This document shows positions 1-64,000 of a stretch of DNA of 64,000 bases, one piece after another. The notes beneath the pieces are model-generated. The model did no database searches and was not told where the DNA came from. It worked only from the letters and a program-made list of their open reading frames with translations. This DNA is from Haloarcula marina (lineage in GTDB: Archaea > Halobacteriota > Halobacteria > Halobacteriales > Haloarculaceae), in NCBI RefSeq assembly GCF_024218775.1, contig NZ_CP100404.1:1116001-1180000 (forward strand), given 5' to 3'. A program made the position numbers and the translations under genes. Positions within the stretch are counted from its first letter, which is position 1. Every line of letters begins with the position of its first letter.

Positions 1-659
1 ACGCTGGCGACGACCGGAGCGACCCGTTCCACCCGGTTGCGCGCGGCGACGATGGCCGCCGGGAACCCCGTTATCCACAGGGCGATACCGCCGAACAGCC
101 CCGCCAGTAGCACCGGATGCCCCGTCCGGACGACCAACAGGCCAGCGAGGTCCGCGCCGACGACGGGCAGGTACGAGAGCGCGTCGACGCGTCCGGGTCG
201 GAGTAGGCCGACGCCGACGGTCAGCCAGAACACGACCTGATAGGGATTCGTCAGTGCGAGGACGAGCGCCTTCCGGAATCCGCGACTTTCGGTATCTGCC
301 GTGTCGACCCCATCTTCACCGGTGAACGCGCTCGCTTCCTCGACGGCCCCGTAGGCGAACCACAGCATCAGCAGGCCGCCCGCACCGACCATCGCGGCCC
401 TGAGGAGTGGCAGTTCGGTGACGAGCGTCGTCACGCCGACGAGCGACAGGACGAAGAAACAGGCGTCGGCGGTCATCGCACCCAGTCCGGCGAACAGGCC
501 CGCCCGCCACCCGCGCAGCGCGCTCTCCTCGGCGATGACGGCGTTCATCGGCCCCGGTGGCGCGGCCAACGCGAGTCCGAAGACGATACCGCCGACGGCC
601 GTCGGAATGAGGGCGAGTCCGTCAGGGTGACTCGTGAGCGGGGGGAGCCAGTGATGCAT
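1..659 (-). CDS. LysE/RhtB-family amino-acid exporter (C-terminus beyond window)
   Basis: The minus-strand frame opens with ATG at 659 (MHHWLPPLTSH) and runs off the left edge, so the C-terminus is missing. It is a polytopic membrane protein. The early segment reads GLALAAPPGPMNAVIAEES, the PGP signature after the first helix of LysE/RhtB exporters. Hydrophobic segments follow (GLFAGLGAMTADACFFVLSL, then AAMVGAGGLLMLWFAYGAV), then a charged loop and ALTNPYQVVFWLTVG, which matches the family NP motif. The family exports amino acids or their derivatives from the cytoplasm; the substrate cannot be read here. About 219 residues are visible of an expected 200-230, so little is missing. Confidence 0.85.
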   Translation of the reverse strand, partial: MHHWLPPLTSHPDGLALIPTAVGGIVFGLALAAPPGPMNAVIAEESALRGWRAGLFAGLGAMTADACFFVLSLVGVTTLVTELPLLRAAMVGAGGLLMLWFAYGAVEEASAFTGEDGVDTADTESRGFRKALVLALTNPYQVVFWLTVGVGLLRPGRVDALSYLPVVGADLAGLLVVRTGHPVLLAGLFGGIALWITGFPAAIVAARNRVERVAPVVAS

Positions 660-697
660 CTACGGTCCTAGAAAACAGAGAGAGATAGTCGCGGCGA

Positions 698-1588
698 TTA
701 GAGCTTGCCAGCCTTCTGGAGCTTCATCAGGTCCTCGGTGTCGAGCGTCTCGCCCTCCTTGAACTTCTGATAAATCTCCTCGGCCTCTTCGCGGGCGGCC
801 TCCTGCTTCTCCTCGCGCTGGGAGCGCTCCTGCTGCTCCTCTTTCTTGTCGAGTTCGCGCAGGCGCTTCTGGACGCGGACGAAGTCCTCGTGGTGCTGGT
901 CGGCGGCCTCTTGGGCCTCCACGAACTTCTCGTGCATCTCGTCGGCCTCGTCGCGAATCTCGTCGGCCTCGCGGTAGGCCTCGATCATCTGGTTGTGGTG
1001 CTTCTGGGCCTCGTCGGCGAGTTCCGTCACCTTCTGGTGGTGCTTCGAGGCTTCCGAGCGGACCTCTTCGGCCTCCTCTTTGAGCCCTTCGAGGTCACCG
1101 CTCTGGTCGAGTTTCTCCTGTTTCTGCTGGAGCTTCTCGCGCTTGTCCTCGATTTTCTCGATGAGTTCCTTCTCGTCCTCGGAGGAGAGAACCTCGGTCT
1201 GCTGCTTGAACTCGAGGTCTTCAATCTCGTCCTTGAGTTCGTCGACGGACTTTCCCTCGTCGAGTTCGAGGTCGTTTTTCATCCCGTCGACCTTGTCGAA
1301 CAGCTCGTTGGCCTCGGCGTTGAGCTCGTTGCGCTGGTCCTTGTGTTCTTGGACCTGCTCGTTGAGCTCGTCGCGCTTCTCGCGGTGTTCCTGTGCCTCG
1401 TCGACCTTTTCGCGCGTCTTCGCGTTCAGGTCGTCGCGGTTGGAGGCCCGCTCGGAAGCCATCTGGTTCAGCTCGTTCCGTCGGTCGCGGAGCTGACCGG
1501 CGAGTTTGATGAGCTCGCCTTTCGATTTGTTTTCGAGATCCTCTTCTGTTACTGTAACGTTCTTCGATTCTTCTATCGAGTCTGCCAT
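698..1588 (-). CDS. Archaeal coiled-coil protein (COG1340-like)
   Basis: This 296-residue protein consists almost wholly of charged heptads (KSKGELIKLAGQLRDRRNEL, QEHREKRDELNEQVQEHKDQ). It has no membrane segment and no enzymatic motif, and its C-terminus ends KEGETLDTEDLMKLQKAGKL. The composition and length match the conserved archaeal coiled-coil family COG1340, whose function is not established. The start is ATG at 1588; a TATA-like ttgtttaaata lies about 160 bases upstream. The plus-strand open frame over the same bases (Leu/Val-rich) is only the antisense of this repetitive coding sequence. Confidence 0.85.
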   Translation of the reverse strand: MADSIEESKNVTVTEEDLENKSKGELIKLAGQLRDRRNELNQMASERASNRDDLNAKTREKVDEAQEHREKRDELNEQVQEHKDQRNELNAEANELFDKVDGMKNDLELDEGKSVDELKDEIEDLEFKQQTEVLSSEDEKELIEKIEDKREKLQQKQEKLDQSGDLEGLKEEAEEVRSEASKHHQKVTELADEAQKHHNQMIEAYREADEIRDEADEMHEKFVEAQEAADQHHEDFVRVQKRLRELDKKEEQQERSQREEKQEAAREEAEEIYQKFKEGETLDTEDLMKLQKAGKL

Positions 1589-1834
1589 TGTTGAAACCTC
1601 TATGCCATCACCGCCTTCGCGCAGGCAGATGCGCCGCTACTGAGGGGCTGACGCCAATAACAATGATTCCCTCTCATGTTGGGCGCGAAGCGATACTGCC
1701 TGAACGCGGAAGCGTTCTGGTAGTTCATAGTACCCGGGGATATTGTTTAAATATTCCGGTGCACTCGATACCGTGGCTCGCCCTCACACACCCGTTTCAG
1801 GCCTCGTGAAGCGTTCACACGGATTCGAGCGAGG

Positions 1835-3709
1835 TTATATATCCGCGATTTCGTACTGATTTTTCACTGCGCCGTCGCCCACGGCCACGGCGAGCGTCAC
1901 GTCGTCGCCAGCAGCGAGATTCAGCGACCCGACGGTGACCCGACCGAACGCGCCGACGGTGTGTTCGGCCTGTTCGCGGTCGCCGTTGTGGTCCCACTCC
2001 ACGGTCACCGTCGCTCGCTCCGGTCGGTCGTGACAGAGGACAACGTCGCTCTCGCCCGGCCTCGGCGACGCGAGAACGACCTGCGTGGGCTGGTAGCTGT
2101 CGCTGAGTTCGTCGTACGCGGGCTTCTCGACGCCCGTTTGGTTGACGACGCCCATCCCCGCGTCGCTGGCGTCCCGTAGGCTGTCCAGAATCACGACTTC
2201 GCTCTCGCGGTGGCGGAACTGTCCCGCGAGCGCTTGGACGACTCGGGCCTGATACGCCTGCGAGTCGGCGGTTCCGCCGTCGGTGCGGGCGTCGTGGACT
2301 GCCCGGTCGAACCCCGTCTCGTCGGTCGGCGACTCGTTCCCGAGCGACCCGGCACCGAAACCGGCGACCACGTCACCGACGCCGAAGTGGTCACAGAGCC
2401 ACGGCAGGTCACCGACGCCGCCGTACTGCCAGCCGGGATACAGCGTCACCGCGTCGGGGTCGATTCCCGGCGGTCCGACGACGGAGAACGTCGGTAGGTC
2501 GTCGACGGCGTCGGCGACTCGCTGGGCCGAGGCGTCGTCGTAGTCGGCCCGCCACGCCCGCCACCGGAAGCGCAGGCGGTCGAGCGTCCCCGACCCGAGG
2601 CCGTTCGCGTACGGTTCGACCGGTTCGTCGTGGACGCCGACGGCCACCAGACTCGGATGGTTGCCGTTCGTTCGAACGAGTTCCGTCGCGAGGTCTGCCC
2701 CGCGGTCGGCGTCGAACCCGCCGGGACCGGTGAGCGGCAGGTCCGCCCAGAGGAGGACGCCGTGTTCGTCGCAGGCGTCGGCGACGGCGGGCGGAACCGC
2801 TTGCGCCCGGACGCGAACGAGATTCGCGTTCGCGGCGACGGCGCGGGGTACGTCCTCGGGGGTCGGGTCGAGCAGGGTGACGCCCCTGACGGGGACTCGC
2901 TCGCCGTTGACCACGAAGCCGTCGCCATCGCGGGTGACCGACCGGAGGCCGGTCGTCACCTCGTTCGCGGCGTCGTCGAGTTTCGCCCTGACGACGTAGC
3001 GCGGTTGGTCGCCTCGGTCGTGCGGCCACCACAGCGAGGGGTCGCGCACGTCGATGGTGTGTTGGACCGTGGTGTGGCCCGACCCGGTCGCCACCCGAGT
3101 GCGGTCCATCATCCCGCCGCCTCGGCCGCTCCCCTCTGGCCGGAGCGTCAGCGTCAGTCGGTCGTCGATGGCCTCGTTCGTCACGACTTCGGCGGTCACG
3201 TCGACGGCCGCTCCGTCGTCGGTTATCCGCGGCCGGGCGCGGATGGCGCTCACGTACGGGTCGGGATACGTTTCGAGCGCCGCGTCCCACCAGATTCCCG
3301 GTACGGACCGTTCGGTCGGGAGCGCATCGGTCGCGTGGAGACCGCCGAATCGGTCCTCGGGGGCGCGACACTGCACGACGATGCGGTACTCCTCGGCGTC
3401 GGGCAGACGGACGCGGAGCGGCGCGGCGTAGTTGTCGTGGGTCGCGACTCGTTCGCCGTTACACCAGACGCGAGTGTGCGCGTACGCCCCGCGCAGAACC
3501 AGCGCCGCGTGTGCGTCGTTGCCGTCTCGGGGGTCGGAAAACGTCGTCTCGTAGGCGACGGCGTCGGCATCGGCGTCTACGAGTTCGGTCGGCCGCCCCG
3601 GAACCGTCACGGGGTCCCACTCGTCGGGGTCCGGCATCTCATCGTCCGGCGGTACCGCCGCGCCGCGCCACTCCAGCGACATACCTTGTGGCCCGTCCGC
3701 TGGGGGCAT
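1835..3709 (-). CDS. GH2-fold glycoside hydrolase-like protein, apparent loss of nucleophile
   Basis: This protein of about 624 residues has the GH2 order: N-terminal jelly-roll (VLRGAYAHTRVWCNGERVATHDNYAAPL), immunoglobulin-like domain (WWPHDRGDQPRYVVRAKL), then a TIM barrel opening with GERVPVRGVTLLDPTPEDVP. The acid/base Glu position is present (VGVHDEP, near residue 358). About 90 residues later, where GH2 enzymes have S-E-F-G with the nucleophile Glu, it reads AGFGAGSLGNESP, so the Glu appears replaced by Gly. It may be a carbohydrate-binding or regulatory relative rather than a hydrolase. There is no signal peptide. The start is uncertain: ATG at 3709 is used; ATG 3682 (MSLEWRG) is an equally good choice. 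Confidence 0.75.
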   Translation of the reverse strand: MPPADGPQGMSLEWRGAAVPPDDEMPDPDEWDPVTVPGRPTELVDADADAVAYETTFSDPRDGNDAHAALVLRGAYAHTRVWCNGERVATHDNYAAPLRVRLPDAEEYRIVVQCRAPEDRFGGLHATDALPTERSVPGIWWDAALETYPDPYVSAIRARPRITDDGAAVDVTAEVVTNEAIDDRLTLTLRPEGSGRGGGMMDRTRVATGSGHTTVQHTIDVRDPSLWWPHDRGDQPRYVVRAKLDDAANEVTTGLRSVTRDGDGFVVNGERVPVRGVTLLDPTPEDVPRAVAANANLVRVRAQAVPPAVADACDEHGVLLWADLPLTGPGGFDADRGADLATELVRTNGNHPSLVAVGVHDEPVEPYANGLGSGTLDRLRFRWRAWRADYDDASAQRVADAVDDLPTFSVVGPPGIDPDAVTLYPGWQYGGVGDLPWLCDHFGVGDVVAGFGAGSLGNESPTDETGFDRAVHDARTDGGTADSQAYQARVVQALAGQFRHRESEVVILDSLRDASDAGMGVVNQTGVEKPAYDELSDSYQPTQVVLASPRPGESDVVLCHDRPERATVTVEWDHNGDREQAEHTVGAFGRVTVGSLNLAAGDDVTLAVAVGDGAVKNQYEIADI

Positions 3710-3826
3710 ATCCTTTACCCCCGTCACTCCCGGCAGTCCGCGATGTCACGCGCCCGCCGTCTTTTACTTTCACTTTCACTCCGGGGACGGGTCGGATTAA
3801 GGTGGGTTCGGTCCCTCCGTGGAGGT

Positions 3827-4000
3827 ATGTTTGGCGACCTGCGCGACGCGACGACGCCGACCTGTGACGCCGGTGACTGCGACCGCCCGTTGGGTGAGCC
3901 AGCGCTGGTGTTCGAGACGGACGCGGGCCGTCGCGAGGCCCACGAGTGTGCGTGCGGTTCGGTGACGGTCACCGTCGCCCGCCCCGAGTCGTCCCGCTGA
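3827..4000 (+). CDS. Small Cys-pair (putative zinc-binding) protein
   Basis: A 57-residue protein starting at an ATG directly preceded by ggaggt and ending in TGA at 4000. It has two cysteine pairs, TCDAGDCDR near residue 12 and HECACGS near residue 40, suggesting one zinc ribbon or knuckle. The region between (PLGEPALVFETDAGRREAHE) is typical of haloarchaeal zinc microproteins. It lies 26 bases upstream of the DUF371-like gene on the same strand and may be cotranscribed with it. The function is unknown. Confidence 0.7.
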   Translation: MFGDLRDATTPTCDAGDCDRPLGEPALVFETDAGRREAHECACGSVTVTVARPESSR

Positions 4001-4026
4001 AGTACCCCGCTCGGCTATCGACGGCT

Positions 4027-4452
4027 ATGTCACTCGAAGTCGTCGTCAGCGCGGAGGGTCACGAACACGTCAGCGGACAGCACTCCAGCACGCTGGAGGT
4101 CACCAGCGACGACTTCCTCACTCCCGCGGGCGACTGTATCCTCGGCATCGAGGCCGACACCGTTCCCGCAGAATTCGACGACGAGTTCGTCGCCGCCTGC
4201 CGGGACGCCGACGCGACCGTCACGGCGACGCTCGAAGCGGACGGCCACCGCGTCACCGTCGAGGGGTCGGGCCACCCGGACCTCTCCTTCGAGAGCGACC
4301 GAAGTCACGTCATCCGTACGAGCGACTACGTCGACGACCGGACGGTGATGGTCGGCGCGGACGCGGCCGCGGGCGACGTGGACAGGGGGCTCGTGGCCGC
4401 ACTCGCCGACGGGGCGGCCCTCACGATGACGCTGACGGTCGACCCGGCCTGA
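4027..4452 (+). CDS. DUF371-family conserved archaeal protein
   Basis: This 141-residue soluble protein starts at ATG 4027. The features that suggest DUF371 are an N-terminal SAEGHEHVSGQHSSTLEVT, the central LTPAGDCILGIEADT, and SFESDRSHVIRTSDYVDDRT near the C-terminus. The family is conserved in archaea but has no assigned biochemical function. The frame is complete, with normal haloarchaeal codon use, and it is followed 83 bases later by the interrupted nth gene. Confidence 0.75.
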   Translation: MSLEVVVSAEGHEHVSGQHSSTLEVTSDDFLTPAGDCILGIEADTVPAEFDDEFVAACRDADATVTATLEADGHRVTVEGSGHPDLSFESDRSHVIRTSDYVDDRTVMVGADAAAGDVDRGLVAALADGAALTMTLTVDPA

Positions 4453-4535
4453 CCGCCGCCGGGATGTTCGTCGCGCACGCGGTCCCCACACTGTTCGGTG
4501 AAGGGGTTTAGACGGTCTAGCCCCACGACTCACAC

Positions 4536-4931
4536 ATGCCAGACCCGGAACCGGAGGAGAACATCAGCGGGGGCGAGTCGGGCGGCGGCCGCGCGGCGAC
4601 GTTCGATCCGGCGACCGCCGGAACCCGCGCGGAAGCCGTCATCGACCGACTCGGCGACATCTACTGGACCAAGACCTACGGCGGCCGCCCCGCCTTCGAG
4701 TGTCTGGTCCGGACCGTCCTCAGCCAGAACACGTCGGACAAGGCGAGTCAACCCGCCCACGACTCGCTGATGGTGCGGTATGGGGGGACCGACCCGCGAG
4801 AGAGCGACCTCGCGGCCGCACTCGCCGCCGCAGACCAGCAGACGCTCGCCGAGACCATTTCGTCGGCGGGCCTCTACAACCAGAAGTGGTCAAATCAGTA
4901 TAGCACTCTTCTGTACGATTTCGCCGGGTAG
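4536..4931 (+). pseudogene. nth: Endonuclease III, 5' fragment interrupted by integration
   Basis: ATG at 4536 opens a normal Nth N-terminus (RAEAVIDRLGDIYWTKTYGG, FECLVRTVLSQNTSDKA). This is the helical region before the helix-hairpin-helix of DNA glycosylase/AP lyases that remove oxidised pyrimidines. The host-coded part ends at residue 117 (GLYNQK). After the 16-bp repeat the frame continues into element DNA for 14 foreign residues and stops at 4931. The fragment lacks the HhH, the catalytic Lys and Asp, and the Fe-S cysteines, all of which lie in the 3' fragment at 21756-22244. Joining 4536-4886 to 21777-22244 gives an intact protein of about 272 residues. Confidence 0.93.
4872..4887 (+). 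repeat. attL: attL core, 16-bp direct repeat
   Basis: CTCTACAACCAGAAGT covers codons for LYNQK of Nth. It is identical to 21762-21777. Base 4871 (c) differs from 21761 (t) and base 4888 (g) from 21778 (c), so the identity is exactly 16 bases. The left flank is host nth sequence and the right flank is element DNA. Confidence 0.9.
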
Positions 4932-4968
4932 AAACCTTCTATAACAGTTGCAGTGCCGTCTATGAAGC

Positions 4969-4976
4969 TTATATAC
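4969..4976 (+). promoter_or_regulatory. TATA box of the integration operon
   Basis: TTATATAC lies 28-35 bases before the ATG at 5004, the spacing expected for a leaderless or near-leaderless haloarchaeal transcript. It would drive the small gene at 5004 and the integrase at 5598. Confidence 0.55.
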
Positions 4977-5003
4977 GAGCAGTGATGTCGATTGCAGCGG
5001 AAA

Positions 5004-5597
5004 ATGGGCGACAAGACGCAAGTCAACATCCGGATCGACGAGACGAAGAAGGAGGACTGGTGCGAGTACGCAGAAGAGAGCGCGGAGTACACCTCACTGA
5101 GCCACCTGATGCGCCTCGCAGTCGAACGCGAGATGGCGGGAACCCACTCACCCGAATCCGCCCAAGACGCCGAGGTTGACCTCGCTCCCCTGCTGTCTCG
5201 GATTGAAGAACTGGACGACACCGTGTCCACGATGGCCGCCCAGATGGACGCACTGGAGACCGGACAGTTCGCCGACTCCGAGGAGATTGACGAGATGGCC
5301 GACCGCCTCTACGACATCATCCCCCGCCGCAAACTCGACGAACGGGAAACGGTGGTGAGCGCGGCGCGCGACTTCATCGAGGACGCGGACTACTGGCTCG
5401 AACAGAAGGATGGGTCGCTGGCTGACCTCGCCGAGGAGGAACCCGAACTGGGGTATGCCATCGTCGAGGCGTATCGTCGGATGCTGGGCGCAGACGAGTA
5501 CGAGATGAGACAGGCGATTGAGCGGCTGGATGACTACTCATCGCGCGTCGAGCACGTCACAGCGACGAAGTACGACGTTCTCTTCGAGGTGGCTTAG
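5004..5597 (+). CDS. Element protein upstream of the integrase (putative RHH-like N-terminus)
   Basis: This protein of 197 residues starts at ATG 5004 (MGDKTQVNIRIDETKKEDW); an upstream in-frame start at 4992 is less likely given the TATA position. The N-terminal 45 residues read like a ribbon-helix-helix: a short beta strand (QVNIRID) followed by helices ending LSHLMRLAVEREM. The middle contains a possible coiled coil (LLSRIEELDDTVSTMAAQMDALE) and the C-terminal half is helical and acidic. Its stop codon abuts the integrase ATG with no gap, so the two are almost certainly cotranscribed. A role as an excision or directionality factor, or as integrase regulator, is inference from position only. 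Confidence 0.75.
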   Translation: MGDKTQVNIRIDETKKEDWCEYAEESAEYTSLSHLMRLAVEREMAGTHSPESAQDAEVDLAPLLSRIEELDDTVSTMAAQMDALETGQFADSEEIDEMADRLYDIIPRRKLDERETVVSAARDFIEDADYWLEQKDGSLADLAEEEPELGYAIVEAYRRMLGADEYEMRQAIERLDDYSSRVEHVTATKYDVLFEVA

Positions 5598-6617
5598 ATG
5601 AAGAACATCACCCGAAAAAAGTTCAATCACGAACTGGGTTACGAGTTCGTCGTCTCTCGGCGGAACAAGAGCGAGAACCAGACGCTGACGGGGTATAGAG
5701 TCGCATCCGACGGATTCCTCACGTTCCTCGACGAGCGTGAGACGGAGCTCGAGGACGTGGACTGGACGGACATCGACGCGTGGATCAGCTCGATGGTGGA
5801 TGAGTACGCCGAGTCGTCTATCAAGACACGTTACAACCATCTGCGCACGTTCATCGCTTGGCTGCAGGCTCGTAAGGGGTATTTCCGCGACCGTGACGTG
5901 CTCCCAACTGATGCGAAACATCTGGACATCACGGAGTACATCACTCGCGGCAAGACGCGCAAGGAAGAGGAGATGAACGCGAAGGGCGGAATTGTCTGGG
6001 TGCGAGACGAGGAGTACGAGCTGCTGAAGCAGAACGTGCCCGAGCCGAAGTTCAGGAACGAACTGATCCTCAAAATGCTCCGCGGGATGGGGTTGCGGCG
6101 GTCGGAAGTCGCCGAACTCCAAATCACTCCACAAATGGAACATCAAGACCGTTATGGGGCAATCAATCTCGATGACAGCAAGCTGATGACACCCCCAGTC
6201 AAGAGTGACAGCGGTCGTGAGATGTGGTTCGGATCCGGGATTGCTCGGCCACTGCGCCGCTGGATCGACACCGAGCGCGAACCGGTCTACTATTCGGACG
6301 ATTCAGACTACCTATTCCCCTCTCGCAGCTCGGAACAGCTGAAGCCGAAGAGTGTGACAAGTATGGTGGTGAAAGCCGCTGAACGAGCGGGTATCCAGTC
6401 GACGATGTACACGGACGCGGGCGGGGGAAAGAGAAATCGAATCACTCCCCACGCACTGCGGCACGCGTACGGCGTCACTCACGTCCGCAACGGCACGGAC
6501 ATCATGACATTGAAGAATCTGATGGGGCACGCCGACATCAGCACCACGCAGACCTACCTCCAGTTCCGAGATGAAAAGATGCGGGAAGCTCAGCACCGGA
6601 ACGCGCCCGATGTTTAG
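5598..6617 (+). CDS. int: Tyrosine recombinase (integrase)
   Basis: A 339-residue tyrosine recombinase. It has an N-terminal core-binding (SAM-like) domain, residues about 15-100 (SSMVDEYAESSIKTRYNHLR), and a catalytic domain. The catalytic pieces are the first Arg in RGMGLRRSEVAEL, the H-x-x-R box in TPHALRHAYGVTH, the second His in LMGHADISTTQTY and the nucleophile Tyr in QTYLQF. All are present, so the enzyme looks active. It sits near attL, pointing into the element, as is usual for archaeal integrases. It is intact, so this is not the SSV type, where integration splits int. It is presumed to act on the 16-bp core inside nth. Confidence 0.95.
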   Translation: MKNITRKKFNHELGYEFVVSRRNKSENQTLTGYRVASDGFLTFLDERETELEDVDWTDIDAWISSMVDEYAESSIKTRYNHLRTFIAWLQARKGYFRDRDVLPTDAKHLDITEYITRGKTRKEEEMNAKGGIVWVRDEEYELLKQNVPEPKFRNELILKMLRGMGLRRSEVAELQITPQMEHQDRYGAINLDDSKLMTPPVKSDSGREMWFGSGIARPLRRWIDTEREPVYYSDDSDYLFPSRSSEQLKPKSVTSMVVKAAERAGIQSTMYTDAGGGKRNRITPHALRHAYGVTHVRNGTDIMTLKNLMGHADISTTQTYLQFRDEKMREAQHRNAPDV

Positions 6618-6648
6618 ACGAACCGCCTCGGCGAGCTGACCCATCTCG

Positions 6649-7353
6649 TCACGAACGGAAGTACCGCAACTGGTGCAACACGTCCCTCACCACCCGTTGA
6701 GTGCAGTCGATCATCTCCACCCGGTCGGGGAACACGGCCTCGAACTCCTCCTCCAACAGCCGCACCAGACCCTCCGCCGTCAACCACTCCAACAGGCCCG
6801 AGAGCGACGCCTCCTCCACATCCTCCTCGTATGCGGCCCACACATCCCCACGGCCCTCATTGGCCACGTAACGCACCACAGCGTCTATCATCACCAGCCT
6901 ACGCATCGACTGCGGACGGACAGGCCCAGTGGCGCGAAGGGCCTCACGACGGTACCGAGTCGCCTCAGCAGTCACAATGTGACTACTCTGGATCTCAAGT
7001 TGCTCCCCTGTCCAGTCAGTGTACGGGTCATCGGCCTCCTCCGCCGAAGAGATGTTCCCCGCCCACTCCTCGGCGAACTCGACAGTCGGCGGTCGCCACT
7101 CCCCCCGATCGGTCTTGCTCACTATACTCACCTCGCACATCACCCACCCGTACCCCCCAGCGGTCTCCTGATCGACAGTGGCGGTGACGTACAGTTCCCC
7201 CTCATCCCAACCATACGTGTCCCTCGTCGGTTCGAGGTACTGAACGCCCTCAATCATCATCTCCACGTCTTCGTACTCGCCAGCGTCGACGATGGCGGTC
7301 GCGCCCGGAACTAGACCTGCCAACTCTTCCACCAACTCCTCGTCAGCAGTCAT
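6649..7353 (-). CDS. Element orphan protein, 234 residues
   Basis: I do not recognise a family. The N-terminal half (about residues 25-95) looks like a beta-rich domain (VEMMIEGVQYLEPTRD, GELYVTATVDQETAGGYGWV). The C-terminal half is helical and acidic (ASLSGLLEWLTAEGLVRLLE, CTQRVVRDVLHQLRYF). There are no membrane segments and no signal peptide. It converges on the integrase, with 31 bases between the stops. Upstream on the same strand are a zinc microprotein (7450-7614) and the RHH/J-domain protein, so the three may form one minus-strand operon of early element functions. Confidence 0.65.
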   Translation of the reverse strand: MTADEELVEELAGLVPGATAIVDAGEYEDVEMMIEGVQYLEPTRDTYGWDEGELYVTATVDQETAGGYGWVMCEVSIVSKTDRGEWRPPTVEFAEEWAGNISSAEEADDPYTDWTGEQLEIQSSHIVTAEATRYRREALRATGPVRPQSMRRLVMIDAVVRYVANEGRGDVWAAYEEDVEEASLSGLLEWLTAEGLVRLLEEEFEAVFPDRVEMIDCTQRVVRDVLHQLRYFRS

Positions 7354-7449
7354 ATAGTGACGACGATGAACGTCGCCGACAAGAAACCCGGTGAAAACGG
7401 GCAGACCACCCCACTACCGCACCACGAATCCGCCTTCGCCGAGGTGAGA

Positions 7450-7614
7450 TTACACCGACAAACGACCGTCAGCCCGCCACCCCTCGGGGAGCATCGTGTG
7501 GAACTTGGCCACCTCCGCGGGGGCCTCGCGACAGTCACATCCAAGAACGCCCTCACGGACGATGTGGACTTCACCGCACCGCTCACACACGATGACGGAC
7601 TTGTTAAACTTCAT
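7450..7614 (-). CDS. Zinc-ribbon microprotein
   Basis: A 54-residue protein, ATG at 7614 and TAA at 7450-7452. It reads MKFNKSVIVCERCGEV at the N-terminus, so a C-x2-C knuckle lies at residues 10-13. A second pair, GCDCRE, lies at residues 26-28. The fold is probably one zinc finger. A TATA-like tttaaact lies about 35 bases upstream. A competing frame at 7350-7586 on this strand is Pro/Arg/Ser-rich and lacks such a motif. The role is unknown; such microproteins are common in archaeal plasmids and viruses. Confidence 0.65.
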   Translation of the reverse strand: MKFNKSVIVCERCGEVHIVREGVLGCDCREAPAEVAKFHTMLPEGWRADGRLSV

Positions 7615-7685
7615 TTGTCCTAACTAAACGTAAGTTGTCAAGCAGTTTAAATGACTTGCGAGAAGGGTAGCGCCGTCCTGCGAAT

Positions 7686-9128
7686 CTACAGGGCGTGCAT
7701 CGCGTCCATCACCACCTCCATCTCCGCCGGCCCGAGCGCCTCATCATCGGACTCCGCCTTGTCTGGGTGTCGCTCCTTCAGTGCCCGGATTGCCGCCGCG
7801 TGAAGCTCCTGATCAGAGGCATCGGGCGAGACACCGACAACCCCGGCCACCTCGTCTCGGTCAATCTCGACGGTATCGTCGTCACCAGACTCGAACACCA
7901 TCTCCTCGATCTGCTCCACGTACTCACTCGAATCCGAGACAAATTCCGCCACATCATCCTCGGACGACGGGTCAGTGTCTGCCGCCTCCGAGACGAGAGC
8001 GATGACCGGGTGCGAGTCGAAGCGGCCAACGAGCTGCTCGGCACGCTTCGCCATCAACACCACCACACGCTTCGCCCCACGAATCTTCTCGCTCGCAGTC
8101 ATCTTCTCACCGTACGGTCGGTTGTCGCTCGGCTGTGTCGCCGCGATACTGCGGATAATCTCCTCGGCGACTGCCCACACCTGCTCGAGATACGCCTCCT
8201 CGTCCACGTACAGCGAGTCAAGATCCCAGTTAGTCGCTGGCATCGCCCAACTGACGAACCCTATCACGTCGTCAGGATAGCACTCAGGATGCTCAATCTC
8301 CGACGGATGCACGTCACCCCACTTGTCCACAGCGAACGACAGCACGTCCTCGTAGGCCTCTTCGCCGACGATCTCGTCGTCCGAGGAAGGATGAGAGTAA
8401 ATCACGCCCTCGGCCTCCATCATCGGTCGGTAACTGTACCGAGCAGTGTAACTGGATAGACCCAACTCGGACGTAATCAGACGCTCTAGTGTATCCCAGT
8501 CCGTCTGACCGCCGACGACTCGACTGTCATCCATCTCGTCGTCGATGTGGTTGACCATCGCTCGGATCGTCGGGATGCACTGCTCGTGCGTCTTCGCTAT
8601 GTCCTCCTTCAGCTCAAGGTCTCGTACGACATCTGGGTCAACCTTCTCGTCGGTCGTCATCTCCCCGTCGATGGACTCGATAGTCTCGGAGGCTTCCAGC
8701 ACATCCGGCGGTCGCGACGCCTCGTCGTCCTCGGAGACGGTCGCGAGCATGTCGGACTCTACGTCTTCGCCATCCTCGGTTTGGGAATCCGTTTGGGAAT
8801 CCTCGGCTGAGAATATATTATCCGAGCTGGTGTCGTCGTCGGATGGGGTGCCCCCCACCATCTCCATCATCTCGTCCTGTTTCTCCATCATCACACGCTG
8901 CTGATCGAGCATCTCGTCGAGACGGTCGCGGCCAGCACCATCACCATCAACCTCGTAATCGTCAATCTCGAACGCTCCATCGTCAGTTACCGTGGACTGC
9001 TCTTTCAGCCGTCGAAGAGCCGTGTCCATCACGTCCGCTTTCGAGAGGTTGGTCTGTTCTGCTACGCCATCGACGAACTCCTGCAGGTCTTCATCGACTC
9101 GCTGTCGGTAAGGGGTACGATCACCCAT
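7686..9128 (-). CDS. RHH-like N-terminus fused to a C-terminal J-domain
   Basis: A 480-residue acidic protein. Residues 1-45 (YRQRVDEDLQEFVDGVAEQ, then NLSKADVMDTALRRLKEQ) have the beta-helix-helix pattern of ribbon-helix-helix DNA-binding domains. Residues about 70-150 are low-complexity Asp/Glu/Ser. Residues about 160-420 form an unrecognised helical domain (TRYSYRPMMEAEGVIYSHP style). The last 60 residues read GVSPDASDQELHAAAIRALK then HPD at about 454-456 and a closing helix, which is a J-domain able to recruit DnaK/Hsp70. RHH plus J-domain suggests a DNA-bound factor remodelled by Hsp70, as in plasmid replication initiators, but this is inference. One arm of the long inverted repeat lies inside its coding sequence, around codons 102-112. 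Confidence 0.75.
   Translation of the reverse strand: MGDRTPYRQRVDEDLQEFVDGVAEQTNLSKADVMDTALRRLKEQSTVTDDGAFEIDDYEVDGDGAGRDRLDEMLDQQRVMMEKQDEMMEMVGGTPSDDDTSSDNIFSAEDSQTDSQTEDGEDVESDMLATVSEDDEASRPPDVLEASETIESIDGEMTTDEKVDPDVVRDLELKEDIAKTHEQCIPTIRAMVNHIDDEMDDSRVVGGQTDWDTLERLITSELGLSSYTARYSYRPMMEAEGVIYSHPSSDDEIVGEEAYEDVLSFAVDKWGDVHPSEIEHPECYPDDVIGFVSWAMPATNWDLDSLYVDEEAYLEQVWAVAEEIIRSIAATQPSDNRPYGEKMTASEKIRGAKRVVVLMAKRAEQLVGRFDSHPVIALVSEAADTDPSSEDDVAEFVSDSSEYVEQIEEMVFESGDDDTVEIDRDEVAGVVGVSPDASDQELHAAAIRALKERHPDKAESDDEALGPAEMEVVMDAMHAL
8791..8824 (+). repeat. Long inverted repeat, left arm (inside coding sequence)
   Basis: A 34-base segment whose reverse complement occurs at 9366-9399 with a single mismatch (33 of 34). 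It overlaps the acidic linker codons of the RHH/J protein and contains one GATTCCCAAA unit in inverse orientation, with a second inverse unit just outside at 8780-8789. The AT-rich part reads GAATATATTATC. Confidence 0.9.
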
Positions 9129-9365
9129 CTACACGCTGGTGTAGACACTCTGTGTGTAAATACCCCTCGGTAAACTGTCATATTCTCCCCACCCATCTAA
9201 CACAACACACACAAAATGTAGACTTTGTACAGTAGTAGTAGGACGATCGAGAAGGAGGGAGAGGGAAGAGGAGAGGCCCGGCGAGAGAACGGCGGGCTGA
9301 GGGCGTGAGACCGCGAGTTTGACCGCGACACCCCGGCGGGGGTGTACCGAGCGACCGAGACGACG

Positions 9366-9399
9366 CGGATAATATATTCACAGCCGAGGATTCCCAAAC
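9366..9399 (-). repeat. Long inverted repeat, right arm (upstream of RHH/J gene)
   Basis: This is the reverse complement of 8791-8824 apart from one base. It lies about 240 bases upstream of the RHH/J start, in the 463-base non-coding interval 9129-9591. It contains an AT-rich core (ATAATATATTC) in otherwise GC-rich DNA and runs directly into three direct GATTCCCAAA units. The remainder of the interval has no gene that I can support. Confidence 0.9.
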
Positions 9400-9425
9400 G
9401 ACGATTCCCAAAGGAGATTCCCAAA
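9389..9425 (+). repeat. GATTCCCAAA iterons, candidate replication origin or operator
   Basis: GATTCCCAAA occurs at 9389-9398, 9403-9412 and 9416-9425, so the starts are 14 and 13 bases apart. Two inverse copies lie at 8780-8789 and 8792-8801. Regularly spaced direct repeats beside an AT-rich stretch and a DNA-binding-protein gene are the usual layout of an iteron-type origin or an autoregulatory operator. No haloarchaeal Rep or Orc1/Cdc6 gene is visible in the element, so which protein binds here is unknown. Confidence 0.7.
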
Positions 9426-9591
9426 ACCTCCGGGGAGTCACCCGACAACCCGCGAGAGGTCTGCGGCGTTCGACGCGGCCTCCGCGAGGACGGCGGCGTC
9501 TGTCGGCGTTCGACGTGTTCCGCCGTCGTGTTGTCCACGGGCGACTCGAAGCGACGCGTCCGCCTGTCTCGCCTGTTCAGTCAGGATGTGA

Positions 9592-9882
9592 CTACAGGTC
9601 TTTCGGGAACTCGTACTCTTGTCCGTTGAACGTGATCGTTCGAGTTTCACGTTGGGCTTTCTCTTCTTCGGTCAGTCCGTCCCCAACTCGCCGTTCTCGT
9701 TCGTCGATGCCTGAGAACACGTGTTCGACTTTCTGCTCCAGTTCGGTGAGAGCGTCTTCGGGATCGAGGTCTCCGTCATCGACCGCCTCTCGCGTCTCTC
9801 GGACGAGATGTAAGAGGCTCCGGAAGTCTTCGCGCGGTGCGAACCCAGACGCGGGTTCGAGATTGAAATTGTCGTCTGTCAT
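9592..9882 (-). CDS. Element orphan acidic protein, 96 residues
   Basis: ATG at 9882 (MTDDNFNLEPASGFAPREDF) is preferred to the longer frame starting 9903, because the extra residues are not acidic and the shorter start gives a natural N-terminus. It is predicted helical (LLHLVRETREAVDDGDLDPE, ALTELEQKVEHVFSGIDERE) and has a C-terminal strand-rich tail (TRTITFNGQEYEFPKDL). I see no family. It lies between the iteron region and the 0.9-kb repeat-bearing non-coding tract. Confidence 0.6.
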   Translation of the reverse strand: MTDDNFNLEPASGFAPREDFRSLLHLVRETREAVDDGDLDPEDALTELEQKVEHVFSGIDERERRVGDGLTEEEKAQRETRTITFNGQEYEFPKDL

Positions 9883-10043
9883 ATGGCTGTCGCGCCGCGC
9901 CACCCAGTTAAGCGTTTCTGCGGTTTTCTCGCGTTTCAGCGCCTGTACCCTTTGTTATCCATAGATGGTGTGGGCGCTGTGCTTCCGCGTGGTGATGCGC
10001 CCCTGTTCTCCGTCGTGGGCTTTCTGGAACCCACCCCCTCGAC

Positions 10044-10427
10044 TTCCGATGTAAATCTACCTTCGGGGGACACCTGACTTCGAGTTAAGAGACACCCCCT
10101 TGGGTTCCGATGTAAAGTGGTTGTAGAGAGTGCCTTCCCGGCGATAGTGAGTGTTTGAGTTTCGTCACCGGGATTGCATCAGACACCGTCGTCGATATGA
10201 ATTCCATGTTCTCTATCGGCGCCGAGGGACGGCATGTACCCCCACCCCTCGGTTCCGATGTAAACTGTTCTCGGTGTCTCGCGCGCGTGTGCTCGTTGGT
10301 GTGTTTTTCGTCGGTCGCCGGGAACCTGTCTTCGGCGTCGACGTCGATGCTCTGCTCGGCGACGATGTGGGAACCCTGTCTGTGTGTCGATGTCGGGGAA
10401 CCCCTCCCCCTCGACTTCCGATGTAAA
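10044..10427 (+). repeat. Four-copy TTCCGATGTAAA repeat array in non-coding DNA
   Basis: TTCCGATGTAAA occurs exactly at 10044-10055, 10105-10116, 10253-10264 and 10416-10427. Each copy follows a C-run such as CACCCCCTCGAC or CCCCCTTGGG. A degenerate copy (TCCCGATGTAAG) lies at 12165-12176, just before the TATA box of the restriction enzyme gene. Spacings of 61, 148 and 163 bases are irregular, unlike CRISPR. The surrounding interval 9883-10796 (914 bases) has no convincing gene on either strand; its open frames are Ser/Arg/Pro-rich with no codon bias. Protein-binding sites or a structured RNA are both possible. Confidence 0.8.
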
Positions 10428-10796
10428 TCCTCTCTTCGTGATCGGGAACCCAGCCTTCTCGGCGACGCGGAACCCCTGTGGTTCCACTGGAGTCTCGGGC
10501 CGCTGTTCTCTTCGAGGATGCTCTGTTCGGCCCGGGGTGAACTGGGGGCGCGGCCTTCCTCTCGCTGAGCGCCCTTTCTCGCGGCGAGGCCATGCGGCCC
10601 GGGAGACCCCCGGTGGTGGATTCAGGTACCGTTTGTTTCTTAGTATGTCGTTGTCCCTGACGGCTCCCTGACGTGGATGGGGGGATGTCGAGGCGGTTTT
10701 GAGAGGCAGTCGCTCTGCTCACCCTGACGTGTCGGGGAGTAGTCCGGGGTTCTGATGGGGTTTTTACACGTCCAGAACCTATCAATTAGTGGGGGT

Positions 10797-11444
10797 ATGG
10801 AACAAGATGAACTGTCAACCACGTTCAACGGAGTCGAACTGAGCGGGCGGCAACGGCTCGTACTTCACCACGTTGTGAAGCGCATCGAGATGGATGATGG
10901 CGAGAAGATGTGGCAGACCACCGTCAAGGAGGACAGCGTGACCACCGGGGAAGTGAAACGGGCTTGTGATGCCATCGACTGGTCTAAACAGCTCATCCGT
11001 GACCTGCGGCAACTACACTCGGCTGGGCTCGTTGTCAACGTCCTTGACGAGGTGAGATGGGACAACCGAGGTGCTGCCAAGGAGCCAAAATGTATCGCCC
11101 TCAACGTCTCTGTGGAACTAGCGATTGAGGCGGCAATTACTCCGGATGAGTACTGGGCGGTTCATCGCCCTGAACCGGAGGATCTCGACGAGGCTATTGA
11201 GCAGATTGACGCACTCCGCGAGCGGGTGGACGAGTTGGAGGAGGAGCTGAATCAGGCGAAGGCGGTCAAGAATAGCGCGTTGGAGAACGCGAAGAAGATG
11301 CGTGAGAAGGCCGAGGAGATGGCAGAGCGGAACAAGGAGATGGAGGAGCGGCTCAAGGAGATGGAGACGAAGCTGTACCAGATGGACGAGAAGATCGAGA
11401 ACCCGGGTCTCGTGGCTGATGAGTTCACCTTCGGCGACGACTGA
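10797..11444 (+). CDS. wHTH-like protein with C-terminal coiled coil
   Basis: A 215-residue protein starting at ATG 10797 (MEQDELSTTFNGVELSGRQR); the longer frame from 10755 lacks acidic composition. The N-terminal 100 residues look like a winged helix (GEVKRACDAIDWSKQLIRDL then RQLHSAGLVVNVLDEV). A long coiled coil runs from about residue 125 to 200 (QIDALRERVDELEEELNQAK, EKAEEMAERNKEMEERLKEM). DNA binding with coiled-coil dimerisation fits a partition, replication or transcription factor; I cannot tell which. It is the first plus-strand gene after the TTCCGATGTAAA array, so the array may control it. Confidence 0.7.
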   Translation: MEQDELSTTFNGVELSGRQRLVLHHVVKRIEMDDGEKMWQTTVKEDSVTTGEVKRACDAIDWSKQLIRDLRQLHSAGLVVNVLDEVRWDNRGAAKEPKCIALNVSVELAIEAAITPDEYWAVHRPEPEDLDEAIEQIDALRERVDELEEELNQAKAVKNSALENAKKMREKAEEMAERNKEMEERLKEMETKLYQMDEKIENPGLVADEFTFGDD

Positions 11445-11469
11445 CCTAACCGCTGTTTCTCGGCGACCG

Positions 11470-11673
11470 TCACGCGTTCATCGCCTCGCGTGCTTTCTCC
11501 AACGTCTCCTTCTTCCTCTCTGGAACGTGGCCCACCTCGTCGGCGGTGGCCGTCGGTTTCCACACGTGATGTGTCTGGCCGCACTCGGGGCAGTCCACAC
11601 GACCGCCGGCTCCTTCGACGTTCCATTTCTGTTCTCGCCCGCAGTCGTCGCACGTGTCGGTGATCGTCGCCAT
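11470..11673 (-). CDS. Zinc-ribbon protein, 67 residues
   Basis: The N-terminus reads MATITDTCDDCGREQKW and a second knuckle follows as RVDCPECGQTHHVW, giving a classic C-x2-C...C-x2-C zinc ribbon in the first 36 residues. A basic helical tail comes next (RKKETLEKAREAMNA). It is convergent with the wHTH/coiled-coil gene. Similar small ribbons often bind nucleic acid or basal transcription proteins, but the partner here is unknown. Confidence 0.7.
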   Translation of the reverse strand: MATITDTCDDCGREQKWNVEGAGGRVDCPECGQTHHVWKPTATADEVGHVPERKKETLEKAREAMNA

Positions 11674-11801
11674 ACGTGCTCAGCGCCCCTCCTCGGTTAT
11701 AAGGGCGCTGGGTGGGGTTGACGGAGTCACGCGGTTATCGGTGTGATGTCGTGAGGTTCACGGGCTGCCGCTTAAATTGTCAATAGACATACTTGTTAGT
11801 G

Positions 11802-12032
11802 ATGGTAGAACCGTTTGGCGACACGTGCGACGAGTGCGAACGTCACGTGCAGGACTGGCGTGGTCTCGCGTACGAGGTCAGCGAGAACCGTTGGGAGTAC
11901 CTCTGCCCGGGGTGCGCCGAGGGACGCGATTATCTGGACGACAGTGAAGGCTTGACACCCCATCGTTTCCGGTGCAGGCAGTCGCGAGAACTATTCTACG
12001 CACCGTTAGCCGGCACCAAGTCAGGATGCTGA
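11802..12032 (+). CDS. Zinc-finger protein, 76 residues
   Basis: ATG at 11802 (MVEPFGDTCDECERHV) lies about 25 bases after a TATA-like ttaaatt. Two C-x2-C knuckles are present, TCDECER and LCPGCAEG, about 30 residues apart. The last 25 residues (TPHRFRCRQSRELFY) are basic and unlike the front. A separate minus-strand fragment with a stop at 12021 overlaps its 3' end. The function is unknown. Confidence 0.6.
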   Translation: MVEPFGDTCDECERHVQDWRGLAYEVSENRWEYLCPGCAEGRDYLDDSEGLTPHRFRCRQSRELFYAPLAGTKSGC

Positions 12033-12180
12033 AACCACGTCTCCGACCGTCCCGTGGTGGCTAGAGCCGGGATCATCCTCCGAGAGGTAGGCCCGCACCT
12101 CGTCACCCTCCGAGTAAGGTTCGTTCGTGGGCTAGGAAACATCTTCCATACATCCACTCCGTCGTCCCGATGTAAGTGAA

Positions 12181-12188
12181 TTTTTAAG
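12181..12188 (+). promoter_or_regulatory. TATA box of the type IIG enzyme gene
   Basis: TTTTTAAG lies 26-33 bases before ATG 12214, suited to a leaderless mRNA and arguing for this start over the TTG at 12193. The degenerate repeat copy TCCCGATGTAAG ends five bases upstream, in the position of a B-recognition element or operator. Confidence 0.55.
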
Positions 12189-12213
12189 AAGGTTGTATCT
12201 GAATGGGGAATTA

Positions 12214-15200
12214 ATGCCGGATACTTTCCTCGTCGATATTCACGAGGCCTTCCAAGAGATTGGTGGCGAGATTCGTTCCGAGGGGAGCGAATTCGACTTC
12301 AGATACAGTCTCGTCGATCATCTGTTTACGGACGCACTCGGCTGGTCACGCACCGAGGGCGAGGGGCACGTCAACTTCGAGGACGACAGGAAAGACGTCC
12401 TCTGTTACGACGACAGTAATCCGCCGTTCCCAGTCATCGCGTGCGAGACGAAGCGACCTTCTCACGAGCTTGAACTGGGCGACGTCGAGCAGTTGGAGAC
12501 GTACATGGTGGGCATTGGGAGTGCAGAGTACGGAATTCTGACGAACGGTCACGAGTTCCGCATCTACGAGTACTCCGCGGATGATCGTTCGCTATCCGCC
12601 ATCAACGACTTCGACATCGGCCTCGTGGCCAACTCGGAGTCGGTTGAGAATCTGACCGCCGAGCAGCAGGAGGCACTCGGCGAGTTGGAGTACTTCCGTC
12701 GTGACCGCTATACGAACGTCGGGGACGCGGAGTACTTCCGTGACCGAGCGAAGGAGGTGCCGGTTCAGTACCAGCCGGGTACGGATGACGAGGGATACGA
12801 TCTGTTCCTTGAGGCCGTGAAGGAATCGTTGGACGAGTTGTCCAGCGTAATGGAGCGATTCTTCGACAACTACAGTGATCGGCCGGATGGTTCCTACCCG
12901 AAGGAGTTTCTGGAAACGACCTTCCCCGACTGGAAGGACTGGAGGGAGTACACCGGCAAGAGCGACGACGCGAAGCAGACGTTCTGCCGGGAGACGGCGT
13001 ACATCCTGATGAACCGGGCGTTATTCGCGCGGATCGCCGAGGACAAGGAAATCGTTGGCAACACGCGTCTGTCCGGGCGTGGGATGGCCGACGCACTCGA
13101 TCAGGATGATGAGCGTCCGTATCTTGAGGCGTTGATGGACACGTACGACAGGATTGACGATCACTACTCAGACCTGTACGAACTCGGTATCTTCGACTGG
13201 TGGTGGGTGTCGAGGGACAAACGTCAGCGGTTCGACTCCGACGAGGAAAGTCAGCAGGAGGATCTCGAGGATGATCTGGACTACCGACTCGGCGAGGTAT
13301 TCAAGCGATTGAACCGCTTCGACTTCGAGTACGTCAACCGTGACATTCTCGGCCACGTCTATGAGGACTACCTCCCGCAGGAGGAACGGAAGGAACTCGG
13401 GGAGTACTACACACCCATCGAGGTCATCCGGTACATGTTGGACGAGACCGGGTACAAGGCGAACAAGGGAATCGGCCGGCAGAAGATTCTCGATCCGGCG
13501 TGTGGGAGTGGTGGTTTCCTGACCGAGGCGACGGAACGACTCATCCAGCACTACATCGACAAGTTCGGCAAGACCAGCATTCACTACCTCGACGCGGAGG
13601 AGGCGCGGACGATTTTGGAGCGTGTTGAGGAGAACGTGTACGGCATCGACATCAACCCGTTTGCCGTCCACATCACCCAGATTAACCTCCTGTTCCGCAC
13701 CGTCGATCTCTACGACAAGGTGACGGAGCAAGACCCGTCCTACACGATGGATGGGTTCGAGATTCACGTCGCGGACACGTTGACGCCGACCGTGTTGGAG
13801 CAGCAGGAGGGGAGTACTGACGACGAGGGGAAGCAGTCACAAATCGGCCAGTTCGCCCAGTATAATGGCCGTGCGCAGTCGTTCCTTGACGACAGGGACG
13901 CGGTTGACCGCATCAAGGACGAGATGGAGTTCGACGTGGTGATTGCGAACCCGCCGTACGTCCGCGTGCAGAACATCAACGGGCCGAAGGAGGACTACGT
14001 GGCCCGGTACTCGTCTGTCGAGAGCAACTTTGACATCTACGTGCCGTTCATCGAGCGCGGACTGGACTGGTTGAAGGATGACGGGAACCTCTCGTACATT
14101 TGCCCGAACCGCGTGCTCTCTCACGAGTACAGCGAGTTGATTCGTGACCAACTCGCCGAGGAGCCGCTCACCCACATTATCGACTTCAAGGACGTGGAGG
14201 TGTTCGATGCGGCGACTCCGTACCCGTGTATCTTCACCGTGGATAGAGACCGCTCGCCGGAAGAGCCGGTACAGTGCGCGAGGTTCGCCGAGGAGCGAGA
14301 CAGGATACTCGAAGAGATTCACCGGCGAGACGATTGGGAGAACCCGGACGTCGACGCCTACGATCTGTACACCTACGAGAAGGAGCAGATGCGGGCGGAC
14401 AACGCGGACGATTACCTACCGAGTTGGAAGCCGATGCCGGACTCGGAACGTCGTCTGTTCGACAAGATTGAGGAGCAGGGAGATATGCGGGTGGGGGAGA
14501 TTTCGGCTGAGGTGTTTGTCGGGACGCAGACGAGTGCGAACACGGTCTACATCGGAGAGATTGTCGGTCAGACCGACGAGGAGGGCGTCGTCGAGTTCGC
14601 ACCGAGCGGGTACGACGAGACGCATCTCATCGAGGAGGAGATCCTTACTCGCGTGCTGAAGGGCAAAGAGATCGACCGATGGGGCGTCGACTGGGAGGGT
14701 CTCTGGATGATTCTGCCCTACGAAGTGTCGGCCGACGACTTCGACGTGATTCCACAGTCTGTGTTGGAGGAGGAGATGCCGCACGCGTGGGACTTCTTCC
14801 TCGAATACGAGGAGAAGCTGAAGGGGCGGGAGTCCGGCAAGATGAGGGGTGAGGACGACTGGTACGGCTACATCTATCCGAAGAACCTCACCAAGTTCGA
14901 TCCGGATAAGATTATGACGAACATCCTCAGCAGCTACAACCGATTCGTCGCCGACACGGAGGGCGAGTACTACTTCGTCGGCGGTGGAAATGCCGGCGGA
15001 TACGGGATTCAGTTGCGTGACGAATACGCACCCACGTCTGAGGATCACCTGTACTACGTCGCCCTCCTCAACTCCTCGGTGCTGGAGTTCTACCACAAGC
15101 ACATCGCCCCAATCTTCGGCGGGAAGTATTACTCGTACAACAAGAGGTACTTGGAGCCGCATCCCATCGCTCTCCCCAATGATGTCCCGGAGGATACCGT

Positions 15201-15723
15201 GGCGGAGTACGCCGAGGACATTCAGAGCTCCCGTGCGGAGCGCACGGACTTGGAGTACAAGACGAGCGACGTGCGCAACTACCTGCCAGACTACGAGAAG
15301 GAAAGTTCCATTCTCGATCTCGCACAGTCCATCAACCTCGACGGTGACGACTACCGACAGGGCCCTATTCGCAAGGACGCGAAGATGGATGTGGAGACCA
15401 CCAAGGAGGTGTATCAGGTGGTGATGAAGCAGAACCACGAGATTGAGTTCGGTGACGAGCGGGTGCGAGACTTCGTGTTCGAGTTGCTGACTGCCCAGAA
15501 CCGGCGGCTCTCCCGTTCCGAAGTCATCAATATGGACACTCCGTCCCGAGAGTCCGTCATCGAGCTGATGGACGAGTACCTCGGCGATATGGAACGGATT
15601 GAGGAGTTGAAAGAGGAGTTCGACCGACTGTGCGACGAGTTGGACGAGATAGTGCTTCGTGACGTGTACGGGCTCGGTGACACCGACGAGAACACTGTCG
15701 AAGAGTTCCTCGAGGTCTGGTGA
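12214..15723 (+). CDS. Type IIG restriction-modification enzyme (fused nuclease-methyltransferase)
   Basis: A 1169-residue single-chain enzyme. The N-terminal domain has a PD-(D/E)XK-like set: D61 in RKDVL, then E78-T-K80 in IACETKRP. A helical spacer follows, then an N6-adenine methyltransferase with SAM motif [11 protein letters not shown] (about 427) and catalytic motif NPPYV (about 579). The C-terminal TaqI-like target-recognition region includes [14 protein letters not shown] and [20 protein letters not shown]. This is the Eco57I/type IIG layout, in which one polypeptide both methylates and cuts DNA. It stands alone on the element with no separate specificity subunit. Likely roles are defence or stabilising the element. 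Motifs look intact. Confidence 0.9.
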
Positions 15724-15730
15724 GTCGGGG

Positions 15731-16270
15731 CTAATCGAGGAGGTCTTCGATTCGTGACTTGAGTATATCGAATCCTTCAGTCCCCGTTTCAACGTCTGAT
15801 GCACCGGGAATGACGACTTTGCCGCTCCCGAAGATGAGGAATACACAGTCGATGTCGGGTGGGCGGTAAACGACTCCGGGGAACTGTTCCGGTTCATACT
15901 CTGTTTGCTCCAGTCCGAGGCCGATGGAGAGGGCGTTCAGGTTGACCTCACGGCCGAGATCTCCGGTCTGGACGACGTTCTTGATGGCGAATGTTGGCGT
16001 CGTTTCGATGCCAAGGTCTTCGAGGACGTCCACCATCCAGTCCTTCATCCGTTCCGTCTCGTCCAGACTGTTGCCGCCGGTGATGTGGTAGCTTCCGGAG
16101 CGAAATAGTGTGACCATCGGACTGCCCTCGTCGCGTCGGAGGTACACCACGTCGTTTGTGTAGTCCTTTTCGGGGTAGCTGACGATGGCGTTCACGTCCT
16201 CGCCGACGCTGGAAACTTCGATTTCTCTGCCCAGATTCCCCGATGCGACGACGTTGACTATTTCCGGCAT
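15731..16270 (-). CDS. tbp: Element-encoded diverged TATA-binding protein
   Basis: A 179-residue protein with the two-repeat TBP saddle. The second repeat is canonical (NVVQTGDLGREVNLNALSIG, EYEPEQFPGVVYRPPD, FLIFGSGKVVIPGA). The first repeat keeps the opening NVVASGNLGREIEVSSVGED, but its core is heavily changed (SYPEKDYTNDVVYLRRDEG, TLFRSGSYHITGGNS). TBP binds TATA boxes with TFB to start transcription. A copy with one altered half-saddle could favour element promoters or act as a competitor of host TBPs. It is convergent with the restriction enzyme gene and heads the minus-strand block back to 17990. Confidence 0.92.
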   Translation of the reverse strand: MPEIVNVVASGNLGREIEVSSVGEDVNAIVSYPEKDYTNDVVYLRRDEGSPMVTLFRSGSYHITGGNSLDETERMKDWMVDVLEDLGIETTPTFAIKNVVQTGDLGREVNLNALSIGLGLEQTEYEPEQFPGVVYRPPDIDCVFLIFGSGKVVIPGASDVETGTEGFDILKSRIEDLLD

Positions 16271-16282
16271 TTGATGTGGTTG

Positions 16283-16711
16283 TTATCTGATCGGTGGGTG
16301 TCGCCTGTTGCGGCCACCGGCGTTCTTGAGCACGTCCACGAGCAATACGAGGAAGCAGGCGCCGACAAGCAAGATCATTCCGACCGTGAACGAACCGCTG
16401 AGGAAGAGCGTCGTCCCCATCCAACCGATGAAGTACACGGCCACACCCGCCTTGTCGGCCCACACGTAGGCGGCAAGGACGGGTGCGATGTAGGCGAGAA
16501 CGAAGTAGACGATTCCCCACGCGGTGAAGATGGTGCCGAGGTCTACGAGCGTCTGTTCCGGGTTGAGCGTCTGCTGCACGGCGGCGAGCTGGGCGAACAC
16601 CACGACGACGATCTTGTTGAGGAAGGCGAGTGCGATCCCCTCAGCGAAGCCAGCGATAACTCCTTGAGCCGTCGTTGGATCGGGGTCACTCGCCGGTTGT
16701 CCGTACGCCAT
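16283..16711 (-). CDS. Small polytopic membrane protein
   Basis: A 142-residue protein with about four hydrophobic helices: GIALAFLNKIVVVVFAQLAA, FTAWGIVYFVLAYIAPVLAA, VAVYFIGWMGTTLFLSGSF and MILLVGACFLVLLVDVL. The C-terminus is basic (GGRNRRHPPIR). There is no signal peptide or catalytic motif. It lies two bases downstream of the next upstream gene's stop and 12 bases before tbp, so the block is probably one transcript. A virion membrane or cell-surface role is possible but unsupported. Confidence 0.7.
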   Translation of the reverse strand: MAYGQPASDPDPTTAQGVIAGFAEGIALAFLNKIVVVVFAQLAAVQQTLNPEQTLVDLGTIFTAWGIVYFVLAYIAPVLAAYVWADKAGVAVYFIGWMGTTLFLSGSFTVGMILLVGACFLVLLVDVLKNAGGRNRRHPPIR

Positions 16712-16713
16712 CC

Positions 16714-17175
16714 TCAGTCCTCCTCCTCCGCCTCATCGTCCGGAAACATACTCGCCCCGTTCGAGTCAACGAAGTACACCGGGCCGTCGATTTGGACGTC
16801 GACGTCGTTGTTGTCGCCCTCGACTTTGGCGAGTACTATCTCGTCGTCCTCCTCTACCCTGTACATCTCCATCCTATCTTCGGCCCACGGTTCGATCTGG
16901 TGACCATCCTCGTTCCTCGTCCACATGTGGTAGAACGCGGGGTTGGAGCGGGCGAGTTTGTAGATGTTGACGAGCGTATCGACACTCGTGACCGCGAGTG
17001 TGCCCGCCATCAGGGCAAGCGAAGCACCAGCATCGGAGTTGGCCACCATCGCCGCGTCTTGCTTCCGCTCTTCGACTTCGACGCCGTCGACCGCCTCCAG
17101 CTCCGAGATTGCTGCCTCGTACTCTTCGTCGGTGATGTCGTCGGCGCGGAAGTTGACGTGTGTGATGTAGCTCAT
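16714..17175 (-). CDS. Element orphan protein with one hydrophobic segment
   Basis: A 153-residue protein; ATG 17175 (MSYITHVNFRADDITDEEYE) is preferred over the longer start at 17187. The N-terminus looks like a small alpha/beta ferredoxin-like unit, followed by a hydrophobic stretch about residues 52-75 (AGASLALMAGTLAVTSVDTL). After that comes an acidic region with beta-strand character (VDVQIDGPVYFVDSNGASMF) and a tail of Asp/Glu. It is packed in the minus-strand block with the four-helix membrane protein, so the two may act together at the membrane. Confidence 0.6.
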   Translation of the reverse strand: MSYITHVNFRADDITDEEYEAAISELEAVDGVEVEERKQDAAMVANSDAGASLALMAGTLAVTSVDTLVNIYKLARSNPAFYHMWTRNEDGHQIEPWAEDRMEMYRVEEDDEIVLAKVEGDNNDVDVQIDGPVYFVDSNGASMFPDDEAEEED

Positions 17176-17183
17176 GGGTGGAC

Positions 17184-17462
17184 TCACTTTGCGTGGATTA
17201 CAGTCTCGTAGCCGTCGCCGGCGACGTTGACGTAGGGCGCGTGGCCCAGCACGCCCATCGAATAGTCACGACACACGGTGATACCCGGGCCATACTCTGT
17301 CCCGGTTTCCAGCGTTACGCTGGGGTAGTCGTGGGGTTGGTGGACGGTTATGCGGACGTAGTTGCCTGCGCGTTCGCGGACGGTGCCGCGGATACGTGTG
17401 GATCCTTCTCCGTCGATGCAGGCAAACGTGACCTCGTCGCCCTCCTTGAGACGCCCAATCAC
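17184..17462 (-). CDS. Small beta-rich (SH3-like) protein
   Basis: A 92-residue protein opening MIGRLKEGDEVTFACIDGEG, then RIRGTVRERAGNYVRITVHQ. The alternating strands and the G-D-E-V / G-T-V spacing suggest a small SH3-like barrel. A fragment with the same pattern (YSEGDEVRAYLSED...GTVGDVV) lies on the minus strand at 12021-12131. It fits the tight minus-strand gene block, with an 8-base gap to the gene downstream. Function unknown. Confidence 0.6.
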   Translation of the reverse strand: MIGRLKEGDEVTFACIDGEGSTRIRGTVRERAGNYVRITVHQPHDYPSVTLETGTEYGPGITVCRDYSMGVLGHAPYVNVAGDGYETVIHAK

Positions 17463-17468
17463 GTGTGG

Positions 17469-17990
17469 CTACTCGTCCTCCGGTGGTTCGGGCTTGCCGA
17501 GGTCTTCGAGCGTGTGCTTACCGTGATCGGTGAGATAGTACTTGTAGTACGGGTTCGCCACGTCCTCGACGCGCTCGCGTTCGAGCATCTTGCGCTCCCA
17601 CAGCTGGGTGAGGGCGGGATAGATGCTGGACTCGTTCACGCCTTCGACCCCCTCCTTGATTTCCTTGCCGGAGACGGACGTGCTGCCGTTGTTGCTCCGT
17701 TCCGCAACCTCGCCGAGGACGCGGTGGTGACTGGTGTTAGTCTTGATGTTTCCCTTTTCGCGCTTGGCCTCTTTCTCGGCTTCGCGCTCTTCGCGTGTTT
17801 GCTCGTTGGAGGCGTCCGTGGTGTAGTCCGTGGTTGTGGCTTGTTTCATCTCTTGATCGCTGCTATCGGCTGTGTTGATCGTGATGGACACCGATGTGAT
17901 TGTCTCGTCGGATGCGTACTGGTCAAGGATGCGGCGAGCGTGAGCGGTGGGATTGTCGCCCGAGACTTCGAGTTTGACTAATTGACTCAT
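17469..17990 (-). CDS. PadR-like winged-helix regulator with N-terminal extension
   Basis: A 173-residue protein starting MSQLVKLEVSGDNPTAHAR at ATG 17990. The first 60 residues form an alpha/beta unit (ETITSVSITINTADSSDQEM), followed by a charged helix (REEREAEKEAKREKG). The C-terminal 90 residues are a PadR-type wHTH: GVNESSIYPALTQLWERKML, then the wing VANPYYKYYLTDHGKHTLED. A perfect dyad (GTGTGT-6-ACACAC) lies about 80-95 bases upstream and could be its operator. As first gene of the minus-strand block running to tbp, it is the probable local regulator. Confidence 0.75.
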   Translation of the reverse strand: MSQLVKLEVSGDNPTAHARRILDQYASDETITSVSITINTADSSDQEMKQATTTDYTTDASNEQTREEREAEKEAKREKGNIKTNTSHHRVLGEVAERSNNGSTSVSGKEIKEGVEGVNESSIYPALTQLWERKMLERERVEDVANPYYKYYLTDHGKHTLEDLGKPEPPEDE

Positions 17991-18067
17991 CTTGTTGAAG
18001 GCGTAGTTGCGCAACCACCTTAACTGTGTGGGTTGGAAAGGGCGTTTTTGCCCGTGTTGTGCTCTCC

Positions 18068-18085
18068 GTGTGTTGAAGTACACAC
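18068..18085. promoter_or_regulatory. Inverted repeat, candidate PadR operator
   Basis: GTGTGT (18068-18073) and ACACAC (18080-18085) are perfect inverted arms around TGAAGT. It sits between two wHTH regulator genes, 78 bases upstream of the PadR-like start and 80 bases after the stop of the 18166-18441 gene. No binding evidence exists beyond the symmetry. Confidence 0.4.
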
Positions 18086-18165
18086 TACGCGAATAACGGG
18101 TTTGACCTGCTCAGGCTCCGAGAAACAGTTTAGAAATGGGTTCCGTACTGGTGGTAGATACTCAG

Positions 18166-18441
18166 TCAAACATCTGTTTTGGACTGCACGTGCGTGGCCA
18201 CGTGCATCCTATCTGCGCTGTCTTGGGTGACGAGGCCTTCGTCGCCGAGGACTTCGAGGGCTTCGAGGACGATGAGTCGGGGGAGGTCAAGCGCGTCGGC
18301 GATTTCTCGGGGTGTGGCTGGGCCTCGCTCGTCGAGGTAGAGGAGGACGAGTTTCGCTCTGGGCGATTCGACTGCTTCGATCACATGTGGGAGTCGAGGC
18401 CGTGTCTGGGGTAAGTGCTCCTCGTCTGACCCCCCACCCAC
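18166..18441 (-). CDS. Small winged-helix regulator
   Basis: About 91 residues with a clear wHTH: ESPRAKLVLLYLDERGPATP, REIADALDLPRLIVLEALEV, then EGLVTQDSADRMHVATHV. The frame has no ATG close by. GTG at 18441 (VGGGSDEEHLPQTRP) gives a natural length, whereas the longer frame to 18543 reads through promoter-like sequence and overlaps the divergent gene at 18491. It resembles MarR/ArsR-type single-domain regulators. Start uncertain. Confidence 0.6.
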   Translation of the reverse strand: MGGGSDEEHLPQTRPRLPHVIEAVESPRAKLVLLYLDERGPATPREIADALDLPRLIVLEALEVLGDEGLVTQDSADRMHVATHVQSKTDV

Positions 18442-18490
18442 ATAATACTTTACGCAAATGACTATTTGGGGGGAGTGAGTGGCGTGATAC

Positions 18491-18664
18491 ATGGAAGAAC
18501 GAGAGTTCAAGTATCGCGGTGCCGCGAACCTCGACGAGACCAACGGGGTGGTTGATCCGGGCTGGGACGAGGACGAGACGTTCGAGGCGGTCGTGCAAGA
18601 GCTATACGATGAGGGCGAGATTAGCGACCGCGCCCGAGACGAGTTACTCGATTGGTGGGATTAG
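18491..18664 (+). CDS. Acidic microprotein, 57 residues
   Basis: ATG 18491 to TAG 18664. It is very acidic (DPGWDEDETFEAVVQELYDE) and ends in DELLDWWD; the EGEISDRARDELL part looks like a short SHOCT-type helical hairpin. It is transcribed divergently from the wHTH at 18166-18441. No known function; the clean acidic composition supports a real gene. Confidence 0.5.
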   Translation: MEEREFKYRGAANLDETNGVVDPGWDEDETFEAVVQELYDEGEISDRARDELLDWWD

Positions 18665-18776
18665 TCACATTGTGACGAACCGAGAGTAGTCACCCCGGTG
18701 GCGACTTCGTGCAGAAGCACGGCGAGAATAGGCTCCCCGGCCTCTGGTTCTGATAGGGTATCGGGGTAGGCCGTTG

Positions 18777-19511
18777 TCACGAGGACTCATCGGTTCCGAG
18801 GGTCTTCTTTGCATCCTCAACCATTCTCTCCTGCAGCTCGAGGTACTCGTCAAGTTCTTCCTCGTGTTCATCGATCACGAGGCCTCTGAAATCATCGTGG
18901 AACGCCATTAAATCTGTGTGGTGTTCCTCGATTACACTGAGTAGCGGTATTCTGTCGTCCCCGTACCCCTCGAGAAATTCGCCTGTCTTCGGACTCCAGT
19001 AGTTTCCCGTTGATTTCCATTCCTCAATATCTTCTCGGTAGACGAGGAATGAGACTCGCTCATCCGCATCCTCTGCTTTCCACGAGTAGACCGTGTTTGC
19101 GTTGACGAGAACGTGCTTTTGGATGAGGTTCCGCATCGTTTTGAGGAAGTCCGAGGTTGGGCGGATGTCGTGTTCGCGCAACAGTCGGTTGTACTCGTCT
19201 TTCCCCTCCTCGCTGAATCGGCGGTCGCGGAGGCTTTTCGTGTACTCGTACTGGGACTCGTATGCGGAGAGGTAGTTGTGGAGGAGTCGGTACAGTTCCT
19301 CTTTCACCCTCATCCTGTGGCTCAGGGGTGCATCGAGGACGTACTCTTCGTTGAGGACGTACTCGTCTACGAAGTTGCTTAGGAGTTCGAAGTTTCGTTC
19401 AAGTGTATGGAGGACGATCCGGATGTCGCTTAGTTTGTTGGAGACCCCTTCGTATTCGTGTTCGCCCATCTCGTCCATCAAATCAACAAAATCCCTGTCA
19501 TCCTCACCCAT
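18777..19511 (-). CDS. Element orphan helical protein, 244 residues
   Basis: I do not recognise a family. The protein is acidic and almost entirely helical (KLSDIRIVLHTLERNFELLS, HRMRVKEELYRLLHNYLSAY). One more ordered central part contains aromatic residues (NANTVYSWKAEDADERVSFL, STGNYWSPKTGEFLEGYGDD). No membrane segment or known catalytic motif is evident. It sits alone, flanked by regulators and divergent from the AbrB/recombinase pair. Codon use is the element's, with more A/T-ending codons. It could be a cargo gene. Confidence 0.65.
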   Translation of the reverse strand: MGEDDRDFVDLMDEMGEHEYEGVSNKLSDIRIVLHTLERNFELLSNFVDEYVLNEEYVLDAPLSHRMRVKEELYRLLHNYLSAYESQYEYTKSLRDRRFSEEGKDEYNRLLREHDIRPTSDFLKTMRNLIQKHVLVNANTVYSWKAEDADERVSFLVYREDIEEWKSTGNYWSPKTGEFLEGYGDDRIPLLSVIEEHHTDLMAFHDDFRGLVIDEHEEELDEYLELQERMVEDAKKTLGTDESS

Positions 19512-19619
19512 ACCGGTCTATGGGTCTCTTGCCACCTTGTCTGTTGGGACTCAACGAGAGTTGGTAGCGTGACCGGTATCTCGCACCCTCAGCAGCATCC
19601 TCACAAGAATATAAAAAAG

Positions 19620-19639
19620 TATAGCACGTGATATAGCAC
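19620..19639. promoter_or_regulatory. Tandem TATAGCAC repeats in a divergent promoter region
   Basis: TATAGCAC occurs at 19620-19627 and 19632-19639, separated by GTGA. The 192-base gap 19512-19703 separates the minus-strand orphan gene from the AbrB/recombinase pair and includes an A-rich stretch (ATATAAAAAAG) that could be a TATA box. The repeats may be TATA or operator sites for either gene. Confidence 0.4.
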
Positions 19640-19703
19640 ACAGTAGAGCATCGGAGATTCACTCCGAACCCCCTCTGGATACCCGACAACTCACTTAGAG
19701 AAT

Positions 19704-19892
19704 ATGGTTAACGAACTCACCTTCCGAACCAAACTCTGGAAACGCTCGCAGAACTCCCACGCCACCACAATCCCCCAACCCATCCTCGCCGCCCGAGGTG
19801 TCCCCGTCGATGAAGACGTCGAAGTGGTGTGGCGCATCGACTCCGAGACGCGCAACATCGTCGTCGAATTCGAACTGGAGGACGATGAGTGA
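19704..19892 (+). CDS. AbrB/SpoVT-like small DNA-binding protein
   Basis: A 62-residue protein: FRTKLWKRSQNSHATTIPQP, then ILAARGVPVDEDVEVVWRID and a final strand ETRNIVVEFELED. The strand, conserved T-I-P turn and short helix match the swapped-hairpin AbrB fold used by antitoxins and transition-state regulators. It overlaps the serine recombinase by 8 bases, implying translational coupling. Likely autoregulation of the pair is inference. Confidence 0.7.
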   Translation: MVNELTFRTKLWKRSQNSHATTIPQPILAARGVPVDEDVEVVWRIDSETRNIVVEFELEDDE

Positions 19893-20625
19893 TGGGCAAC
19901 TCAACACGTGGGGCTACGTCCGCCTGAGTCAGGACGGGCGAGAGGACACCATCGAGGATCAACGCGAGAAGCTGAAGCGGTACTGCCGTCGACGAGACGA
20001 ACTCCGCCTCGTCACCATCCTCTCGGACGGGAAGTACACGAGCGGGTTCAACGACGACAGGAGCAAGTACCAGACCATCCGTCAGAAAATCGAGAACGGC
20101 GAACTGGATGCGGTCGTAGTCCGCGACCGCGCTCGTCTGGCCCGCGACTTCGACGAACGTCTTCGTCTGCTCGTCACTCTCCGAGAGAACGGAGTGGAAC
20201 TTCACGTCGCTGAGGAGGGTGGCCCAGCCGACGTTCATTCCATCCAAGGTGCGATTATGGAGTCGATGAAGGCGGGGATGGATCACCTGTCGAAGATGGC
20301 CGAGATGGAGCGTGCCCGAGAGATCGTCGAGAAGCGCGTCGACGCTGGCCACTGGCAGGGTGGTATCCCGTACGGACTCACGATGGGGCCACACGGCAAG
20401 TATCTCGTCGCCGACGAGAAGGAGATCGGCGACGCCATCGACGCCATCGAGAACGTTGAGGGTGGGATGAGTGAACGCGCCGTCGCCCGCGAAGCCGGAA
20501 TCGCACACAACACCGTGGGGAAGATCCTTGACCGACGTGAGGCGTACCGGGCTGCCGACCGTGGTGCCACCATCGGTAGAGGGTTCGCCATCATCTGGCC
20601 CGACGAGTCACCAGCCGACGACTGA
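19885..20625 (+). CDS. Serine recombinase (resolvase/invertase family)
   Basis: A 246-residue protein starting at ATG 19885 inside the end of the AbrB-like gene. The N-terminal catalytic domain has the nucleophile Ser in GYVRLSQDGR, then TIEDQREKLKRYCRRRDELR, and the active-site Arg cluster in VVVRDRARLARDFDERLRLL. A long helix (MESMKAGMDHLSKMAEMERAR) follows, then a Hin-like C-terminal helix-turn-helix (GMSERAVAREAGIAHNTVGK). It is therefore a small resolvase/invertase, not a large serine integrase. It is the second recombinase of the element; dimer resolution or inversion of a segment are the family's known roles. Confidence 0.9.
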   Translation: MSDGQLNTWGYVRLSQDGREDTIEDQREKLKRYCRRRDELRLVTILSDGKYTSGFNDDRSKYQTIRQKIENGELDAVVVRDRARLARDFDERLRLLVTLRENGVELHVAEEGGPADVHSIQGAIMESMKAGMDHLSKMAEMERAREIVEKRVDAGHWQGGIPYGLTMGPHGKYLVADEKEIGDAIDAIENVEGGMSERAVAREAGIAHNTVGKILDRREAYRAADRGATIGRGFAIIWPDESPADD

Positions 20626-20671
20626 CCTCCGAGGCAGCACTTTTCGTACAGGCGTACGACAGGTAGTGATG

Positions 20672-20687
20672 CCGCCGCTTCCGGCGG
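20672..20687. terminator. GC hairpin after the serine recombinase
   Basis: CCGCCG (20672-20677), loop CTTC, CGGCGG (20682-20687) is a perfect 6-bp stem, 47 bases after the recombinase stop. The interval 20626-20943 (318 bases) otherwise shows only an 8-base inverted pair (CTCCGAGG near 20628 and CCTCGGAG near 20751) and no supported gene. No T-run follows, so a terminator role is uncertain. Confidence 0.35.
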
Positions 20688-20943
20688 TGGACTTGGGGAG
20701 TCATCGGCCACGTGCGTGCGTGGGCGGTCACTCCGTTCCTCAGCTACTGACCTCGGAGAAGAGAGTCCTGTGTGGGGCCTCCCTAGCCCCACGTGAGTGG
20801 AACGGTCGTCCCTCCCGGGGCGAGTTACCCTGCTCGCCCACCACCCGTTATGTTCGACGTCGCGATCCACACTTGAATGCCGGCGCTGGTGGGCTGCTCG
20901 GAAGAGGGGTACGTTTCACGTGTCCCGCAATCTGTTGATTTTG

Positions 20944-21117
20944 GTGACATCTCGTTTGATCAGGTACATCCTCCTCGAAGACATCGACGAGGTGGCCGAT
21001 GCCGTTGACGAGGGGGTGATCCACCAGCCTGACGACGAGGACTTCCGCTTCAAGAGTCACGCCCACAAACTCGTCGACGAACCGAAGCACCTCTGGCTAT
21101 CCCACCGCGACGACTAA
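20944..21117 (+). CDS. Possible short protein or gene remnant
   Basis: From a GTG at 20944 the frame reads VTSRLIRYILLEDIDEVADA, then VDEGVIHQPDDEDFRFKSHA and ends LWLSHRDD. The last 50 residues have natural acidic haloarchaeal composition, but the upstream part of the same frame does not and no good start or ribosome site is seen. It may be the 3' remnant of a longer gene. Confidence 0.4.
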   Translation: MTSRLIRYILLEDIDEVADAVDEGVIHQPDDEDFRFKSHAHKLVDEPKHLWLSHRDD

Positions 21118-21122
21118 ACCAG

Positions 21123-21548
21123 TCAGAACTTCGATTGTTCGACAGCCCCCTGAAAAAGCTGCCTCTCACGCATCAACTCCACCTGCACACTATACTCGTA
21201 AGCGTCACCCGGTGGCAGCGCCCCCGGCCCATCATCTTCTGCACACCACGGCATAACACGCACTCTCACCGACTCGTCTCCGATATCTTGCTCGCGGAGT
21301 GCGTCTCGAATCCGCACCGCCTCGTCCTGATCATCCATCTGCCACCCATCAGCCTCCAGCGTCACCCAACGGTTACTTTCAGCCACATCGAAACGCCCCT
21401 CGTCCAACTCGTTCGACTCGGTGAGGGCCTCCTCGGTCTCCAGAACGAGGTACTCAACGAACGCCGGTTGTTTGGACTTGATTTCTTCCTCGTCCTCCGA
21501 CGCGTCGTAAATGTACTTCTGCCACGTCATATCGTCTGGCTTCGACAT
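21123..21548 (-). CDS. Element orphan acidic protein, 141 residues
   Basis: ATG 21548 (MSKPDDMTWQKYIYDASEDE) is preferred over the GC-poor longer frame to 21596. It has alternating strands and helices with no known motif: PAFVEYLVLETEEALTESNE, then VTLEADGWQMDDQDEAVRIR and DAYEYSVQVELMRERQLFQG. The odd C-terminus ends GAVEQSKF. It is the last protein gene before the tRNA-like sequence and attR. Confidence 0.65.
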   Translation of the reverse strand: MSKPDDMTWQKYIYDASEDEEEIKSKQPAFVEYLVLETEEALTESNELDEGRFDVAESNRWVTLEADGWQMDDQDEAVRIRDALREQDIGDESVRVRVMPWCAEDDGPGALPPGDAYEYSVQVELMRERQLFQGAVEQSKF

Positions 21549-21633
21549 TGTATCTCCACTTGTGACAGTACCCCTACTTAAACGTCTGTGTGCCACACTG
21601 CTGGCTCGCGGGTAGAGAGGTCGAAGGAAGTAG

Positions 21634-21714
21634 CAGGCGGTGAAGGATTCGAACCCCCCGATCTACGGCTTCGAAGACCGTCGTCTTGAGTCGGGATAGG
21701 CTACGCACCCGGGT
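21634..21714 (-). tRNA. Degenerate tRNA-like sequence (possible Arg-TCG type)
   Basis: On the minus strand there is a textbook T-arm (GGGGGTTCGAATCCTTC) and a 5-bp anticodon stem (ACGGT/GCCGT) around loop CTTCGAA, which would give anticodon TCG. The D-loop region is too long (about 18 bases between a 3-bp CGT/ACG stem). The acceptor pairing is poor: about 4 of 7 pairs between ACCCGGG and ACCGCCT. A TATA-like TATATACG lies about 20 bases upstream. It is therefore probably a decayed or unusual tRNA carried near attR, not a normal host tRNA. Confidence 0.4.
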
Positions 21715-21755
21715 GATTGTAGGTGGGAAGGGCGTATATACGAAGTCTACACTAA

Positions 21756-22244
21756 TCACATCTCTACAACCAGAAGTCCGAACGAATCATCGCGCTCGCG
21801 GACGACATCTGCGAGGAGTTCGGGGGCGCGGCGGGGTTCGACGAGTTCGTCAAGAACGGCGACCCCGACGCGGTGCGGGACCGCCTGCTGGAGATGAACG
21901 GCGTCGGGCCGAAGACCGCCGACTGCGTCCTCCTCTTTTCGGGCGGCCGCGGCGGCGTCTTTCCCGTCGACACGCACGTCCACCGCATCGCCCGGCGGAT
22001 GGGGCTGGCCCCCGCCGACGCGGACCACGAGACGGTCCGCGAGTTTCTCGAACGTGACGTGCCCGCAGAGAAATGTGGGTTCGGACATACCGCGATGATA
22101 CAGTTCGGTCGAGAGTACTGCACCGCGCGCAAACCGGCCTGTCTGGACGATCCGGAGGCGTGTCCGCTCGCGGACCACTGTGACCAAGTCGGGGTCTACC
22201 CGGCCAGCGGCGAGGTCGTAGACCCCGCCGAGGCGTCGGAGTGA
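21756..22244 (+). pseudogene. nth: Endonuclease III, 3' fragment
   Basis: Reading resumes in the Nth frame at attR (LYNQKSERIIALADDICEEF). This fragment carries the helix-hairpin-helix MNGVGPKTADCVLLFSGG with the catalytic Lys, the catalytic Asp in FPVDTHVHRIARRMGL, and a C-terminal 4Fe-4S cluster (YCTARKPACLDDPEACPL, then C in ADHC). An in-frame TAA lies at 21753-21755, just inside the element. The first ATG is at 21873, inside the HhH, so this part should not give an active enzyme while the element is integrated. Confidence 0.93.
21762..21777 (+). repeat. attR: attR core, 16-bp direct repeat
   Basis: This is identical to the attL core at 4872-4887. Element DNA lies to the left (ending actaatcacat) and host nth continues to the right (ccgaacgaatc). 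Recombination between the two would leave one copy and a continuous nth frame. Confidence 0.9.
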
Positions 22245-22245
22245 A

Positions 22246-22581
22246 TCACTCGCCGAGCGTCACGGACATCGAACCGGGACTCACGTGTACGTCGTAGCCC
22301 AGGTACTCGAACGTGACCGCGACGTTCGAGCGCCTGCTCCGGTCGTCGGTGAACAGATTGTCCAAGGCTTCTGGCTCAACGCTCTCGTACACCGGTGGCA
22401 GGGAACAGGGGTCGACGCCCTCCCGTTCCGCGACGAGTTCGGAGAGTAGGATGCTCGACGGCGTCTCTCGCGGGTCGAAATCCGCGAGCGTCGACGTGCC
22501 GTTCGTCGGGTGTGATACCCCTTCAGTCCCCTCAGCGCGTCCGCCGTCGCTCTCCTGTTCCGAACGTATACTCTCGTCCAT
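22246..22581 (-). CDS. HalOD1 output-domain protein
   Basis: A 111-residue protein from ATG 22581 (MDESIRSEQESDGG). After a disordered N-terminus the domain reads SSILLSELVAEREGVDPCSL, PPVYESVEPEALDNLF and VAVTFEYLGYDVHVSP. This is the haloarchaeal output domain 1 pattern found in many small signalling proteins of unknown partner. It is convergent with nth, one base between the stops. Confidence 0.8.
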   Translation of the reverse strand: MDESIRSEQESDGGRAEGTEGVSHPTNGTSTLADFDPRETPSSILLSELVAEREGVDPCSLPPVYESVEPEALDNLFTDDRSRRSNVAVTFEYLGYDVHVSPGSMSVTLGE

Positions 22582-22656
22582 TATCGTTGAGAAGTCCGTA
22601 GAGACGCATAGACAAACGGGTTGACTATGTAAGGAATTCATGTCGTTGAACCGGTG

Positions 22657-23304
22657 TTACTCGGTCCGCAATACGCTCGACTCCACTAGGGTGCGGTAGC
22701 CGCGGCGTAACCGACTCGCGAGCGCCTGTCTGGAGATGTCGAGTTCCCCCGCGATCTCGTCGAGCGTCGCCGCCCGCGGTTCGTCGAAGTAGCCGCGTTC
22801 GTAGGCCAGTACCAGCGCCTCTCGCTGGTGGTCGGTCAACTCTACCGGCCTGTTCTTTTCGGCGGACCCCATGTCGTGCATCTCGACCAGCGTCGGGGCG
22901 ATGCCGTTCTCGCGGCAGGCCGTGTCGAACGCCGCGACGGCCTTCTGTTCGTCGCCGCGGACGTGTATCGTCCAGCCATCTTCCGTCCCGGTCGCGGACA
23001 GGAGGGTGACGCCGCTGTCGACGACGGGACCGAGGAGCCCCTGGTCCTCGGTGTCGAACCGACACCGAAACAGCGTTCGCCCGTCGATGGCGTCGACCAG
23101 CGTGATGTCCTCGAATATCGCCTTCGATTCGAGGAACTCGCAGGCGGTCGCGCCGTCGACGCCCTCGACCCAGAAGTACGGCAAGACGGCCGCCCCCGTC
23201 GGAACGACGCGCTCTATCTCGAGAGCGGCCTCGGGGAACCGCTGGAACAGCGTCCCAAGCGCGAGCGTTCGCGGGGGAACGGTGAACTCCGCGATGGTCG
23301 CCAT
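22657..23304 (-). CDS. Bacterio-opsin-activator-type HTH regulator
   Basis: A 215-residue protein. The N-terminal about 150 residues are an alpha/beta sensor region (FLESKAIFEDITLVDAIDGR, TLLSATGTEDGWTIHVRGDE). The C-terminus holds the HTH_10 motif: LTDHQREALVLAYERGYFDE, AATLDEIAGELDISRQALAS and RLRRGYRTLVESS. This architecture is the Bat-like family of haloarchaeal transcription regulators. The ligand and targets are not evident. It stands alone between HalOD1 and the aldo/keto reductase, all on the minus strand. Confidence 0.88.
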   Translation of the reverse strand: MATIAEFTVPPRTLALGTLFQRFPEAALEIERVVPTGAAVLPYFWVEGVDGATACEFLESKAIFEDITLVDAIDGRTLFRCRFDTEDQGLLGPVVDSGVTLLSATGTEDGWTIHVRGDEQKAVAAFDTACRENGIAPTLVEMHDMGSAEKNRPVELTDHQREALVLAYERGYFDEPRAATLDEIAGELDISRQALASRLRRGYRTLVESSVLRTE

Positions 23305-23354
23305 ACGCCACCTGTGTCACCCGTGCTGAAAAAGACTCGGTCGCCGTCCCCGAT

Positions 23355-24386
23355 TTAGCGCCGGTGGCCCCAGCGCTCGCCGTCCTCGGCGTACCGGGCG
23401 GAGACGATGCGGTTGAACTGCTCGTCAGACAGCGAGATGTCCGTCGCGCCGACGTTCTCGTCTAACTGGTCGACGGTCCGCGCGCCCACGATGGGGACGC
23501 AGGTGAAGTCGGGTTGCTCGATGCCCCAGCGGAGCGCCACCTGTGCCGGCGTCGCGTCGAGTTCGTCGGCGACGGCGCGAATCTCGTCTAGGACCTTCCA
23601 ACCGCGTTCGGAGAGGTAGTAGTCGTCGAACTGGTCGTCCAGCGACCCGCGTGCGCCCTCCGGTCCTTCGAACGCCGTCGGGTCGTCGTCGTCCGTGCGC
23701 TCGTACTTCCCGGTGAGGAATCCGCCCGCCAGCGGCGAGTACGGACAGACGGCGATGTCTTGGTCGGCGCACACGTCGAGGTAGTCTTTCACGTCGTCGC
23801 GGTAGCCAGCGTGGAACAGCGGTTGGGTAACCTCGAACCGTTCCAGCCCCTCCACGTCGGACTTCCAGAGGGCCTTCGTCAGTTGCCACGCGGCCATCGT
23901 CGACGCGCCGAGGTAGTGGACCTTCCCCTCGCGGACGAGGTCGTTCAGCGTTCGCAGGGTCTCCTCGATGTCGCTCTCGTCGTCCCAGCGGTGGATGTAG
24001 TAGAGGTCGAGATAGTCCGTGTTGAGCCGGTCGAGCGTCCCCTCGATTTGGGCGCGGATGTGTTTGCGCCCGAGTCCCGAGTCGTTCGGGCCGGGTTCGC
24101 CCCACCCGTCGAAGGGGAAGTACACCTTCGAGGCGAGCACCACGTCCTCGCGGTCGTAATCCTCTAGCCACTCGCCGATGAACTCCTCGCTCTTGCCGTT
24201 GGGCGTCCCGTAGACGTTGGCGGTGTCGATGAAGTTGATGCCGCGGTCGTAGGCCGCGTCCAGCAGTTCGTGGGCCTGTTCGCGGTCCGTCTCGACGACG
24301 CCGCTGGTCTCGCGGCCGAAGCGCCACGTGCCGAAACAGACCTGTGAGACTGTCGTCCCGGTGGACCCGAGTCGTGTGTACTCCAT
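23355..24386 (-). CDS. Aldo/keto reductase
   Basis: A 343-residue (beta/alpha)8 NADPH-dependent oxidoreductase. ATG 24386 (MEYTRLGSTGTTVSQVCFGT) matches the family N-terminus. The catalytic tetrad is visible: Asp and Tyr in FIDTANVYGTPNGKSEE, Lys in VVLASKVYFPF and His in DLYYIHRWDDE. The cofactor segment VPIVGARTVDQLDENVGA is near the C-terminus. The YccK/YajO-like subgroup reduces aldehydes or ketones; the substrate is unknown. Confidence 0.92.
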   Translation of the reverse strand: MEYTRLGSTGTTVSQVCFGTWRFGRETSGVVETDREQAHELLDAAYDRGINFIDTANVYGTPNGKSEEFIGEWLEDYDREDVVLASKVYFPFDGWGEPGPNDSGLGRKHIRAQIEGTLDRLNTDYLDLYYIHRWDDESDIEETLRTLNDLVREGKVHYLGASTMAAWQLTKALWKSDVEGLERFEVTQPLFHAGYRDDVKDYLDVCADQDIAVCPYSPLAGGFLTGKYERTDDDDPTAFEGPEGARGSLDDQFDDYYLSERGWKVLDEIRAVADELDATPAQVALRWGIEQPDFTCVPIVGARTVDQLDENVGATDISLSDEQFNRIVSARYAEDGERWGHRR

Positions 24387-24605
24387 GTACGGGCCAACGT
24401 GGGGGACGCTAAAAACCGCTGTGGCGCTCGGCAATCGACGCCGGTTTCGGCCACGCTGAACGCGCTCTCGGGGCGTTCCCGGTTTCGGGACGAGTTCGCC
24501 GTTCTCACGTCTATCGACGACGGGAATCGCGCCCGGTCACGGCATCTGCCGACGAACTGTTCAGTATGGGGGAACAGCGGGTGGCGGAGCGGCGGTCTGC
24601 TTACT

Positions 24606-24793
24606 GCGAGCGCAGCGAGCGGTTTCACCGTCAGCGCGAAGCGGTGACAAGTACTGCGTTCGCGGTACTCGCGAAAAACTACGCAAATCGCCGACGGTGA
24701 TTCGCGATTTCCATGTTTTTGCAATCGAGCAACCATGCGAACGGGCGCAAGCGCCCGTGAGCAGACGGCGGGTTCCCGCAGGGCCGGAGGCCC
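24606..24793. repeat. Cluster of GC-rich hairpins between fttA and the reductase gene
   Basis: Within the 438-base gap 24387-24824 there are four dyads. These are TCACCG/CGGTGA (24625-24647), ACGGGCGC-AA-GCGCCCGT (24741-24758), GCGGG-TT-CCCGC (24768-24779) and GGGCC-GGA-GGCCC (24781-24793). There is also a direct GCGAGC pair at 24606-24620. No gene is supported here. They lie downstream of fttA and upstream of the reductase, so transcription termination or an RNA-processing signal is possible. Confidence 0.6.
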
Positions 24794-24824
24794 GAGGAAT
24801 CCCCTCCAAACGAAAAGTGGTACT

Positions 24825-26732
24825 CTAGACGAACCGGAACGTCTCCAGGTTCTCGGGCGTGAACGTCCGGAGGTTGTAGTCGTGGTACAGCGACGAGGAG
24901 AGGTCCTGCGTGGCCGATTCGCTCCCGTCGACACAGAGCACCTTCTCGGGGCGAGGGTGCATCGTCTTCACGAAGTTCTCCAGGCCCTGCCGGTCGGCGT
25001 GGCCGGAGAAGCCGTCGACCGTCTCGACGCGGAGGTTCAGCGGAATCGTCTCGCCGTCGACGGAGAGTTCCGAGCGCCCCTTCTGGATGCGCTTGCCGAG
25101 GGTGCCGTCGGCCTGATAATCGACGAACGTGAGCGTCGTGTCCGGGTCCTCGCCGAGGAGTTTCAGCCAGGTCCGGGCCGGGCCGTCCGTGAGCATGCTC
25201 GGCGGCGCGAGGACGACGCTGGCCTCGTCTCGGGCGGCGATTTCTTCGCGGGCCTCGTCGCCGCCCTCCACGGGCGTGAACTGGTCCGCGAGGAAGGGGT
25301 TGCGGTCGGCGTCGTGGATACGGCTCTGGAGGTCGTCGCGGAGGTAGTCGGGATAGGTCGTGTGGACCGCCGTCGCCTCCCAGACCATCCCGTCGAGGTA
25401 GACGGGCATCTCGGGCACGTCGCCGTCGCGCATCGCCTCTTCGAGGACGACCATCAGTTCCTGTGCGCGGCCGACGGCGTGGACGGGGACGAAGACGGTG
25501 CCGTCGGCGTCGGCGGCGTCCGAGACGAGGCGTTTGAGCTTTCGCTCGGAATCGTCCTGGTCGGTCTGGTAGTCGTTCCGGCCGCCGTACGTCGATTCGA
25601 GGACCAGCGTCTCGACGCGGGGGAACTCGTTGACCGCGCCGTCGAACAGGCGGGTGCTGTCGTAGTGGATGTCGCCCGAGAAGGCGACGTTGTAGAGGCC
25701 GTCGCCGATGTGGAAGTGGACGACGGAACTCCCGAGGACGTGGCCCGCGCTGTGGAGCGTGAGTTTCACGTCCGGCGCGATGTCGGTCACGTCGCCGTAC
25801 TCCAGCGTGATGCAGTGCTTGACCGCCTCGCGGACCATCTCGGTCTCGTAGGGACGCTTTCGTCCGGCCGAATCGGCACGACCGATGTAGTCGAGCGTCA
25901 GGAGACCCAACAGGTCGCGCGTCGGTTCGGTGCAGTAGACGGGGCCGTCGTAGCCGTGTTCGAACAGGAGCGGGACGAGCGCCGAGTGGTCCAGATGGGC
26001 GTGGGTGAGGACGACGGCGTCGAGCGACGACGCGCCGGACCCGATGGCCTCGGGCACGTCCAGATAGGGCTGTTCGGTCCGCTCGCCGGGCTTGTCGCCG
26101 CAGTCGACGAGGATGCGCGTGTCGGCCGTCGAGATGACGTACGCGGCGCGGCCGACTTCGCGACACCCGCCGAGCGTCGTCACGCGGACCCACTCCTCTT
26201 TGGACATGGGGTCGCGGTGAATCTGCCGCCCGACGCGTTCGAGGATGTCCCGCCGGTCGTCCCGTTCCTGGGTGAGGAAACTGCGGACGTTCGAGACGGT
26301 GGGCGACTCGATGGGCGGCGTCCGGACCACGTCGGGAGTCCAGCCGACGGCCTTGGTTATCTCGCGGAGCGTCTCGCCGCGCCGCCCGATGACGCGGCCC
26401 GGTTTCTCGGCCTTGATGAGGACTTCGCCGGTGTCGGCCAGAAACTCCATGTCGCTGACGCCAGCGTCGTCTGGCAGGAGTGCGAGAATCTCGTCTTCGG
26501 CGGTGTCCGGGTGCGTGAGCACGTCCGGGTCGGGGCGAACCGTGATTCGCTTCCGGAGTTTCGACGCAAGCCGTCGGACCAAGTCGCCGTCCGAGGCGAA
26601 CTCCTTGGGGTCGCGGGTGTAGATGACCAGTTCCGGCCCTTCGTAGGTCACGTCGGAGATGGTGATGCGGTTCGGAACCTCTTCGTCTATCGTTGCTCGT
26701 ACGTCTTCGAGTTGTTTGTCTACGGTGCTCAT
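24825..26732 (-). CDS. fttA: KH/beta-CASP ribonuclease, transcription termination factor FttA (aCPSF1)
   Basis: A 635-residue protein. Two N-terminal KH-like units (residues about 1-145) include VLIKAEKPGRVIGRRGETLR. A metallo-beta-lactamase domain follows with VLTHAHLDHSALVPLL, then the beta-CASP insert (TLVLESTYGGRND, FVPVHAVGRAQELMVVLEEA). The MBL fold closes with VDGFSGHADRQGLENFV. This is the archaeal CPSF73-like nuclease that cleaves nascent RNA 3' ends and terminates transcription. All metal-ligand motifs look intact, and length and start (MSTVDKQLEDVRATIDEEVP) match the family. Confidence 0.95.
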   Translation of the reverse strand: MSTVDKQLEDVRATIDEEVPNRITISDVTYEGPELVIYTRDPKEFASDGDLVRRLASKLRKRITVRPDPDVLTHPDTAEDEILALLPDDAGVSDMEFLADTGEVLIKAEKPGRVIGRRGETLREITKAVGWTPDVVRTPPIESPTVSNVRSFLTQERDDRRDILERVGRQIHRDPMSKEEWVRVTTLGGCREVGRAAYVISTADTRILVDCGDKPGERTEQPYLDVPEAIGSGASSLDAVVLTHAHLDHSALVPLLFEHGYDGPVYCTEPTRDLLGLLTLDYIGRADSAGRKRPYETEMVREAVKHCITLEYGDVTDIAPDVKLTLHSAGHVLGSSVVHFHIGDGLYNVAFSGDIHYDSTRLFDGAVNEFPRVETLVLESTYGGRNDYQTDQDDSERKLKRLVSDAADADGTVFVPVHAVGRAQELMVVLEEAMRDGDVPEMPVYLDGMVWEATAVHTTYPDYLRDDLQSRIHDADRNPFLADQFTPVEGGDEAREEIAARDEASVVLAPPSMLTDGPARTWLKLLGEDPDTTLTFVDYQADGTLGKRIQKGRSELSVDGETIPLNLRVETVDGFSGHADRQGLENFVKTMHPRPEKVLCVDGSESATQDLSSSLYHDYNLRTFTPENLETFRFV

Positions 26733-26932
26733 GCTGTCAGAGGGGCGGCCTGCTGTCGGCGTGTCCGCCGCGGTGTGAGGTTGCCCGAGGGTATCGTACG
26801 GTCATACAGTTATCCGTGGTTCGGTGAGTGACCTCCGGACGAAGAACGGTCCGGAAAACCGATTGTAGTCGTGAGTACCCCGCTCGAATTATTAAAGACT
26901 TCGCACTCGGGCAGGGTGACTGTTCGACTGAC

Positions 26933-28231
26933 TCAGGCCGACTCGAGCGCCCTGACCGTCCGCTCGCTGGCCGCTGGCGCGGCACGGGCGAGTTCGGCGG
27001 CGATGACGTACCGCGAGACGGGGTCTGCCAATCGCTCGGCGCTGATGTCGCCGCCGTAGCCGTCACGCAGTCGCGCCAGTTCGCTGTCCGCGCTCCAGAC
27101 GTATCGCGCGGCGTCGACGACGACTGTCCGCGTCAGACCGGGAGCGGTGTCGTCGGTCAGCGCCGCCGTCAGCGCGTCCCGTGCGGCCTGTCTGTACCGG
27201 CGAACGTCGTCCGCGCTCTCGACGGGTAGCTCACCGGCGTCGACGCGCGCTTGCACTTCGCCGAGCGCGTCGAACTGGGCGAGTCGTTCGGTCCCGTCGA
27301 CGAGGGCGCTCGCGGGTCCGGGCGCGTCTGCGAGTCGCTCGGTTCCGTGGGCCGCGTCGGACCGGAGTCGGTCGACGGTCCGCTCGGTTAGGCCCCAGTC
27401 GTCGACGGTCGGTTCCGGCGGGAGCGTCGCTCGGCGGTCGCGGAGGTCGGCGAGCAGGGTTTCGGCGGCGCGGCGAAGTCGCCCTTCAACCGACCCGGTG
27501 TCGGTCGGGAGCGACGCGTCGAATCGCTCGCGGAGGTGTCGCGCGTCGTCGAGGAGCGCCTGTGTCGACTCCGCCGTCTCGCCCGTCTCGGCGGCCGTCA
27601 GGAGCGCCGATTCACTGTGTCCACCGGGGCTATTCTCGGTGTCGCTGGCGCGGTCGAGAAGTCGCTCGACGCGGGCGTGGACCAGCGTGGCCCGAACCGG
27701 GTCCGCACCGGGGTACTCGTAGGACGAGCGGTACGACCGCGCGGCCTGTGCCGCGGACCAGGACTCGTCTTGGAGCGCGTCCGTCGACTGTGTCCCCGCG
27801 GCGAACGCCCACCCCGCGGCGGCGTATCGGGCGGCTTCTCGACTCCGGCGGAGCGCTTCGAGCGCCGCGAACTGTGTTCGGGCGCGGCGGGCCTCGTCCA
27901 GGGCCGCCGTCGCTTCCGCGGCCGAATCGAGGATGTGTTCGCGGACGTGGCCGTTCGGAATCTCGCCCGGCCCCAGCGGCGTGGGGAGCGTCGACAGGAG
28001 TGCGGTCGTTCGGTCGCGGGCGGCCCCGAGGTGGTCGTCGGCGATAGCGACGGGGACGGCGGGGGCGACCGCTGGCCGCGTCTGCTCGTCGTCGACGGAC
28101 GGCAGGCCGTACCGGTCGATGGTCGGCCGGTCATCGGACCCGAAGCGGTCGATGGCGCTACACCCCGAGAGCGCCGTCGCACCGACCGCCGCGAGGACGC
28201 CGCGGCGGGTCAGGTCGTCGCCGACCGGCAT
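26933..28231 (-). CDS. Tat lipoprotein of unknown function
   Basis: About 432 residues. The N-terminus has DDLTRRGVLAAVGATALSGC: twin arginines then a lipobox Cys, so it is Tat-exported and membrane-anchored. The rest is helical, Ala/Arg/Glu-rich, with no known domain (AEATAALDEARRARTQFAAL). The start is ATG 28231, whose A is also the last base of the upstream gene's TGA, so the two are translationally coupled. The pair looks like a two-lipoprotein operon; the function is unknown. Confidence 0.75.
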   Translation of the reverse strand: MPVGDDLTRRGVLAAVGATALSGCSAIDRFGSDDRPTIDRYGLPSVDDEQTRPAVAPAVPVAIADDHLGAARDRTTALLSTLPTPLGPGEIPNGHVREHILDSAAEATAALDEARRARTQFAALEALRRSREAARYAAAGWAFAAGTQSTDALQDESWSAAQAARSYRSSYEYPGADPVRATLVHARVERLLDRASDTENSPGGHSESALLTAAETGETAESTQALLDDARHLRERFDASLPTDTGSVEGRLRRAAETLLADLRDRRATLPPEPTVDDWGLTERTVDRLRSDAAHGTERLADAPGPASALVDGTERLAQFDALGEVQARVDAGELPVESADDVRRYRQAARDALTAALTDDTAPGLTRTVVVDAARYVWSADSELARLRDGYGGDISAERLADPVSRYVIAAELARAAPAASERTVRALESA

Positions 28232-28929
28232 CACTGCTCACCCGCCGCAGCCGTCGTTCCCGACTCGTTCGCGCTCGCGTCGTTCGTCTCGTCGCCGGAC
28301 GCCATTTTCGCACGGCCAGGCCGGTCACAGCCACCGGTCCCGCCGGAGGACGCGAACGACCTGACCGTATCGGCGTCCAGCGCCGCCGGAATCCGGACGA
28401 AGCGCGTTTCGTACACCTGCCGGTCGTCGCGACAGCGCTCGTCGTACGGTCGGAGGGTCCGCACGTAGTCGGTGCGGATGCTGTCTCGCGTCCACGCGAC
28501 GCGACAGAGTTGCAGTCGGTAGCACTCGGGGAGTCGCCGGGTCTCGGTGTACACCGTCTCGCTATCGAAGTCCGTCTGGTCGAGGAATTGCCTGACCCCG
28601 TCGGCACCGGATACGTCTGCGATTCCGAGGCGCTGGACGGCCTCGCTGCCGTCGAGCAGGCCGTTCGTTCGGAAGTAGGCCCGCTCCCCTTCTGTCGGGC
28701 GTTCGTCGCCCGTCTCGTCCTCGTCGCGGAACCAGACGGGCGGCCGGTCGGTGTCGGTTCGCAGGGCGACGGTCTCGGGGTCGGTTTCGCTGTCGGCGAA
28801 CGTCCGTTCGCTGGCGGTCGGCGTCGATCGCGTCCGCTCCTCGGCGGCGAAGAAGTCGCCACACCCCGCCAAGGCGGTGGCGAGGCCAACGGCTCCGTGG
28901 AGGACGCGACGGCGTGTTGGAGGGACCAT
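28231..28929 (-). CDS. Tat lipoprotein of unknown function
   Basis: A 232-residue protein, ATG 28929. The N-terminus TRRRVLHGAVGLATALAGCG is a Tat signal with lipobox. The mature part starts with a low-complexity Ser/Thr/Glu region. A folded part follows (PPVWFRDEDETGDERPTEGE, QFLDQTDFDSETVYTETRRL), with a Cys pair in ECYRLQLCRVAW and two further cysteines, in DERCRDDRQVYETRFVRIP and GGCDRPG. Possible disulfides or metal binding cannot be settled. It is the first gene of the pair with 26933-28231. Confidence 0.72.
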   Translation of the reverse strand: MVPPTRRRVLHGAVGLATALAGCGDFFAAEERTRSTPTASERTFADSETDPETVALRTDTDRPPVWFRDEDETGDERPTEGERAYFRTNGLLDGSEAVQRLGIADVSGADGVRQFLDQTDFDSETVYTETRRLPECYRLQLCRVAWTRDSIRTDYVRTLRPYDERCRDDRQVYETRFVRIPAALDADTVRSFASSGGTGGCDRPGRAKMASGDETNDASANESGTTAAAGEQ

Positions 28930-29051
28930 CGTCGCCACATCCTGCCAACGCGAGCGGAATAAGTCTCGTGTTCGGGACGCGACCGACCCGCCGCAACGAT
29001 GCCACGCTCGCCCGGCGTCACACGGAAGGCGTCGGCGGACGAGAAGTGCCC

Positions 29052-29540
29052 ATGCACGTCACACCTGCGGTCGTCGCACAGGAGTACGAGTGGGTGCGCG
29101 ACCGGGCCGACGTAGTCGTCCCTCTCGTCAACGAGACGCGCGACCATCTCGGGGACACCTTCGGCGTCGACGTGGCCCACATCGACGGGTCGGCGTATCG
29201 GGACACGATGGCGGCGGTGTTCGCCGACGGCGACCGGGCGGTCAACGTCGCGGCGCTGATTCGCCTCCTGCGAACGCTCGATGTCGAAGGCGACTACCCG
29301 GGGTTCGTCGTCGACGAACTGCTGGGTCGGGAACTCGCGGGGATGCTCGCGGGCGACCAACCGCTCCGACTGCTCGCTGAGGCGACGTTCCACGTCGCGG
29401 ACGTTCGCACGCACGGCGACGAGTCCGAGGCGGCGGGCGCCGACGACCTCGACGCGGCGCTCGCGGCGGGCGTTCAGACGCGCCTGCCGGGGTGGCCCTG
29501 GCAGGAGGGACCGAGTCCGTTCGCGTTAGAAGGAGAGTGA
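29052..29540 (+). CDS. Conserved haloarchaeal hypothetical protein
   Basis: A 162-residue soluble helical protein starting at ATG 29052 (MHVTPAVVAQEYEWVRDRAD). It contains FGVDVAHIDGSAYRDTMAAV and ALIRLLRTLDVEGDYPGFVV and ends with GWPWQEGPSPFALEGE. No catalytic motif is recognised. Composition and codon use are normal for the host. It overlaps the 3' end of the convergent lipoprotein gene by 15 bases. Confidence 0.65.
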   Translation: MHVTPAVVAQEYEWVRDRADVVVPLVNETRDHLGDTFGVDVAHIDGSAYRDTMAAVFADGDRAVNVAALIRLLRTLDVEGDYPGFVVDELLGRELAGMLAGDQPLRLLAEATFHVADVRTHGDESEAAGADDLDAALAAGVQTRLPGWPWQEGPSPFALEGE

Positions 29541-30581
29541 CGGGGTTCCGAGGAAGGCCGTCTCGTAGCCCTCGTGGCGGGACACCTGCGGCGGGGCGAT
29601 TACGTCGACGGTGACCGATGGCTCGCTCCCGTCGGTCGGGACGACTGCGCCGTAGTGGTAGCCGAGTTCGGGGTGGACCGCCGCGGTGAGCGCGTCGTCG
29701 AAGGCCGTCTCGCCGTCTTGCTGGACGGTGGCGTCCAGCGACATCATCGGCAGGGGGACGCGGTTGTACGGCGTCCGTGGCGAGATGGCGAGATAGGATT
29801 CGCCCTCCGCGAGGAAGGCGGCGTCACTGGGCGAGAGCCACGAGGCTGCGTAGACGCCGTCGCTCCCGGTCTGGGTTCCCAGTAGCGTGCCCGGCAGGGC
29901 GTCCGTCGCGGGAGCCTGTGAGGTGGGCAGCATCGACATCTCCATCAGGTCGACGGCGGCGCGCTCGCCCTGCGTCTCGGGGAACTCCTCGTAGGAGAGG
30001 TCCTGTACGGCGGCCGCCGCGAAGTCGAAGTTGACGCTGGCCTCGGCGCTCTCGCCGAAGCGTCCCGAGAACGCGCCGAGTCGGCGCTCGGTCATGCCGT
30101 TGACGCGGACCCGGAGCGTGTAGCGGCCGTCGCCGTCGAGTTGGTAGTTGTCGCCGTAGTGAAAGCCCATGTTCTGGGAAATCATCGGCCACGGGGACTT
30201 GTCGTCGACCGTCTTGCCGTCGCGTTCGACGGTGATGGCGACGCCAGCGGAGACGGGGAGGACCATCTCTGTCTCGGGGTCCCACACCGTCGCCATCAGG
30301 TGGAGGCTGTCGCCGTCTTGGATGTCGACCTGTGCGGCGTCCGTGCCGGTCACGGTCCAGAAGCGGTGGGGGTACGAGTAGGTCAGGCCGACCATGTAGT
30401 CGCCCGCCTCGGCCATCCCGGCCATGCCCATCCCCTCGACGTGTGTGGGGCGGTACGTCGCGTCGGGTCGGCCTTCCACCAGCGGCGGTGCGCGCGTCGA
30501 CTGCGTCTGCACGGACCCACACCCGGCCAGCAGCGACGCGCCAGCGAGGCCCGTCGTCGCGAGAAAGCGGCGGCGGTTCAT
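29526..30581 (-). CDS. Tat lipoprotein, P19/Tp34-like metal-binding candidate
   Basis: A 351-residue protein with Tat signal and lipobox (MNRRRFLATTGLAGASLLAGC). The Met/His-rich segment THVEGMGMAGMAEAGDYMVG is followed by beta-sandwich strands (LTYSYPHRFWTVTG, TVWDPETEMVLPVSAGVAIT). H-Y-G-D motifs occur in MISQNMGFHYGDNYQLDGDG and again in GYHYGAVVPTD. This resembles P19/Tp34 extracytoplasmic iron or copper binding proteins, but with two domains. It lies 70 bases downstream of the peroxidase-like gene on the same strand, which fits an EfeO/EfeB-like iron or redox module; this is inference. Confidence 0.65.
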   Translation of the reverse strand: MNRRRFLATTGLAGASLLAGCGSVQTQSTRAPPLVEGRPDATYRPTHVEGMGMAGMAEAGDYMVGLTYSYPHRFWTVTGTDAAQVDIQDGDSLHLMATVWDPETEMVLPVSAGVAITVERDGKTVDDKSPWPMISQNMGFHYGDNYQLDGDGRYTLRVRVNGMTERRLGAFSGRFGESAEASVNFDFAAAAVQDLSYEEFPETQGERAAVDLMEMSMLPTSQAPATDALPGTLLGTQTGSDGVYAASWLSPSDAAFLAEGESYLAISPRTPYNRVPLPMMSLDATVQQDGETAFDDALTAAVHPELGYHYGAVVPTDGSEPSVTVDVIAPPQVSRHEGYETAFLGTPSLSF

Positions 30582-30651
30582 GCACGCCGCTAGCCGTGGC
30601 CCGTCAAAGACGGTTCTGGTACGGTGGGCGAATCGAGGGAGGGAGGCCCAT

Positions 30652-31917
30652 TCAGGAGGGATTCGGCGACGGCAGGGCGCGGTACTCCCGGGGCGGCAGG
30701 AGGTAGTTCCCGCGGCGCTCGACGGTCATGTACTGGAGGATGCCGTTGTTGACGCGCTGACCCACGGCGGAGTTCTCGGCCACGTCGGTGCCGTTCATCG
30801 CCTCCTTGGTCGCCACGAAGTCCGCGATAGAGCGCTGGAGCGAGAGGAAGTGGACCGACGCCTGGCCGCCGTCCGTCGAGTCGAAGTCCCGACGGAGGAT
30901 GGTCGGACTGCCGTCCTCGCGGGCGCGAGCGAGTTTCTGCGAGTGGCCGACGACGCCCTCGCGGCGACTGCTCTCGACCACGTCCTCGGGGCACCCGTCC
31001 ATGCCGCTGTCCGTGCCGAGGTTCTCGCCGACGCCCTCGACTGTTCCCTCGTCGGCGTGGGCCGGACAGAACATCTTGGAGACGCGCTGGTCCCGCGTGT
31101 CCTGGTCGTACCACTGCTGGAGGTGCAGGCGAATCTTCGAGAGGTGCTGGGTCGCGCCGCCCGCGAACGGACCGGTGTCGATGGTCACGCGGTCCTCGCT
31201 GGCCTGATTGCCCTCGAAACCGGACTTGAAACCCATGAATAGGGGTGATTCCTCCGGGACGGGGGCGGAATCGGGGATACCGTCCACGTCCTGATTCTCG
31301 GCCGGGAGGCCTGCGCCGACGAACCCGGTCCGGCGGTCGGTCACGGAGAGAACGCCGTCGAACGTCGCGGCCATCTCGGCGTCGTTGACCGTCTCGCGGT
31401 TCCCCTTCAGTGCTTCCTCGGCGGCCAAGACGGCGCTCTCGTGGTCGCTGGCGAGGTGGAGGAGCGCGTCGGGCGTGTCGAGTTCGGGGTCCTCGAACGG
31501 TGCGAGGGCTTCGGGGGCCGGGAGGTCCGCGCCCGCGGGCGCGGCGTCGAACCGTTCGAAGTACGCCGGGCTGTAGCCGAGCGTAAAGAGGAGTCCCTCG
31601 GTGCTCCACTCGTAGGCGCGTTCGAGCGACCTGAGGGCGTCTTCGACCTGTCGTCGGTCGGCGTCCGTCGGCGTCCCGTCGCCCTCGTAGTCGAGCAACA
31701 AGAGGACGTGGTGGCGCGAGAGACGGGTGTTCCCGGCGTCGTCCGTCGCCAGCGACTCGCTCCAGCCGTGCTGTCGTGCCGGGAGCGTCGCCGGGTCGTC
31801 GGTCCCCGTCGGCACGTCGGGCGCGCCGCGGTCCAGACAGGCCGCGAGGGCGGCGGCCCCGCCGATGGCGACGGCGCTCTTGGCGAACTCGCGTCGGGAG
31901 ATGCCGCGATTACTCAT
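30652..31917 (-). CDS. Tat-exported DyP-type haem-peroxidase-like protein
   Basis: A 421-residue protein. The N-terminus NRGISRREFAKSAVAIGGAA then ALAACLD is a Tat signal with possible lipobox. The second half follows the DyP/EfeB layout. A G-F-K-x-G loop appears as FMGFKSGFEGNQ (229-233), and the C-terminal core GHSQKLARAREDGSPTILRR contains a His (325) and Arg pair where DyP enzymes have the proximal haem ligand and its neighbour. It ends GGQASVHFLSLQRSIADF. The usual distal Asp (G-F-K-D-G) is Ser here. The protein may bind haem without normal peroxidase chemistry. Confidence 0.72.
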   Translation of the reverse strand: MSNRGISRREFAKSAVAIGGAAALAACLDRGAPDVPTGTDDPATLPARQHGWSESLATDDAGNTRLSRHHVLLLLDYEGDGTPTDADRRQVEDALRSLERAYEWSTEGLLFTLGYSPAYFERFDAAPAGADLPAPEALAPFEDPELDTPDALLHLASDHESAVLAAEEALKGNRETVNDAEMAATFDGVLSVTDRRTGFVGAGLPAENQDVDGIPDSAPVPEESPLFMGFKSGFEGNQASEDRVTIDTGPFAGGATQHLSKIRLHLQQWYDQDTRDQRVSKMFCPAHADEGTVEGVGENLGTDSGMDGCPEDVVESSRREGVVGHSQKLARAREDGSPTILRRDFDSTDGGQASVHFLSLQRSIADFVATKEAMNGTDVAENSAVGQRVNNGILQYMTVERRGNYLLPPREYRALPSPNPS

Positions 31918-31990
31918 CGAAGCCGCCTAAGGAGTACTTGCCTTAGTCCATTCTGGTACACTGAGCGAACGCGCCCGCGGGTTCGAGGCG

Positions 31991-32509
31991 TCAGTCGTCG
32001 GCGTCCGGCCCGTCGAGGAAGCCGTCGACCAACCGCTCGAAGCGGTCGGTGAGCCGTTCCGGGAGGCTCGGTTCCACGGCCCGCAGAAGCGTCGCCGTCT
32101 CCTCGGGGCGAGCGAGCGCGAGGGTGACGCGGCCGCCGTCGCCGCGGCGCTTCTCGACGACGTTCTGTGCGACGAGTCCGTCGAGATGGTGTTCGAGCGT
32201 GCTCCGCGCGATATCGAGGTGGTCGGCTACCGCGGCGGGGCTGGCGGTGTCCCGCTCGAACAGCGTCGCCACGACGTCGCGGGCCGTCTCGCGGCGGAGC
32301 AGGGCCATCGTGCGCCGCTCCCGCGCGTCGTAGCCCGGCGGGTAGTAGTGGGTTCGGCCGTTGACCGTCTCGGCCGTCACGTCGTCGAGTCGCCGCAGGT
32401 GGTACTGGACCTGTCCGGTCGCGAGGTCCAGTGCGCGCGTCAGCGCCCGGAAGTGGATGCCCGGGTCGCGCTCGATTCGGTCGCGGATGCGCCGTCGCGT
32501 CTCGCTCAT
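31991..32509 (-). CDS. Two-wHTH transcription regulator
   Basis: A 172-residue protein with tandem winged helices. The first is DPGIHFRALTRALDLATGQV then QYHLRRLDDVTAETVNGRTH. The second is ASPAAVADHLDIARSTLEHH then LDGLVAQNVVEKRRGDGGRV. This is the common haloarchaeal two-domain ArsR/MarR-like arrangement. It overlaps the upstream membrane-protein gene by 4 bases (ATGA) and sits just upstream of the peroxidase-like gene, so it probably regulates that module, perhaps in response to metal or oxidant. Confidence 0.85.
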   Translation of the reverse strand: MSETRRRIRDRIERDPGIHFRALTRALDLATGQVQYHLRRLDDVTAETVNGRTHYYPPGYDARERRTMALLRRETARDVVATLFERDTASPAAVADHLDIARSTLEHHLDGLVAQNVVEKRRGDGGRVTLALARPEETATLLRAVEPSLPERLTDRFERLVDGFLDGPDADD

Positions 32510-32850
32510 ACGTCTTCCTCCTCTGATTCAAGCTGCTTCTCGACGGTGCGCGCGTAGTAGACGGCGCCGAGGACGAGGACCACCAGTAGCGCGTCGGCCC
32601 CGTGTTCGAGGGTGTGGTGTGCTTCCGGGCCGACGACGCCGACCATTGCGAGGCCGCCCAATAGCGGTCGAATCGCCAGCGCACCGAGCGCCAGCGCCAC
32701 CAACAGATAGGACCGCGAGCCGCGACGCCGGTAGACGGCGACGCCGAGCGCACAGAGCGCCGCCGTCGCCACGGCAGACACCGCGAGGAGGGCGGCGAAG
32801 TCCACGTGTAACTCGCCGACGTGGACGCCGATGTGGAGCGCCCGATTCAT
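32506..32850 (-). CDS. Small four-helix membrane protein
   Basis: A 114-residue protein starting at ATG 32850 (MNRALHIGVHVGELHVDFAA). It has about four hydrophobic helices (ALLAVSAVATAALCALGVAV, SYLLVALALGALAIRPLLGG, ADALLVVLVLGAVYY). His residues occur near helix ends (HIGVHVGELH, EAHHTLEHGAD), as in metal- or haem-binding membrane proteins. It is the first gene of a unit continuing with the two-wHTH regulator, and perhaps the peroxidase and P19-like genes. Confidence 0.72.
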   Translation of the reverse strand: MNRALHIGVHVGELHVDFAALLAVSAVATAALCALGVAVYRRRGSRSYLLVALALGALAIRPLLGGLAMVGVVGPEAHHTLEHGADALLVVLVLGAVYYARTVEKQLESEEEDV

Positions 32851-32929
32851 GCCCGCACGTACGACACGAAGCCCCCTGACTCGTTCGGTTTGAGCGGAGT
32901 TTTTTACTGCCTCCCTGTGACCTACCGCC

Positions 32930-33658
32930 ATGGACACGCTCGGGTTCGTCTGCGAACCGGACCACGGGACCTTCTGGCCCGTCGCGGAACGCCTGTCGGC
33001 GCGGGGATTCGACGTGGAGTTCCTCCGACCGGCAGACCCGATTTCGCGGGCCGATATCGACGGCCTCGCGGCCCTCGTCAACGGGCGACTCCACCCCGAA
33101 GCGTTCGACGCGCTCCGCTACGCCGACCGGACGGGCGTCCCCACGTGGAACGGGTTCGCCGCGACGACGGCGCTGTCCGCCCGTCTCGTCGCCCTCGAGG
33201 CGTTGGAAGCCGTCGGCTGTCGGGTCCCGGCGGTCCGCTTCGAGATGGGCGCGGAGGGCCCGGACGAGGAGTACGTTCGCGCACGCCGGTATGCGTGGGG
33301 CGAGGACCCGGCGACGGTCGGACCGCTCTACGTCGAAGCCGTCGCGGACGACCCGGTCGAACACCGGTACTACGCGGTCGACGACGGCCGCGAAACGCAC
33401 GTCCGCGCGCTGCGGATTCGCTCCTCGCTCTCGGGGACCGAACCGGTCGTCGAACAGACCGATGTGGACGTGGCCACCGCCACCCGCGTCCGGGAACTGC
33501 TGGACGGCTTCGACGCCCGGGCGGTCGGGGTCGACTTCGCGCACCGCGACGGGGAGACGTACGCCCTGCGCGCGACACCCGCGCCGACGTTCGCCGGGGC
33601 GGGGATGCGCCGACAGGTCGCCGACTCCGTCGCGTCCCTGGCGACCCTCGGCGCGTAG
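32930..33658 (+). CDS. ATP-grasp-like (RimK-related) protein, reduced
   Basis: A 242-residue protein. The N-terminus MDTLGFVCEPDHGTFWPVAE, then GFDVEFLRPADPISRADIDG, is the pre-ATP-grasp type Rossmann unit. Next comes NGRLHPEAFDALRYADRTGV and TALSARLVALEALEAVGCRV, which resembles the RimK/ATP-grasp linker. The C-terminal half is shorter than a full ATP-grasp domain but retains FDARAVGVDFAHRDGETYAL. The catalytic potential is doubtful. It lies 59 bases upstream of proS on the same strand. Confidence 0.6.
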   Translation: MDTLGFVCEPDHGTFWPVAERLSARGFDVEFLRPADPISRADIDGLAALVNGRLHPEAFDALRYADRTGVPTWNGFAATTALSARLVALEALEAVGCRVPAVRFEMGAEGPDEEYVRARRYAWGEDPATVGPLYVEAVADDPVEHRYYAVDDGRETHVRALRIRSSLSGTEPVVEQTDVDVATATRVRELLDGFDARAVGVDFAHRDGETYALRATPAPTFAGAGMRRQVADSVASLATLGA

Positions 33659-33717
33659 TGACACATCGTCCCGACCCTTCGGGGAGTTTATTAGCGGCGT
33701 GGGCCACGATTCCCCTA

Positions 33718-35172
33718 ATGAGCGGCGAGCAGGAACTCGGCATCACCGAGAGCAAGGAGTATTCACCCGGCGAGTGGTACGCCGAGGTCGTCCAGAAGGC
33801 AGGCCTCGCGGACTACGCCCCCATGGGCGGGTTCATCGTGACACGACCGCGCGGCTACGCCATCTGGGAGCGCATCCAGAGCCATCTCGACGGCTGGTTC
33901 AAGGACACCGGCGTCGACAACGCCTATTTCCCCCTCTTCATCCCCGAGAGCTACCTCGAAAAGGAGAAGGACGTGGTCGAGGGGTTCGACCCCGAGGTGG
34001 CGTGGGTGACCCACGGCGGCCACGAAGAACTCGAAGAGCGACTGGCGGTCCGGCCCACGAGCGAGTCCATCATCGCGCCGTTCATGGCGCAGTGGACCCG
34101 CTCGCACCGCGACCTGCCGATGCGGCTGAACCAGTGGTGTTCGGTCGTCCGGTGGGAGGCAACCGAGACGAAGCCGTTCTTCCGCACCAAGGAGTTCCTC
34201 TGGCAGGAGGGCCACACGGCACACACCGACCAGGCGGACGCGTGGGACGAGACGATGACCCGTCTGGACCAGTACGAACGGCTCTACCGCGACGTGATGG
34301 CGATGCCGCCGCTGAAGGGACGCAAGCCCGCTCACGACAAGTTCCCGGGCGCGCACACCACGACGACGGTGGAGGCGCTGATGCCCGACGGCAAGAGCGT
34401 GCAAGCAGCCACCTCGCACTACCTCGGGACCTCCTTCGCCGAGGCGTTCGACATCACGTACTCCGACGAGGACGAGGAGAAGCGGACGGCCCACACGACC
34501 TCGTGGGGACTCTCGTGGCGCGCGATGGGCGCGCTCATCATGACGCACTCGGACGACCAGGGCCTGGTTCTCCCGCCCGCCCTCGCGCCCACGCAGGTCG
34601 TCGTCGTCCCCATCTGGCAGGAGGACACGAAAGACGACGTGCTGGAGTACAGCGCCGACCTCGCCGCGGAACTGGAGGAGGCGGGTATCCGCGTGGAACT
34701 CGACGACCGCGACCACCGCAACCCCGGCTTCAAGTACAACGAACACGAACTCAACGGCGTCCCGCTTCGCATCGAAATCGGCCCGCACGAGGTCGAGGAC
34801 GGCGAGGCGACGCTGGTCCACCGCCCCGACGGCGAGAGCGAGACGGTCGACCGAGAGGGTATCGACGTCACCGCGGCCGACCACCTCGACACCATCCACG
34901 GCAAACTGCTCGCCGACGCCGAGGAGACGCTCGAAGGCGAGATTCGAGAAGCCGAGTCCCGCGAGGAGATTCTCGGCACCATCGGCCAACACGGCGGCTA
35001 CGTGAAGTGTGGCTGGTGCGGCGACGAGGACTGCGAGGAGCCAATCAAGGAGGCCATCGCCGCCGAAATCGTGATGGTTCCGCTGGACCGCGACGAGGAA
35101 CCGGTCCACGACGAGTGCGCCATCTGCGGTGAGGACGCGGAGGAGACGGCGTACTTCGCGAAGAGTTACTGA
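33718..35172 (+). CDS. proS: Prolyl-tRNA synthetase
   Basis: A 484-residue class II synthetase of the archaeal/eukaryal type. Motif 2 lies in LNQWCSVVRWEATETKPFFR and motif 3 in TTSWGLSWRAMGALIMTHSD. The proline and ATP pocket includes VRPTSESIIAPFMAQW. The anticodon-binding domain starts at ALAPTQVVVVPIWQ. The C-terminal zinc domain is complete (CGWCGDEDC, then CAICGEDAEETAYF) and ends in Tyr, as in the family. It charges tRNA-Pro. Confidence 0.96.
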   Translation: MSGEQELGITESKEYSPGEWYAEVVQKAGLADYAPMGGFIVTRPRGYAIWERIQSHLDGWFKDTGVDNAYFPLFIPESYLEKEKDVVEGFDPEVAWVTHGGHEELEERLAVRPTSESIIAPFMAQWTRSHRDLPMRLNQWCSVVRWEATETKPFFRTKEFLWQEGHTAHTDQADAWDETMTRLDQYERLYRDVMAMPPLKGRKPAHDKFPGAHTTTTVEALMPDGKSVQAATSHYLGTSFAEAFDITYSDEDEEKRTAHTTSWGLSWRAMGALIMTHSDDQGLVLPPALAPTQVVVVPIWQEDTKDDVLEYSADLAAELEEAGIRVELDDRDHRNPGFKYNEHELNGVPLRIEIGPHEVEDGEATLVHRPDGESETVDREGIDVTAADHLDTIHGKLLADAEETLEGEIREAESREEILGTIGQHGGYVKCGWCGDEDCEEPIKEAIAAEIVMVPLDRDEEPVHDECAICGEDAEETAYFAKSY

Positions 35173-35325
35173 GGGCGTACTGGCCCGAGCGGAGGGAGGG
35201 CCAGCCTTTTTCGCCGACGGGTTCGCCCGAATTCGGGCGGGGTCGTCTCCACGTTCCGGATGCGTGTAAATGACGACAAAGGGATAAGTATCTCGAAGTG
35301 AAACGTCTGGTCGAGGCGAAGTGGG

Positions 35326-36981
35326 ATGAGCGTGACAGTCGTCGTCCTCGTCGGTATCGTGATGACACTGTCCGGTCTCGCCGCCGTCGGCTGGCGGAAC
35401 CGGACGACACCGGGAGGCCTGCTTTTCGCCGTCTTACAGGCAATCTCTGCGGTGTGGATTCTGACGACGGCCGTGGGGCTGTTGCTCGACGCCGGGCCGG
35501 TCCGACTCCGCGTCTGGGGCGTCGCGACGGGATTGAGCCTCCTCGCGGGAGTCGGGTGGCTGGCGTTCGTCCTCGATTACGCGGGCCGCAAGTGGTGGCT
35601 CCGACCGCTCCCGTTCGGCCTCGTCGCCGCACCGCTCGTCGCCGGGTCGCTCGCCTACGTGTTCTCGCCGACGTGGCCACCCCTCATCGAGGAGGTGACG
35701 CAGACGACCATCTCGGCGGGAACGGTGGTACAGGCGACCATTGGACCAGTCGGCGGTGCGCTCGGCGTGTACCTCTACGGCGTCTTCGTCGGGGGGTTCG
35801 CCGTGATTCTGAAGATGGTCCGCGACGGGAACGAGTTCTTTCTGGGACAGTCAATCGCGCTGGTTGTCGGGTCGTTCGTGAGCGTCGCGGCGGGGGCGCT
35901 TCAGGTACTCGGAGTCGTGCCCGTGGCGGGCTATCCGCTCATCGAGTTGGCGGTCGGCGGACAGTCGGTGATACTCGCGTATGCGGTGTTCCGCCGGGAG
36001 TTCCTCCGTCTGGTCCCGGCCGTCGCTCGCATCGGTGAACGGACCGTCTTCGACGAACTCGACGAGGGCATCCTCGTCGTCAGCGAGGACGAAGTCGTCC
36101 TGCGGGCGAATCCGAAGGCCCTGTCGTACTTCGGCGCCGACGAACTGGTCGGCCAGTCGGTCTGTCCGGTGCTCGAGCGAATCGGCGTCTCGGACCTCGA
36201 CGAACTCCCACAGCGGTTTCAGCGGGACGGACGGACGTTCCTCGCCACCACCTCGACGATGTCCGGGCGGCGGTCGGGAACCATCGGCTACGCGCTGGTC
36301 GTCCGAGACGTGACGCGGTTAGACCGCCGCCAACAGCGGCTACAGGTCCTCAACCGTGTCCTCAGGCACAACGTCCGCAACAGCATGACGGTGATGTTCG
36401 GCGCGGCCGGTGAGATTCAGGCGCAAGCGGACGGCGACGTCGCGGCGCTGGCCGATACCGTCGCCACGCAGGCCGAACGACTCACGACGACCAGCGAGAA
36501 GGCGATGGAGGTCGAACGCGTGTTCAAAGGCGCGGGCTATACGGAACGGGTCGCGTTTCCCCCACTCGTCGACGAACTGGTGTCGACGTTCGCCGAGCGG
36601 TACCCCGACACGACGATTACGGCGTCCGTCGACGTCGAGAGCGGACAGACCAACGGGGAACTGCTCTCGATGGTGCTCTCGGAAGTCGTCGAGAACGCGG
36701 TGGTCCACACCGGACCGACGCCGACGGTTCACGTCGAGGTGGTCGCGGTGGCCGACGAGGTCCGGATTACGGTCACGGACGACGGACCGGGCATCCCCGA
36801 GTGCGAAATCACGCCGATCCGCGACGGTGAAGAGACGGCGCTGAAACACACTAGCGGTCTCGGTCTCTGGCTGGTGTACTGGGGCGTCACCTCGCTCGGC
36901 GGCGAGGTGAACATCGAGGGGACGACCGACGGGTCGACAGTCGAACTAACTGTACCCACGGCGCGGACGGACTCGGTGTGA
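35326..36981 (+). CDS. Membrane sensor histidine kinase (7TM-PAS-HisKA-HATPase)
   Basis: A 551-residue protein. Residues 1-225 form about seven helices (VVVLVGIVMTLSGLAAVGW, SIALVVGSFVSVAAGALQVL), the HisKA_7TM-type sensor. A PAS domain follows (FDELDEGILVVSEDEVVLRA). The phospho-acceptor box VLNRVLRHNVRNSMTV is near residue 347. The HATPase N-box is VLSEVVENAVVHTG, with G-boxes ITVTDDGPGIPE and HTSGLGLWLVYWGV. It is a cell-membrane two-component sensor; no response regulator lies beside it. Confidence 0.92.
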   Translation: MSVTVVVLVGIVMTLSGLAAVGWRNRTTPGGLLFAVLQAISAVWILTTAVGLLLDAGPVRLRVWGVATGLSLLAGVGWLAFVLDYAGRKWWLRPLPFGLVAAPLVAGSLAYVFSPTWPPLIEEVTQTTISAGTVVQATIGPVGGALGVYLYGVFVGGFAVILKMVRDGNEFFLGQSIALVVGSFVSVAAGALQVLGVVPVAGYPLIELAVGGQSVILAYAVFRREFLRLVPAVARIGERTVFDELDEGILVVSEDEVVLRANPKALSYFGADELVGQSVCPVLERIGVSDLDELPQRFQRDGRTFLATTSTMSGRRSGTIGYALVVRDVTRLDRRQQRLQVLNRVLRHNVRNSMTVMFGAAGEIQAQADGDVAALADTVATQAERLTTTSEKAMEVERVFKGAGYTERVAFPPLVDELVSTFAERYPDTTITASVDVESGQTNGELLSMVLSEVVENAVVHTGPTPTVHVEVVAVADEVRITVTDDGPGIPECEITPIRDGEETALKHTSGLGLWLVYWGVTSLGGEVNIEGTTDGSTVELTVPTARTDSV

Positions 36982-37230
36982 CGACCGGTGCGTCGGAAAA
37001 CGGAATGGGGCCGAGGGAGCGTGTGACTTTCTCCGTGCCCCCGATGTCGACTGTGAGACGGGTGCATATAAATCGGCGTCAGACTCGGGGCATACAAACG
37101 GCAGACGGCGACGGTATTAGTGACCGTACTGACATTATCTGCGGGGAGGGCACGTTTCGGATAGGTTCACGTGGATATCTGTGAACAGTCCGCATGCAGG
37201 CGGTGTCCTCTGCAGGTAGCAACAGCCTTA

Positions 37231-37257
37231 TGTCTATGTGTATGTCACTCATAGACA
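37231..37257. promoter_or_regulatory. Perfect inverted repeat overlapping the CBS gene start
   Basis: TGTCTATG (37231-37238) and CATAGACA (37250-37257) are perfect 8-base arms with an 11-base spacer. The last base is the A of the ATG at 37257. It could be an operator or an RNA hairpin that hides the start codon. Confidence 0.55.
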
Positions 37258-37673
37258 TGGACGACATATTCGTCGGACGACTGATGTCCTCACCGGTAAC
37301 TACTGTCGCCGCCGACACCCCAGCGGAGACGGCCGCCCAGTTGATGCTCGACGAGGGAATCAGTTCCGTCGTCGTCGTCGACGAGGACAACCAATTGGAG
37401 GGTATCCTGACCTCGACGGACTTCGTCGCCGTCGCCGCCGAGGGTGAGTCGGCCGTCGACGCCTCCGTCGCCGAGTTCATGAGCACGGACCTCGTGACGA
37501 CGACGGCCAACGAGTCCATCGAGGCCGTCGCCACGCGCCTCATCGAACACGGGACGCACCACCTCCCGGTCGTCGACGAGACGGAGGGCGTCGTCGGAAT
37601 GGTGACGACGACGGACCTGACCGCCTACCTGTCGGGTATCGGCGAGACTGACCCGGCGCGCGCACCCGCCTGA
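37257..37673 (+). CDS. Two-CBS-domain protein
   Basis: A 138-residue protein; ATG 37257 (MDDIFVGRLMSSPVTTVAAD) is preferred because CBS proteins usually open this way; in-frame Mets upstream exist. The first CBS is AETAAQLMLDEGISSVVVVD then QLEGILTSTDFVAVAAEGE. The second is SIEAVATRLIEHGTHHLPVV then GVVGMVTTTDLTAYLS. Paired CBS motifs make one Bateman module that binds adenosyl nucleotides. As a stand-alone module, its partner enzyme is unknown. Confidence 0.9.
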   Translation: MDDIFVGRLMSSPVTTVAADTPAETAAQLMLDEGISSVVVVDEDNQLEGILTSTDFVAVAAEGESAVDASVAEFMSTDLVTTTANESIEAVATRLIEHGTHHLPVVDETEGVVGMVTTTDLTAYLSGIGETDPARAPA

Positions 37674-37773
37674 ACGCCGGTTGCCGGCGCAAATATCGCC
37701 GCGTCATCGCCGTCGAAGCGAGCCGAAAAACCGCCGCAATCTCCTGTCAAACGCCATACAGCGCCAACGTTCG

Positions 37774-37787
37774 TTATAAATATATAT
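37774..37787 (+). promoter_or_regulatory. TATA region of gltB
   Basis: TTATAAATATATAT lies about 80-90 bases before the gltB ATG at 37866, so the mRNA probably has a leader of about 55-60 bases. This is an unusually strong AT block in the host DNA, in keeping with a highly expressed nitrogen-assimilation gene. Confidence 0.6.
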
Positions 37788-37865
37788 GTCCTAGAGTGGA
37801 GGTAAAGAACACTAATACCTTCATCAACATCCTCTTATGGGAGTTCCATCTAGAAGCGCGCACAC

Positions 37866-40800
37866 ATGGTTGAGCGACACACCACTGACCAGTCTGCGAG
37901 TGAGGCCGGGCTCGTAGACCCCACAGACGCACGGTCGAACTGTGGTGTCGGGGTCGTGATGGACCTCGACGGCGACAGCGACCACGGGACTGTATCGGAC
38001 GGACTGGACTTGCTCGAAAACCTCGAACACCGAGGGACGACGGGCGCAGAGAAGGACACCGGTGACGGGGCCGGTATCATGCTGCAGATTCCTCACGAGT
38101 TCTTCGCCGACGAACTCGACGCGGACCTGCCCGCGCCGGGCGAGTACGCTATCGGCACGCTCTTTCTCCCGCAGGACGACGACACCGCCGCGGACCTGAA
38201 GGCACTCGTCGAGTCGGAACTCGCCGACGAAGGTCTCGATGTGCTGGACTGGCGGACGGTCCCGACGGACAACAGCGACCTCGGCGCGACGGCGCTCGAA
38301 TCGGAACCCCGCGTCGAGCAGTTCGCGGTCACGTCTCAGTCCGGCGAGACGGGACAGGACCTCGACAACCAACTCTACGTCGGCCGCAGAGTCCTCGAAA
38401 ACGCCGTCGAGGAAGCCCGACCAGAGGGCCACGAACGGTTCTACGTCGTCTCTCTCGCGACGGACGTCGTCGTCTACAAGGGACTGCTCAAGGCCGAGCA
38501 ACTCCCGGGCTACTACCCCGACCTCTCCGACGAGCGATTCACCTCGGCGTTCGCGATGGTCCACGCCCGCTTCTCGACGAACACGCTGGGCGCGTGGCAC
38601 CTCGCGCACCCGTACCGCCGCATCATCCACAACGGCGAGTTCAACACGATTCAGGGCAACATCAACTGGATGCGCGCCCGCGAGACGGACATCGAGAGCG
38701 AGCGCTTCGGCGAGGACATCGAAGCCATCAAGCCCATCATCGACGACCCCGAGCAGTCCGACACCGCGAGCGTCGACAACGCGCTCGAACTCCTGTTGCA
38801 GGGCGGCCGTGACCTCCCGCACGCGCTCCGGATGCTCATCCCCGAGGCGTGGCGCGGCGACATGAACAACGTCTCCGGCGACCGCCGGGACTTCTACGAC
38901 TACCACGCCTCGCTGGTCGAACCGTGGGACGGGCCCGCGCTGGTCGCGGCGACCGACGGCGAGCGAATCGGCGCGGTGCTGGACCGCAACGGTCTGCGCC
39001 CGTGCCGGTACGACATCCTCGAAGACAACACGCTCGTCATGTCCTCAGAGGCCGGTGCGCTGGACCACGACGCCAGCGAGATTACGGAGCGCGGACGCCT
39101 CCAGCCCGGCCAGTGTTTCCTCGCCGACCCCGAGGAAGGTCGCGTCATCCCCGACGCCGAAGTGTTCGAGGACATCGCCGACGAGAAGTACGGCGAGTGG
39201 GTCGCGAACGAACAGGTCGACATCGAAGACGTGGCCGACCGCGAGGACAACACGCCCCTGCACAACGTGGGCGGCCTCCGGAGCCAGCAGGCGATGTACG
39301 GCTACACCTACGACGAGGTGGACCACCTCATCGAACCGATGGCCGAGAAAGGCAAGGACCCGGTCGGGTCGATGGGGGACGACACGCCGCTGTCGGTCCT
39401 CTCGCAGTTCAACCGCCCGCTGTTTACCTACTTCAAACAGCTGTTCGCGCAGGTGACCAACCCGCCGCTGGACTACATCCGCGAGGAACTGGTCACGTCG
39501 CTCGAATCCCGACTCGGCCACCAGCGGAACCTGCTCGACGAGAGTCAGGCGCACGCGCGCCAACTCGTCCTCGACTCGCCAATCCTCACCGACGAGGAGA
39601 CGGCCAGCATCAAGGACTTAGACGCCAACGGCATGTCGACCGAAGTCGTCGACATCACCTACGAGCGCGGCACTGACCTCCGCGAGGCCGTCGAAGACGT
39701 TCGCGCGGAGGCCGACGCCGCCGCAAAGGAACACGACATCATCGTCCTCTCCGACCGGAACGCCGGTGAGGACCGTGTCCCGATTCCGTCGCTGCTCGCG
39801 GTCGGCGGCATCCACCACCACCTCGTCCGCAACGGACTGCGCAACCACGTCGGCCTCGTCGTCGAGTCCGGCGACCCGCGTGCGGTCCACCACTTCGCGA
39901 CGCTCATCGGCTACGGAGCGGGCGCGGTCAACCCCTATCTGGCCTACCAGACCATCGAGGACCTCGTCGCCGGTCCCGACGGGGCGGACCTCGCCGAGGC
40001 CATCGACGCCTACATCACCGCCGTCGAGGACGGCCTCCTGAAGACGATGGCGAAGATGGGTATCTCGACGGTCGAGAGCTACCAGGGCGCGCAAATCTTC
40101 GAGGCTGTCGGCCTCTCCTCGGACTTCATCGCCGAGTACTTCGAAGGGACGACCTGCCGGACGGAAGGTATCGACATCGGGGACGTGGAAGAGGACCTCC
40201 TCCAGCGTCACGACGTGGCGTGGAGCGAGGAGGAACCCGACATGCCCCGGCAGGGCGAGTACGAGTTCCGCTCGAACGGCATCCACCACCAGTGGAACCC
40301 CAGTACGGTCGGCAAGATTCAGCAGGCCGTCCGCATGGGCGACTACGGCATCTACAAGGAGTTCGCCGAACTCGTCAACGACCAGAACGAGCAACTCCAG
40401 ACGCTTCGCGGCCTCCTCGAACTCGATTCGGACCGCGAGTCCATCCCCATCGAGGACGTGGAATCCGTCGAGGACATCGTCACGCGCTTCGAGACGGCGG
40501 CGATGTCGCTCGGGTCGCTCTCCCCGGAGATGCACGAGAACAACGCCATCGCCATGAACCGCCTAGGCGGCAACGCCAACACCGGCGAAGGCGGCGAACC
40601 GCCCGAGCGGTTCGACACCGAGAAGGAGTGTACGACCAAGCAGGTCGCCTCCGGTCGCTTCGGCGTCACCTCGGAGTACCTCACCGCGGCCGACGAACTC
40701 CAGATCAAGATGGCACAGGGCTCCAAGCCCGGTGAGGGCGGCCACCTCCCCGGGAAGAAGGTCAACGAGATGATCGCCCACGTGCGCTACGCGACGCCCG

Positions 40801-42416
40801 GTGTGGGCCTCATCTCGCCGCCGCCGCTGCACGACATCTACTCCATCGAGGACCTGAAACAGCTGATTCACGACCTCAAGGCCTCGAACCCCGAGGCCGA
40901 CATCAACGTGAAACTCGTCGCGGAGGACGGCATCGGGACCATCGCGGCCGGTGTCGCGAAGGCCCAAGCCGACGTGGTCCACATCTCCGGCCACGACGGC
41001 GGGACCGGTGCGTCGCCGAAAACGTCCATCAAGAACGCGGGCCTCCCGTGGGAACTCGGCGTCGCCGAGGCCAACCAGATGCTCCGCGCGACGGGGCTTC
41101 GCTCGCGCATCAAGGTCACCACCGACGGCGGCATGAAGACCGGCCGCGACGTGGCCGTCGCCGCGCTACTGGGCGCGGAGGGGTACACCTTCGGGACCGC
41201 GTCGATGGTCACGTCCGGGTGCGTGATGGCCCGGCAGTGCCACGAGAACACCTGTCCGGTCGGCGTCGCCACCCAGAACGAGAACCTGCGAAGCCGATTC
41301 CCCGGCGAACCCCAGCACGTCATCAACTACATGACGTTCGTCGCGCAGGAACTGCGCGAAATCATGGCCGAACTCGGTTTCGAGACGGTCGACGAGATGA
41401 TTGGGCAGGTCGGCGTCCTCGAACAGCGCGACGACGTGACCCAACCGAAGGCGAAGAAAATCGACCTCTCGTCGGTCATCGCCGAACCCGTCGACAACGA
41501 CGGGCGCTACAAACAGCGCGAACAGAACCACGAGGTCGACGAGCAACTCGACTGGGACCTCATCGACGCGGCCGAACCCGCCATCGAGAACGGCGAACCG
41601 GTCGCCATCGACGCGACAATCGACAACGTCAACCGCACGGTCGGTGCGACGCTGTCGAACCGCATCTCGCGGGCCTACGGCGGCGACGGCCTGCCGGACG
41701 ACACCGTCCGCGTCAGCCTCGACGGCACCGCGGGCCAGTCGTTCGGGGCGTTCCTCGCGGGCGGCGTGACGATGGACCTGACCGGCACCGCGAACGACTA
41801 CGTCGGCAAGGGCCTCTCCGGCGGCAAACTCCTCATCAACACGCCCGAGGAAGCGCCCTACGCGGCCGACGAGAACATCGTCGTCGGCAACGTCGCGCTG
41901 TACGGCGCGACCCAAGGCGAGGCCTACATCAACGGGATGGCCGGCGAGCGCTTCGCCGTCCGCAACTCCGGCGTCAAGGGCGTCGTCGAGGGCGTCGGCG
42001 ACCACGGCTGTGAGTACATGACCGGCGGCGCTATCGTCGTCCTCGGCGACACGGGCAAGAACTTCGCGGCCGGGATGTCCGGCGGCGTCGCCTACGTCTA
42101 CGACCCCGACGGGACCTTCGAGGAACAGGCCAACACCGGGATGGTCTCCATCGAGAAGACCCTCGAAGGCAAGGACCGACAGATGATTACCCGCCTCGTC
42201 GAGAACCACGCGGCGTACACGAACTCCGAGCGCGCGAGCGAACTGCTCGAGGACTGGGACGCCGAACTCGACAACTTCACCAAGGTGATGCCCGACGCGT
42301 ACGCCGAGGTCATCTCCGACCGCGAACGCGACGACGTGCGCAACGAACCGCCCGCCGCCGCGGAACCCGCCGCCGAAGCGACTGAGACGGACTTCGTCGC
42401 CTCGTCGGACGACTGA
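37866..42416 (+). CDS. gltB: Glutamate synthase, large subunit
   Basis: A 1516-residue protein. The N-terminal class II amidotransferase opens with a short propeptide and C26 in RSNCGVGVVMDLDGD, the nucleophile that releases ammonia from glutamine. The central domain and FMN barrel follow (GSMGDDTPLSVLSQFNRPLF, HISGHDGGTGASPKTSIKNA). The 3Fe-4S ligands lie in SGCVMARQCHENTCPVG. The C-terminal GXGXG beta-helix follows (GGDGLPDDTVRVSLDG). It makes glutamate from 2-oxoglutarate and glutamine. No gltD small subunit lies beside it, so the electron donor may be ferredoxin or a distant partner. Confidence 0.97.
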   Translation: MVERHTTDQSASEAGLVDPTDARSNCGVGVVMDLDGDSDHGTVSDGLDLLENLEHRGTTGAEKDTGDGAGIMLQIPHEFFADELDADLPAPGEYAIGTLFLPQDDDTAADLKALVESELADEGLDVLDWRTVPTDNSDLGATALESEPRVEQFAVTSQSGETGQDLDNQLYVGRRVLENAVEEARPEGHERFYVVSLATDVVVYKGLLKAEQLPGYYPDLSDERFTSAFAMVHARFSTNTLGAWHLAHPYRRIIHNGEFNTIQGNINWMRARETDIESERFGEDIEAIKPIIDDPEQSDTASVDNALELLLQGGRDLPHALRMLIPEAWRGDMNNVSGDRRDFYDYHASLVEPWDGPALVAATDGERIGAVLDRNGLRPCRYDILEDNTLVMSSEAGALDHDASEITERGRLQPGQCFLADPEEGRVIPDAEVFEDIADEKYGEWVANEQVDIEDVADREDNTPLHNVGGLRSQQAMYGYTYDEVDHLIEPMAEKGKDPVGSMGDDTPLSVLSQFNRPLFTYFKQLFAQVTNPPLDYIREELVTSLESRLGHQRNLLDESQAHARQLVLDSPILTDEETASIKDLDANGMSTEVVDITYERGTDLREAVEDVRAEADAAAKEHDIIVLSDRNAGEDRVPIPSLLAVGGIHHHLVRNGLRNHVGLVVESGDPRAVHHFATLIGYGAGAVNPYLAYQTIEDLVAGPDGADLAEAIDAYITAVEDGLLKTMAKMGISTVESYQGAQIFEAVGLSSDFIAEYFEGTTCRTEGIDIGDVEEDLLQRHDVAWSEEEPDMPRQGEYEFRSNGIHHQWNPSTVGKIQQAVRMGDYGIYKEFAELVNDQNEQLQTLRGLLELDSDRESIPIEDVESVEDIVTRFETAAMSLGSLSPEMHENNAIAMNRLGGNANTGEGGEPPERFDTEKECTTKQVASGRFGVTSEYLTAADELQIKMAQGSKPGEGGHLPGKKVNEMIAHVRYATPGVGLISPPPLHDIYSIEDLKQLIHDLKASNPEADINVKLVAEDGIGTIAAGVAKAQADVVHISGHDGGTGASPKTSIKNAGLPWELGVAEANQMLRATGLRSRIKVTTDGGMKTGRDVAVAALLGAEGYTFGTASMVTSGCVMARQCHENTCPVGVATQNENLRSRFPGEPQHVINYMTFVAQELREIMAELGFETVDEMIGQVGVLEQRDDVTQPKAKKIDLSSVIAEPVDNDGRYKQREQNHEVDEQLDWDLIDAAEPAIENGEPVAIDATIDNVNRTVGATLSNRISRAYGGDGLPDDTVRVSLDGTAGQSFGAFLAGGVTMDLTGTANDYVGKGLSGGKLLINTPEEAPYAADENIVVGNVALYGATQGEAYINGMAGERFAVRNSGVKGVVEGVGDHGCEYMTGGAIVVLGDTGKNFAAGMSGGVAYVYDPDGTFEEQANTGMVSIEKTLEGKDRQMITRLVENHAAYTNSERASELLEDWDAELDNFTKVMPDAYAEVISDRERDDVRNEPPAAAEPAAEATETDFVASSDD

Positions 42417-42500
42417 GGCGGCGTCTGCGCTCGTTTTTTGCGCTGAGAATAGAACTTTGCTGGTCCGGTTCGACGCTCGTCGCCGAGCGCCGGGACCGTC

Positions 42501-43274
42501 CTAACTCACGACCAACTGGCTGTCGACGACGCGGACGCTGGCCCGTTCGAAGACGGCCGCCATCTCGTCGCTCAGCGCCACGTCGGTGATGAACACGTCG
42601 ATGTCGTCGACGGTTGCGAACTCCCTGAAACTCTGTCGGCCCAGTTTGCTACCGTCCGCGACGAGGACGACGCGGTGGCCGCTGTCGACGAGTAGGGACT
42701 TGATACGGGCCTCGTCCTCGTTCGACACCGAGAGGCTCCCGTCTTCCTGTATCGCGTCGGTTTCGAGAAAGACGATGTCGAAGTTCGTCTTGCGGAGGTA
42801 AGACTCGCCGCTCGGACCGACGAGGGCGTCGGACGTCGGCCGGAGCGAATCGCCGACGACCTTCACTTCGCCACACGACTCCCGGAGTTCGAACGCATTC
42901 TCCGGCGAGTTCGTCGCGACGAGCAGTGAGACGCCGTCGGGAATCTCCTTCGCGACTTGCATGGTCGTCTGTCCCGTATCGAAGAAGACGGCGTCGCCGT
43001 CGCCCAACTCTTCGACCGCACGCCCGGCGATGGCGCGCTTCCCGTTGGGGTTTTTGAGGGTGTCACCGTCGCCCGCGTCCGCAGTGCCGTCGTCCGAGGC
43101 CGGGAGGGCGCCACCGTGAAAACGCTCGATGAGGCCATCCTCCGCCAGGGACGCGAGGTCCCGCCGAATCGTCGCCCCCGAGACGCCGAACTCGTCGGTG
43201 AGTTCTTCGACCGTGACCCTGTCGGCACTGTTTACTTTTCGAACAATCTCTTTCCGTCGTTCGTCAGGCAACAT
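42501..43274 (-). CDS. glpR: DeoR/GlpR-family transcription repressor
   Basis: A 257-residue protein, ATG 43274 (MLPDERRKEIVRKVNSADRV). The N-terminal DeoR wHTH reads TVEELTDEFGVSGATIRRDL then LAEDGLIERFHGGALP. The C-terminal sugar-phosphate sensor domain has VFFDTGQTTMQVAKEIPDG and VVLVADGSKLGRQSF. In haloarchaea GlpR represses sugar-catabolic genes. Here it lies 227 bases downstream of a sugar ABC operon on the same strand, so local control of that operon is plausible. The exact paralogue name is uncertain. Confidence 0.85.
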   Translation of the reverse strand: MLPDERRKEIVRKVNSADRVTVEELTDEFGVSGATIRRDLASLAEDGLIERFHGGALPASDDGTADAGDGDTLKNPNGKRAIAGRAVEELGDGDAVFFDTGQTTMQVAKEIPDGVSLLVATNSPENAFELRESCGEVKVVGDSLRPTSDALVGPSGESYLRKTNFDIVFLETDAIQEDGSLSVSNEDEARIKSLLVDSGHRVVLVADGSKLGRQSFREFATVDDIDVFITDVALSDEMAAVFERASVRVVDSQLVVS

Positions 43275-43501
43275 AGTCACGGGTCTTTCATATCGAACGG
43301 ACCGGTATCGTACACTGACGTACGGCCACGAGGTGTATATCTCTGTCTGTTATTTTCATTTTCGACACTTACAGACCCCCGTGTGCGGGGCGACCGGTCC
43401 GGGCGGGTGTCACTGTTCGTGCACCACTCAGAACTGCATTCGTGTGTCAATACTGGATGGTTTATTTTACGTTTCCTGAGGTTAAAAATGCACAACATAG
43501 T

Positions 43502-43675
43502 CTATTCGATCAGGGCGCCGAGGAGCGCCGCGACGACAGTCCCGATACTGGTGACGATTGCACCGCCGTGGACACCGGTCGCGTAGTTGTACACGGCGAT
43601 AGCCGCCAGTATCCCTGCGATGACGAACGCGCCGACAGCGACGTGCGATGGACCACGGGCGGTGTTCGGTCCCAT
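43502..43675 (-). CDS. 57-residue membrane protein at the end of the sugar ABC operon
   Basis: ATG 43675 to TAG 43502-43504: MGPNTARGPSHVAVGAFVIA, then GILAAIAVYNYATGV and a second helix GGAIVTSIGTVVAALLGALIE. Two hydrophobic helices are joined by a short polar turn. The ATP-binding-protein gene stops two bases upstream, so it is cotranscribed. It was easily missed because of its size. A transporter accessory or stability peptide is possible; no family is known to me. Confidence 0.65.
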   Translation of the reverse strand: MGPNTARGPSHVAVGAFVIAGILAAIAVYNYATGVHGGAIVTSIGTVVAALLGALIE

Positions 43676-43677
43676 CG

Positions 43678-44808
<1,131 letters not shown>

Positions 44809-44814
44809 TGTTGA

Positions 44815-45735
44815 TTACTCCTTGACAGCTCCTTGGGTCAGTCCGCTCACGATGTACTGCTGGAAGAACAGCCCGAACAGGATGCCGGGCAGTGCCGCAA
44901 TCATCCCACCCGCCGCGAGGTGCGCCCAGTCGACGAAGTCGTCGGCGACGAACAGCGAGACGGCGATGGGCAGGGTCTGTGCTTGCTCCGACGACGTGAG
45001 AACGAGCGCGAAGACGAACTCGTTCCACGAGAAGATGAACGCGAGAATCGCCGTGGCGGCGATGCCCGGTTTCGCCATCGGGAGGATTATCTTGACGAAG
45101 CCCTCCCAGCGCGAACAGCCGTCGATGCGGGCCTGTTCGTCGAGCGACTCGGGGACGCCGTCGAAGTAGTTCTTCATTATCCAGACGGCGAACGGGAGGT
45201 TGAAGAACGTGTACGTGAGGATGAGCGCGATTCTCGTGTCGTACAGGCTCCCGGTCAACCAGCCGATGAGCGGCGGGTTCGACATGATGCTGAAGAACGG
45301 CACGATGAGCGCGATCGGGGGAATCATCCGCGCGCCGACGATAGAGAGCAACAGCGCCTTGTTGCCGATGAAGTCGTATCGGGAGAACGAGTATCCCGTG
45401 ACCGTCCCGAGCGTGACACAGATGATGGTGGTGGTGCTCGCGACGATGAGGCTGTTGAGCGTGTACAGTTCGAACGGTCTGTTCTGGAAGATTTCGACGT
45501 AGTTACTGACCGTCGGCTGGGTCGGGAAGAACGAAATCGGGATGTCCAGCACCGCCGAGGTCGGTTTGATACTCGTGATGAAGATGAAGTAGATGGGGAA
45601 CCAGATGACGAAGACGTACAGGCCCAACAGGCCGTAGGCGACGAGGCGTTCACGGACGACGTGGGACCACTCGTTCTCGGTGTCCAGTCCCAGTGCCGCA
45701 ATCAGTTGACCGAGGGTGGATTGTTTCGTGCTCAT
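44815..45735 (-). CDS. Sugar ABC transporter permease (MalG type)
   Basis: A 306-residue protein with about six helices (YGLLGLYVFVIWFPIYFIFI, LLSIVGARMIPPIALIVPFF). The EAA loop that docks on the ATPase is visible as IMKNYFDGVPESLDEQARID then GCSRWEGFVKIILPMAKPG. This placement is that of the MalG/LacG second permease of CUT1 importers. The gene lies 2 bases from the first permease and 6 bases from the ATPase gene. Confidence 0.93.
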   Translation of the reverse strand: MSTKQSTLGQLIAALGLDTENEWSHVVRERLVAYGLLGLYVFVIWFPIYFIFITSIKPTSAVLDIPISFFPTQPTVSNYVEIFQNRPFELYTLNSLIVASTTTIICVTLGTVTGYSFSRYDFIGNKALLLSIVGARMIPPIALIVPFFSIMSNPPLIGWLTGSLYDTRIALILTYTFFNLPFAVWIMKNYFDGVPESLDEQARIDGCSRWEGFVKIILPMAKPGIAATAILAFIFSWNEFVFALVLTSSEQAQTLPIAVSLFVADDFVDWAHLAAGGMIAALPGILFGLFFQQYIVSGLTQGAVKE

Positions 45736-45737
45736 TG

Positions 45738-46664
45738 TTAGTAGGGTGACTCACCGAAGACTCTGTACAGCACTGCCACGATGAGGAACGTGACCGCGAG
45801 CAGGACGACGCCGAGTGCTGCACCCTCTCCGGGGCGGTTGAATACCTGTGCGGTGCGGTAGAGCCAAGAGGCCCAGACTTCCGTCGACTTCCCCGGGCCC
45901 CCTTGGGTCATGACCCAGACGAGGTCGAGCGCGCGGATGTCGAAGATGATTCGGATGGTCAGCGCGACCAGGATGGACGGCTTCAGGAACGGGTAGGTGA
46001 CGTTCACGAATCGGGATACCCGTCCCGCGCCGTCGACTTCGGCGGCGTCGTACAACTGCTCGGGGACGTTCTGCAAGCCAGCGAGCAGGATGATGATGAT
46101 GAACGGCGTGAACACCCAGATGTCGGCGATGACCAGCGCCATCATCGACAGCGTCCCGTCCGAAAAGAACGCGATTTTGTCGGACAGGAGTCCCGACTGG
46201 GTCAGCAGGCCGTTGATGGCGCCGTACTCCGACTGGAACATCCAGCGCCACATCAGGCCGCTCATCACGTACGGGAGAATCCACGGGACGATGACGGCGG
46301 TCCTGAACCAGCCGCGTCCCTTGAGGTCCTTATTCAAAAGGAGCGCGATACCGAGGCCCAGCGCGAACGAGATGCTCACGCTCAGGCCGACGTACACTAT
46401 CGTGTGCCACGTTATCGAGACGAAATCAGGTGCCAGTCCGAGGACGCCTCCGCCGCCATCGGCGAAGATGAGTCGCTCGAAGTTCCGCAGGCCGACGAAC
46501 TCCTTCTGACTCGTTATCGGGTTCGTCCAAAAGACGCTGCTCCAGAGCAACTTCAGGGTCGGGTAGACGATGATACCGGCTATCCAGAGCATCGTCGGCC
46601 CGACCGTCAGGGGCACGAACAGGCGGTCGAGTTTTCGTCGCAGTGATTGTTTTTCTGTCGACAT
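45738..46664 (-). CDS. Sugar ABC transporter permease (MalF type)
   Basis: A 308-residue protein with six or so helices (LFVPLTVGPTMLWIAGIIVY, LSVSISFALGLGIALLLN). Its EAA loop is LQNVPEQLYDAAEVDGAGRV then SRFVNVTYPFLKPSILVAL. It is the MalF/LacF-type partner of the next permease. It lies 44 bases after the substrate-binding-protein gene in the same operon. Confidence 0.93.
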   Translation of the reverse strand: MSTEKQSLRRKLDRLFVPLTVGPTMLWIAGIIVYPTLKLLWSSVFWTNPITSQKEFVGLRNFERLIFADGGGGVLGLAPDFVSITWHTIVYVGLSVSISFALGLGIALLLNKDLKGRGWFRTAVIVPWILPYVMSGLMWRWMFQSEYGAINGLLTQSGLLSDKIAFFSDGTLSMMALVIADIWVFTPFIIIILLAGLQNVPEQLYDAAEVDGAGRVSRFVNVTYPFLKPSILVALTIRIIFDIRALDLVWVMTQGGPGKSTEVWASWLYRTAQVFNRPGEGAALGVVLLAVTFLIVAVLYRVFGESPY

Positions 46665-46708
46665 GTTGTAGTTCGCAGTGCTGTTAGCTGGCGATTCTTA
46701 GGGTCGTC

Positions 46709-48031
46709 TCAGAGCAGGCCGATGTCCTGATACAGTCGTTCGATGTTGCTCTGTGCCGTTTCGAGTGCTGCCTGCGGGTCCTTATCGCCCAGCAGTGCCG
46801 GAGTAATCTGCTCGCCGAGGTAGTCGTCGACCTGCGGTTGGGCGAGGTACGTCTCGCTCCGTGCGTTTTCGAGGTTGAACTTCATGTCTTCGAGGAGCCA
46901 CGACGGGTACTGGCTCTGAATCTCCTCGGCGTCGTACACCGAGGGGATGACGGCCGGGTTCCCCTCTATCTTCATGTTGGTCTTCGAGGACTCGGGGGTC
47001 GTCATGAACTGGGCGAACTTCTTTGCGGCCCGCTTCTTCTCGGAGAACGCGGAGACGCTGATGCCGTTCGTGTCTTGGAACGTCGCCCGGGAGTCCGGCC
47101 CCTTCGGTGGTTTCGCACTGGCGAGACGTTCGCTGCCCCAGTTGTCGGCGTCGAGCGCACGAGCGCCGAGCGGCGTCCACGACTCGACGGACGCGAGTTG
47201 GCCCGCGATGAACGTGTCGCCAGCACCGCCCTCACCCATGCTGGAGATGCCGTCGGGAATCAGGTCCTGCTCGCGCAGGTCCGTGAAGAAGTTCATCACG
47301 TCCATGCCCTCTTCGACGAACACGGGCCGGTTGCTGTCGTCGAACAGTTGTCCGCCCGCCTGATAGAGGAACTGCTTGAACGTGAAGACGCTCTTGTTCG
47401 ACCAGGTGAACGCGAACGGGGTCGTGTTCTCCGTTTTGAGTTGTTGGCCCTTCGAGATGACTTCGTCCCACGTCTGCGGGGCTTCACTGACGCCCTGTTC
47501 ATCGAAGTGGGTCTGGTCGTAGAGGTAGGTCCCCCACTTGCCGAACTCGGGGGCCATGTACGTCTTCCCGTCGAGCGTGACGAGGTCCTGGAGGTTCGTC
47601 GGGAAGTTCGACATGTGGCTGTCGCTCAGTTCGAGCGGTTCGAGCCAGTCGGAGGCGACGAAGTCGGCGAGCCACCAGGTCGGGCCGTTGAACGCGTCGA
47701 CGGTCGCGTCCTCGTTCCGCCAGATGGTGGTGAGGCTCGTCTTGAGGTTGTTCCACGGCACTTCGTTCACCTCGACGGAGATGCCCGTTTCCTCCTCGAA
47801 GCGCTCGATGTTGGCCTCCGTTCCGGGGTCGTACTTGAGACTGCCAGCGTTGTAGAACACGATGCTGTCGGCCATCGACTCCGTCCCGGTCCCGGTCGTC
47901 TCACCGGACCCGTCCGTCCCGTCCTGCCCACTGGAATCGGAGTTGCCGCCGCATCCTGCGAGTGCAACAGTACCGAGTGCGCCTGCTCCTTTGATGAACC
48001 GCCGTCGGGTTTGCTGTGGTTTTCCCTGCAT
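46709..48031 (-). CDS. Sugar ABC transporter substrate-binding lipoprotein
   Basis: A 440-residue protein; ATG 48031 (MQGKPQQTRRRFIKGAGALG) is chosen over an upstream in-frame start because of the Tat signal and TATA spacing. The lipobox is VALAGCGGN. The mature CUT1-type binding protein includes ANIERFEEETGISVEVNEVP, PTWWLADFVASDWLEPLELS and SVFTFKQFLYQAGGQLFDDS. It captures a sugar outside the cell and delivers it to the permeases. The sugar cannot be told from sequence. Confidence 0.93.
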   Translation of the reverse strand: MQGKPQQTRRRFIKGAGALGTVALAGCGGNSDSSGQDGTDGSGETTGTGTESMADSIVFYNAGSLKYDPGTEANIERFEEETGISVEVNEVPWNNLKTSLTTIWRNEDATVDAFNGPTWWLADFVASDWLEPLELSDSHMSNFPTNLQDLVTLDGKTYMAPEFGKWGTYLYDQTHFDEQGVSEAPQTWDEVISKGQQLKTENTTPFAFTWSNKSVFTFKQFLYQAGGQLFDDSNRPVFVEEGMDVMNFFTDLREQDLIPDGISSMGEGGAGDTFIAGQLASVESWTPLGARALDADNWGSERLASAKPPKGPDSRATFQDTNGISVSAFSEKKRAAKKFAQFMTTPESSKTNMKIEGNPAVIPSVYDAEEIQSQYPSWLLEDMKFNLENARSETYLAQPQVDDYLGEQITPALLGDKDPQAALETAQSNIERLYQDIGLL

Positions 48032-48055
48032 ACAAACGCACACAATTTGGGCATG

Positions 48056-48066
48056 GTTAATAAAAT
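48056..48066 (-). promoter_or_regulatory. TATA region of the sugar ABC operon
   Basis: On the minus strand a TATTTTATTAA-like block lies about 26-35 bases before the ATG at 48031, right for leaderless transcription. The interval 48032-48394 (363 bases) is a divergent promoter region for this operon and the epimerase gene; I see no gene in it. Confidence 0.55.
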
Positions 48067-48394
48067 ATGTGGATTATTGTTCGGACACGCTCATGATGAA
48101 TTACCTCGTAACATACTCGTTCTCCCAACCAAAACGCGGCCAATACTGTCCAAAACGCACTGTATGGGCATTTTCGATGGTCCGGGGAGTATCGCCTCTC
48201 CCTCTGAACGGGATGAACAAATTCGCTCATATCGCTCGTCGGATGTACGAAATGCGTGCACGATTTGCCGAGAACGAGGGAACGGGACTCCGGGAACGGT
48301 CCGCCTGCGACGCGCGTCGGCGGCCGTCACGGTCACCCGCCGCCGAGACAGGGGCCACCCAATTCGTTTTGACGCCGCCGCTCCTTACGTCGCT

Positions 48395-49381
48395 ATGGAC
48401 CGCGTTCTCATCATCGGCGGCACGCGATTCATCGGCCGCCACACCGTCTCGGAGTTCCGCGAGGCCGACTACGACGTGACCATCTTCAATCGCGGGAGTC
48501 ACGCCAACCCCTTCGCCGACGACCCGGACGTGACGCGCGTCGAGGGGAACCGCCGGGACCGCGACGACCTCGTGGCGGCCTACGACGCCGTCGACCCGGA
48601 CGTGGTCGTCGACTGCGTGGCGTACTTCCCCGAGGACGTTCGGGTCGCGACGGACGTGTTCGCCGAGGTGGACGCCTACGTCTACGTCTCCAGCGGTGCG
48701 GCCTACGGCGAAGAACGGGTCCCGAAGCGGGAAGACGAGACGCCGCTGGCCGACTGTTCGGACGAGCAGGCCACCACCGACAGCGCCGCGACGTACGGCC
48801 CGCGGAAAGCAGAGGGCGACCGGGAGGTGTTCGACGCCGCCGAGGAGGGGGTCCGGGCGATGAGCGTTCGTCCGACCGTCGTCTACGGCCCGCACGACTA
48901 CACCGAGCGGTTCGCCTACTGGGTCGACCGCGTCGATGTGGAAGACCGCATCCTCGTCCCCGGCGACGGCCTGAGTCTGTGGCAGATGGCGTACGTCGAG
49001 GACGTAGCGAGCGCGCTCCGCGTCGTCGCCGAGGAGGGTATCGCTGGCGAGGCGTACAACGTCGGTGACGAACACGCGCCGATGCTCGGCGGGTGGATAG
49101 ACCTCCTGACCGAGACGTGCGAGACGAGCGTCGAGACGGTGGGCGTGTCGGCGCGCGAACTCGCTCGGGACGGACTGGAGCCACAGGACTTCCCGATGTA
49201 CCGCGGGTCGCCACACCTGCTGACGACCGAGAAACTCAGTTCGCTCGGGTGGTCGTCGACGCCACAGCGGGTCGGCCTCCAGCGAACCGTCGCGGAACAT
49301 CGCGAAAACGGGCGGACCGGGCGCGAGTACGGCCCGGACAGAGAAGTCGAGGAAGCGGTCATCGGCCGACTGACCGAGTGA
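48395..49381 (+). CDS. NAD-dependent epimerase/dehydratase (extended SDR)
   Basis: A 328-residue protein. The Rossmann glycine motif is at the N-terminus (MDRVLIIGGTRFIGRHTVSE). A Ser and shifted active-site region follow (DAYVYVSSGAAYGEERV), with TYGPRKAEGDREVFDAAEEG in place of the classic Y-x3-K. YGPHDYTERFAYWVDRVDVE and QMAYVEDVASALRVV match the CSP41/atypical SDR subgroup. Substrate unknown: a nucleotide sugar or an RNA-binding role are both known for relatives. Confidence 0.85.
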   Translation: MDRVLIIGGTRFIGRHTVSEFREADYDVTIFNRGSHANPFADDPDVTRVEGNRRDRDDLVAAYDAVDPDVVVDCVAYFPEDVRVATDVFAEVDAYVYVSSGAAYGEERVPKREDETPLADCSDEQATTDSAATYGPRKAEGDREVFDAAEEGVRAMSVRPTVVYGPHDYTERFAYWVDRVDVEDRILVPGDGLSLWQMAYVEDVASALRVVAEEGIAGEAYNVGDEHAPMLGGWIDLLTETCETSVETVGVSARELARDGLEPQDFPMYRGSPHLLTTEKLSSLGWSSTPQRVGLQRTVAEHRENGRTGREYGPDREVEEAVIGRLTE

Positions 49382-49429
49382 CGGGGTTTCTCGCCCCGTC
49401 GGAGATGCGGCGGACGAGTGCCCCGCCGC

Positions 49430-50494
49430 TCAGATACCGAGGGCCGGAACCCACGCGGACCCCGGGAACACGCCGAGGATGTACAGCAACGCGATGGTGA
49501 GCGTCGCGAGCGTGATGGCGGCCGCTGGCGGGTCCCAGTGGGTGTCGGCGTGGGCGTAGAAGATTCGCTGCCACACCTCGCCCAGTAGCGCGCCGTAGAC
49601 GCCGAAGACGGCGGCCACGACGATGACGAGCACACCGCCCGCGCTCGGGTCGCTGGCGACGACGGCCGCGCCCGCCGTCGACGCCGGGAGCGACATGTGG
49701 TGGGTGACCGGAATCTTCTCGACGCCGAGGTTGAGGAAGGTGAGCGACGCGGCGGAGATACCGAAGCCGAGGAAGTAACTCCCCGTTTGGAGCCAGATGT
49801 AGCCGCCGAGGACGCCCGCGATGAATCCGATGAGCGCGACACCCGACCACTTGTACTGGTGGGGGAGCCACGGTTCGACGGCCAATCGGTCCTTCCCGGT
49901 CTTGTCCTCGTCGCCCGGGACGGACCCCTCGGCGCGTTTCTCGCCGCGTTCGAACGGAGTCATGTCGAAGATACCGTCGCCGGCGACGACGCCGATGATG
50001 GAGTACCCCAGCACGACCCGGTGTAAGAGGGCACCGAGGGTGACGCTGACCGCGATGGGGTCCCACGGGAGTGATAACGCGACCGAGAACTGGGTGATGA
50101 GCATGCCCACGATACCGAACAGGCCGCCGACGACGAGGTGGCTCGGTTTCGTCCCCAGCGCGTAGGTAATCGCCTTCGCGTTGTGGTAGTCGAAGTTCGC
50201 GCCCATCTCGTTCTCGCGGGCGGCGTAGGCCGCGGCGGCCGCGCCACCGGCGAAGGAGATGTGGGGACCGAACACCGGACCGAACGCCACGAGGCCGGTG
50301 ATGTTCCCGGCCAGGTCCGCCTGCGCGAATGCGGCGGCCTCCCCGGCGATGACCATGAATCCGGTGAAACAGAACGCCGGGAGCGCGCCGAGTGCGGCCC
50401 CGAACGCGCCGCCCGCGAACGCCGCGATGAAGAGGATGAGGAGCGTCGAATACTCGATACCCAAGACGGGTACTTGCAGTACCGCTCCGATCAT
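49430..50494 (-). CDS. Conserved polytopic membrane protein
   Basis: A 354-residue protein with about nine hydrophobic helices (LLILFIAAFAGGAFGAALGA, LVVGGLFGIVGMLITQFSVA, VLVIVVAAVFGVYGALLGEV). A charged cytoplasmic loop (FERGEKRAEGSVPGDEDKTG) splits the two halves. Glycine-rich helices suggest a transporter or channel, but I cannot name the family. It is divergent from egsA. Confidence 0.75.
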   Translation of the reverse strand: MIGAVLQVPVLGIEYSTLLILFIAAFAGGAFGAALGALPAFCFTGFMVIAGEAAAFAQADLAGNITGLVAFGPVFGPHISFAGGAAAAAYAARENEMGANFDYHNAKAITYALGTKPSHLVVGGLFGIVGMLITQFSVALSLPWDPIAVSVTLGALLHRVVLGYSIIGVVAGDGIFDMTPFERGEKRAEGSVPGDEDKTGKDRLAVEPWLPHQYKWSGVALIGFIAGVLGGYIWLQTGSYFLGFGISAASLTFLNLGVEKIPVTHHMSLPASTAGAAVVASDPSAGGVLVIVVAAVFGVYGALLGEVWQRIFYAHADTHWDPPAAAITLATLTIALLYILGVFPGSAWVPALGI

Positions 50495-50948
50495 CGTCCC
50501 CTCCCTGCGCGTCTCGGTGGAGACGGCGCGCTCCGCGATAGGTCGACGGGTGTCAGTGGTCCCGATAACGATGCTCCTGTCCTCGATTCGACGTGTGTCT
50601 CTGCCATGGAGTCCTCCGTCTCGGCGGTGCTGGGTGTCCAGCCGCCCGCCTCGACCAATAGTGTACTATTAATTGACACATAGTTTGGCAGTGATTACCA
50701 CGCCGATAGCGCGCTTACCGTCGGAAACGCACAGCGACACCCACGCTCGCCGTCCGGGTGTGCAACTACCACAGCGGCGCGACGTAATCCGAGATTACCG
50801 ACGAGAGCGAGCGACGACTACGCACACCCCTGGTGGAGGGGCCGCCGTTCCGCGCGCCTCGTTCGAAGCGGACCGGTCGCACTCGGACAGCGACCCGTTC
50901 GACGGTCGAGCACGAACAATTTTCCCATCAGGGGGACGAGATGGGGGT
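50495..50948. other. 454-base divergent intergenic region
   Basis: It holds the promoters of the membrane-protein gene and egsA. An AT-rich block (GTACTATTAATTGACACATAG) lies near 50665-50685, and ACAATTTTCCCATC lies about 20-30 bases before the egsA start. A 62-residue minus-strand frame (50491-50679) overlaps the membrane-protein start but lacks host codon bias, so it is not called. I see no other gene. Confidence 0.5.
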
Positions 50949-52007
50949 ATGTTCGACAAATCGACGTGGATTCGCCTGCCGCGGAACGTCGTGGTGGGGC
51001 ACGGCGTCCTCGACCAGACGTTGCAGGCCGTCGAGGAACTCCATCTCGCGGGCCGACCACTGGTAGTCTCCAGTCCGACGCCGCACGCCGTCGCCGGTGA
51101 GCGCGTCGTCACGCAGTTCGCCGAGGCGGGCTACGACCCCGCGGAAATCGTCATCGAGGAGGCGAGTTTCGACGCCGTCCAGCGGGTCATCTCCCACGCC
51201 GAAGACGTGGACGCGGGGTTCATGCTCGGCGTCGGCGGCGGGAAGGCCATCGACATCACGAAGATGGCGGCCGACGACATCGGTATCGGCTTCGTCTCGG
51301 TGCCGACGGCCGCGAGTCACGACGGCATCGTCTCCGGGCGCGGTTCGGTCCCCGAGGGCGACACCCGTCACAGCGTCGCCGCGGAACCGCCGCTCGCCGT
51401 CGTCGCCGATACGGAAGTGCTCGCCGAGGCCCCGTGGCGACTGACGACGGCGGGGTGTGCGGACATCATCTCAAACTACACGGCGGTCCAGGACTGGGAA
51501 CTGGCCCACCGACTGAAGAACGTCCCCTATTCGGAGTACGCGGGCGCGCTCTCGCAGATGACCGCCGAGATGCTCGTCGAGAGCGCGGACTCCATCAAGC
51601 GCAACCTCGAAGAGTCGTCGTGGATCGTGGTGAAGGCGCTCGTCTCCTCGGGCGTCGCCATGTCCATCGCCGACTCCTCACGCCCGGCCAGCGGCGCGGA
51701 ACACCTCTTTTCCCACCAACTCGACCGTATCGCCCCCGACCCGGCGCTCCACGGCCATCAGGTCGGCGTCGGTGCGATAATGACCGAGTACCTCCACAGC
51801 GGCCCGAACGGGCGCTGGCGTGACGTTCGCGACGCCCTCGCAGCCATCGGTGCGCCGACGACGGCGGCCGCCCTCGGTATCGACGAGACGACGGTCATCG
51901 AGGCGCTGACGACGGCGCACGAGATTCGCGACCGCTATACGATTCTGGGCGACGGAATGAGCGAAGAAGCCGCCGTCGAGGCCGCGACGGTCACGGGCGT
52001 CGTCTAG
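50949..52007 (+). CDS. egsA: sn-Glycerol-1-phosphate dehydrogenase
   Basis: A 352-residue protein, ATG 50949 (MFDKSTWIRLPRNVVVGHGV). It has the nucleotide-binding GFMLGVGGGKAIDITKMAAD, the substrate and metal region SVPTAASHDGIVSGRGSV, and later metal-ligand His in ASGAEHLFSHQLDRIA and HGHQVGVGAIMTEY. It reduces dihydroxyacetone phosphate to sn-glycerol-1-phosphate, the backbone of archaeal lipids. Family length and start agree. Confidence 0.96.
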   Translation: MFDKSTWIRLPRNVVVGHGVLDQTLQAVEELHLAGRPLVVSSPTPHAVAGERVVTQFAEAGYDPAEIVIEEASFDAVQRVISHAEDVDAGFMLGVGGGKAIDITKMAADDIGIGFVSVPTAASHDGIVSGRGSVPEGDTRHSVAAEPPLAVVADTEVLAEAPWRLTTAGCADIISNYTAVQDWELAHRLKNVPYSEYAGALSQMTAEMLVESADSIKRNLEESSWIVVKALVSSGVAMSIADSSRPASGAEHLFSHQLDRIAPDPALHGHQVGVGAIMTEYLHSGPNGRWRDVRDALAAIGAPTTAAALGIDETTVIEALTTAHEIRDRYTILGDGMSEEAAVEAATVTGVV

Positions 52008-52498
52008 ACGAGTTCGCTGACGGCGTCGCGGTCGGCGTCCCACCGGACCGCTTCGGTCGCCTCGGTGGTCGTCGTCTCCGAGTCTGCCAGTTCCGCTGTA
52101 AACACCACGCTGAGTCGGTACACCGCCGCGTCATCCTCGTCGTCCCCGTTTCGAACGCCCGAGATGCTCGCTCTGACGGCCTCGGCGACCGAACAGTCGA
52201 GACCCGTTCGGTCCTTGACGATGCGCCTCGCGGCCGCTTCGAGCGACTCGCCGGGGCGGGTCTGCCCCCGCGGGATAATCCACTCCTCGTCGTCCTCGCT
52301 GAGGAGGACCGCGCCGTCGTCGTCGCGGACGATGGCGTGGACATCCAGTTGCCCGTCGCGCGAGTGTTCGACGGCGCGCCGGTAACTCTCTCCGTCCACT
52401 TCGAACGTGGTCTGGGTGACCGCTGGGGACCCGAACTCCTCCTCGAGGCGTGTCAGCCGCTCTTCGACTCGGGCCCGCGAGCGGTCGGAGACATCCAT
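52004..52498 (-). CDS. Nudix-fold protein with degenerate Nudix box
   Basis: A 164-residue protein. The fold reads SRDGQLDVHAIVRDDDGAVL then DEEWIIPRGQTRPGESLEAA. The Nudix box starts normally (G-x5-E) but continues as AAARRIVKDRTGLDC, so the usual R-E-U-x-E-E-x-G-U Glu residues are mostly replaced (R-R-I-V-K-D-R-T-G-L). Metal-dependent hydrolysis may be lost or altered. It overlaps egsA by 4 bases at the 3' ends. Confidence 0.8.
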   Translation of the reverse strand: MDVSDRSRARVEERLTRLEEEFGSPAVTQTTFEVDGESYRRAVEHSRDGQLDVHAIVRDDDGAVLLSEDDEEWIIPRGQTRPGESLEAAARRIVKDRTGLDCSVAEAVRASISGVRNGDDEDDAAVYRLSVVFTAELADSETTTTEATEAVRWDADRDAVSELV

Positions 52499-52648
52499 GG
52501 AGCGTCAGTGGTCCCGGACGCGTATAAAGACGGTCAATCGTTCTCACCGATTGAATTTGGAGAAACCGCCATACTGCGGCCGAATCGGAAATCCGACAGC
52601 GCCGCAGTCGCGCGGTTCTCGAACGCCGGATTTTCGTGCTTTTATATA

Positions 52649-54454
52649 CTACTCGGCGGTGACGTGCTCGTCGAGGAACTCGACCACCTGTGTGTAGGCC
52701 TCGATGCGGTTCTCGCGCTTGCTGATGCCGTGGCCCTCGTCGTCGAAGACGAGTTTCTCGACGGGGACGCCGTGGTCGGCGACTTCGTCGGCAATCTGCT
52801 CGGCCTCGCCGACGGGGACGCGGGGGTCGTTCGCGCCGTGGAGGACGAACAGCGGTGCGGTGATGCGGTCGACATTGTTGATAGGCGAGATAGAGCGAAG
52901 GAACTCCCTGTCGTCGGCCAGCGACCCGTACTCGGCCTCTCGCAGTTCGCGCCGCCAGTCCCCCGTATTCTCTAAGAACGTGACGAAGTTCGCGATACCG
53001 ACCACGTCGACGCCCGCCGCCCAGAGGTCGGGGTACTCCGTGAGCGACGCCAACACCATGAATCCGCCGTAGGAGCCACCCATGGCGACGACGCGGTTGG
53101 GGTCGACGCTCGGGTGGTCGTGCAACCAGTCGACGCCCGCGCGGATGTCCTTCACCGAATCCATCCGCTTTTCGACGTCGTCCAGGTGCGTGTAGGCCTT
53201 TCCGTACCCAGTCGACCCGCGGACGTTCGGTTCGAAGACGGCGTAGCCCCGCGAGAGGAAGTACTGGGTCAGTCCGGCGAAGGAGGGCCGCCGCTGGCTC
53301 TCGGGGCCGCCGTGGATGTCGACGATGACCGGCGTCTTCTTCGGCGGCGCGTCCGGCGGCAGGGAGAACAGCGCGGGAATCTCCCGTCCGTCGAAGCTCT
53401 CGAAGCGGACCACCTCGGGTTCGACGAAGGAGTCCTGCGGGATGCCCGCCGTGGAGGCGTAGGTCCAGCGTTCGCTCTCGCCGCTCGCCGTCTCCACGAC
53501 GAAGACGTTCGTGTTCACCGTGCGGCCGGTGACGCTGATGGCGAAGCGCTCGGCCTCGGGGTCCCACGCGACGCCGCCCGCGATGCCGCCCGGAAGGTCC
53601 GGTGTCGGGAACTCTGAAATCGTCGTGGGACCGTCGAACTCGCCGACCGTAATCTCGTTGTACCCCTCGACGTTCTTCGAGTAGGCCAGTCGCCCGGTCC
53701 GCTGGTGAATCGACACGCCGTCGATGTTCCACGCGTCGTCTTCGCGGACGTACTCGATGTCTCCGTCGAGCGAAAGGCGGGCCAGCGCCAGCGTATCTCG
53801 CCCCTCGTCGGTGACCAGATACAGTGCGTCGCCCTCCGGCCCCCACGAGACACTGGTGTAGCGCACGTTGCCCTCGTGGGGCGTGAGGTGAGTCACCTCG
53901 CCCGACTCGACATCGAGGGCGTACACGTCTTGGTCGAAACTGGAGTGGGCCTCGCTGATGGCGAGGTGGGTTCCGTCGGGGGACCACCCCGAGACGGTGA
54001 ACCACCCGTCGCCCTCGTAGACGAGTTCGGCGTCGTCGCCGGTGGCGTCGCGGTCCTGGACGTACACGTCAAAGACGGCCTGGTCGCGGCGGTTCGAGGC
54101 GAAGGCGAACGCCTCGCCGTCGGGCCGCCACCCGCCCCACCGGTGCTTGGCGGCGGGCTTGTCGGTGAGTTCGGTAATCGTCCCGTCGGCGGCGAGGCGG
54201 TACAGTTGCGCGCGCTCGTTGCCGCCCTCGTCCATCCCGAAGACGAGTTCCGGTCGAGCGGGAGAGTAGTCGACGAAGCTCACGGGTTCGTCGTAGAAGG
54301 TCCGCTGGTCGGGCCACCTACTGGGGCCGTCGAGCGTCCAGACCTGCCCGACGCCGGTGGTGTCCATCAGGAAGGCGAGCGACCCGTCCGGCGAGAACGA
54401 GGCGCCGTACGCGCTCCGGACGTTGAGATAGCGTTCGAGGTCGTAGTCGTACAC
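52649..54454 (-). CDS. S9-family serine peptidase (acylaminoacyl-peptidase type)
   Basis: About 601 residues. A beta-propeller comes first (SAYGASFSPDGSLAFLMDTT, GGWRPDGEAFAFASNRRDQA). An alpha/beta hydrolase follows: HGGPESQRRPSFAGLTQYF, the nucleophile Ser in AMGGSYGGFMVLASLTEYP (about 456), Asp in LHGANDPRVPVG and His in DDEGHGISKRENR. These are the POP/S9 triad positions. GTG 54454 (VYDYDLERYLNVRSAYG) is the likeliest start. It is cytosolic, as no signal peptide is present. Confidence 0.93.
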   Translation of the reverse strand: MYDYDLERYLNVRSAYGASFSPDGSLAFLMDTTGVGQVWTLDGPSRWPDQRTFYDEPVSFVDYSPARPELVFGMDEGGNERAQLYRLAADGTITELTDKPAAKHRWGGWRPDGEAFAFASNRRDQAVFDVYVQDRDATGDDAELVYEGDGWFTVSGWSPDGTHLAISEAHSSFDQDVYALDVESGEVTHLTPHEGNVRYTSVSWGPEGDALYLVTDEGRDTLALARLSLDGDIEYVREDDAWNIDGVSIHQRTGRLAYSKNVEGYNEITVGEFDGPTTISEFPTPDLPGGIAGGVAWDPEAERFAISVTGRTVNTNVFVVETASGESERWTYASTAGIPQDSFVEPEVVRFESFDGREIPALFSLPPDAPPKKTPVIVDIHGGPESQRRPSFAGLTQYFLSRGYAVFEPNVRGSTGYGKAYTHLDDVEKRMDSVKDIRAGVDWLHDHPSVDPNRVVAMGGSYGGFMVLASLTEYPDLWAAGVDVVGIANFVTFLENTGDWRRELREAEYGSLADDREFLRSISPINNVDRITAPLFVLHGANDPRVPVGEAEQIADEVADHGVPVEKLVFDDEGHGISKRENRIEAYTQVVEFLDEHVTAE

Positions 54455-54534
54455 GCCTCTCCGAAGGCGTGGCGCGGGCAAAACGTTTTGCGGCGAACGG
54501 GAGGATTTTTCCTACCCCCCGTTCAGTGTTGGGT

Positions 54535-55593
54535 ATGCGTGTCGCGGTCGTCGCCATGGAGACGAGTCACTACCGGGACACCGACGGCCGCAGACGCCTC
54601 GAACGGGTCGCGGAGAACCTCGCGGCGGCGGGCCACGAGGTGTCGGTGTTCTGTTCGCAGTGGTGGGGCGGATACGACAAGCGCTTCGCACCGACCGAGG
54701 TCACCTACCGAGCGGTCACCGTCTCGCCGACGGTCCCCTCGTTCTGTACGCGCCTGCCTGCGCTCCTCGCCAACTACCGACCCGACGTGGTCCACACCTT
54801 GTTGGACCCCCCGTCGGTCACCCTCGCGGCCAGCGCGGGCGCGAAACTCGCACGCGCACCCCTCATCGCCGAGTGGTTCGGCGACGACCCCCTGGAGGAC
54901 ACCCGCCGCACCGACCGCGCACTCCGTGCGCCCGACCGATTCGTCACGCCCTCGGAACTCGTCCAGACCCGCCTCTGGGAGGCGGGCGCGCCGGACGACC
55001 GGACGACCATCCTCCCCGAGAGCATCGACATGAACCTCGTCCGCGAGACGGACCCGGCCGACGAGGTGGACGTGGTGTACGCCCATCCGCTGGACGAGAG
55101 CGCCAACGTCGAGTCGCTGTTCCTCGGCCTCGCGGAACTCCGGCAGAAAGGCTGGTCGGCGACGATAATCGGCGACGGCCCCGAGCGTGACACCTACGAA
55201 CAGGAGGCCGCAGACCTCCGCATCGACGACCGGGTGGAGTTCGTCGGGGCCTGTGACCGCGAACGGCGCGTCTCCATCTACAAGGGCGCGCACGTGTTCG
55301 TCCAGACGGCGTTCAGGGAGTACTTCGCGGCGGACCTGCTGTGGGCGCTGGCCTGTGGCTGTATCGGCATCGTGGAGTATCAGGCGGGGTCCAGCGCCCA
55401 CGAACTGGTCGAACAGCGCGACCGGGCGTTCCGGGTGACCAACCCCCAGGAGATAGCCGACAAAATCGTCGAGTCGGCCAGCATGGAACGGTTGACCGTC
55501 GACGAGTCGTTTGCCGAGTTCGACCACGCGGCCGTGCGAGCGGAGTACGAGGCGCTGTACGACCGCCTCGCGGACGAACGCGGCTGGTTCTGA
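54535..55593 (+). CDS. Glycosyltransferase, GT4-like
   Basis: A 352-residue two-Rossmann GT-B protein. The N-half reads MRVAVVAMETSHYRDTDGRR, RRLERVAENLAAAGHEVSVF and YRPDVVHTLLDPPSVTLAAS. The C-half has SATIIGDGPERDTYEQEAAD and VEFVGACDRERRVSIYKGAH, with an E-x7-E-like segment in FREYFAADLLWALACGCIGI. Sugar donor and acceptor are unknown. It is divergent from the S9 peptidase and 45 bases upstream of the helicase. Confidence 0.88.
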   Translation: MRVAVVAMETSHYRDTDGRRRLERVAENLAAAGHEVSVFCSQWWGGYDKRFAPTEVTYRAVTVSPTVPSFCTRLPALLANYRPDVVHTLLDPPSVTLAASAGAKLARAPLIAEWFGDDPLEDTRRTDRALRAPDRFVTPSELVQTRLWEAGAPDDRTTILPESIDMNLVRETDPADEVDVVYAHPLDESANVESLFLGLAELRQKGWSATIIGDGPERDTYEQEAADLRIDDRVEFVGACDRERRVSIYKGAHVFVQTAFREYFAADLLWALACGCIGIVEYQAGSSAHELVEQRDRAFRVTNPQEIADKIVESASMERLTVDESFAEFDHAAVRAEYEALYDRLADERGWF

Positions 55594-55638
55594 GCGGGAG
55601 ACGAAACCCGTTTGACCGTCGGTCCCGACCATCCGGTA

Positions 55639-57504
55639 GTGACTGACGAGGAGCCAGCGGCGTCTGCAACGACGGACGAGGACGCCGACCCAGCCATCGA
55701 ACTCGACGCGGTGTACGACGCCATCGACGCCGTCGGCCGCCCGCACCTGACCGCGACGGAACTCTCCCGAAAGACCGACCTGACGCCCGACGCGGCCCGC
55801 GACGCCCTCGAAGCGCTGGCCGCCGACGGGGAGATTCAGCGCCAAGACGTGACCGACGTGGAGTCTATCTGGTACCCCACCGACGTGGCCGAGGTGACCG
55901 ACCGAGAGCGCGTCGTCCTCTTTCCGGACCGCCGGGAAATCGTGGTCGAACACCCCGACCAGTTCACCCGCGCCCAACTCTCGCAGTTCGCCCGGTTGCA
56001 GGACTCGAATCGCTCGGGCGGGTACGTCTACGAGATTCGCGAAGAGGACATCTGGGCGGCCCCGCACGAATCGCTCGACGACTTGCTGGGGACGATGCGG
56101 GACGTGCTCGGCGAGCGCTCGCCTCACCTCGAAGAGTGGGTGACGAGTCAGTGGGAGCGCGCCCGGAAGTTCCGACTGTACACCCACGAGGACGGCTACG
56201 TCGTCCTCGCGGCCGAGAACGACGACCTGATGGGCAACGTCGCCCGGCAGAAACTCGACGACGAGTTCCTGCGCGCGCCCATCTCGGACTCCGAGTCGTG
56301 GGTCAACGAGGACCGGACCGCCGAGATAAAGCGGACGCTGTACGAGGCTGGCTACCCGGTCCGTGACGACCGGGAACTGGAGACGGGCGACGCCCTGGAG
56401 ATGGACCTCCTGCTCCGCCTGCGGGACTATCAGGCCGACTGGGTCGAGCGGTTCACCGAGCAGGGGTCCGGCGTGTTCGTCGGCCCGCCGGGGTCCGGGA
56501 AGACGGTGGCGGCGATGGGGACGATGGCGGCTATCGGCGGTGAGACGCTGATTCTGGTCCCCTCGCGCGAACTCGCGACCCAGTGGCACGACGAGTTGGT
56601 CCGCCACACCTCGCTCGACGACGCGGACATCGGCGAGTACCACGGCGGCGAGAAGTCGATTCGCCCGGTCACCATCGCCACCTACCGCACGGCGGGGATG
56701 GACCGCCACCGGAAACTGTTCGACCAGCGCAAGTGGGGCCTCATCGTCTACGACGAGGTGCACCACGTCCCCAGCCCCATCCACCGCCGGAGCGCGGACC
56801 TCCAGACGAAACACCGACTCGGACTCACGGCGACGCCGACCCGCGAGAGCGACGACGAGGAGGAGATATTCACGCTCGTCGGCCCGCCCATCGGCACGGA
56901 CTGGGGGAAACTGTTCGACGAGGGGTACGTCGCCGAACCCGAAGTCGAGATTCGCCTCGTCCCGTGGGGCGAGGACGACGAGCAAACCGAGTACGCCGCC
57001 ACGTCCGGCCACGACCGGCGGCAGGCCGCCGCGAGCAACACGGGGAAACTCGACGAGATTCGCTACACGCTGGCCGAACACCCCGCCGCGAAGGCGCTCG
57101 TCTTCGTGGAGTATCTGGACCAAGGGAAGGCCATCAGCGAAGCCATCGACGCGCCGTTCATCAGCGGCGAGACGCCTCACGCCGAGCGCGAACGTCTGTT
57201 CGGGGAGTTCCGACGGAGTGAACGGGACACGCTGGTCGTCTCACGCGTCGGCGACGAGGGCATCGACCTGCCAGACGCCGAACTCGCCATCGTCGCCTCC
57301 GGTCTGGGCGGGTCCCGACGGCAGGGGGCACAGCGGGCCGGACGGACGATGCGGCCCGCGGGCGACGCGCGGATGGTCGTCCTCGCCACGCGCGGAACCA
57401 CCGAGGAGGACTTCGTCCGCCGACAGATGCGCCACCTCGCCTCGAAGGGCATCCGCGTGAACGAGACGGAGGCCGAAGCCGTCGACCCGGTCGGCGACGA
57501 CTGA
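55639..57504 (+). CDS. XPB/SSL2-like superfamily 2 helicase
   Basis: About 621 residues from GTG 55639 (VTDEEPAASATTDEDADPAI); an upstream start at 55612 is possible. An N-terminal winged helix (RPHLTATELSRKTDLTPDAA) precedes a damage-recognition-like region. Motif I is VFVGPPGSGKTVAAMGTMAA, motif II IVYDEVHHVPSPIHRRSADL, motif III RLGLTATPTRESDDEEE and motif VI GSRRQGAQRAGRTMRPAG. Archaeal XPB relatives unwind DNA in repair or transcription. No Bax1 nuclease partner lies next to it. Confidence 0.9.
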   Translation: MTDEEPAASATTDEDADPAIELDAVYDAIDAVGRPHLTATELSRKTDLTPDAARDALEALAADGEIQRQDVTDVESIWYPTDVAEVTDRERVVLFPDRREIVVEHPDQFTRAQLSQFARLQDSNRSGGYVYEIREEDIWAAPHESLDDLLGTMRDVLGERSPHLEEWVTSQWERARKFRLYTHEDGYVVLAAENDDLMGNVARQKLDDEFLRAPISDSESWVNEDRTAEIKRTLYEAGYPVRDDRELETGDALEMDLLLRLRDYQADWVERFTEQGSGVFVGPPGSGKTVAAMGTMAAIGGETLILVPSRELATQWHDELVRHTSLDDADIGEYHGGEKSIRPVTIATYRTAGMDRHRKLFDQRKWGLIVYDEVHHVPSPIHRRSADLQTKHRLGLTATPTRESDDEEEIFTLVGPPIGTDWGKLFDEGYVAEPEVEIRLVPWGEDDEQTEYAATSGHDRRQAAASNTGKLDEIRYTLAEHPAAKALVFVEYLDQGKAISEAIDAPFISGETPHAERERLFGEFRRSERDTLVVSRVGDEGIDLPDAELAIVASGLGGSRRQGAQRAGRTMRPAGDARMVVLATRGTTEEDFVRRQMRHLASKGIRVNETEAEAVDPVGDD

Positions 57505-57581
57505 GTTCTGTCGGTCGAGCGCCGACGCGACCTGCCGCTGGTAGGGGGTGTAAATTTATATATGAAGGTACAATTCAAGTT

Positions 57582-57764
57582 ATGCCGCCGGAGCTGATCT
57601 GTCCCGACTGCGGTTCAGAAATCGAAGACAGCACCGACTTCGGCGTCGGTCGGCGGGTCCACTTTGTCACCGTCGAGGGGGACGGCGGCGTGGCACTCGA
57701 CCCGGACAGGACGGTCACCCTCTGGCACTGCGCGAACTGCAATCTCGTCGTGAGCGTCAGTTAG
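57582..57764 (+). CDS. Zinc-ribbon microprotein
   Basis: A 60-residue protein: MPPELICPDCGSEIEDSTDF and TVTLWHCANCNLVVSVS give two C-x2-C knuckles joined by beta strands (RRVHFVTVEGDGGVALD). The TATA-like TTTATATATGAAG lies about 20-30 bases upstream, right for a leaderless mRNA. Unknown function; typical host microprotein. Confidence 0.75.
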   Translation: MPPELICPDCGSEIEDSTDFGVGRRVHFVTVEGDGGVALDPDRTVTLWHCANCNLVVSVS

Positions 57765-57840
57765 GGGCGAACTGCGAGGGAATGTGTCGCTGTCTCACCC
57801 CGCCGCAAGGGTTTTTCGATACCCGAGATTGTGCTTCGCC

Positions 57841-58290
57841 ATGCCGACGGTAGCGCCGCTGACGACGGACGACGCGTGGGATGCCGCCGTTCCGATTCTC
57901 AGACAACTGTGGACCGATGCCGAGGAGTCGTTCGTTCGGGGATGGCGCGAGGAAGACGAGTACGAACTCTACGGCTACTACGCACCTGTCGGGCAGGGCC
58001 GACGCCACGACGGCGACCCGGGGAATCCACTGGTCGCCGTTGCGGGCCTGTCGGTCCAACGAGTGCTTCACCACCGCCGCCACGCGTGGGTTCACGACCT
58101 CGTCGTCGACGAGGCGCACCGCGGCGAGGGGCACGGAGCGGACCTGCTGTCGTGGATCGAAGACTGGGCGCGTGAGCGCGAGTGCGAGTACGTCGCCCTC
58201 GCCAACGTCCTCGACAACGAGCGCGCGCTGTCCTTCTACGAGGAGAACGGATTGGCGCAGTTCGGCTACGTGCTCGAACGAGAGCTGTGA
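57841..58290 (+). CDS. GNAT-family N-acetyltransferase
   Basis: A 149-residue protein, ATG 57841. The acetyl-CoA site reads HDLVVDEAHRGEGHGADLLS, with the R/Q-x-x-G-x-G/A pattern as R-G-E-G-H-G-A. It is flanked by PLVAVAGLSVQRVLHHRRHA and ends NERALSFYEENGLAQFGYVL. Family size is normal. The acceptor is unknown. It abuts the folC-folP stop with no gap, convergently. Confidence 0.9.
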   Translation: MPTVAPLTTDDAWDAAVPILRQLWTDAEESFVRGWREEDEYELYGYYAPVGQGRRHDGDPGNPLVAVAGLSVQRVLHHRRHAWVHDLVVDEAHRGEGHGADLLSWIEDWARERECEYVALANVLDNERALSFYEENGLAQFGYVLEREL

Positions 58291-60732
58291 CTACTCGAAT
58301 CGCTCGGGGTCCTCGGCGGCCGTCACCACGTCGACGGCCGTGGCGTTCTCGGCCACGTCGTGGATGCGAATCACGTCCGCACCGCGTTCGGCCGCGAGCG
58401 TGGTTCCCGCAATCGTGGCCTCCAGACAGTCCCCGGGTTCAGCGCCGACGAGGCCGAACAGCGACTTGTGGGAGTGGCCCACCAGTATCGGACACCCGAG
58501 CGCGCGGAACTCCGCCAGTCGGTCGAGCAGTTCGAAGCTCTCGGCGGCGGACTTCCCGAAGCCGATACCGGGGTCGACCAGAATCTGCTCGCGGTCGAGT
58601 CCAGCTTTCTCGGCCAAGAGGACGCGCTCGGTCAACTGCTCGATGCAGTCTTCGACCACGTCGTCGTAGTGGATGTCGCTGTCGGGGTCGACGGGCACCT
58701 CGATGGAGTGCATCACGACCACCGGCACGTCGTACTCGGCGGCGACCAGTCGCATCTCGGGGTCTTCCAGTCCCGACACGTCGTTGAGGATGTCCGCGCC
58801 GGCATCGAGGGCGGCGCGGGCGACGGCGGCCTTGCGGGTGTCGACGGAGAGCGCCACGTCCATCTCGGCGAGCGCTTCGATGACCGGGACGACGCGGTCG
58901 ATTTCGTCCTCGACGGGAACGGGGTCGGCCCCCGGACGGGTGGACTCGCCGCCGATGTCGAGGATGTCCGCGCCGTCGGCGACCATCTGCTCGGCGCGGT
59001 CCACCGCCGCGTCGATTGCGTTGTACTCGCCGCCGTCGTGAAAGGAGTCGGGCGTGACGTTCAGGATACCCATCACTGCGGTCCCGTCCTCCCACGGATA
59101 GCCCCGCGAGTCGTCGGCCTGTTGGATGTCGAGGGCGTCGCGAAGTTCGTCGGCGAACGTCGAGAGGCCGTACGGTTGGCCGTCGAGTTTCTCGGCGAGG
59201 CGTCGGTACTGGGCCATCGTCGCCATCAACACCACGTCGAGGTTCTCCTCGTCTTGGTCGTTCAGCCCGGAGATGGCGCACTCCCCGCCGAGCGACAGCA
59301 GTTCCTCCTTCAGATACTGGGCCTGTCGGGGCTGAACGCGGGTCTTGAGGACGCGATGGACGGCCTTGCCGCGCATCCGCCACGCGCCCGCGTCGGTGAC
59401 GTGGGCGGCCTCGATGGTCTCCGTCGCTTCGGGAACCGAGTCGACGCGTTTCGGCACCATCCCTCGGGACCACCGCGTGCGGGCCTCGCGAACCGCGTAG
59501 AGCGACCCGGTCACGATGACGGCGTCGCCCTCGTCAGCGGCGTCCAGTGCCGTCCCGAGCGCACCGGCCACGTCCGAGCGCGTCTGCACCTCGGCGTCGG
59601 TCGCCGTGCGGAGCGCTTCGGCGACGACCGAGGTGGCCTCCGCACGGTCGACGTTGGGTCGGCAGGCGATAGCGTGGTCCGCCGGTTCGAGCGCCGACGC
59701 GATGCCTTCGTGGTCCTTGTCGGCCATCGCGCCCACGACGACGTGCAGGTCGTCGTAGTCGAAGGCCTCCAGCGTCTCCATCGTCCGTTCGAGGCCGCCG
59801 GGGTTGTGCGCGCCGTCCAGCACGACGAGTGGGTCCTCGCCCATGACCTCGAACCGGCCGGGCCAGTGGGCGTTCCGCAGGCCGCGTTCGACGTCGACCT
59901 GCGCGACATCGGCGGCTTGGTGGACGAGTGCGGCGGCGATACCGGCGTTGTGGGCCTGATGCTCGCCCAGTAGCGGGAGGTGTGTCTCGACGGCCCAGTC
60001 CGGCCCGTCGATGCTGACCGCCCCCTCCAACCCGTCGCGGCCGCCGTAGGCGACTGCCACGTCTACCGGTCCCTCGCTTCCGTCGCCGACGGTCTGCACG
60101 TCGCCCGCGACTTCCCGGACGGCGGCGAGTGCGTCGCCGGTCGTTCCGGTCACCAGCGGCGCGTCGTCGGGGGCGACGTGGGCCTTGTCGGTGGCGATTT
60201 CCTCGACGGTGTCCCCGAGGATGTCGGTGTGTTCGAGCGTGACGGAGGTGACGGCGCTGGCGACGGGGTCCACGACGCTGGTGGCGTCGTACCGACCGCC
60301 GATGCCGACTTCGAGAACGGCTACGTCCACGTCCTGCCGCTCGAACTCCCAGAGGGCGAAGGCGGTCAGCGTCTCGAAGAACGTCGGCGAGTCGCCGCTC
60401 GCGCCCCGTTCGGTGAGGTACGGTTCGGCCGTCTCGACGAACTCCACGAGCGAGCGCTCGGCCACCTTCCGGCCGTTGACGCGGATTCGCTCGCGCACGT
60501 CGTCCAAGTGCGGCGAGGTGTAGAGGCCGACGTCCAGTCCGGACTCCCGGAGGGTCCGCTCGACCATTCGAGCGGTCGAGCCCTTCCCGTTGGAGCCCGC
60601 AATCTGGATACAGCGGAGGTCCTCGTGTGGGTCGTCGAGAGCGGACAACAGACTCCGCGTGGCGTCGGTGCCGGGTCGCGACGCGAACCGGCGCAACTCG
60701 AAGAGGAAGTTCGCGGCCTCGTGGAACTCCAT
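58291..60732 (-). CDS. FolC-FolP fusion (folylpolyglutamate synthase + dihydropteroate synthase)
   Basis: An 813-residue bifunctional protein, ATG 60732 (MEFHEAANFLFELRRFASRP). The FolC half has the P-loop IQIAGSNGKGSTARMVERTL and YTSPHLDDVRERIRVNGRKV, and ends near VIVTGSLYAVREARTRW. A linker unit (VLKTRVQPRQAQYLKEELLS) follows. The FolP half reads MGILNVTPDSFHDGGEYN, DILDIGGESTRPGADPVPVE, VDPGIGFGKSAAESFELLDR and ADVIRIHDVAENATAVDVV. Together they join pterin to pABA and add glutamates in folate synthesis. The fusion is known in haloarchaea. Confidence 0.95.
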   Translation of the reverse strand: MEFHEAANFLFELRRFASRPGTDATRSLLSALDDPHEDLRCIQIAGSNGKGSTARMVERTLRESGLDVGLYTSPHLDDVRERIRVNGRKVAERSLVEFVETAEPYLTERGASGDSPTFFETLTAFALWEFERQDVDVAVLEVGIGGRYDATSVVDPVASAVTSVTLEHTDILGDTVEEIATDKAHVAPDDAPLVTGTTGDALAAVREVAGDVQTVGDGSEGPVDVAVAYGGRDGLEGAVSIDGPDWAVETHLPLLGEHQAHNAGIAAALVHQAADVAQVDVERGLRNAHWPGRFEVMGEDPLVVLDGAHNPGGLERTMETLEAFDYDDLHVVVGAMADKDHEGIASALEPADHAIACRPNVDRAEATSVVAEALRTATDAEVQTRSDVAGALGTALDAADEGDAVIVTGSLYAVREARTRWSRGMVPKRVDSVPEATETIEAAHVTDAGAWRMRGKAVHRVLKTRVQPRQAQYLKEELLSLGGECAISGLNDQDEENLDVVLMATMAQYRRLAEKLDGQPYGLSTFADELRDALDIQQADDSRGYPWEDGTAVMGILNVTPDSFHDGGEYNAIDAAVDRAEQMVADGADILDIGGESTRPGADPVPVEDEIDRVVPVIEALAEMDVALSVDTRKAAVARAALDAGADILNDVSGLEDPEMRLVAAEYDVPVVVMHSIEVPVDPDSDIHYDDVVEDCIEQLTERVLLAEKAGLDREQILVDPGIGFGKSAAESFELLDRLAEFRALGCPILVGHSHKSLFGLVGAEPGDCLEATIAGTTLAAERGADVIRIHDVAENATAVDVVTAAEDPERFE

Positions 60733-60782
60733 GCCCGGAGTAATCGGAGCCGCGCGCTTTAGCCTGTCGGACCTACCGCTCG

Positions 60783-61610
60783 TCACGCCCGATTACCGCG
60801 AAGCCAGCGGACGAGCGCGCCCGTCACGGCGACGAACGCGACGCCCAACAACGGGGCCACGTCGAGGCCACTCGTCGACGCTCGCGGTTCCGCCGCCTCG
60901 ATTTCTCTCTCCGCCGCCGATTCTTCATCGTCGGCTTCCGCCGCTCCCGCGCCGGTGTCGCGCGTGACCCACTCGACATCGCTCCGGTCCTCCGTTCGGC
61001 CACGGGGTCGGCGCTCGGCGGTCCCGAGAACCGTCTCCTCGACTGCCGATTCGTCGTCGGGAGCGGGCGTCTCCGCGCTGGCGCCCTCGTCTGGACTGTC
61101 GCGTTCGCGCTCCGTTCCGTCTTCGCGCTCGCGTTCGTCCGCCTCGCCGCGCTCGCCGCGTTCGGCCGTTCGCACGGCGGGCGTCTCGTCGCCCGTCGCG
61201 CGCTCATCGGCCGGTGTCGGCCGCGTCGCCAGGCCTTCGGTTCGCCCGGGTGCGGCGGTCGGCGGCGGCGTCTCAGCGGCCGGTTCGCCGTCGCCGCCGT
61301 TGCGACGACGATACCACCAGATGCCGACGGTCGCGATGCCCAACAGGACGAACGAGACGCCGAGGCCGAGCAGTCCCCACTCCCGCAACGCCGACCCGCC
61401 GCCGTCGCTGTCCGCCTCGGATATCGCCGCCGGGGATTCCGCGGGCGGCGTTGGTTCTTCGGCGGGCGTCTCGGTCACCGTTGTCTCGGCCTCGCCCTCG
61501 TCCTCGGACTCGGACTCGCCGCCCGTGACGCTGACTCCCGGAACCGGGCCGAGTAGCCGTTCGACGGCGTCGGCGTCCACGTCGACGCGGAGGAAGGTGA
61601 ACTTGCGCAT
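60783..61610 (-). CDS. Haloarchaeal membrane protein with long acidic linker
   Basis: A 275-residue protein, ATG 61610 (MRKFTFLRVDVDADAVERLL). It has a short N-terminal cytosolic unit and a Glu/Pro/Thr-rich linker. A transmembrane helix follows (WGLLGLGVSFVLLGIATVGI), then a disordered acidic and Arg-rich stretch of about 110 residues and a second helix at the C-terminus (LDVAPLLGVAFVAVTGALV). Low complexity makes family assignment impossible. Confidence 0.65.
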   Translation of the reverse strand: MRKFTFLRVDVDADAVERLLGPVPGVSVTGGESESEDEGEAETTVTETPAEEPTPPAESPAAISEADSDGGGSALREWGLLGLGVSFVLLGIATVGIWWYRRRNGGDGEPAAETPPPTAAPGRTEGLATRPTPADERATGDETPAVRTAERGERGEADEREREDGTERERDSPDEGASAETPAPDDESAVEETVLGTAERRPRGRTEDRSDVEWVTRDTGAGAAEADDEESAAEREIEAAEPRASTSGLDVAPLLGVAFVAVTGALVRWLRGNRA

Positions 61611-61723
61611 ACGTGGAGTGTCGCACGGCTGAACCGTAAAGCCGTGTGTCGCCGCGTCGACGACCGAGACACCCAAACTCGTTAGGGGGTGTTGCAATGG
61701 GTGTCTCGTGTGTCTCTCACGGT

Positions 61724-62332
61724 ATGTCGACGACCCCCACCACCGAGGCGGCCGAGGTATCCGGTCGAGCACTCCAAAGCGTTCTCGACGGCGTCACACG
61801 CACTTGCGGCGGGTTCGAGGCGCGAACGCTCTCGCTGTTCGAGCACAACGGCCTCCCCGAACCGAAGGCGGACGAGTGGTACCCGCTGGGGCGCTACTGC
61901 GGCGTCTACGAGGACCTGCTCTCGACGACCGGGCACAACATCGTCGAGCGAATCGGCGTCCAGACGGCGCGGACGGCCGCGTGGCCCCGGGCGGTCGACG
62001 GCGTCGGCGACGCGCTGGACGCACTCGACGCCGTCCACCGCGACCGCCACCGCGGCGGCGATGTCGGCGGCTACGAATTCACGCCCACGGGCGAGCGCAC
62101 CGGTCGGCTCACGTGCTCGACACCGTATCCGGTCGCACTCGAACGCGGCCTCGTTCGCGGCATCGGCCAGCGCTTCGGCGCAGAGACGGGGTTCGTCGCC
62201 ATCGAGGAACACACCCGCCGCGGCGACAGCGTCACGTTCGACGTTCAGTGGTGGGGTGCGCGAGAACAGGCGGTCCGCCTCGGCGGACGGTCGGATGCAA
62301 TCGCCGGGGGCCACGCACCGGCCGACGACTGA
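61724..62332 (+). CDS. Conserved hypothetical haloarchaeal protein
   Basis: A 202-residue protein, ATG 61724 (MSTTPTTEAAEVSGRALQSV). It reads SLFEHNGLPEPKADEWYPLG, RYCGVYEDLLSTTGHNIVER, RLTCSTPYPVALERGLVRG and DSVTFDVQWWG. The layout of helices then strands resembles 4-vinyl-reductase/HNOB-type sensory domains, but this is a weak likeness. Cys residues in RYCGVY and LTCSTP could bind something. Confidence 0.6.
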   Translation: MSTTPTTEAAEVSGRALQSVLDGVTRTCGGFEARTLSLFEHNGLPEPKADEWYPLGRYCGVYEDLLSTTGHNIVERIGVQTARTAAWPRAVDGVGDALDALDAVHRDRHRGGDVGGYEFTPTGERTGRLTCSTPYPVALERGLVRGIGQRFGAETGFVAIEEHTRRGDSVTFDVQWWGAREQAVRLGGRSDAIAGGHAPADD

Positions 62333-62333
62333 G

Positions 62334-62849
62334 TCAGTTCGTCTCCGTCTCGACTTCTCGCTCGCTCGTGGCGTCGGCGGCCTCCTCTACGAGAACGTCG
62401 GCCCCCGTCCCGTCTGCGTCCTCTCCCAGCAGTTCCTGGAGCTCCGCTTCGAGTTCGCGCTCCGAGAGGTCGCCCGCGACGTACCGTTCGGTGAGTTCCG
62501 CGCGGCGTTCCTCGACGGACGGTTCGAACCGGTCGCCCAGCCCTAACGCGGCGAGCGGCGGCAGTAGCCCCTCGGCGCGGTGGAAGGCGTTCGCGGCCCG
62601 TTGGCTCGTCGGGAGCGACGCCCGCTTGGCCAGGGTTACGAGGAGGGCGACAGTAAAGACGACGTCGAGGCCCGCGAGCAGCGCGGTTCCGAGGACGGCC
62701 GCGGCGACGGTTCCGAGTATCGGGCCACCGGTCACCAGCGTCGACAGCGTCGCGACGACACCGACGACAGCGACGCCCACGGCACCGAGCGTCGTGAGGA
62801 CCACGCCGACGAACAGGACCCAGTGGCGCTTCTCGCTGAACCAGTTCAC
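62334..62849 (-). CDS. Membrane protein with SHOCT-like C-terminus
   Basis: About 171 residues from GTG 62849 (VNWFSEKRHWVLFVGVVLTT). Two or three helices follow (LGAVGVAVVGVVATLSTLVT, AAAVLGTALLAGLDVVFTVA). Near the C-terminus is a short helical hairpin RRAELTERYVAGDLSERELE, the SHOCT pattern, then an acidic tail. One base separates its stop from the convergent gene at 61724-62332. Function unknown. Confidence 0.75.
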   Translation of the reverse strand: MNWFSEKRHWVLFVGVVLTTLGAVGVAVVGVVATLSTLVTGGPILGTVAAAVLGTALLAGLDVVFTVALLVTLAKRASLPTSQRAANAFHRAEGLLPPLAALGLGDRFEPSVEERRAELTERYVAGDLSERELEAELQELLGEDADGTGADVLVEEAADATSEREVETETN

Positions 62850-62896
62850 AGGCTGAGTAGTCGTCGTCCGGACAAATGGGTTTGGTCGTCGGCGGG

Positions 62897-63847
62897 TCAG
62901 TCGTGGTCGCCGTTGACCGGGATGTACGACTGCCCGGACTCGGAGAACCTGCCGAGGACCCACTCACGGATAGTCAACTGCCGGATTCGACCGTCGCGGG
63001 CGGTTTCGAGTCGCCGCTCGGTCGTCTGGAAGTAGTTGACGACGGTGACGAGGACCACGCCGCCGATGGAGTTGCCCAGCAGTACCGGGAGGGCAAACTC
63101 CGTGACACCGACGACCAGCGCGAGTTCGCCGTTGAACACCAGATACAGCATCTCCGTCGCCGAGACGACGATGTGATACAGGTTGCCGTAGGGAATCGCG
63201 AGGAACGCGATGTACACCAAGACGAGACGGGAGATGCTGTCGCGCAGTGAAAAGTCGACCCAGACGACCCCGGCGACGATGAGACCCGCGAAGACGGCTT
63301 TGGCGAACAGGGTCCACCACGGCGTCGCGATGGCTTTCCGGGCGAACCCTTCGGCGGCCATCGCGGCCTCGGGTGAGAGAACGCCCGTCGAGGAGAGCGC
63401 GAGTGCCCCGAGCGCCCCGCCGACGAGGTTACCCGCGAGGACCAGCCCCCAGATGCGAAACAGCGAGGGGAGGCTGGCGAGTCGTTCGAGGGTCAGCGCC
63501 ACGGGCGGGAGCGTGTTCTCGGTGTACAACTGGTAGTCCCCGAGGATGATGAAGACGAATCCCAGCGGGTACAACAGCGCACTCAGAATCGGGTCCCCAC
63601 CGGTAGACGCGGTCAGCGACGCGTACAACAGGAAGGTGACGGTGATGGCGAACCCGGCCGCGAGCGCGCTCGCCAGCAGTTCACGGGTACTCGACGCTAT
63701 CTCGTGGTCCGCGGCGACGATGATGCGCTGGAAAATTTCGTCGGCGGAGAACCGGTCGCGGATTGTACGTCCGCCGGCCGGGGCACCGCTCTGGGCTCTG
63801 TCCACCGCGTCTCGAACCGCCCTCTCTCGGTCGGTGTCGTCTCCCAT
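62897..63847 (-). CDS. Formate/nitrite transporter (FNT) family channel
   Basis: A 316-residue membrane protein. A cytosolic N-terminus (DRFSADEIFQRIIVAADHEI) leads into about six helices: LLASALAAGFAITVTFLLYA, PLGFVFIILGDYQLYTENTL (an FNT helix pair), WGLVLAGNLVGGALGALALS (the G-N-x-x-G signature) and YGNLYHIVVSATEMLYLVFN. FNT proteins form pentameric anion channels for formate, nitrite or hydrosulfide. The substrate here is not evident. Confidence 0.9.
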   Translation of the reverse strand: MGDDTDRERAVRDAVDRAQSGAPAGGRTIRDRFSADEIFQRIIVAADHEIASSTRELLASALAAGFAITVTFLLYASLTASTGGDPILSALLYPLGFVFIILGDYQLYTENTLPPVALTLERLASLPSLFRIWGLVLAGNLVGGALGALALSSTGVLSPEAAMAAEGFARKAIATPWWTLFAKAVFAGLIVAGVVWVDFSLRDSISRLVLVYIAFLAIPYGNLYHIVVSATEMLYLVFNGELALVVGVTEFALPVLLGNSIGGVVLVTVVNYFQTTERRLETARDGRIRQLTIREWVLGRFSESGQSYIPVNGDHD

Positions 63848-63953
63848 TGGGGGCGTCTTCGGGAATTCGGTTCAAGCCTCTTTCGAGTGACGACGGCCGA
63901 GGACGACGTCCCGTGGGTCGTGCCGGACCCACCACCGGGCACACTCGCTGTGC

Positions 63954-64000
63954 TCAGTCGTGCCGGAAACTGCGCTGGCCGGTGAAGACCATCGCCATGT
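63954..64000 (-). CDS. Possible C-terminus of a gene entering from the right edge
   Basis: On the minus strand a frame from the window edge reads MAMVFTGQRSFRHD and stops with TGA at 63954-63956. It is only about 14 residues, too short to assign, but the GQRSFRHD tail looks protein-like. It could equally be chance. Confidence 0.3.
   Translation of the reverse strand, partial: MAMVFTGQRSFRHD

Follow-up and report, generated by a model that had tools for sequence, protein, structure and literature searches.

We analyzed a 64,000-nucleotide stretch of Haloarcula marina DNA (the window) and found that it contains an integrated mobile element, whose ends are formed by a 16-bp direct repeat and which is inserted in the host nth gene; joining the flanks gives back an open nth (endonuclease III) reading frame. 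In addition to a tyrosine integrase, the element encodes an Eco57I-like/PglX-like restriction-methylation protein, a TBP-like protein, a resolvase-type serine recombinase, small regulators and a 480-aa protein with a J domain, the subject of this work. Among the element proteins scanned, we detected neither Orc1/Cdc6 nor a known Rep nor a polymerase. The only Rfam match is sub-threshold, a tRNA-like sequence close within the element's right end (21634-21710, minus strand; score 24.4 against a gathering score of 29), which was missed by ARAGORN and is possibly a degenerate tRNA. In the host DNA to the left of the element, positions 698-1588 (minus strand) hold a long ORF (296 aa) of coiled-coil type that has long open antisense frames.

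The 480-aa protein starts with two predicted helices, and ribbon-helix-helix (RHH) profiles match in two members of its family (RHH_5, E=0.003; RHH_3, E=0.045), both below the cut-offs. An acidic linker predicted to be disordered (residues 90-139) leads to a middle part with weak HTH profile matches and to the C-terminal J domain, which carries the HPD motif in all five members and whose profile matches DnaJ structures at 2e-7. Foldseek searches against the PDB and viral models gave nothing useful beyond J domains, and the protein matched no known Rep family in Pfam, PHROGs or NCBIfam, where the J domain and weak HTH and RHH similarities were all that appeared.

Homologs were sought across the haloarchaeal order and its main families, in roughly 500 species. 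A three-member profile that included the J domain matched nearly every genome, and because the J domain alone drew these matches, later searches used a J-less profile. The family is rare: besides the H. marina gene, we found members in genomes G184, G344 (Halorubellus salinus) and G548, and a remote one in G502. Protein identity to the H. marina member is about 30-42%, and about 23% for the G502 protein, which lacks the RHH domain and the linker and whose gene adjoins a ParA gene. All known copies are integrated or lie in large contigs; viral contigs and phage and plasmid records, searched with single proteins and with alignments, yielded no full-length homolog and no free small plasmid or virus with the J gene.

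Table 1. Features of the Haloarcula marina element. Offsets are counted from the ATG of the J gene.
Feature	Position in window	Strand	Remarks
Integrated mobile element, ~16.9 kb	4888..21777	.	att core CTCTACAACCAGAAGT at 4872-4887 and 21762-21777
Tyrosine integrase of element	5598..6617	+	
234-aa protein	6649..7353	-	homolog (37.5%) at equivalent place in G184
Small CxxC zinc-finger-like ORF	7453..7614	-	directly downstream of J gene; counterparts after J gene in G184, G344, G548
480-aa protein (J gene)	7686..9128	-	RHH-like N-terminus, disordered linker, HTH-like middle, C-terminal J domain with HPD motif
Two GATTCCCAAA units (8780, 8792)	8780..8801	-	within coding sequence
Intragenic arm	8790..8824	-	+304..+338; within predicted disordered acidic linker; contains gene's most AT-rich 15-mer
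Family-specific cis element CTACTACTACTGTACAAAGTCTACATTTTGTG	9210..9241	-	about -113 to -80
Upstream arm	9366..9400	+	-272..-238; AT-rich quasi-palindrome and one GATTCCCAAA unit
Three GATTCCCAAA units (9389, 9403, 9416)	9389..9425	+	private to H. marina element
Non-coding array: four CCGATGTAAA and four GGGAACC units	10030..10480	+	
Divergent gene, coiled-coil tail	10755..11444	+	beyond repeat-rich non-coding region

The surroundings of the J gene are partly shared among its relatives. A CxxC ORF follows it in four members, the kinship of the H. marina copy being judged by eye. A divergent gene also lies at the matching place in G184 and G344; those two are detectably related to each other, and the H. 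marina product resembles them in position and, by eye, in its C-terminal ADEF/ELxFGD end. The GGGAACC array recurs at the equivalent place in G184. The four non-coding CCGATGTAAA units (10030-10430) each lie in a C-rich context and were not seen in related loci.

The promoter and first ~100 codons of the J gene are bracketed by the arms of an inverted repeat. A sequence-only reading of the window had reported a repeat with 33 of 34 bases matching (8791-8824 and 9366-9399), one arm inside the gene and the other upstream, accompanied by an AT-rich core and by five GATTCCCAAA units, three in one direction and two in the other. Our analysis bears out this description. The repeat is one base longer (34 of 35 nt complementary, with 541 nt between the arms), its intragenic arm falls within the ORF of the 480-aa protein, the core GATAATATATTC is found in each arm, and the five units lie in two inverted groups. 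The 64 kb contain exactly five copies of GATTCCCAAA where 0.05 would be expected, and none of the shuffles produced as many; the extended unit GATTCCCAAACG has two copies in the entire 3.74-Mb genome, both at this repeat. The units are unevenly spaced, by 12 nt in the coding arm and by 14 and 13 nt upstream. None of 300 shuffles reached the score of the repeat. A bulge-helix-bulge processing stem was considered and dropped, since a match of 34 in 35 leaves no bulge.

The arrangement of the arms recurs in relatives. The G184 and G344 proteins are only ~30% identical to that of H. marina, yet their genes have a different repeat of their own at both places (about -245 and +295). In G184, the arms span 40 nt with 83% complementarity (33/40), one upstream (-239..-200) and one intragenic (263..302), and G344 has a perfect 16/16 pair (-254..-239 and 287..302) with a weaker extension. 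In all three loci, the arms are the top repeat. When 299 ORFs, spurious ones included, were ranked by their best local inverted-repeat score between -350..-150 and +200..+420, the H. marina J gene came first (33, against 7-16 for the bulk), and the top three (33, 26 and 21) were exactly the J genes of H. marina, G184 and G344. G548 has its best pair at the equivalent place (-248 and 281-299), a weak one that is not significant alone, and the G502 gene, which encodes neither the RHH domain nor the linker, has no paired repeat. The upstream offset is constant across members, at about -234 to -247. A constant helical phase was rejected for the arms, whose spacings of about 560, 531, 541 and 533 bp are out of phase.

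These comparisons bear directly on whether the repeat means anything. In a single genome, one inverted duplication of 35 nt could yield a near-perfect repeat, so that chance or a recent non-functional duplication might account for it. Independent homologs, however, carry a different repeat at equivalent positions with a common motif, and this reading, already contradicted by the comparative data, is scarcely credible. The sequence-only reading had argued for selection at the DNA level from the conservation of the coding arm, an argument that a single copy in one genome does not carry; selection at this level is nevertheless supported because distant homologs retain the layout while the sequence differs. 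That reading had also proposed to look for the same repeat in related elements, and would have taken a kept protein with a lost repeat as evidence against it. The outcome favors the repeat in G184 and G344 and weakly in G548, which keep the layout with a changed arm sequence, and goes against it in the remote G502, which has the protein without the repeat. Because distant relatives keep the arrangement while the wording of the sites changes, the bracketing sites are very likely functional, as a control or a replication switch, and not coincidental.

The sites themselves have a common element. In all four RHH-type members, the 15-mer with the highest AT content in the gene is found at about +285..+307 (start positions +285 to +306), where it coincides with the intragenic arm, and the stretch of protein encoded there is predicted to be disordered and is unalignable among members. 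Leave-one-out motifs, built from a small set of eight sites in genomes where AT-rich DNA is rare and any AT-rich motif is favored, placed the arms among the best of 39,966 positions: ranks 1 and 2 in G344, 1, 3, 6 and 12 in G184, and 2, 3 and 8 in H. marina. When the motif was trained without G548, the intragenic site of that genome (+285) ranked first. Since motifs learned from other members recover them in this way, the arms have in common a quasi-palindrome rich in AT, about 18 bp long and approximating CTGAGAATATATTATCYG. The GATTCCCAAA units are absent from the homologous loci, and for this reason we regard the quasi-palindrome, and not the iterons, as the conserved unit; its pairing is kept while the flanking sequence, iterons included, is element-specific.

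Two further readings take the arms for something other than protein-binding sites that pair. The AT block of each arm could be a BRE/TATA element, so that convergent promoters would produce overlapping sense and antisense RNAs over the gene start, as in antisense copy control. The common motif CTGAGAA-TATATTA does resemble an archaeal core promoter, and the AT-rich block is the sole feature common to all members. However, identity spans 35-40 nt in H. marina and G184, far beyond a TATA box, similarity in the flanks falls outside the AT block for H. marina and inside it for G184 and G344, and the direction of the block is undefined because it is quasi-palindromic. A promoter consensus from 26 local ORFs was too noisy to weigh for or against TATA boxes in the arms. 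We consider convergent promoters improbable. Alternatively, the arms could be recombination sites at which the 610-bp segment flips, given that they are inverted, flank a promoter and belong to an element encoding both tyrosine and serine recombinases. The arms of G184 and G548 are too diverged for such a switch. Nor would flipping gain the gene another start or an extended N-terminus: in the three members analyzed, the flipped segment offers 26, 43 and 27 open codons. We regard inversion as highly improbable.

Between the arms, we identified a second family-specific element with a TAC repeat. Of 392 genomes, 3 contain CTACTACTACTGTAYAA, located near -100 and confined to the upstream regions of J-family genes. 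The form CTACTACTACTGTA(C/T)AA, near -100 in three members, again turns up in 3 of 392 genomes and at precisely these genes; G548 contains the closely similar CTACTACTACTACTGATTACG.

Nucleotide skew is consistent with an origin between the arms. The minimum of cumulative G-C (-6.5..+3 kb) lies at -90 in H. marina, +240 in G184 and -91 in G344, inside the bracket in each case, and the turn coincides with the divergent gene pair. Third-position skew corrected by host genes shifts in opposite directions upstream and downstream (p=0.005 for a hand-picked gene set), and we give it little weight because the divergent genes confound it and because the integrase and the neighboring RHH gene, which do not follow the turn, contradict it. 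The skew evidence for an origin inside the bracket is therefore suggestive only. The proposal of an iteron origin in the sequence-only reading thus stands in part: three elements have a skew turn inside the bracket, confounded by gene orientation, and the iterons are not found in relatives. A handcuffing site and an autoregulatory loop, which that reading also offered, both enter the explanations below as possible mechanisms. Sites similar to TTCCACNGGAAA, the ORB pattern with its G-string, occur at chance level in the window.

The main rival to a role of the paired sites in replication or maintenance is transcriptional autoregulation alone, a pure operator loop in which the upstream and intragenic sites repress the gene's own promoter. 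Operators within genes serve repression looping in gal and lac, and here the two sites flank the promoter, the upstream one at a constant offset; the 480-aa protein looks like an RHH-type regulator by its weak profiles, and a divergent regulator-like gene adjoins. Such a loop would account neither for the J domain and the plasmid-type context nor for the skew minimum and the very large size of the repeat-rich intergenic region, and we consider it unlikely, though worth serious attention. It is also conceivable that the arms are a centromere-like site for partition of the excised element, given that RHH proteins often bind partition sites beside their own genes and that the remote G502 member adjoins a ParA gene. 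No ParA was found among the scanned proteins of the H. marina element, however, and two far-apart sites are unlike the usual clustered array, which makes a centromere very unlikely.

We are about evenly divided on whether the element's own protein binds the arms as paired sites within a replication or maintenance control region of a plasmid-like integrative element, the explanation that we consider best. The 480-aa protein is the presumed binder of the arms and the best candidate for an initiator or regulator, a role assigned to it by elimination and because of its context, namely the ParA gene beside the G502 member. Under this explanation, protein dimers would bind the AT-rich quasi-palindrome of each arm, helped in the H. 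marina element by the GATTCCCAAA units. The occupied arms, about 560 bp apart, would then pair in cis and loop out the promoter and the 5' end of the gene or, alternatively, pair in trans between element copies, as in handcuffing. Pairing would shut the protein's own promoter and restrain initiation at an AT-rich, TAC-repeat origin region between the arms, until the C-terminal J domain recruits the host DnaK and the dimers and paired complexes are dismantled. There is precedent for this last step in bacterial iteron systems, where chaperones lower initiator dimerization and handcuffing (PMC5395669).

The arrangement bears parallels with several known systems. As in the iteron replicons of P1 RepA, F RepE and V. 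cholerae RctB, repeats lie beside an initiator- or regulator-like gene in AT-rich DNA, and the inhibition by pairing and the DnaJ/DnaK dependence of those replicons (PMC5395669) are what we propose for the H. marina element. In contrast to them, the H. marina protein has the J domain fused in and matches no known Rep family, one of the sites is intragenic, and each arm has two to three iterons that are unconserved in relatives. Haloarchaeal Orc1/Cdc6 origins also have inverted sites by an AT-rich region adjoining a presumed initiator gene (PMC3528665), whereas the scanned proteins of this element gave no Orc1/Cdc6 match and the ORB-like pattern is at chance level. Rep-Arvir/SNJ2 betapleolipovirus replication likewise involves a haloarchaeal integrative element with a tyrosine integrase and a DNA structure near the presumed replication gene, but Rep-Arvir uses one hairpin, placed downstream of the gene for a nicking enzyme (PMC13107129), rather than two distant arms with a J-domain protein. 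The gal and lac loops share with our locus an upstream and an intragenic operator with the promoter between them, and differ in having unrelated proteins, whereas here sites of about 35 bp are separated by about 560 bp and the protein has a chaperone-recruiting domain. By analogy, the arms would function as iteron/handcuffing regions or gal/lac-type operator loops do while probably belonging to neither, and we place them in none of the known systems because of the lack of a known Rep or Orc1/Cdc6, the unconserved iterons and the chance-level ORB-like pattern.

To our knowledge, replication control is uncharacterized for most archaeal integrative elements. Our results define a compact unit that comprises a single gene, the two sites around its start and a family-specific motif; in it, position is conserved and sequence is not, and ordinary annotation would overlook the regulatory site inside the coding sequence. 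If the protein is an initiator, it would carry, fused to itself, the DnaJ function for which bacterial plasmid initiators depend on their host. It is tempting to hypothesize, tentatively, that this is a new type of archaeal replicon control, with an initiator that has a built-in J domain and a coding sequence that holds half of a paired origin or handcuffing site; a single unit of gene and site would then unite the recruitment of chaperones with the pairing of origins.

Several observations concern the cargo carried with the J gene. The H. marina element has a single-protein Eco57I/PglX-like restriction-methylation gene (12193-15723), and G184 has one that is 73% identical at a nearly equal distance from its J gene; set against J proteins that are 30% identical, this looks as if defense cargo had been swapped on a common backbone. 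The TBP-like protein adjoining the restriction gene (15731-16270, minus strand) has a 36% homolog between large defense-like genes in G502 (locus L043). In G548 (locus L042), the J gene lies near a gene that by eye resembles a CBASS-like nucleotidyltransferase and near a large helicase-like gene, 76% identical to one in G502, again defense cargo.
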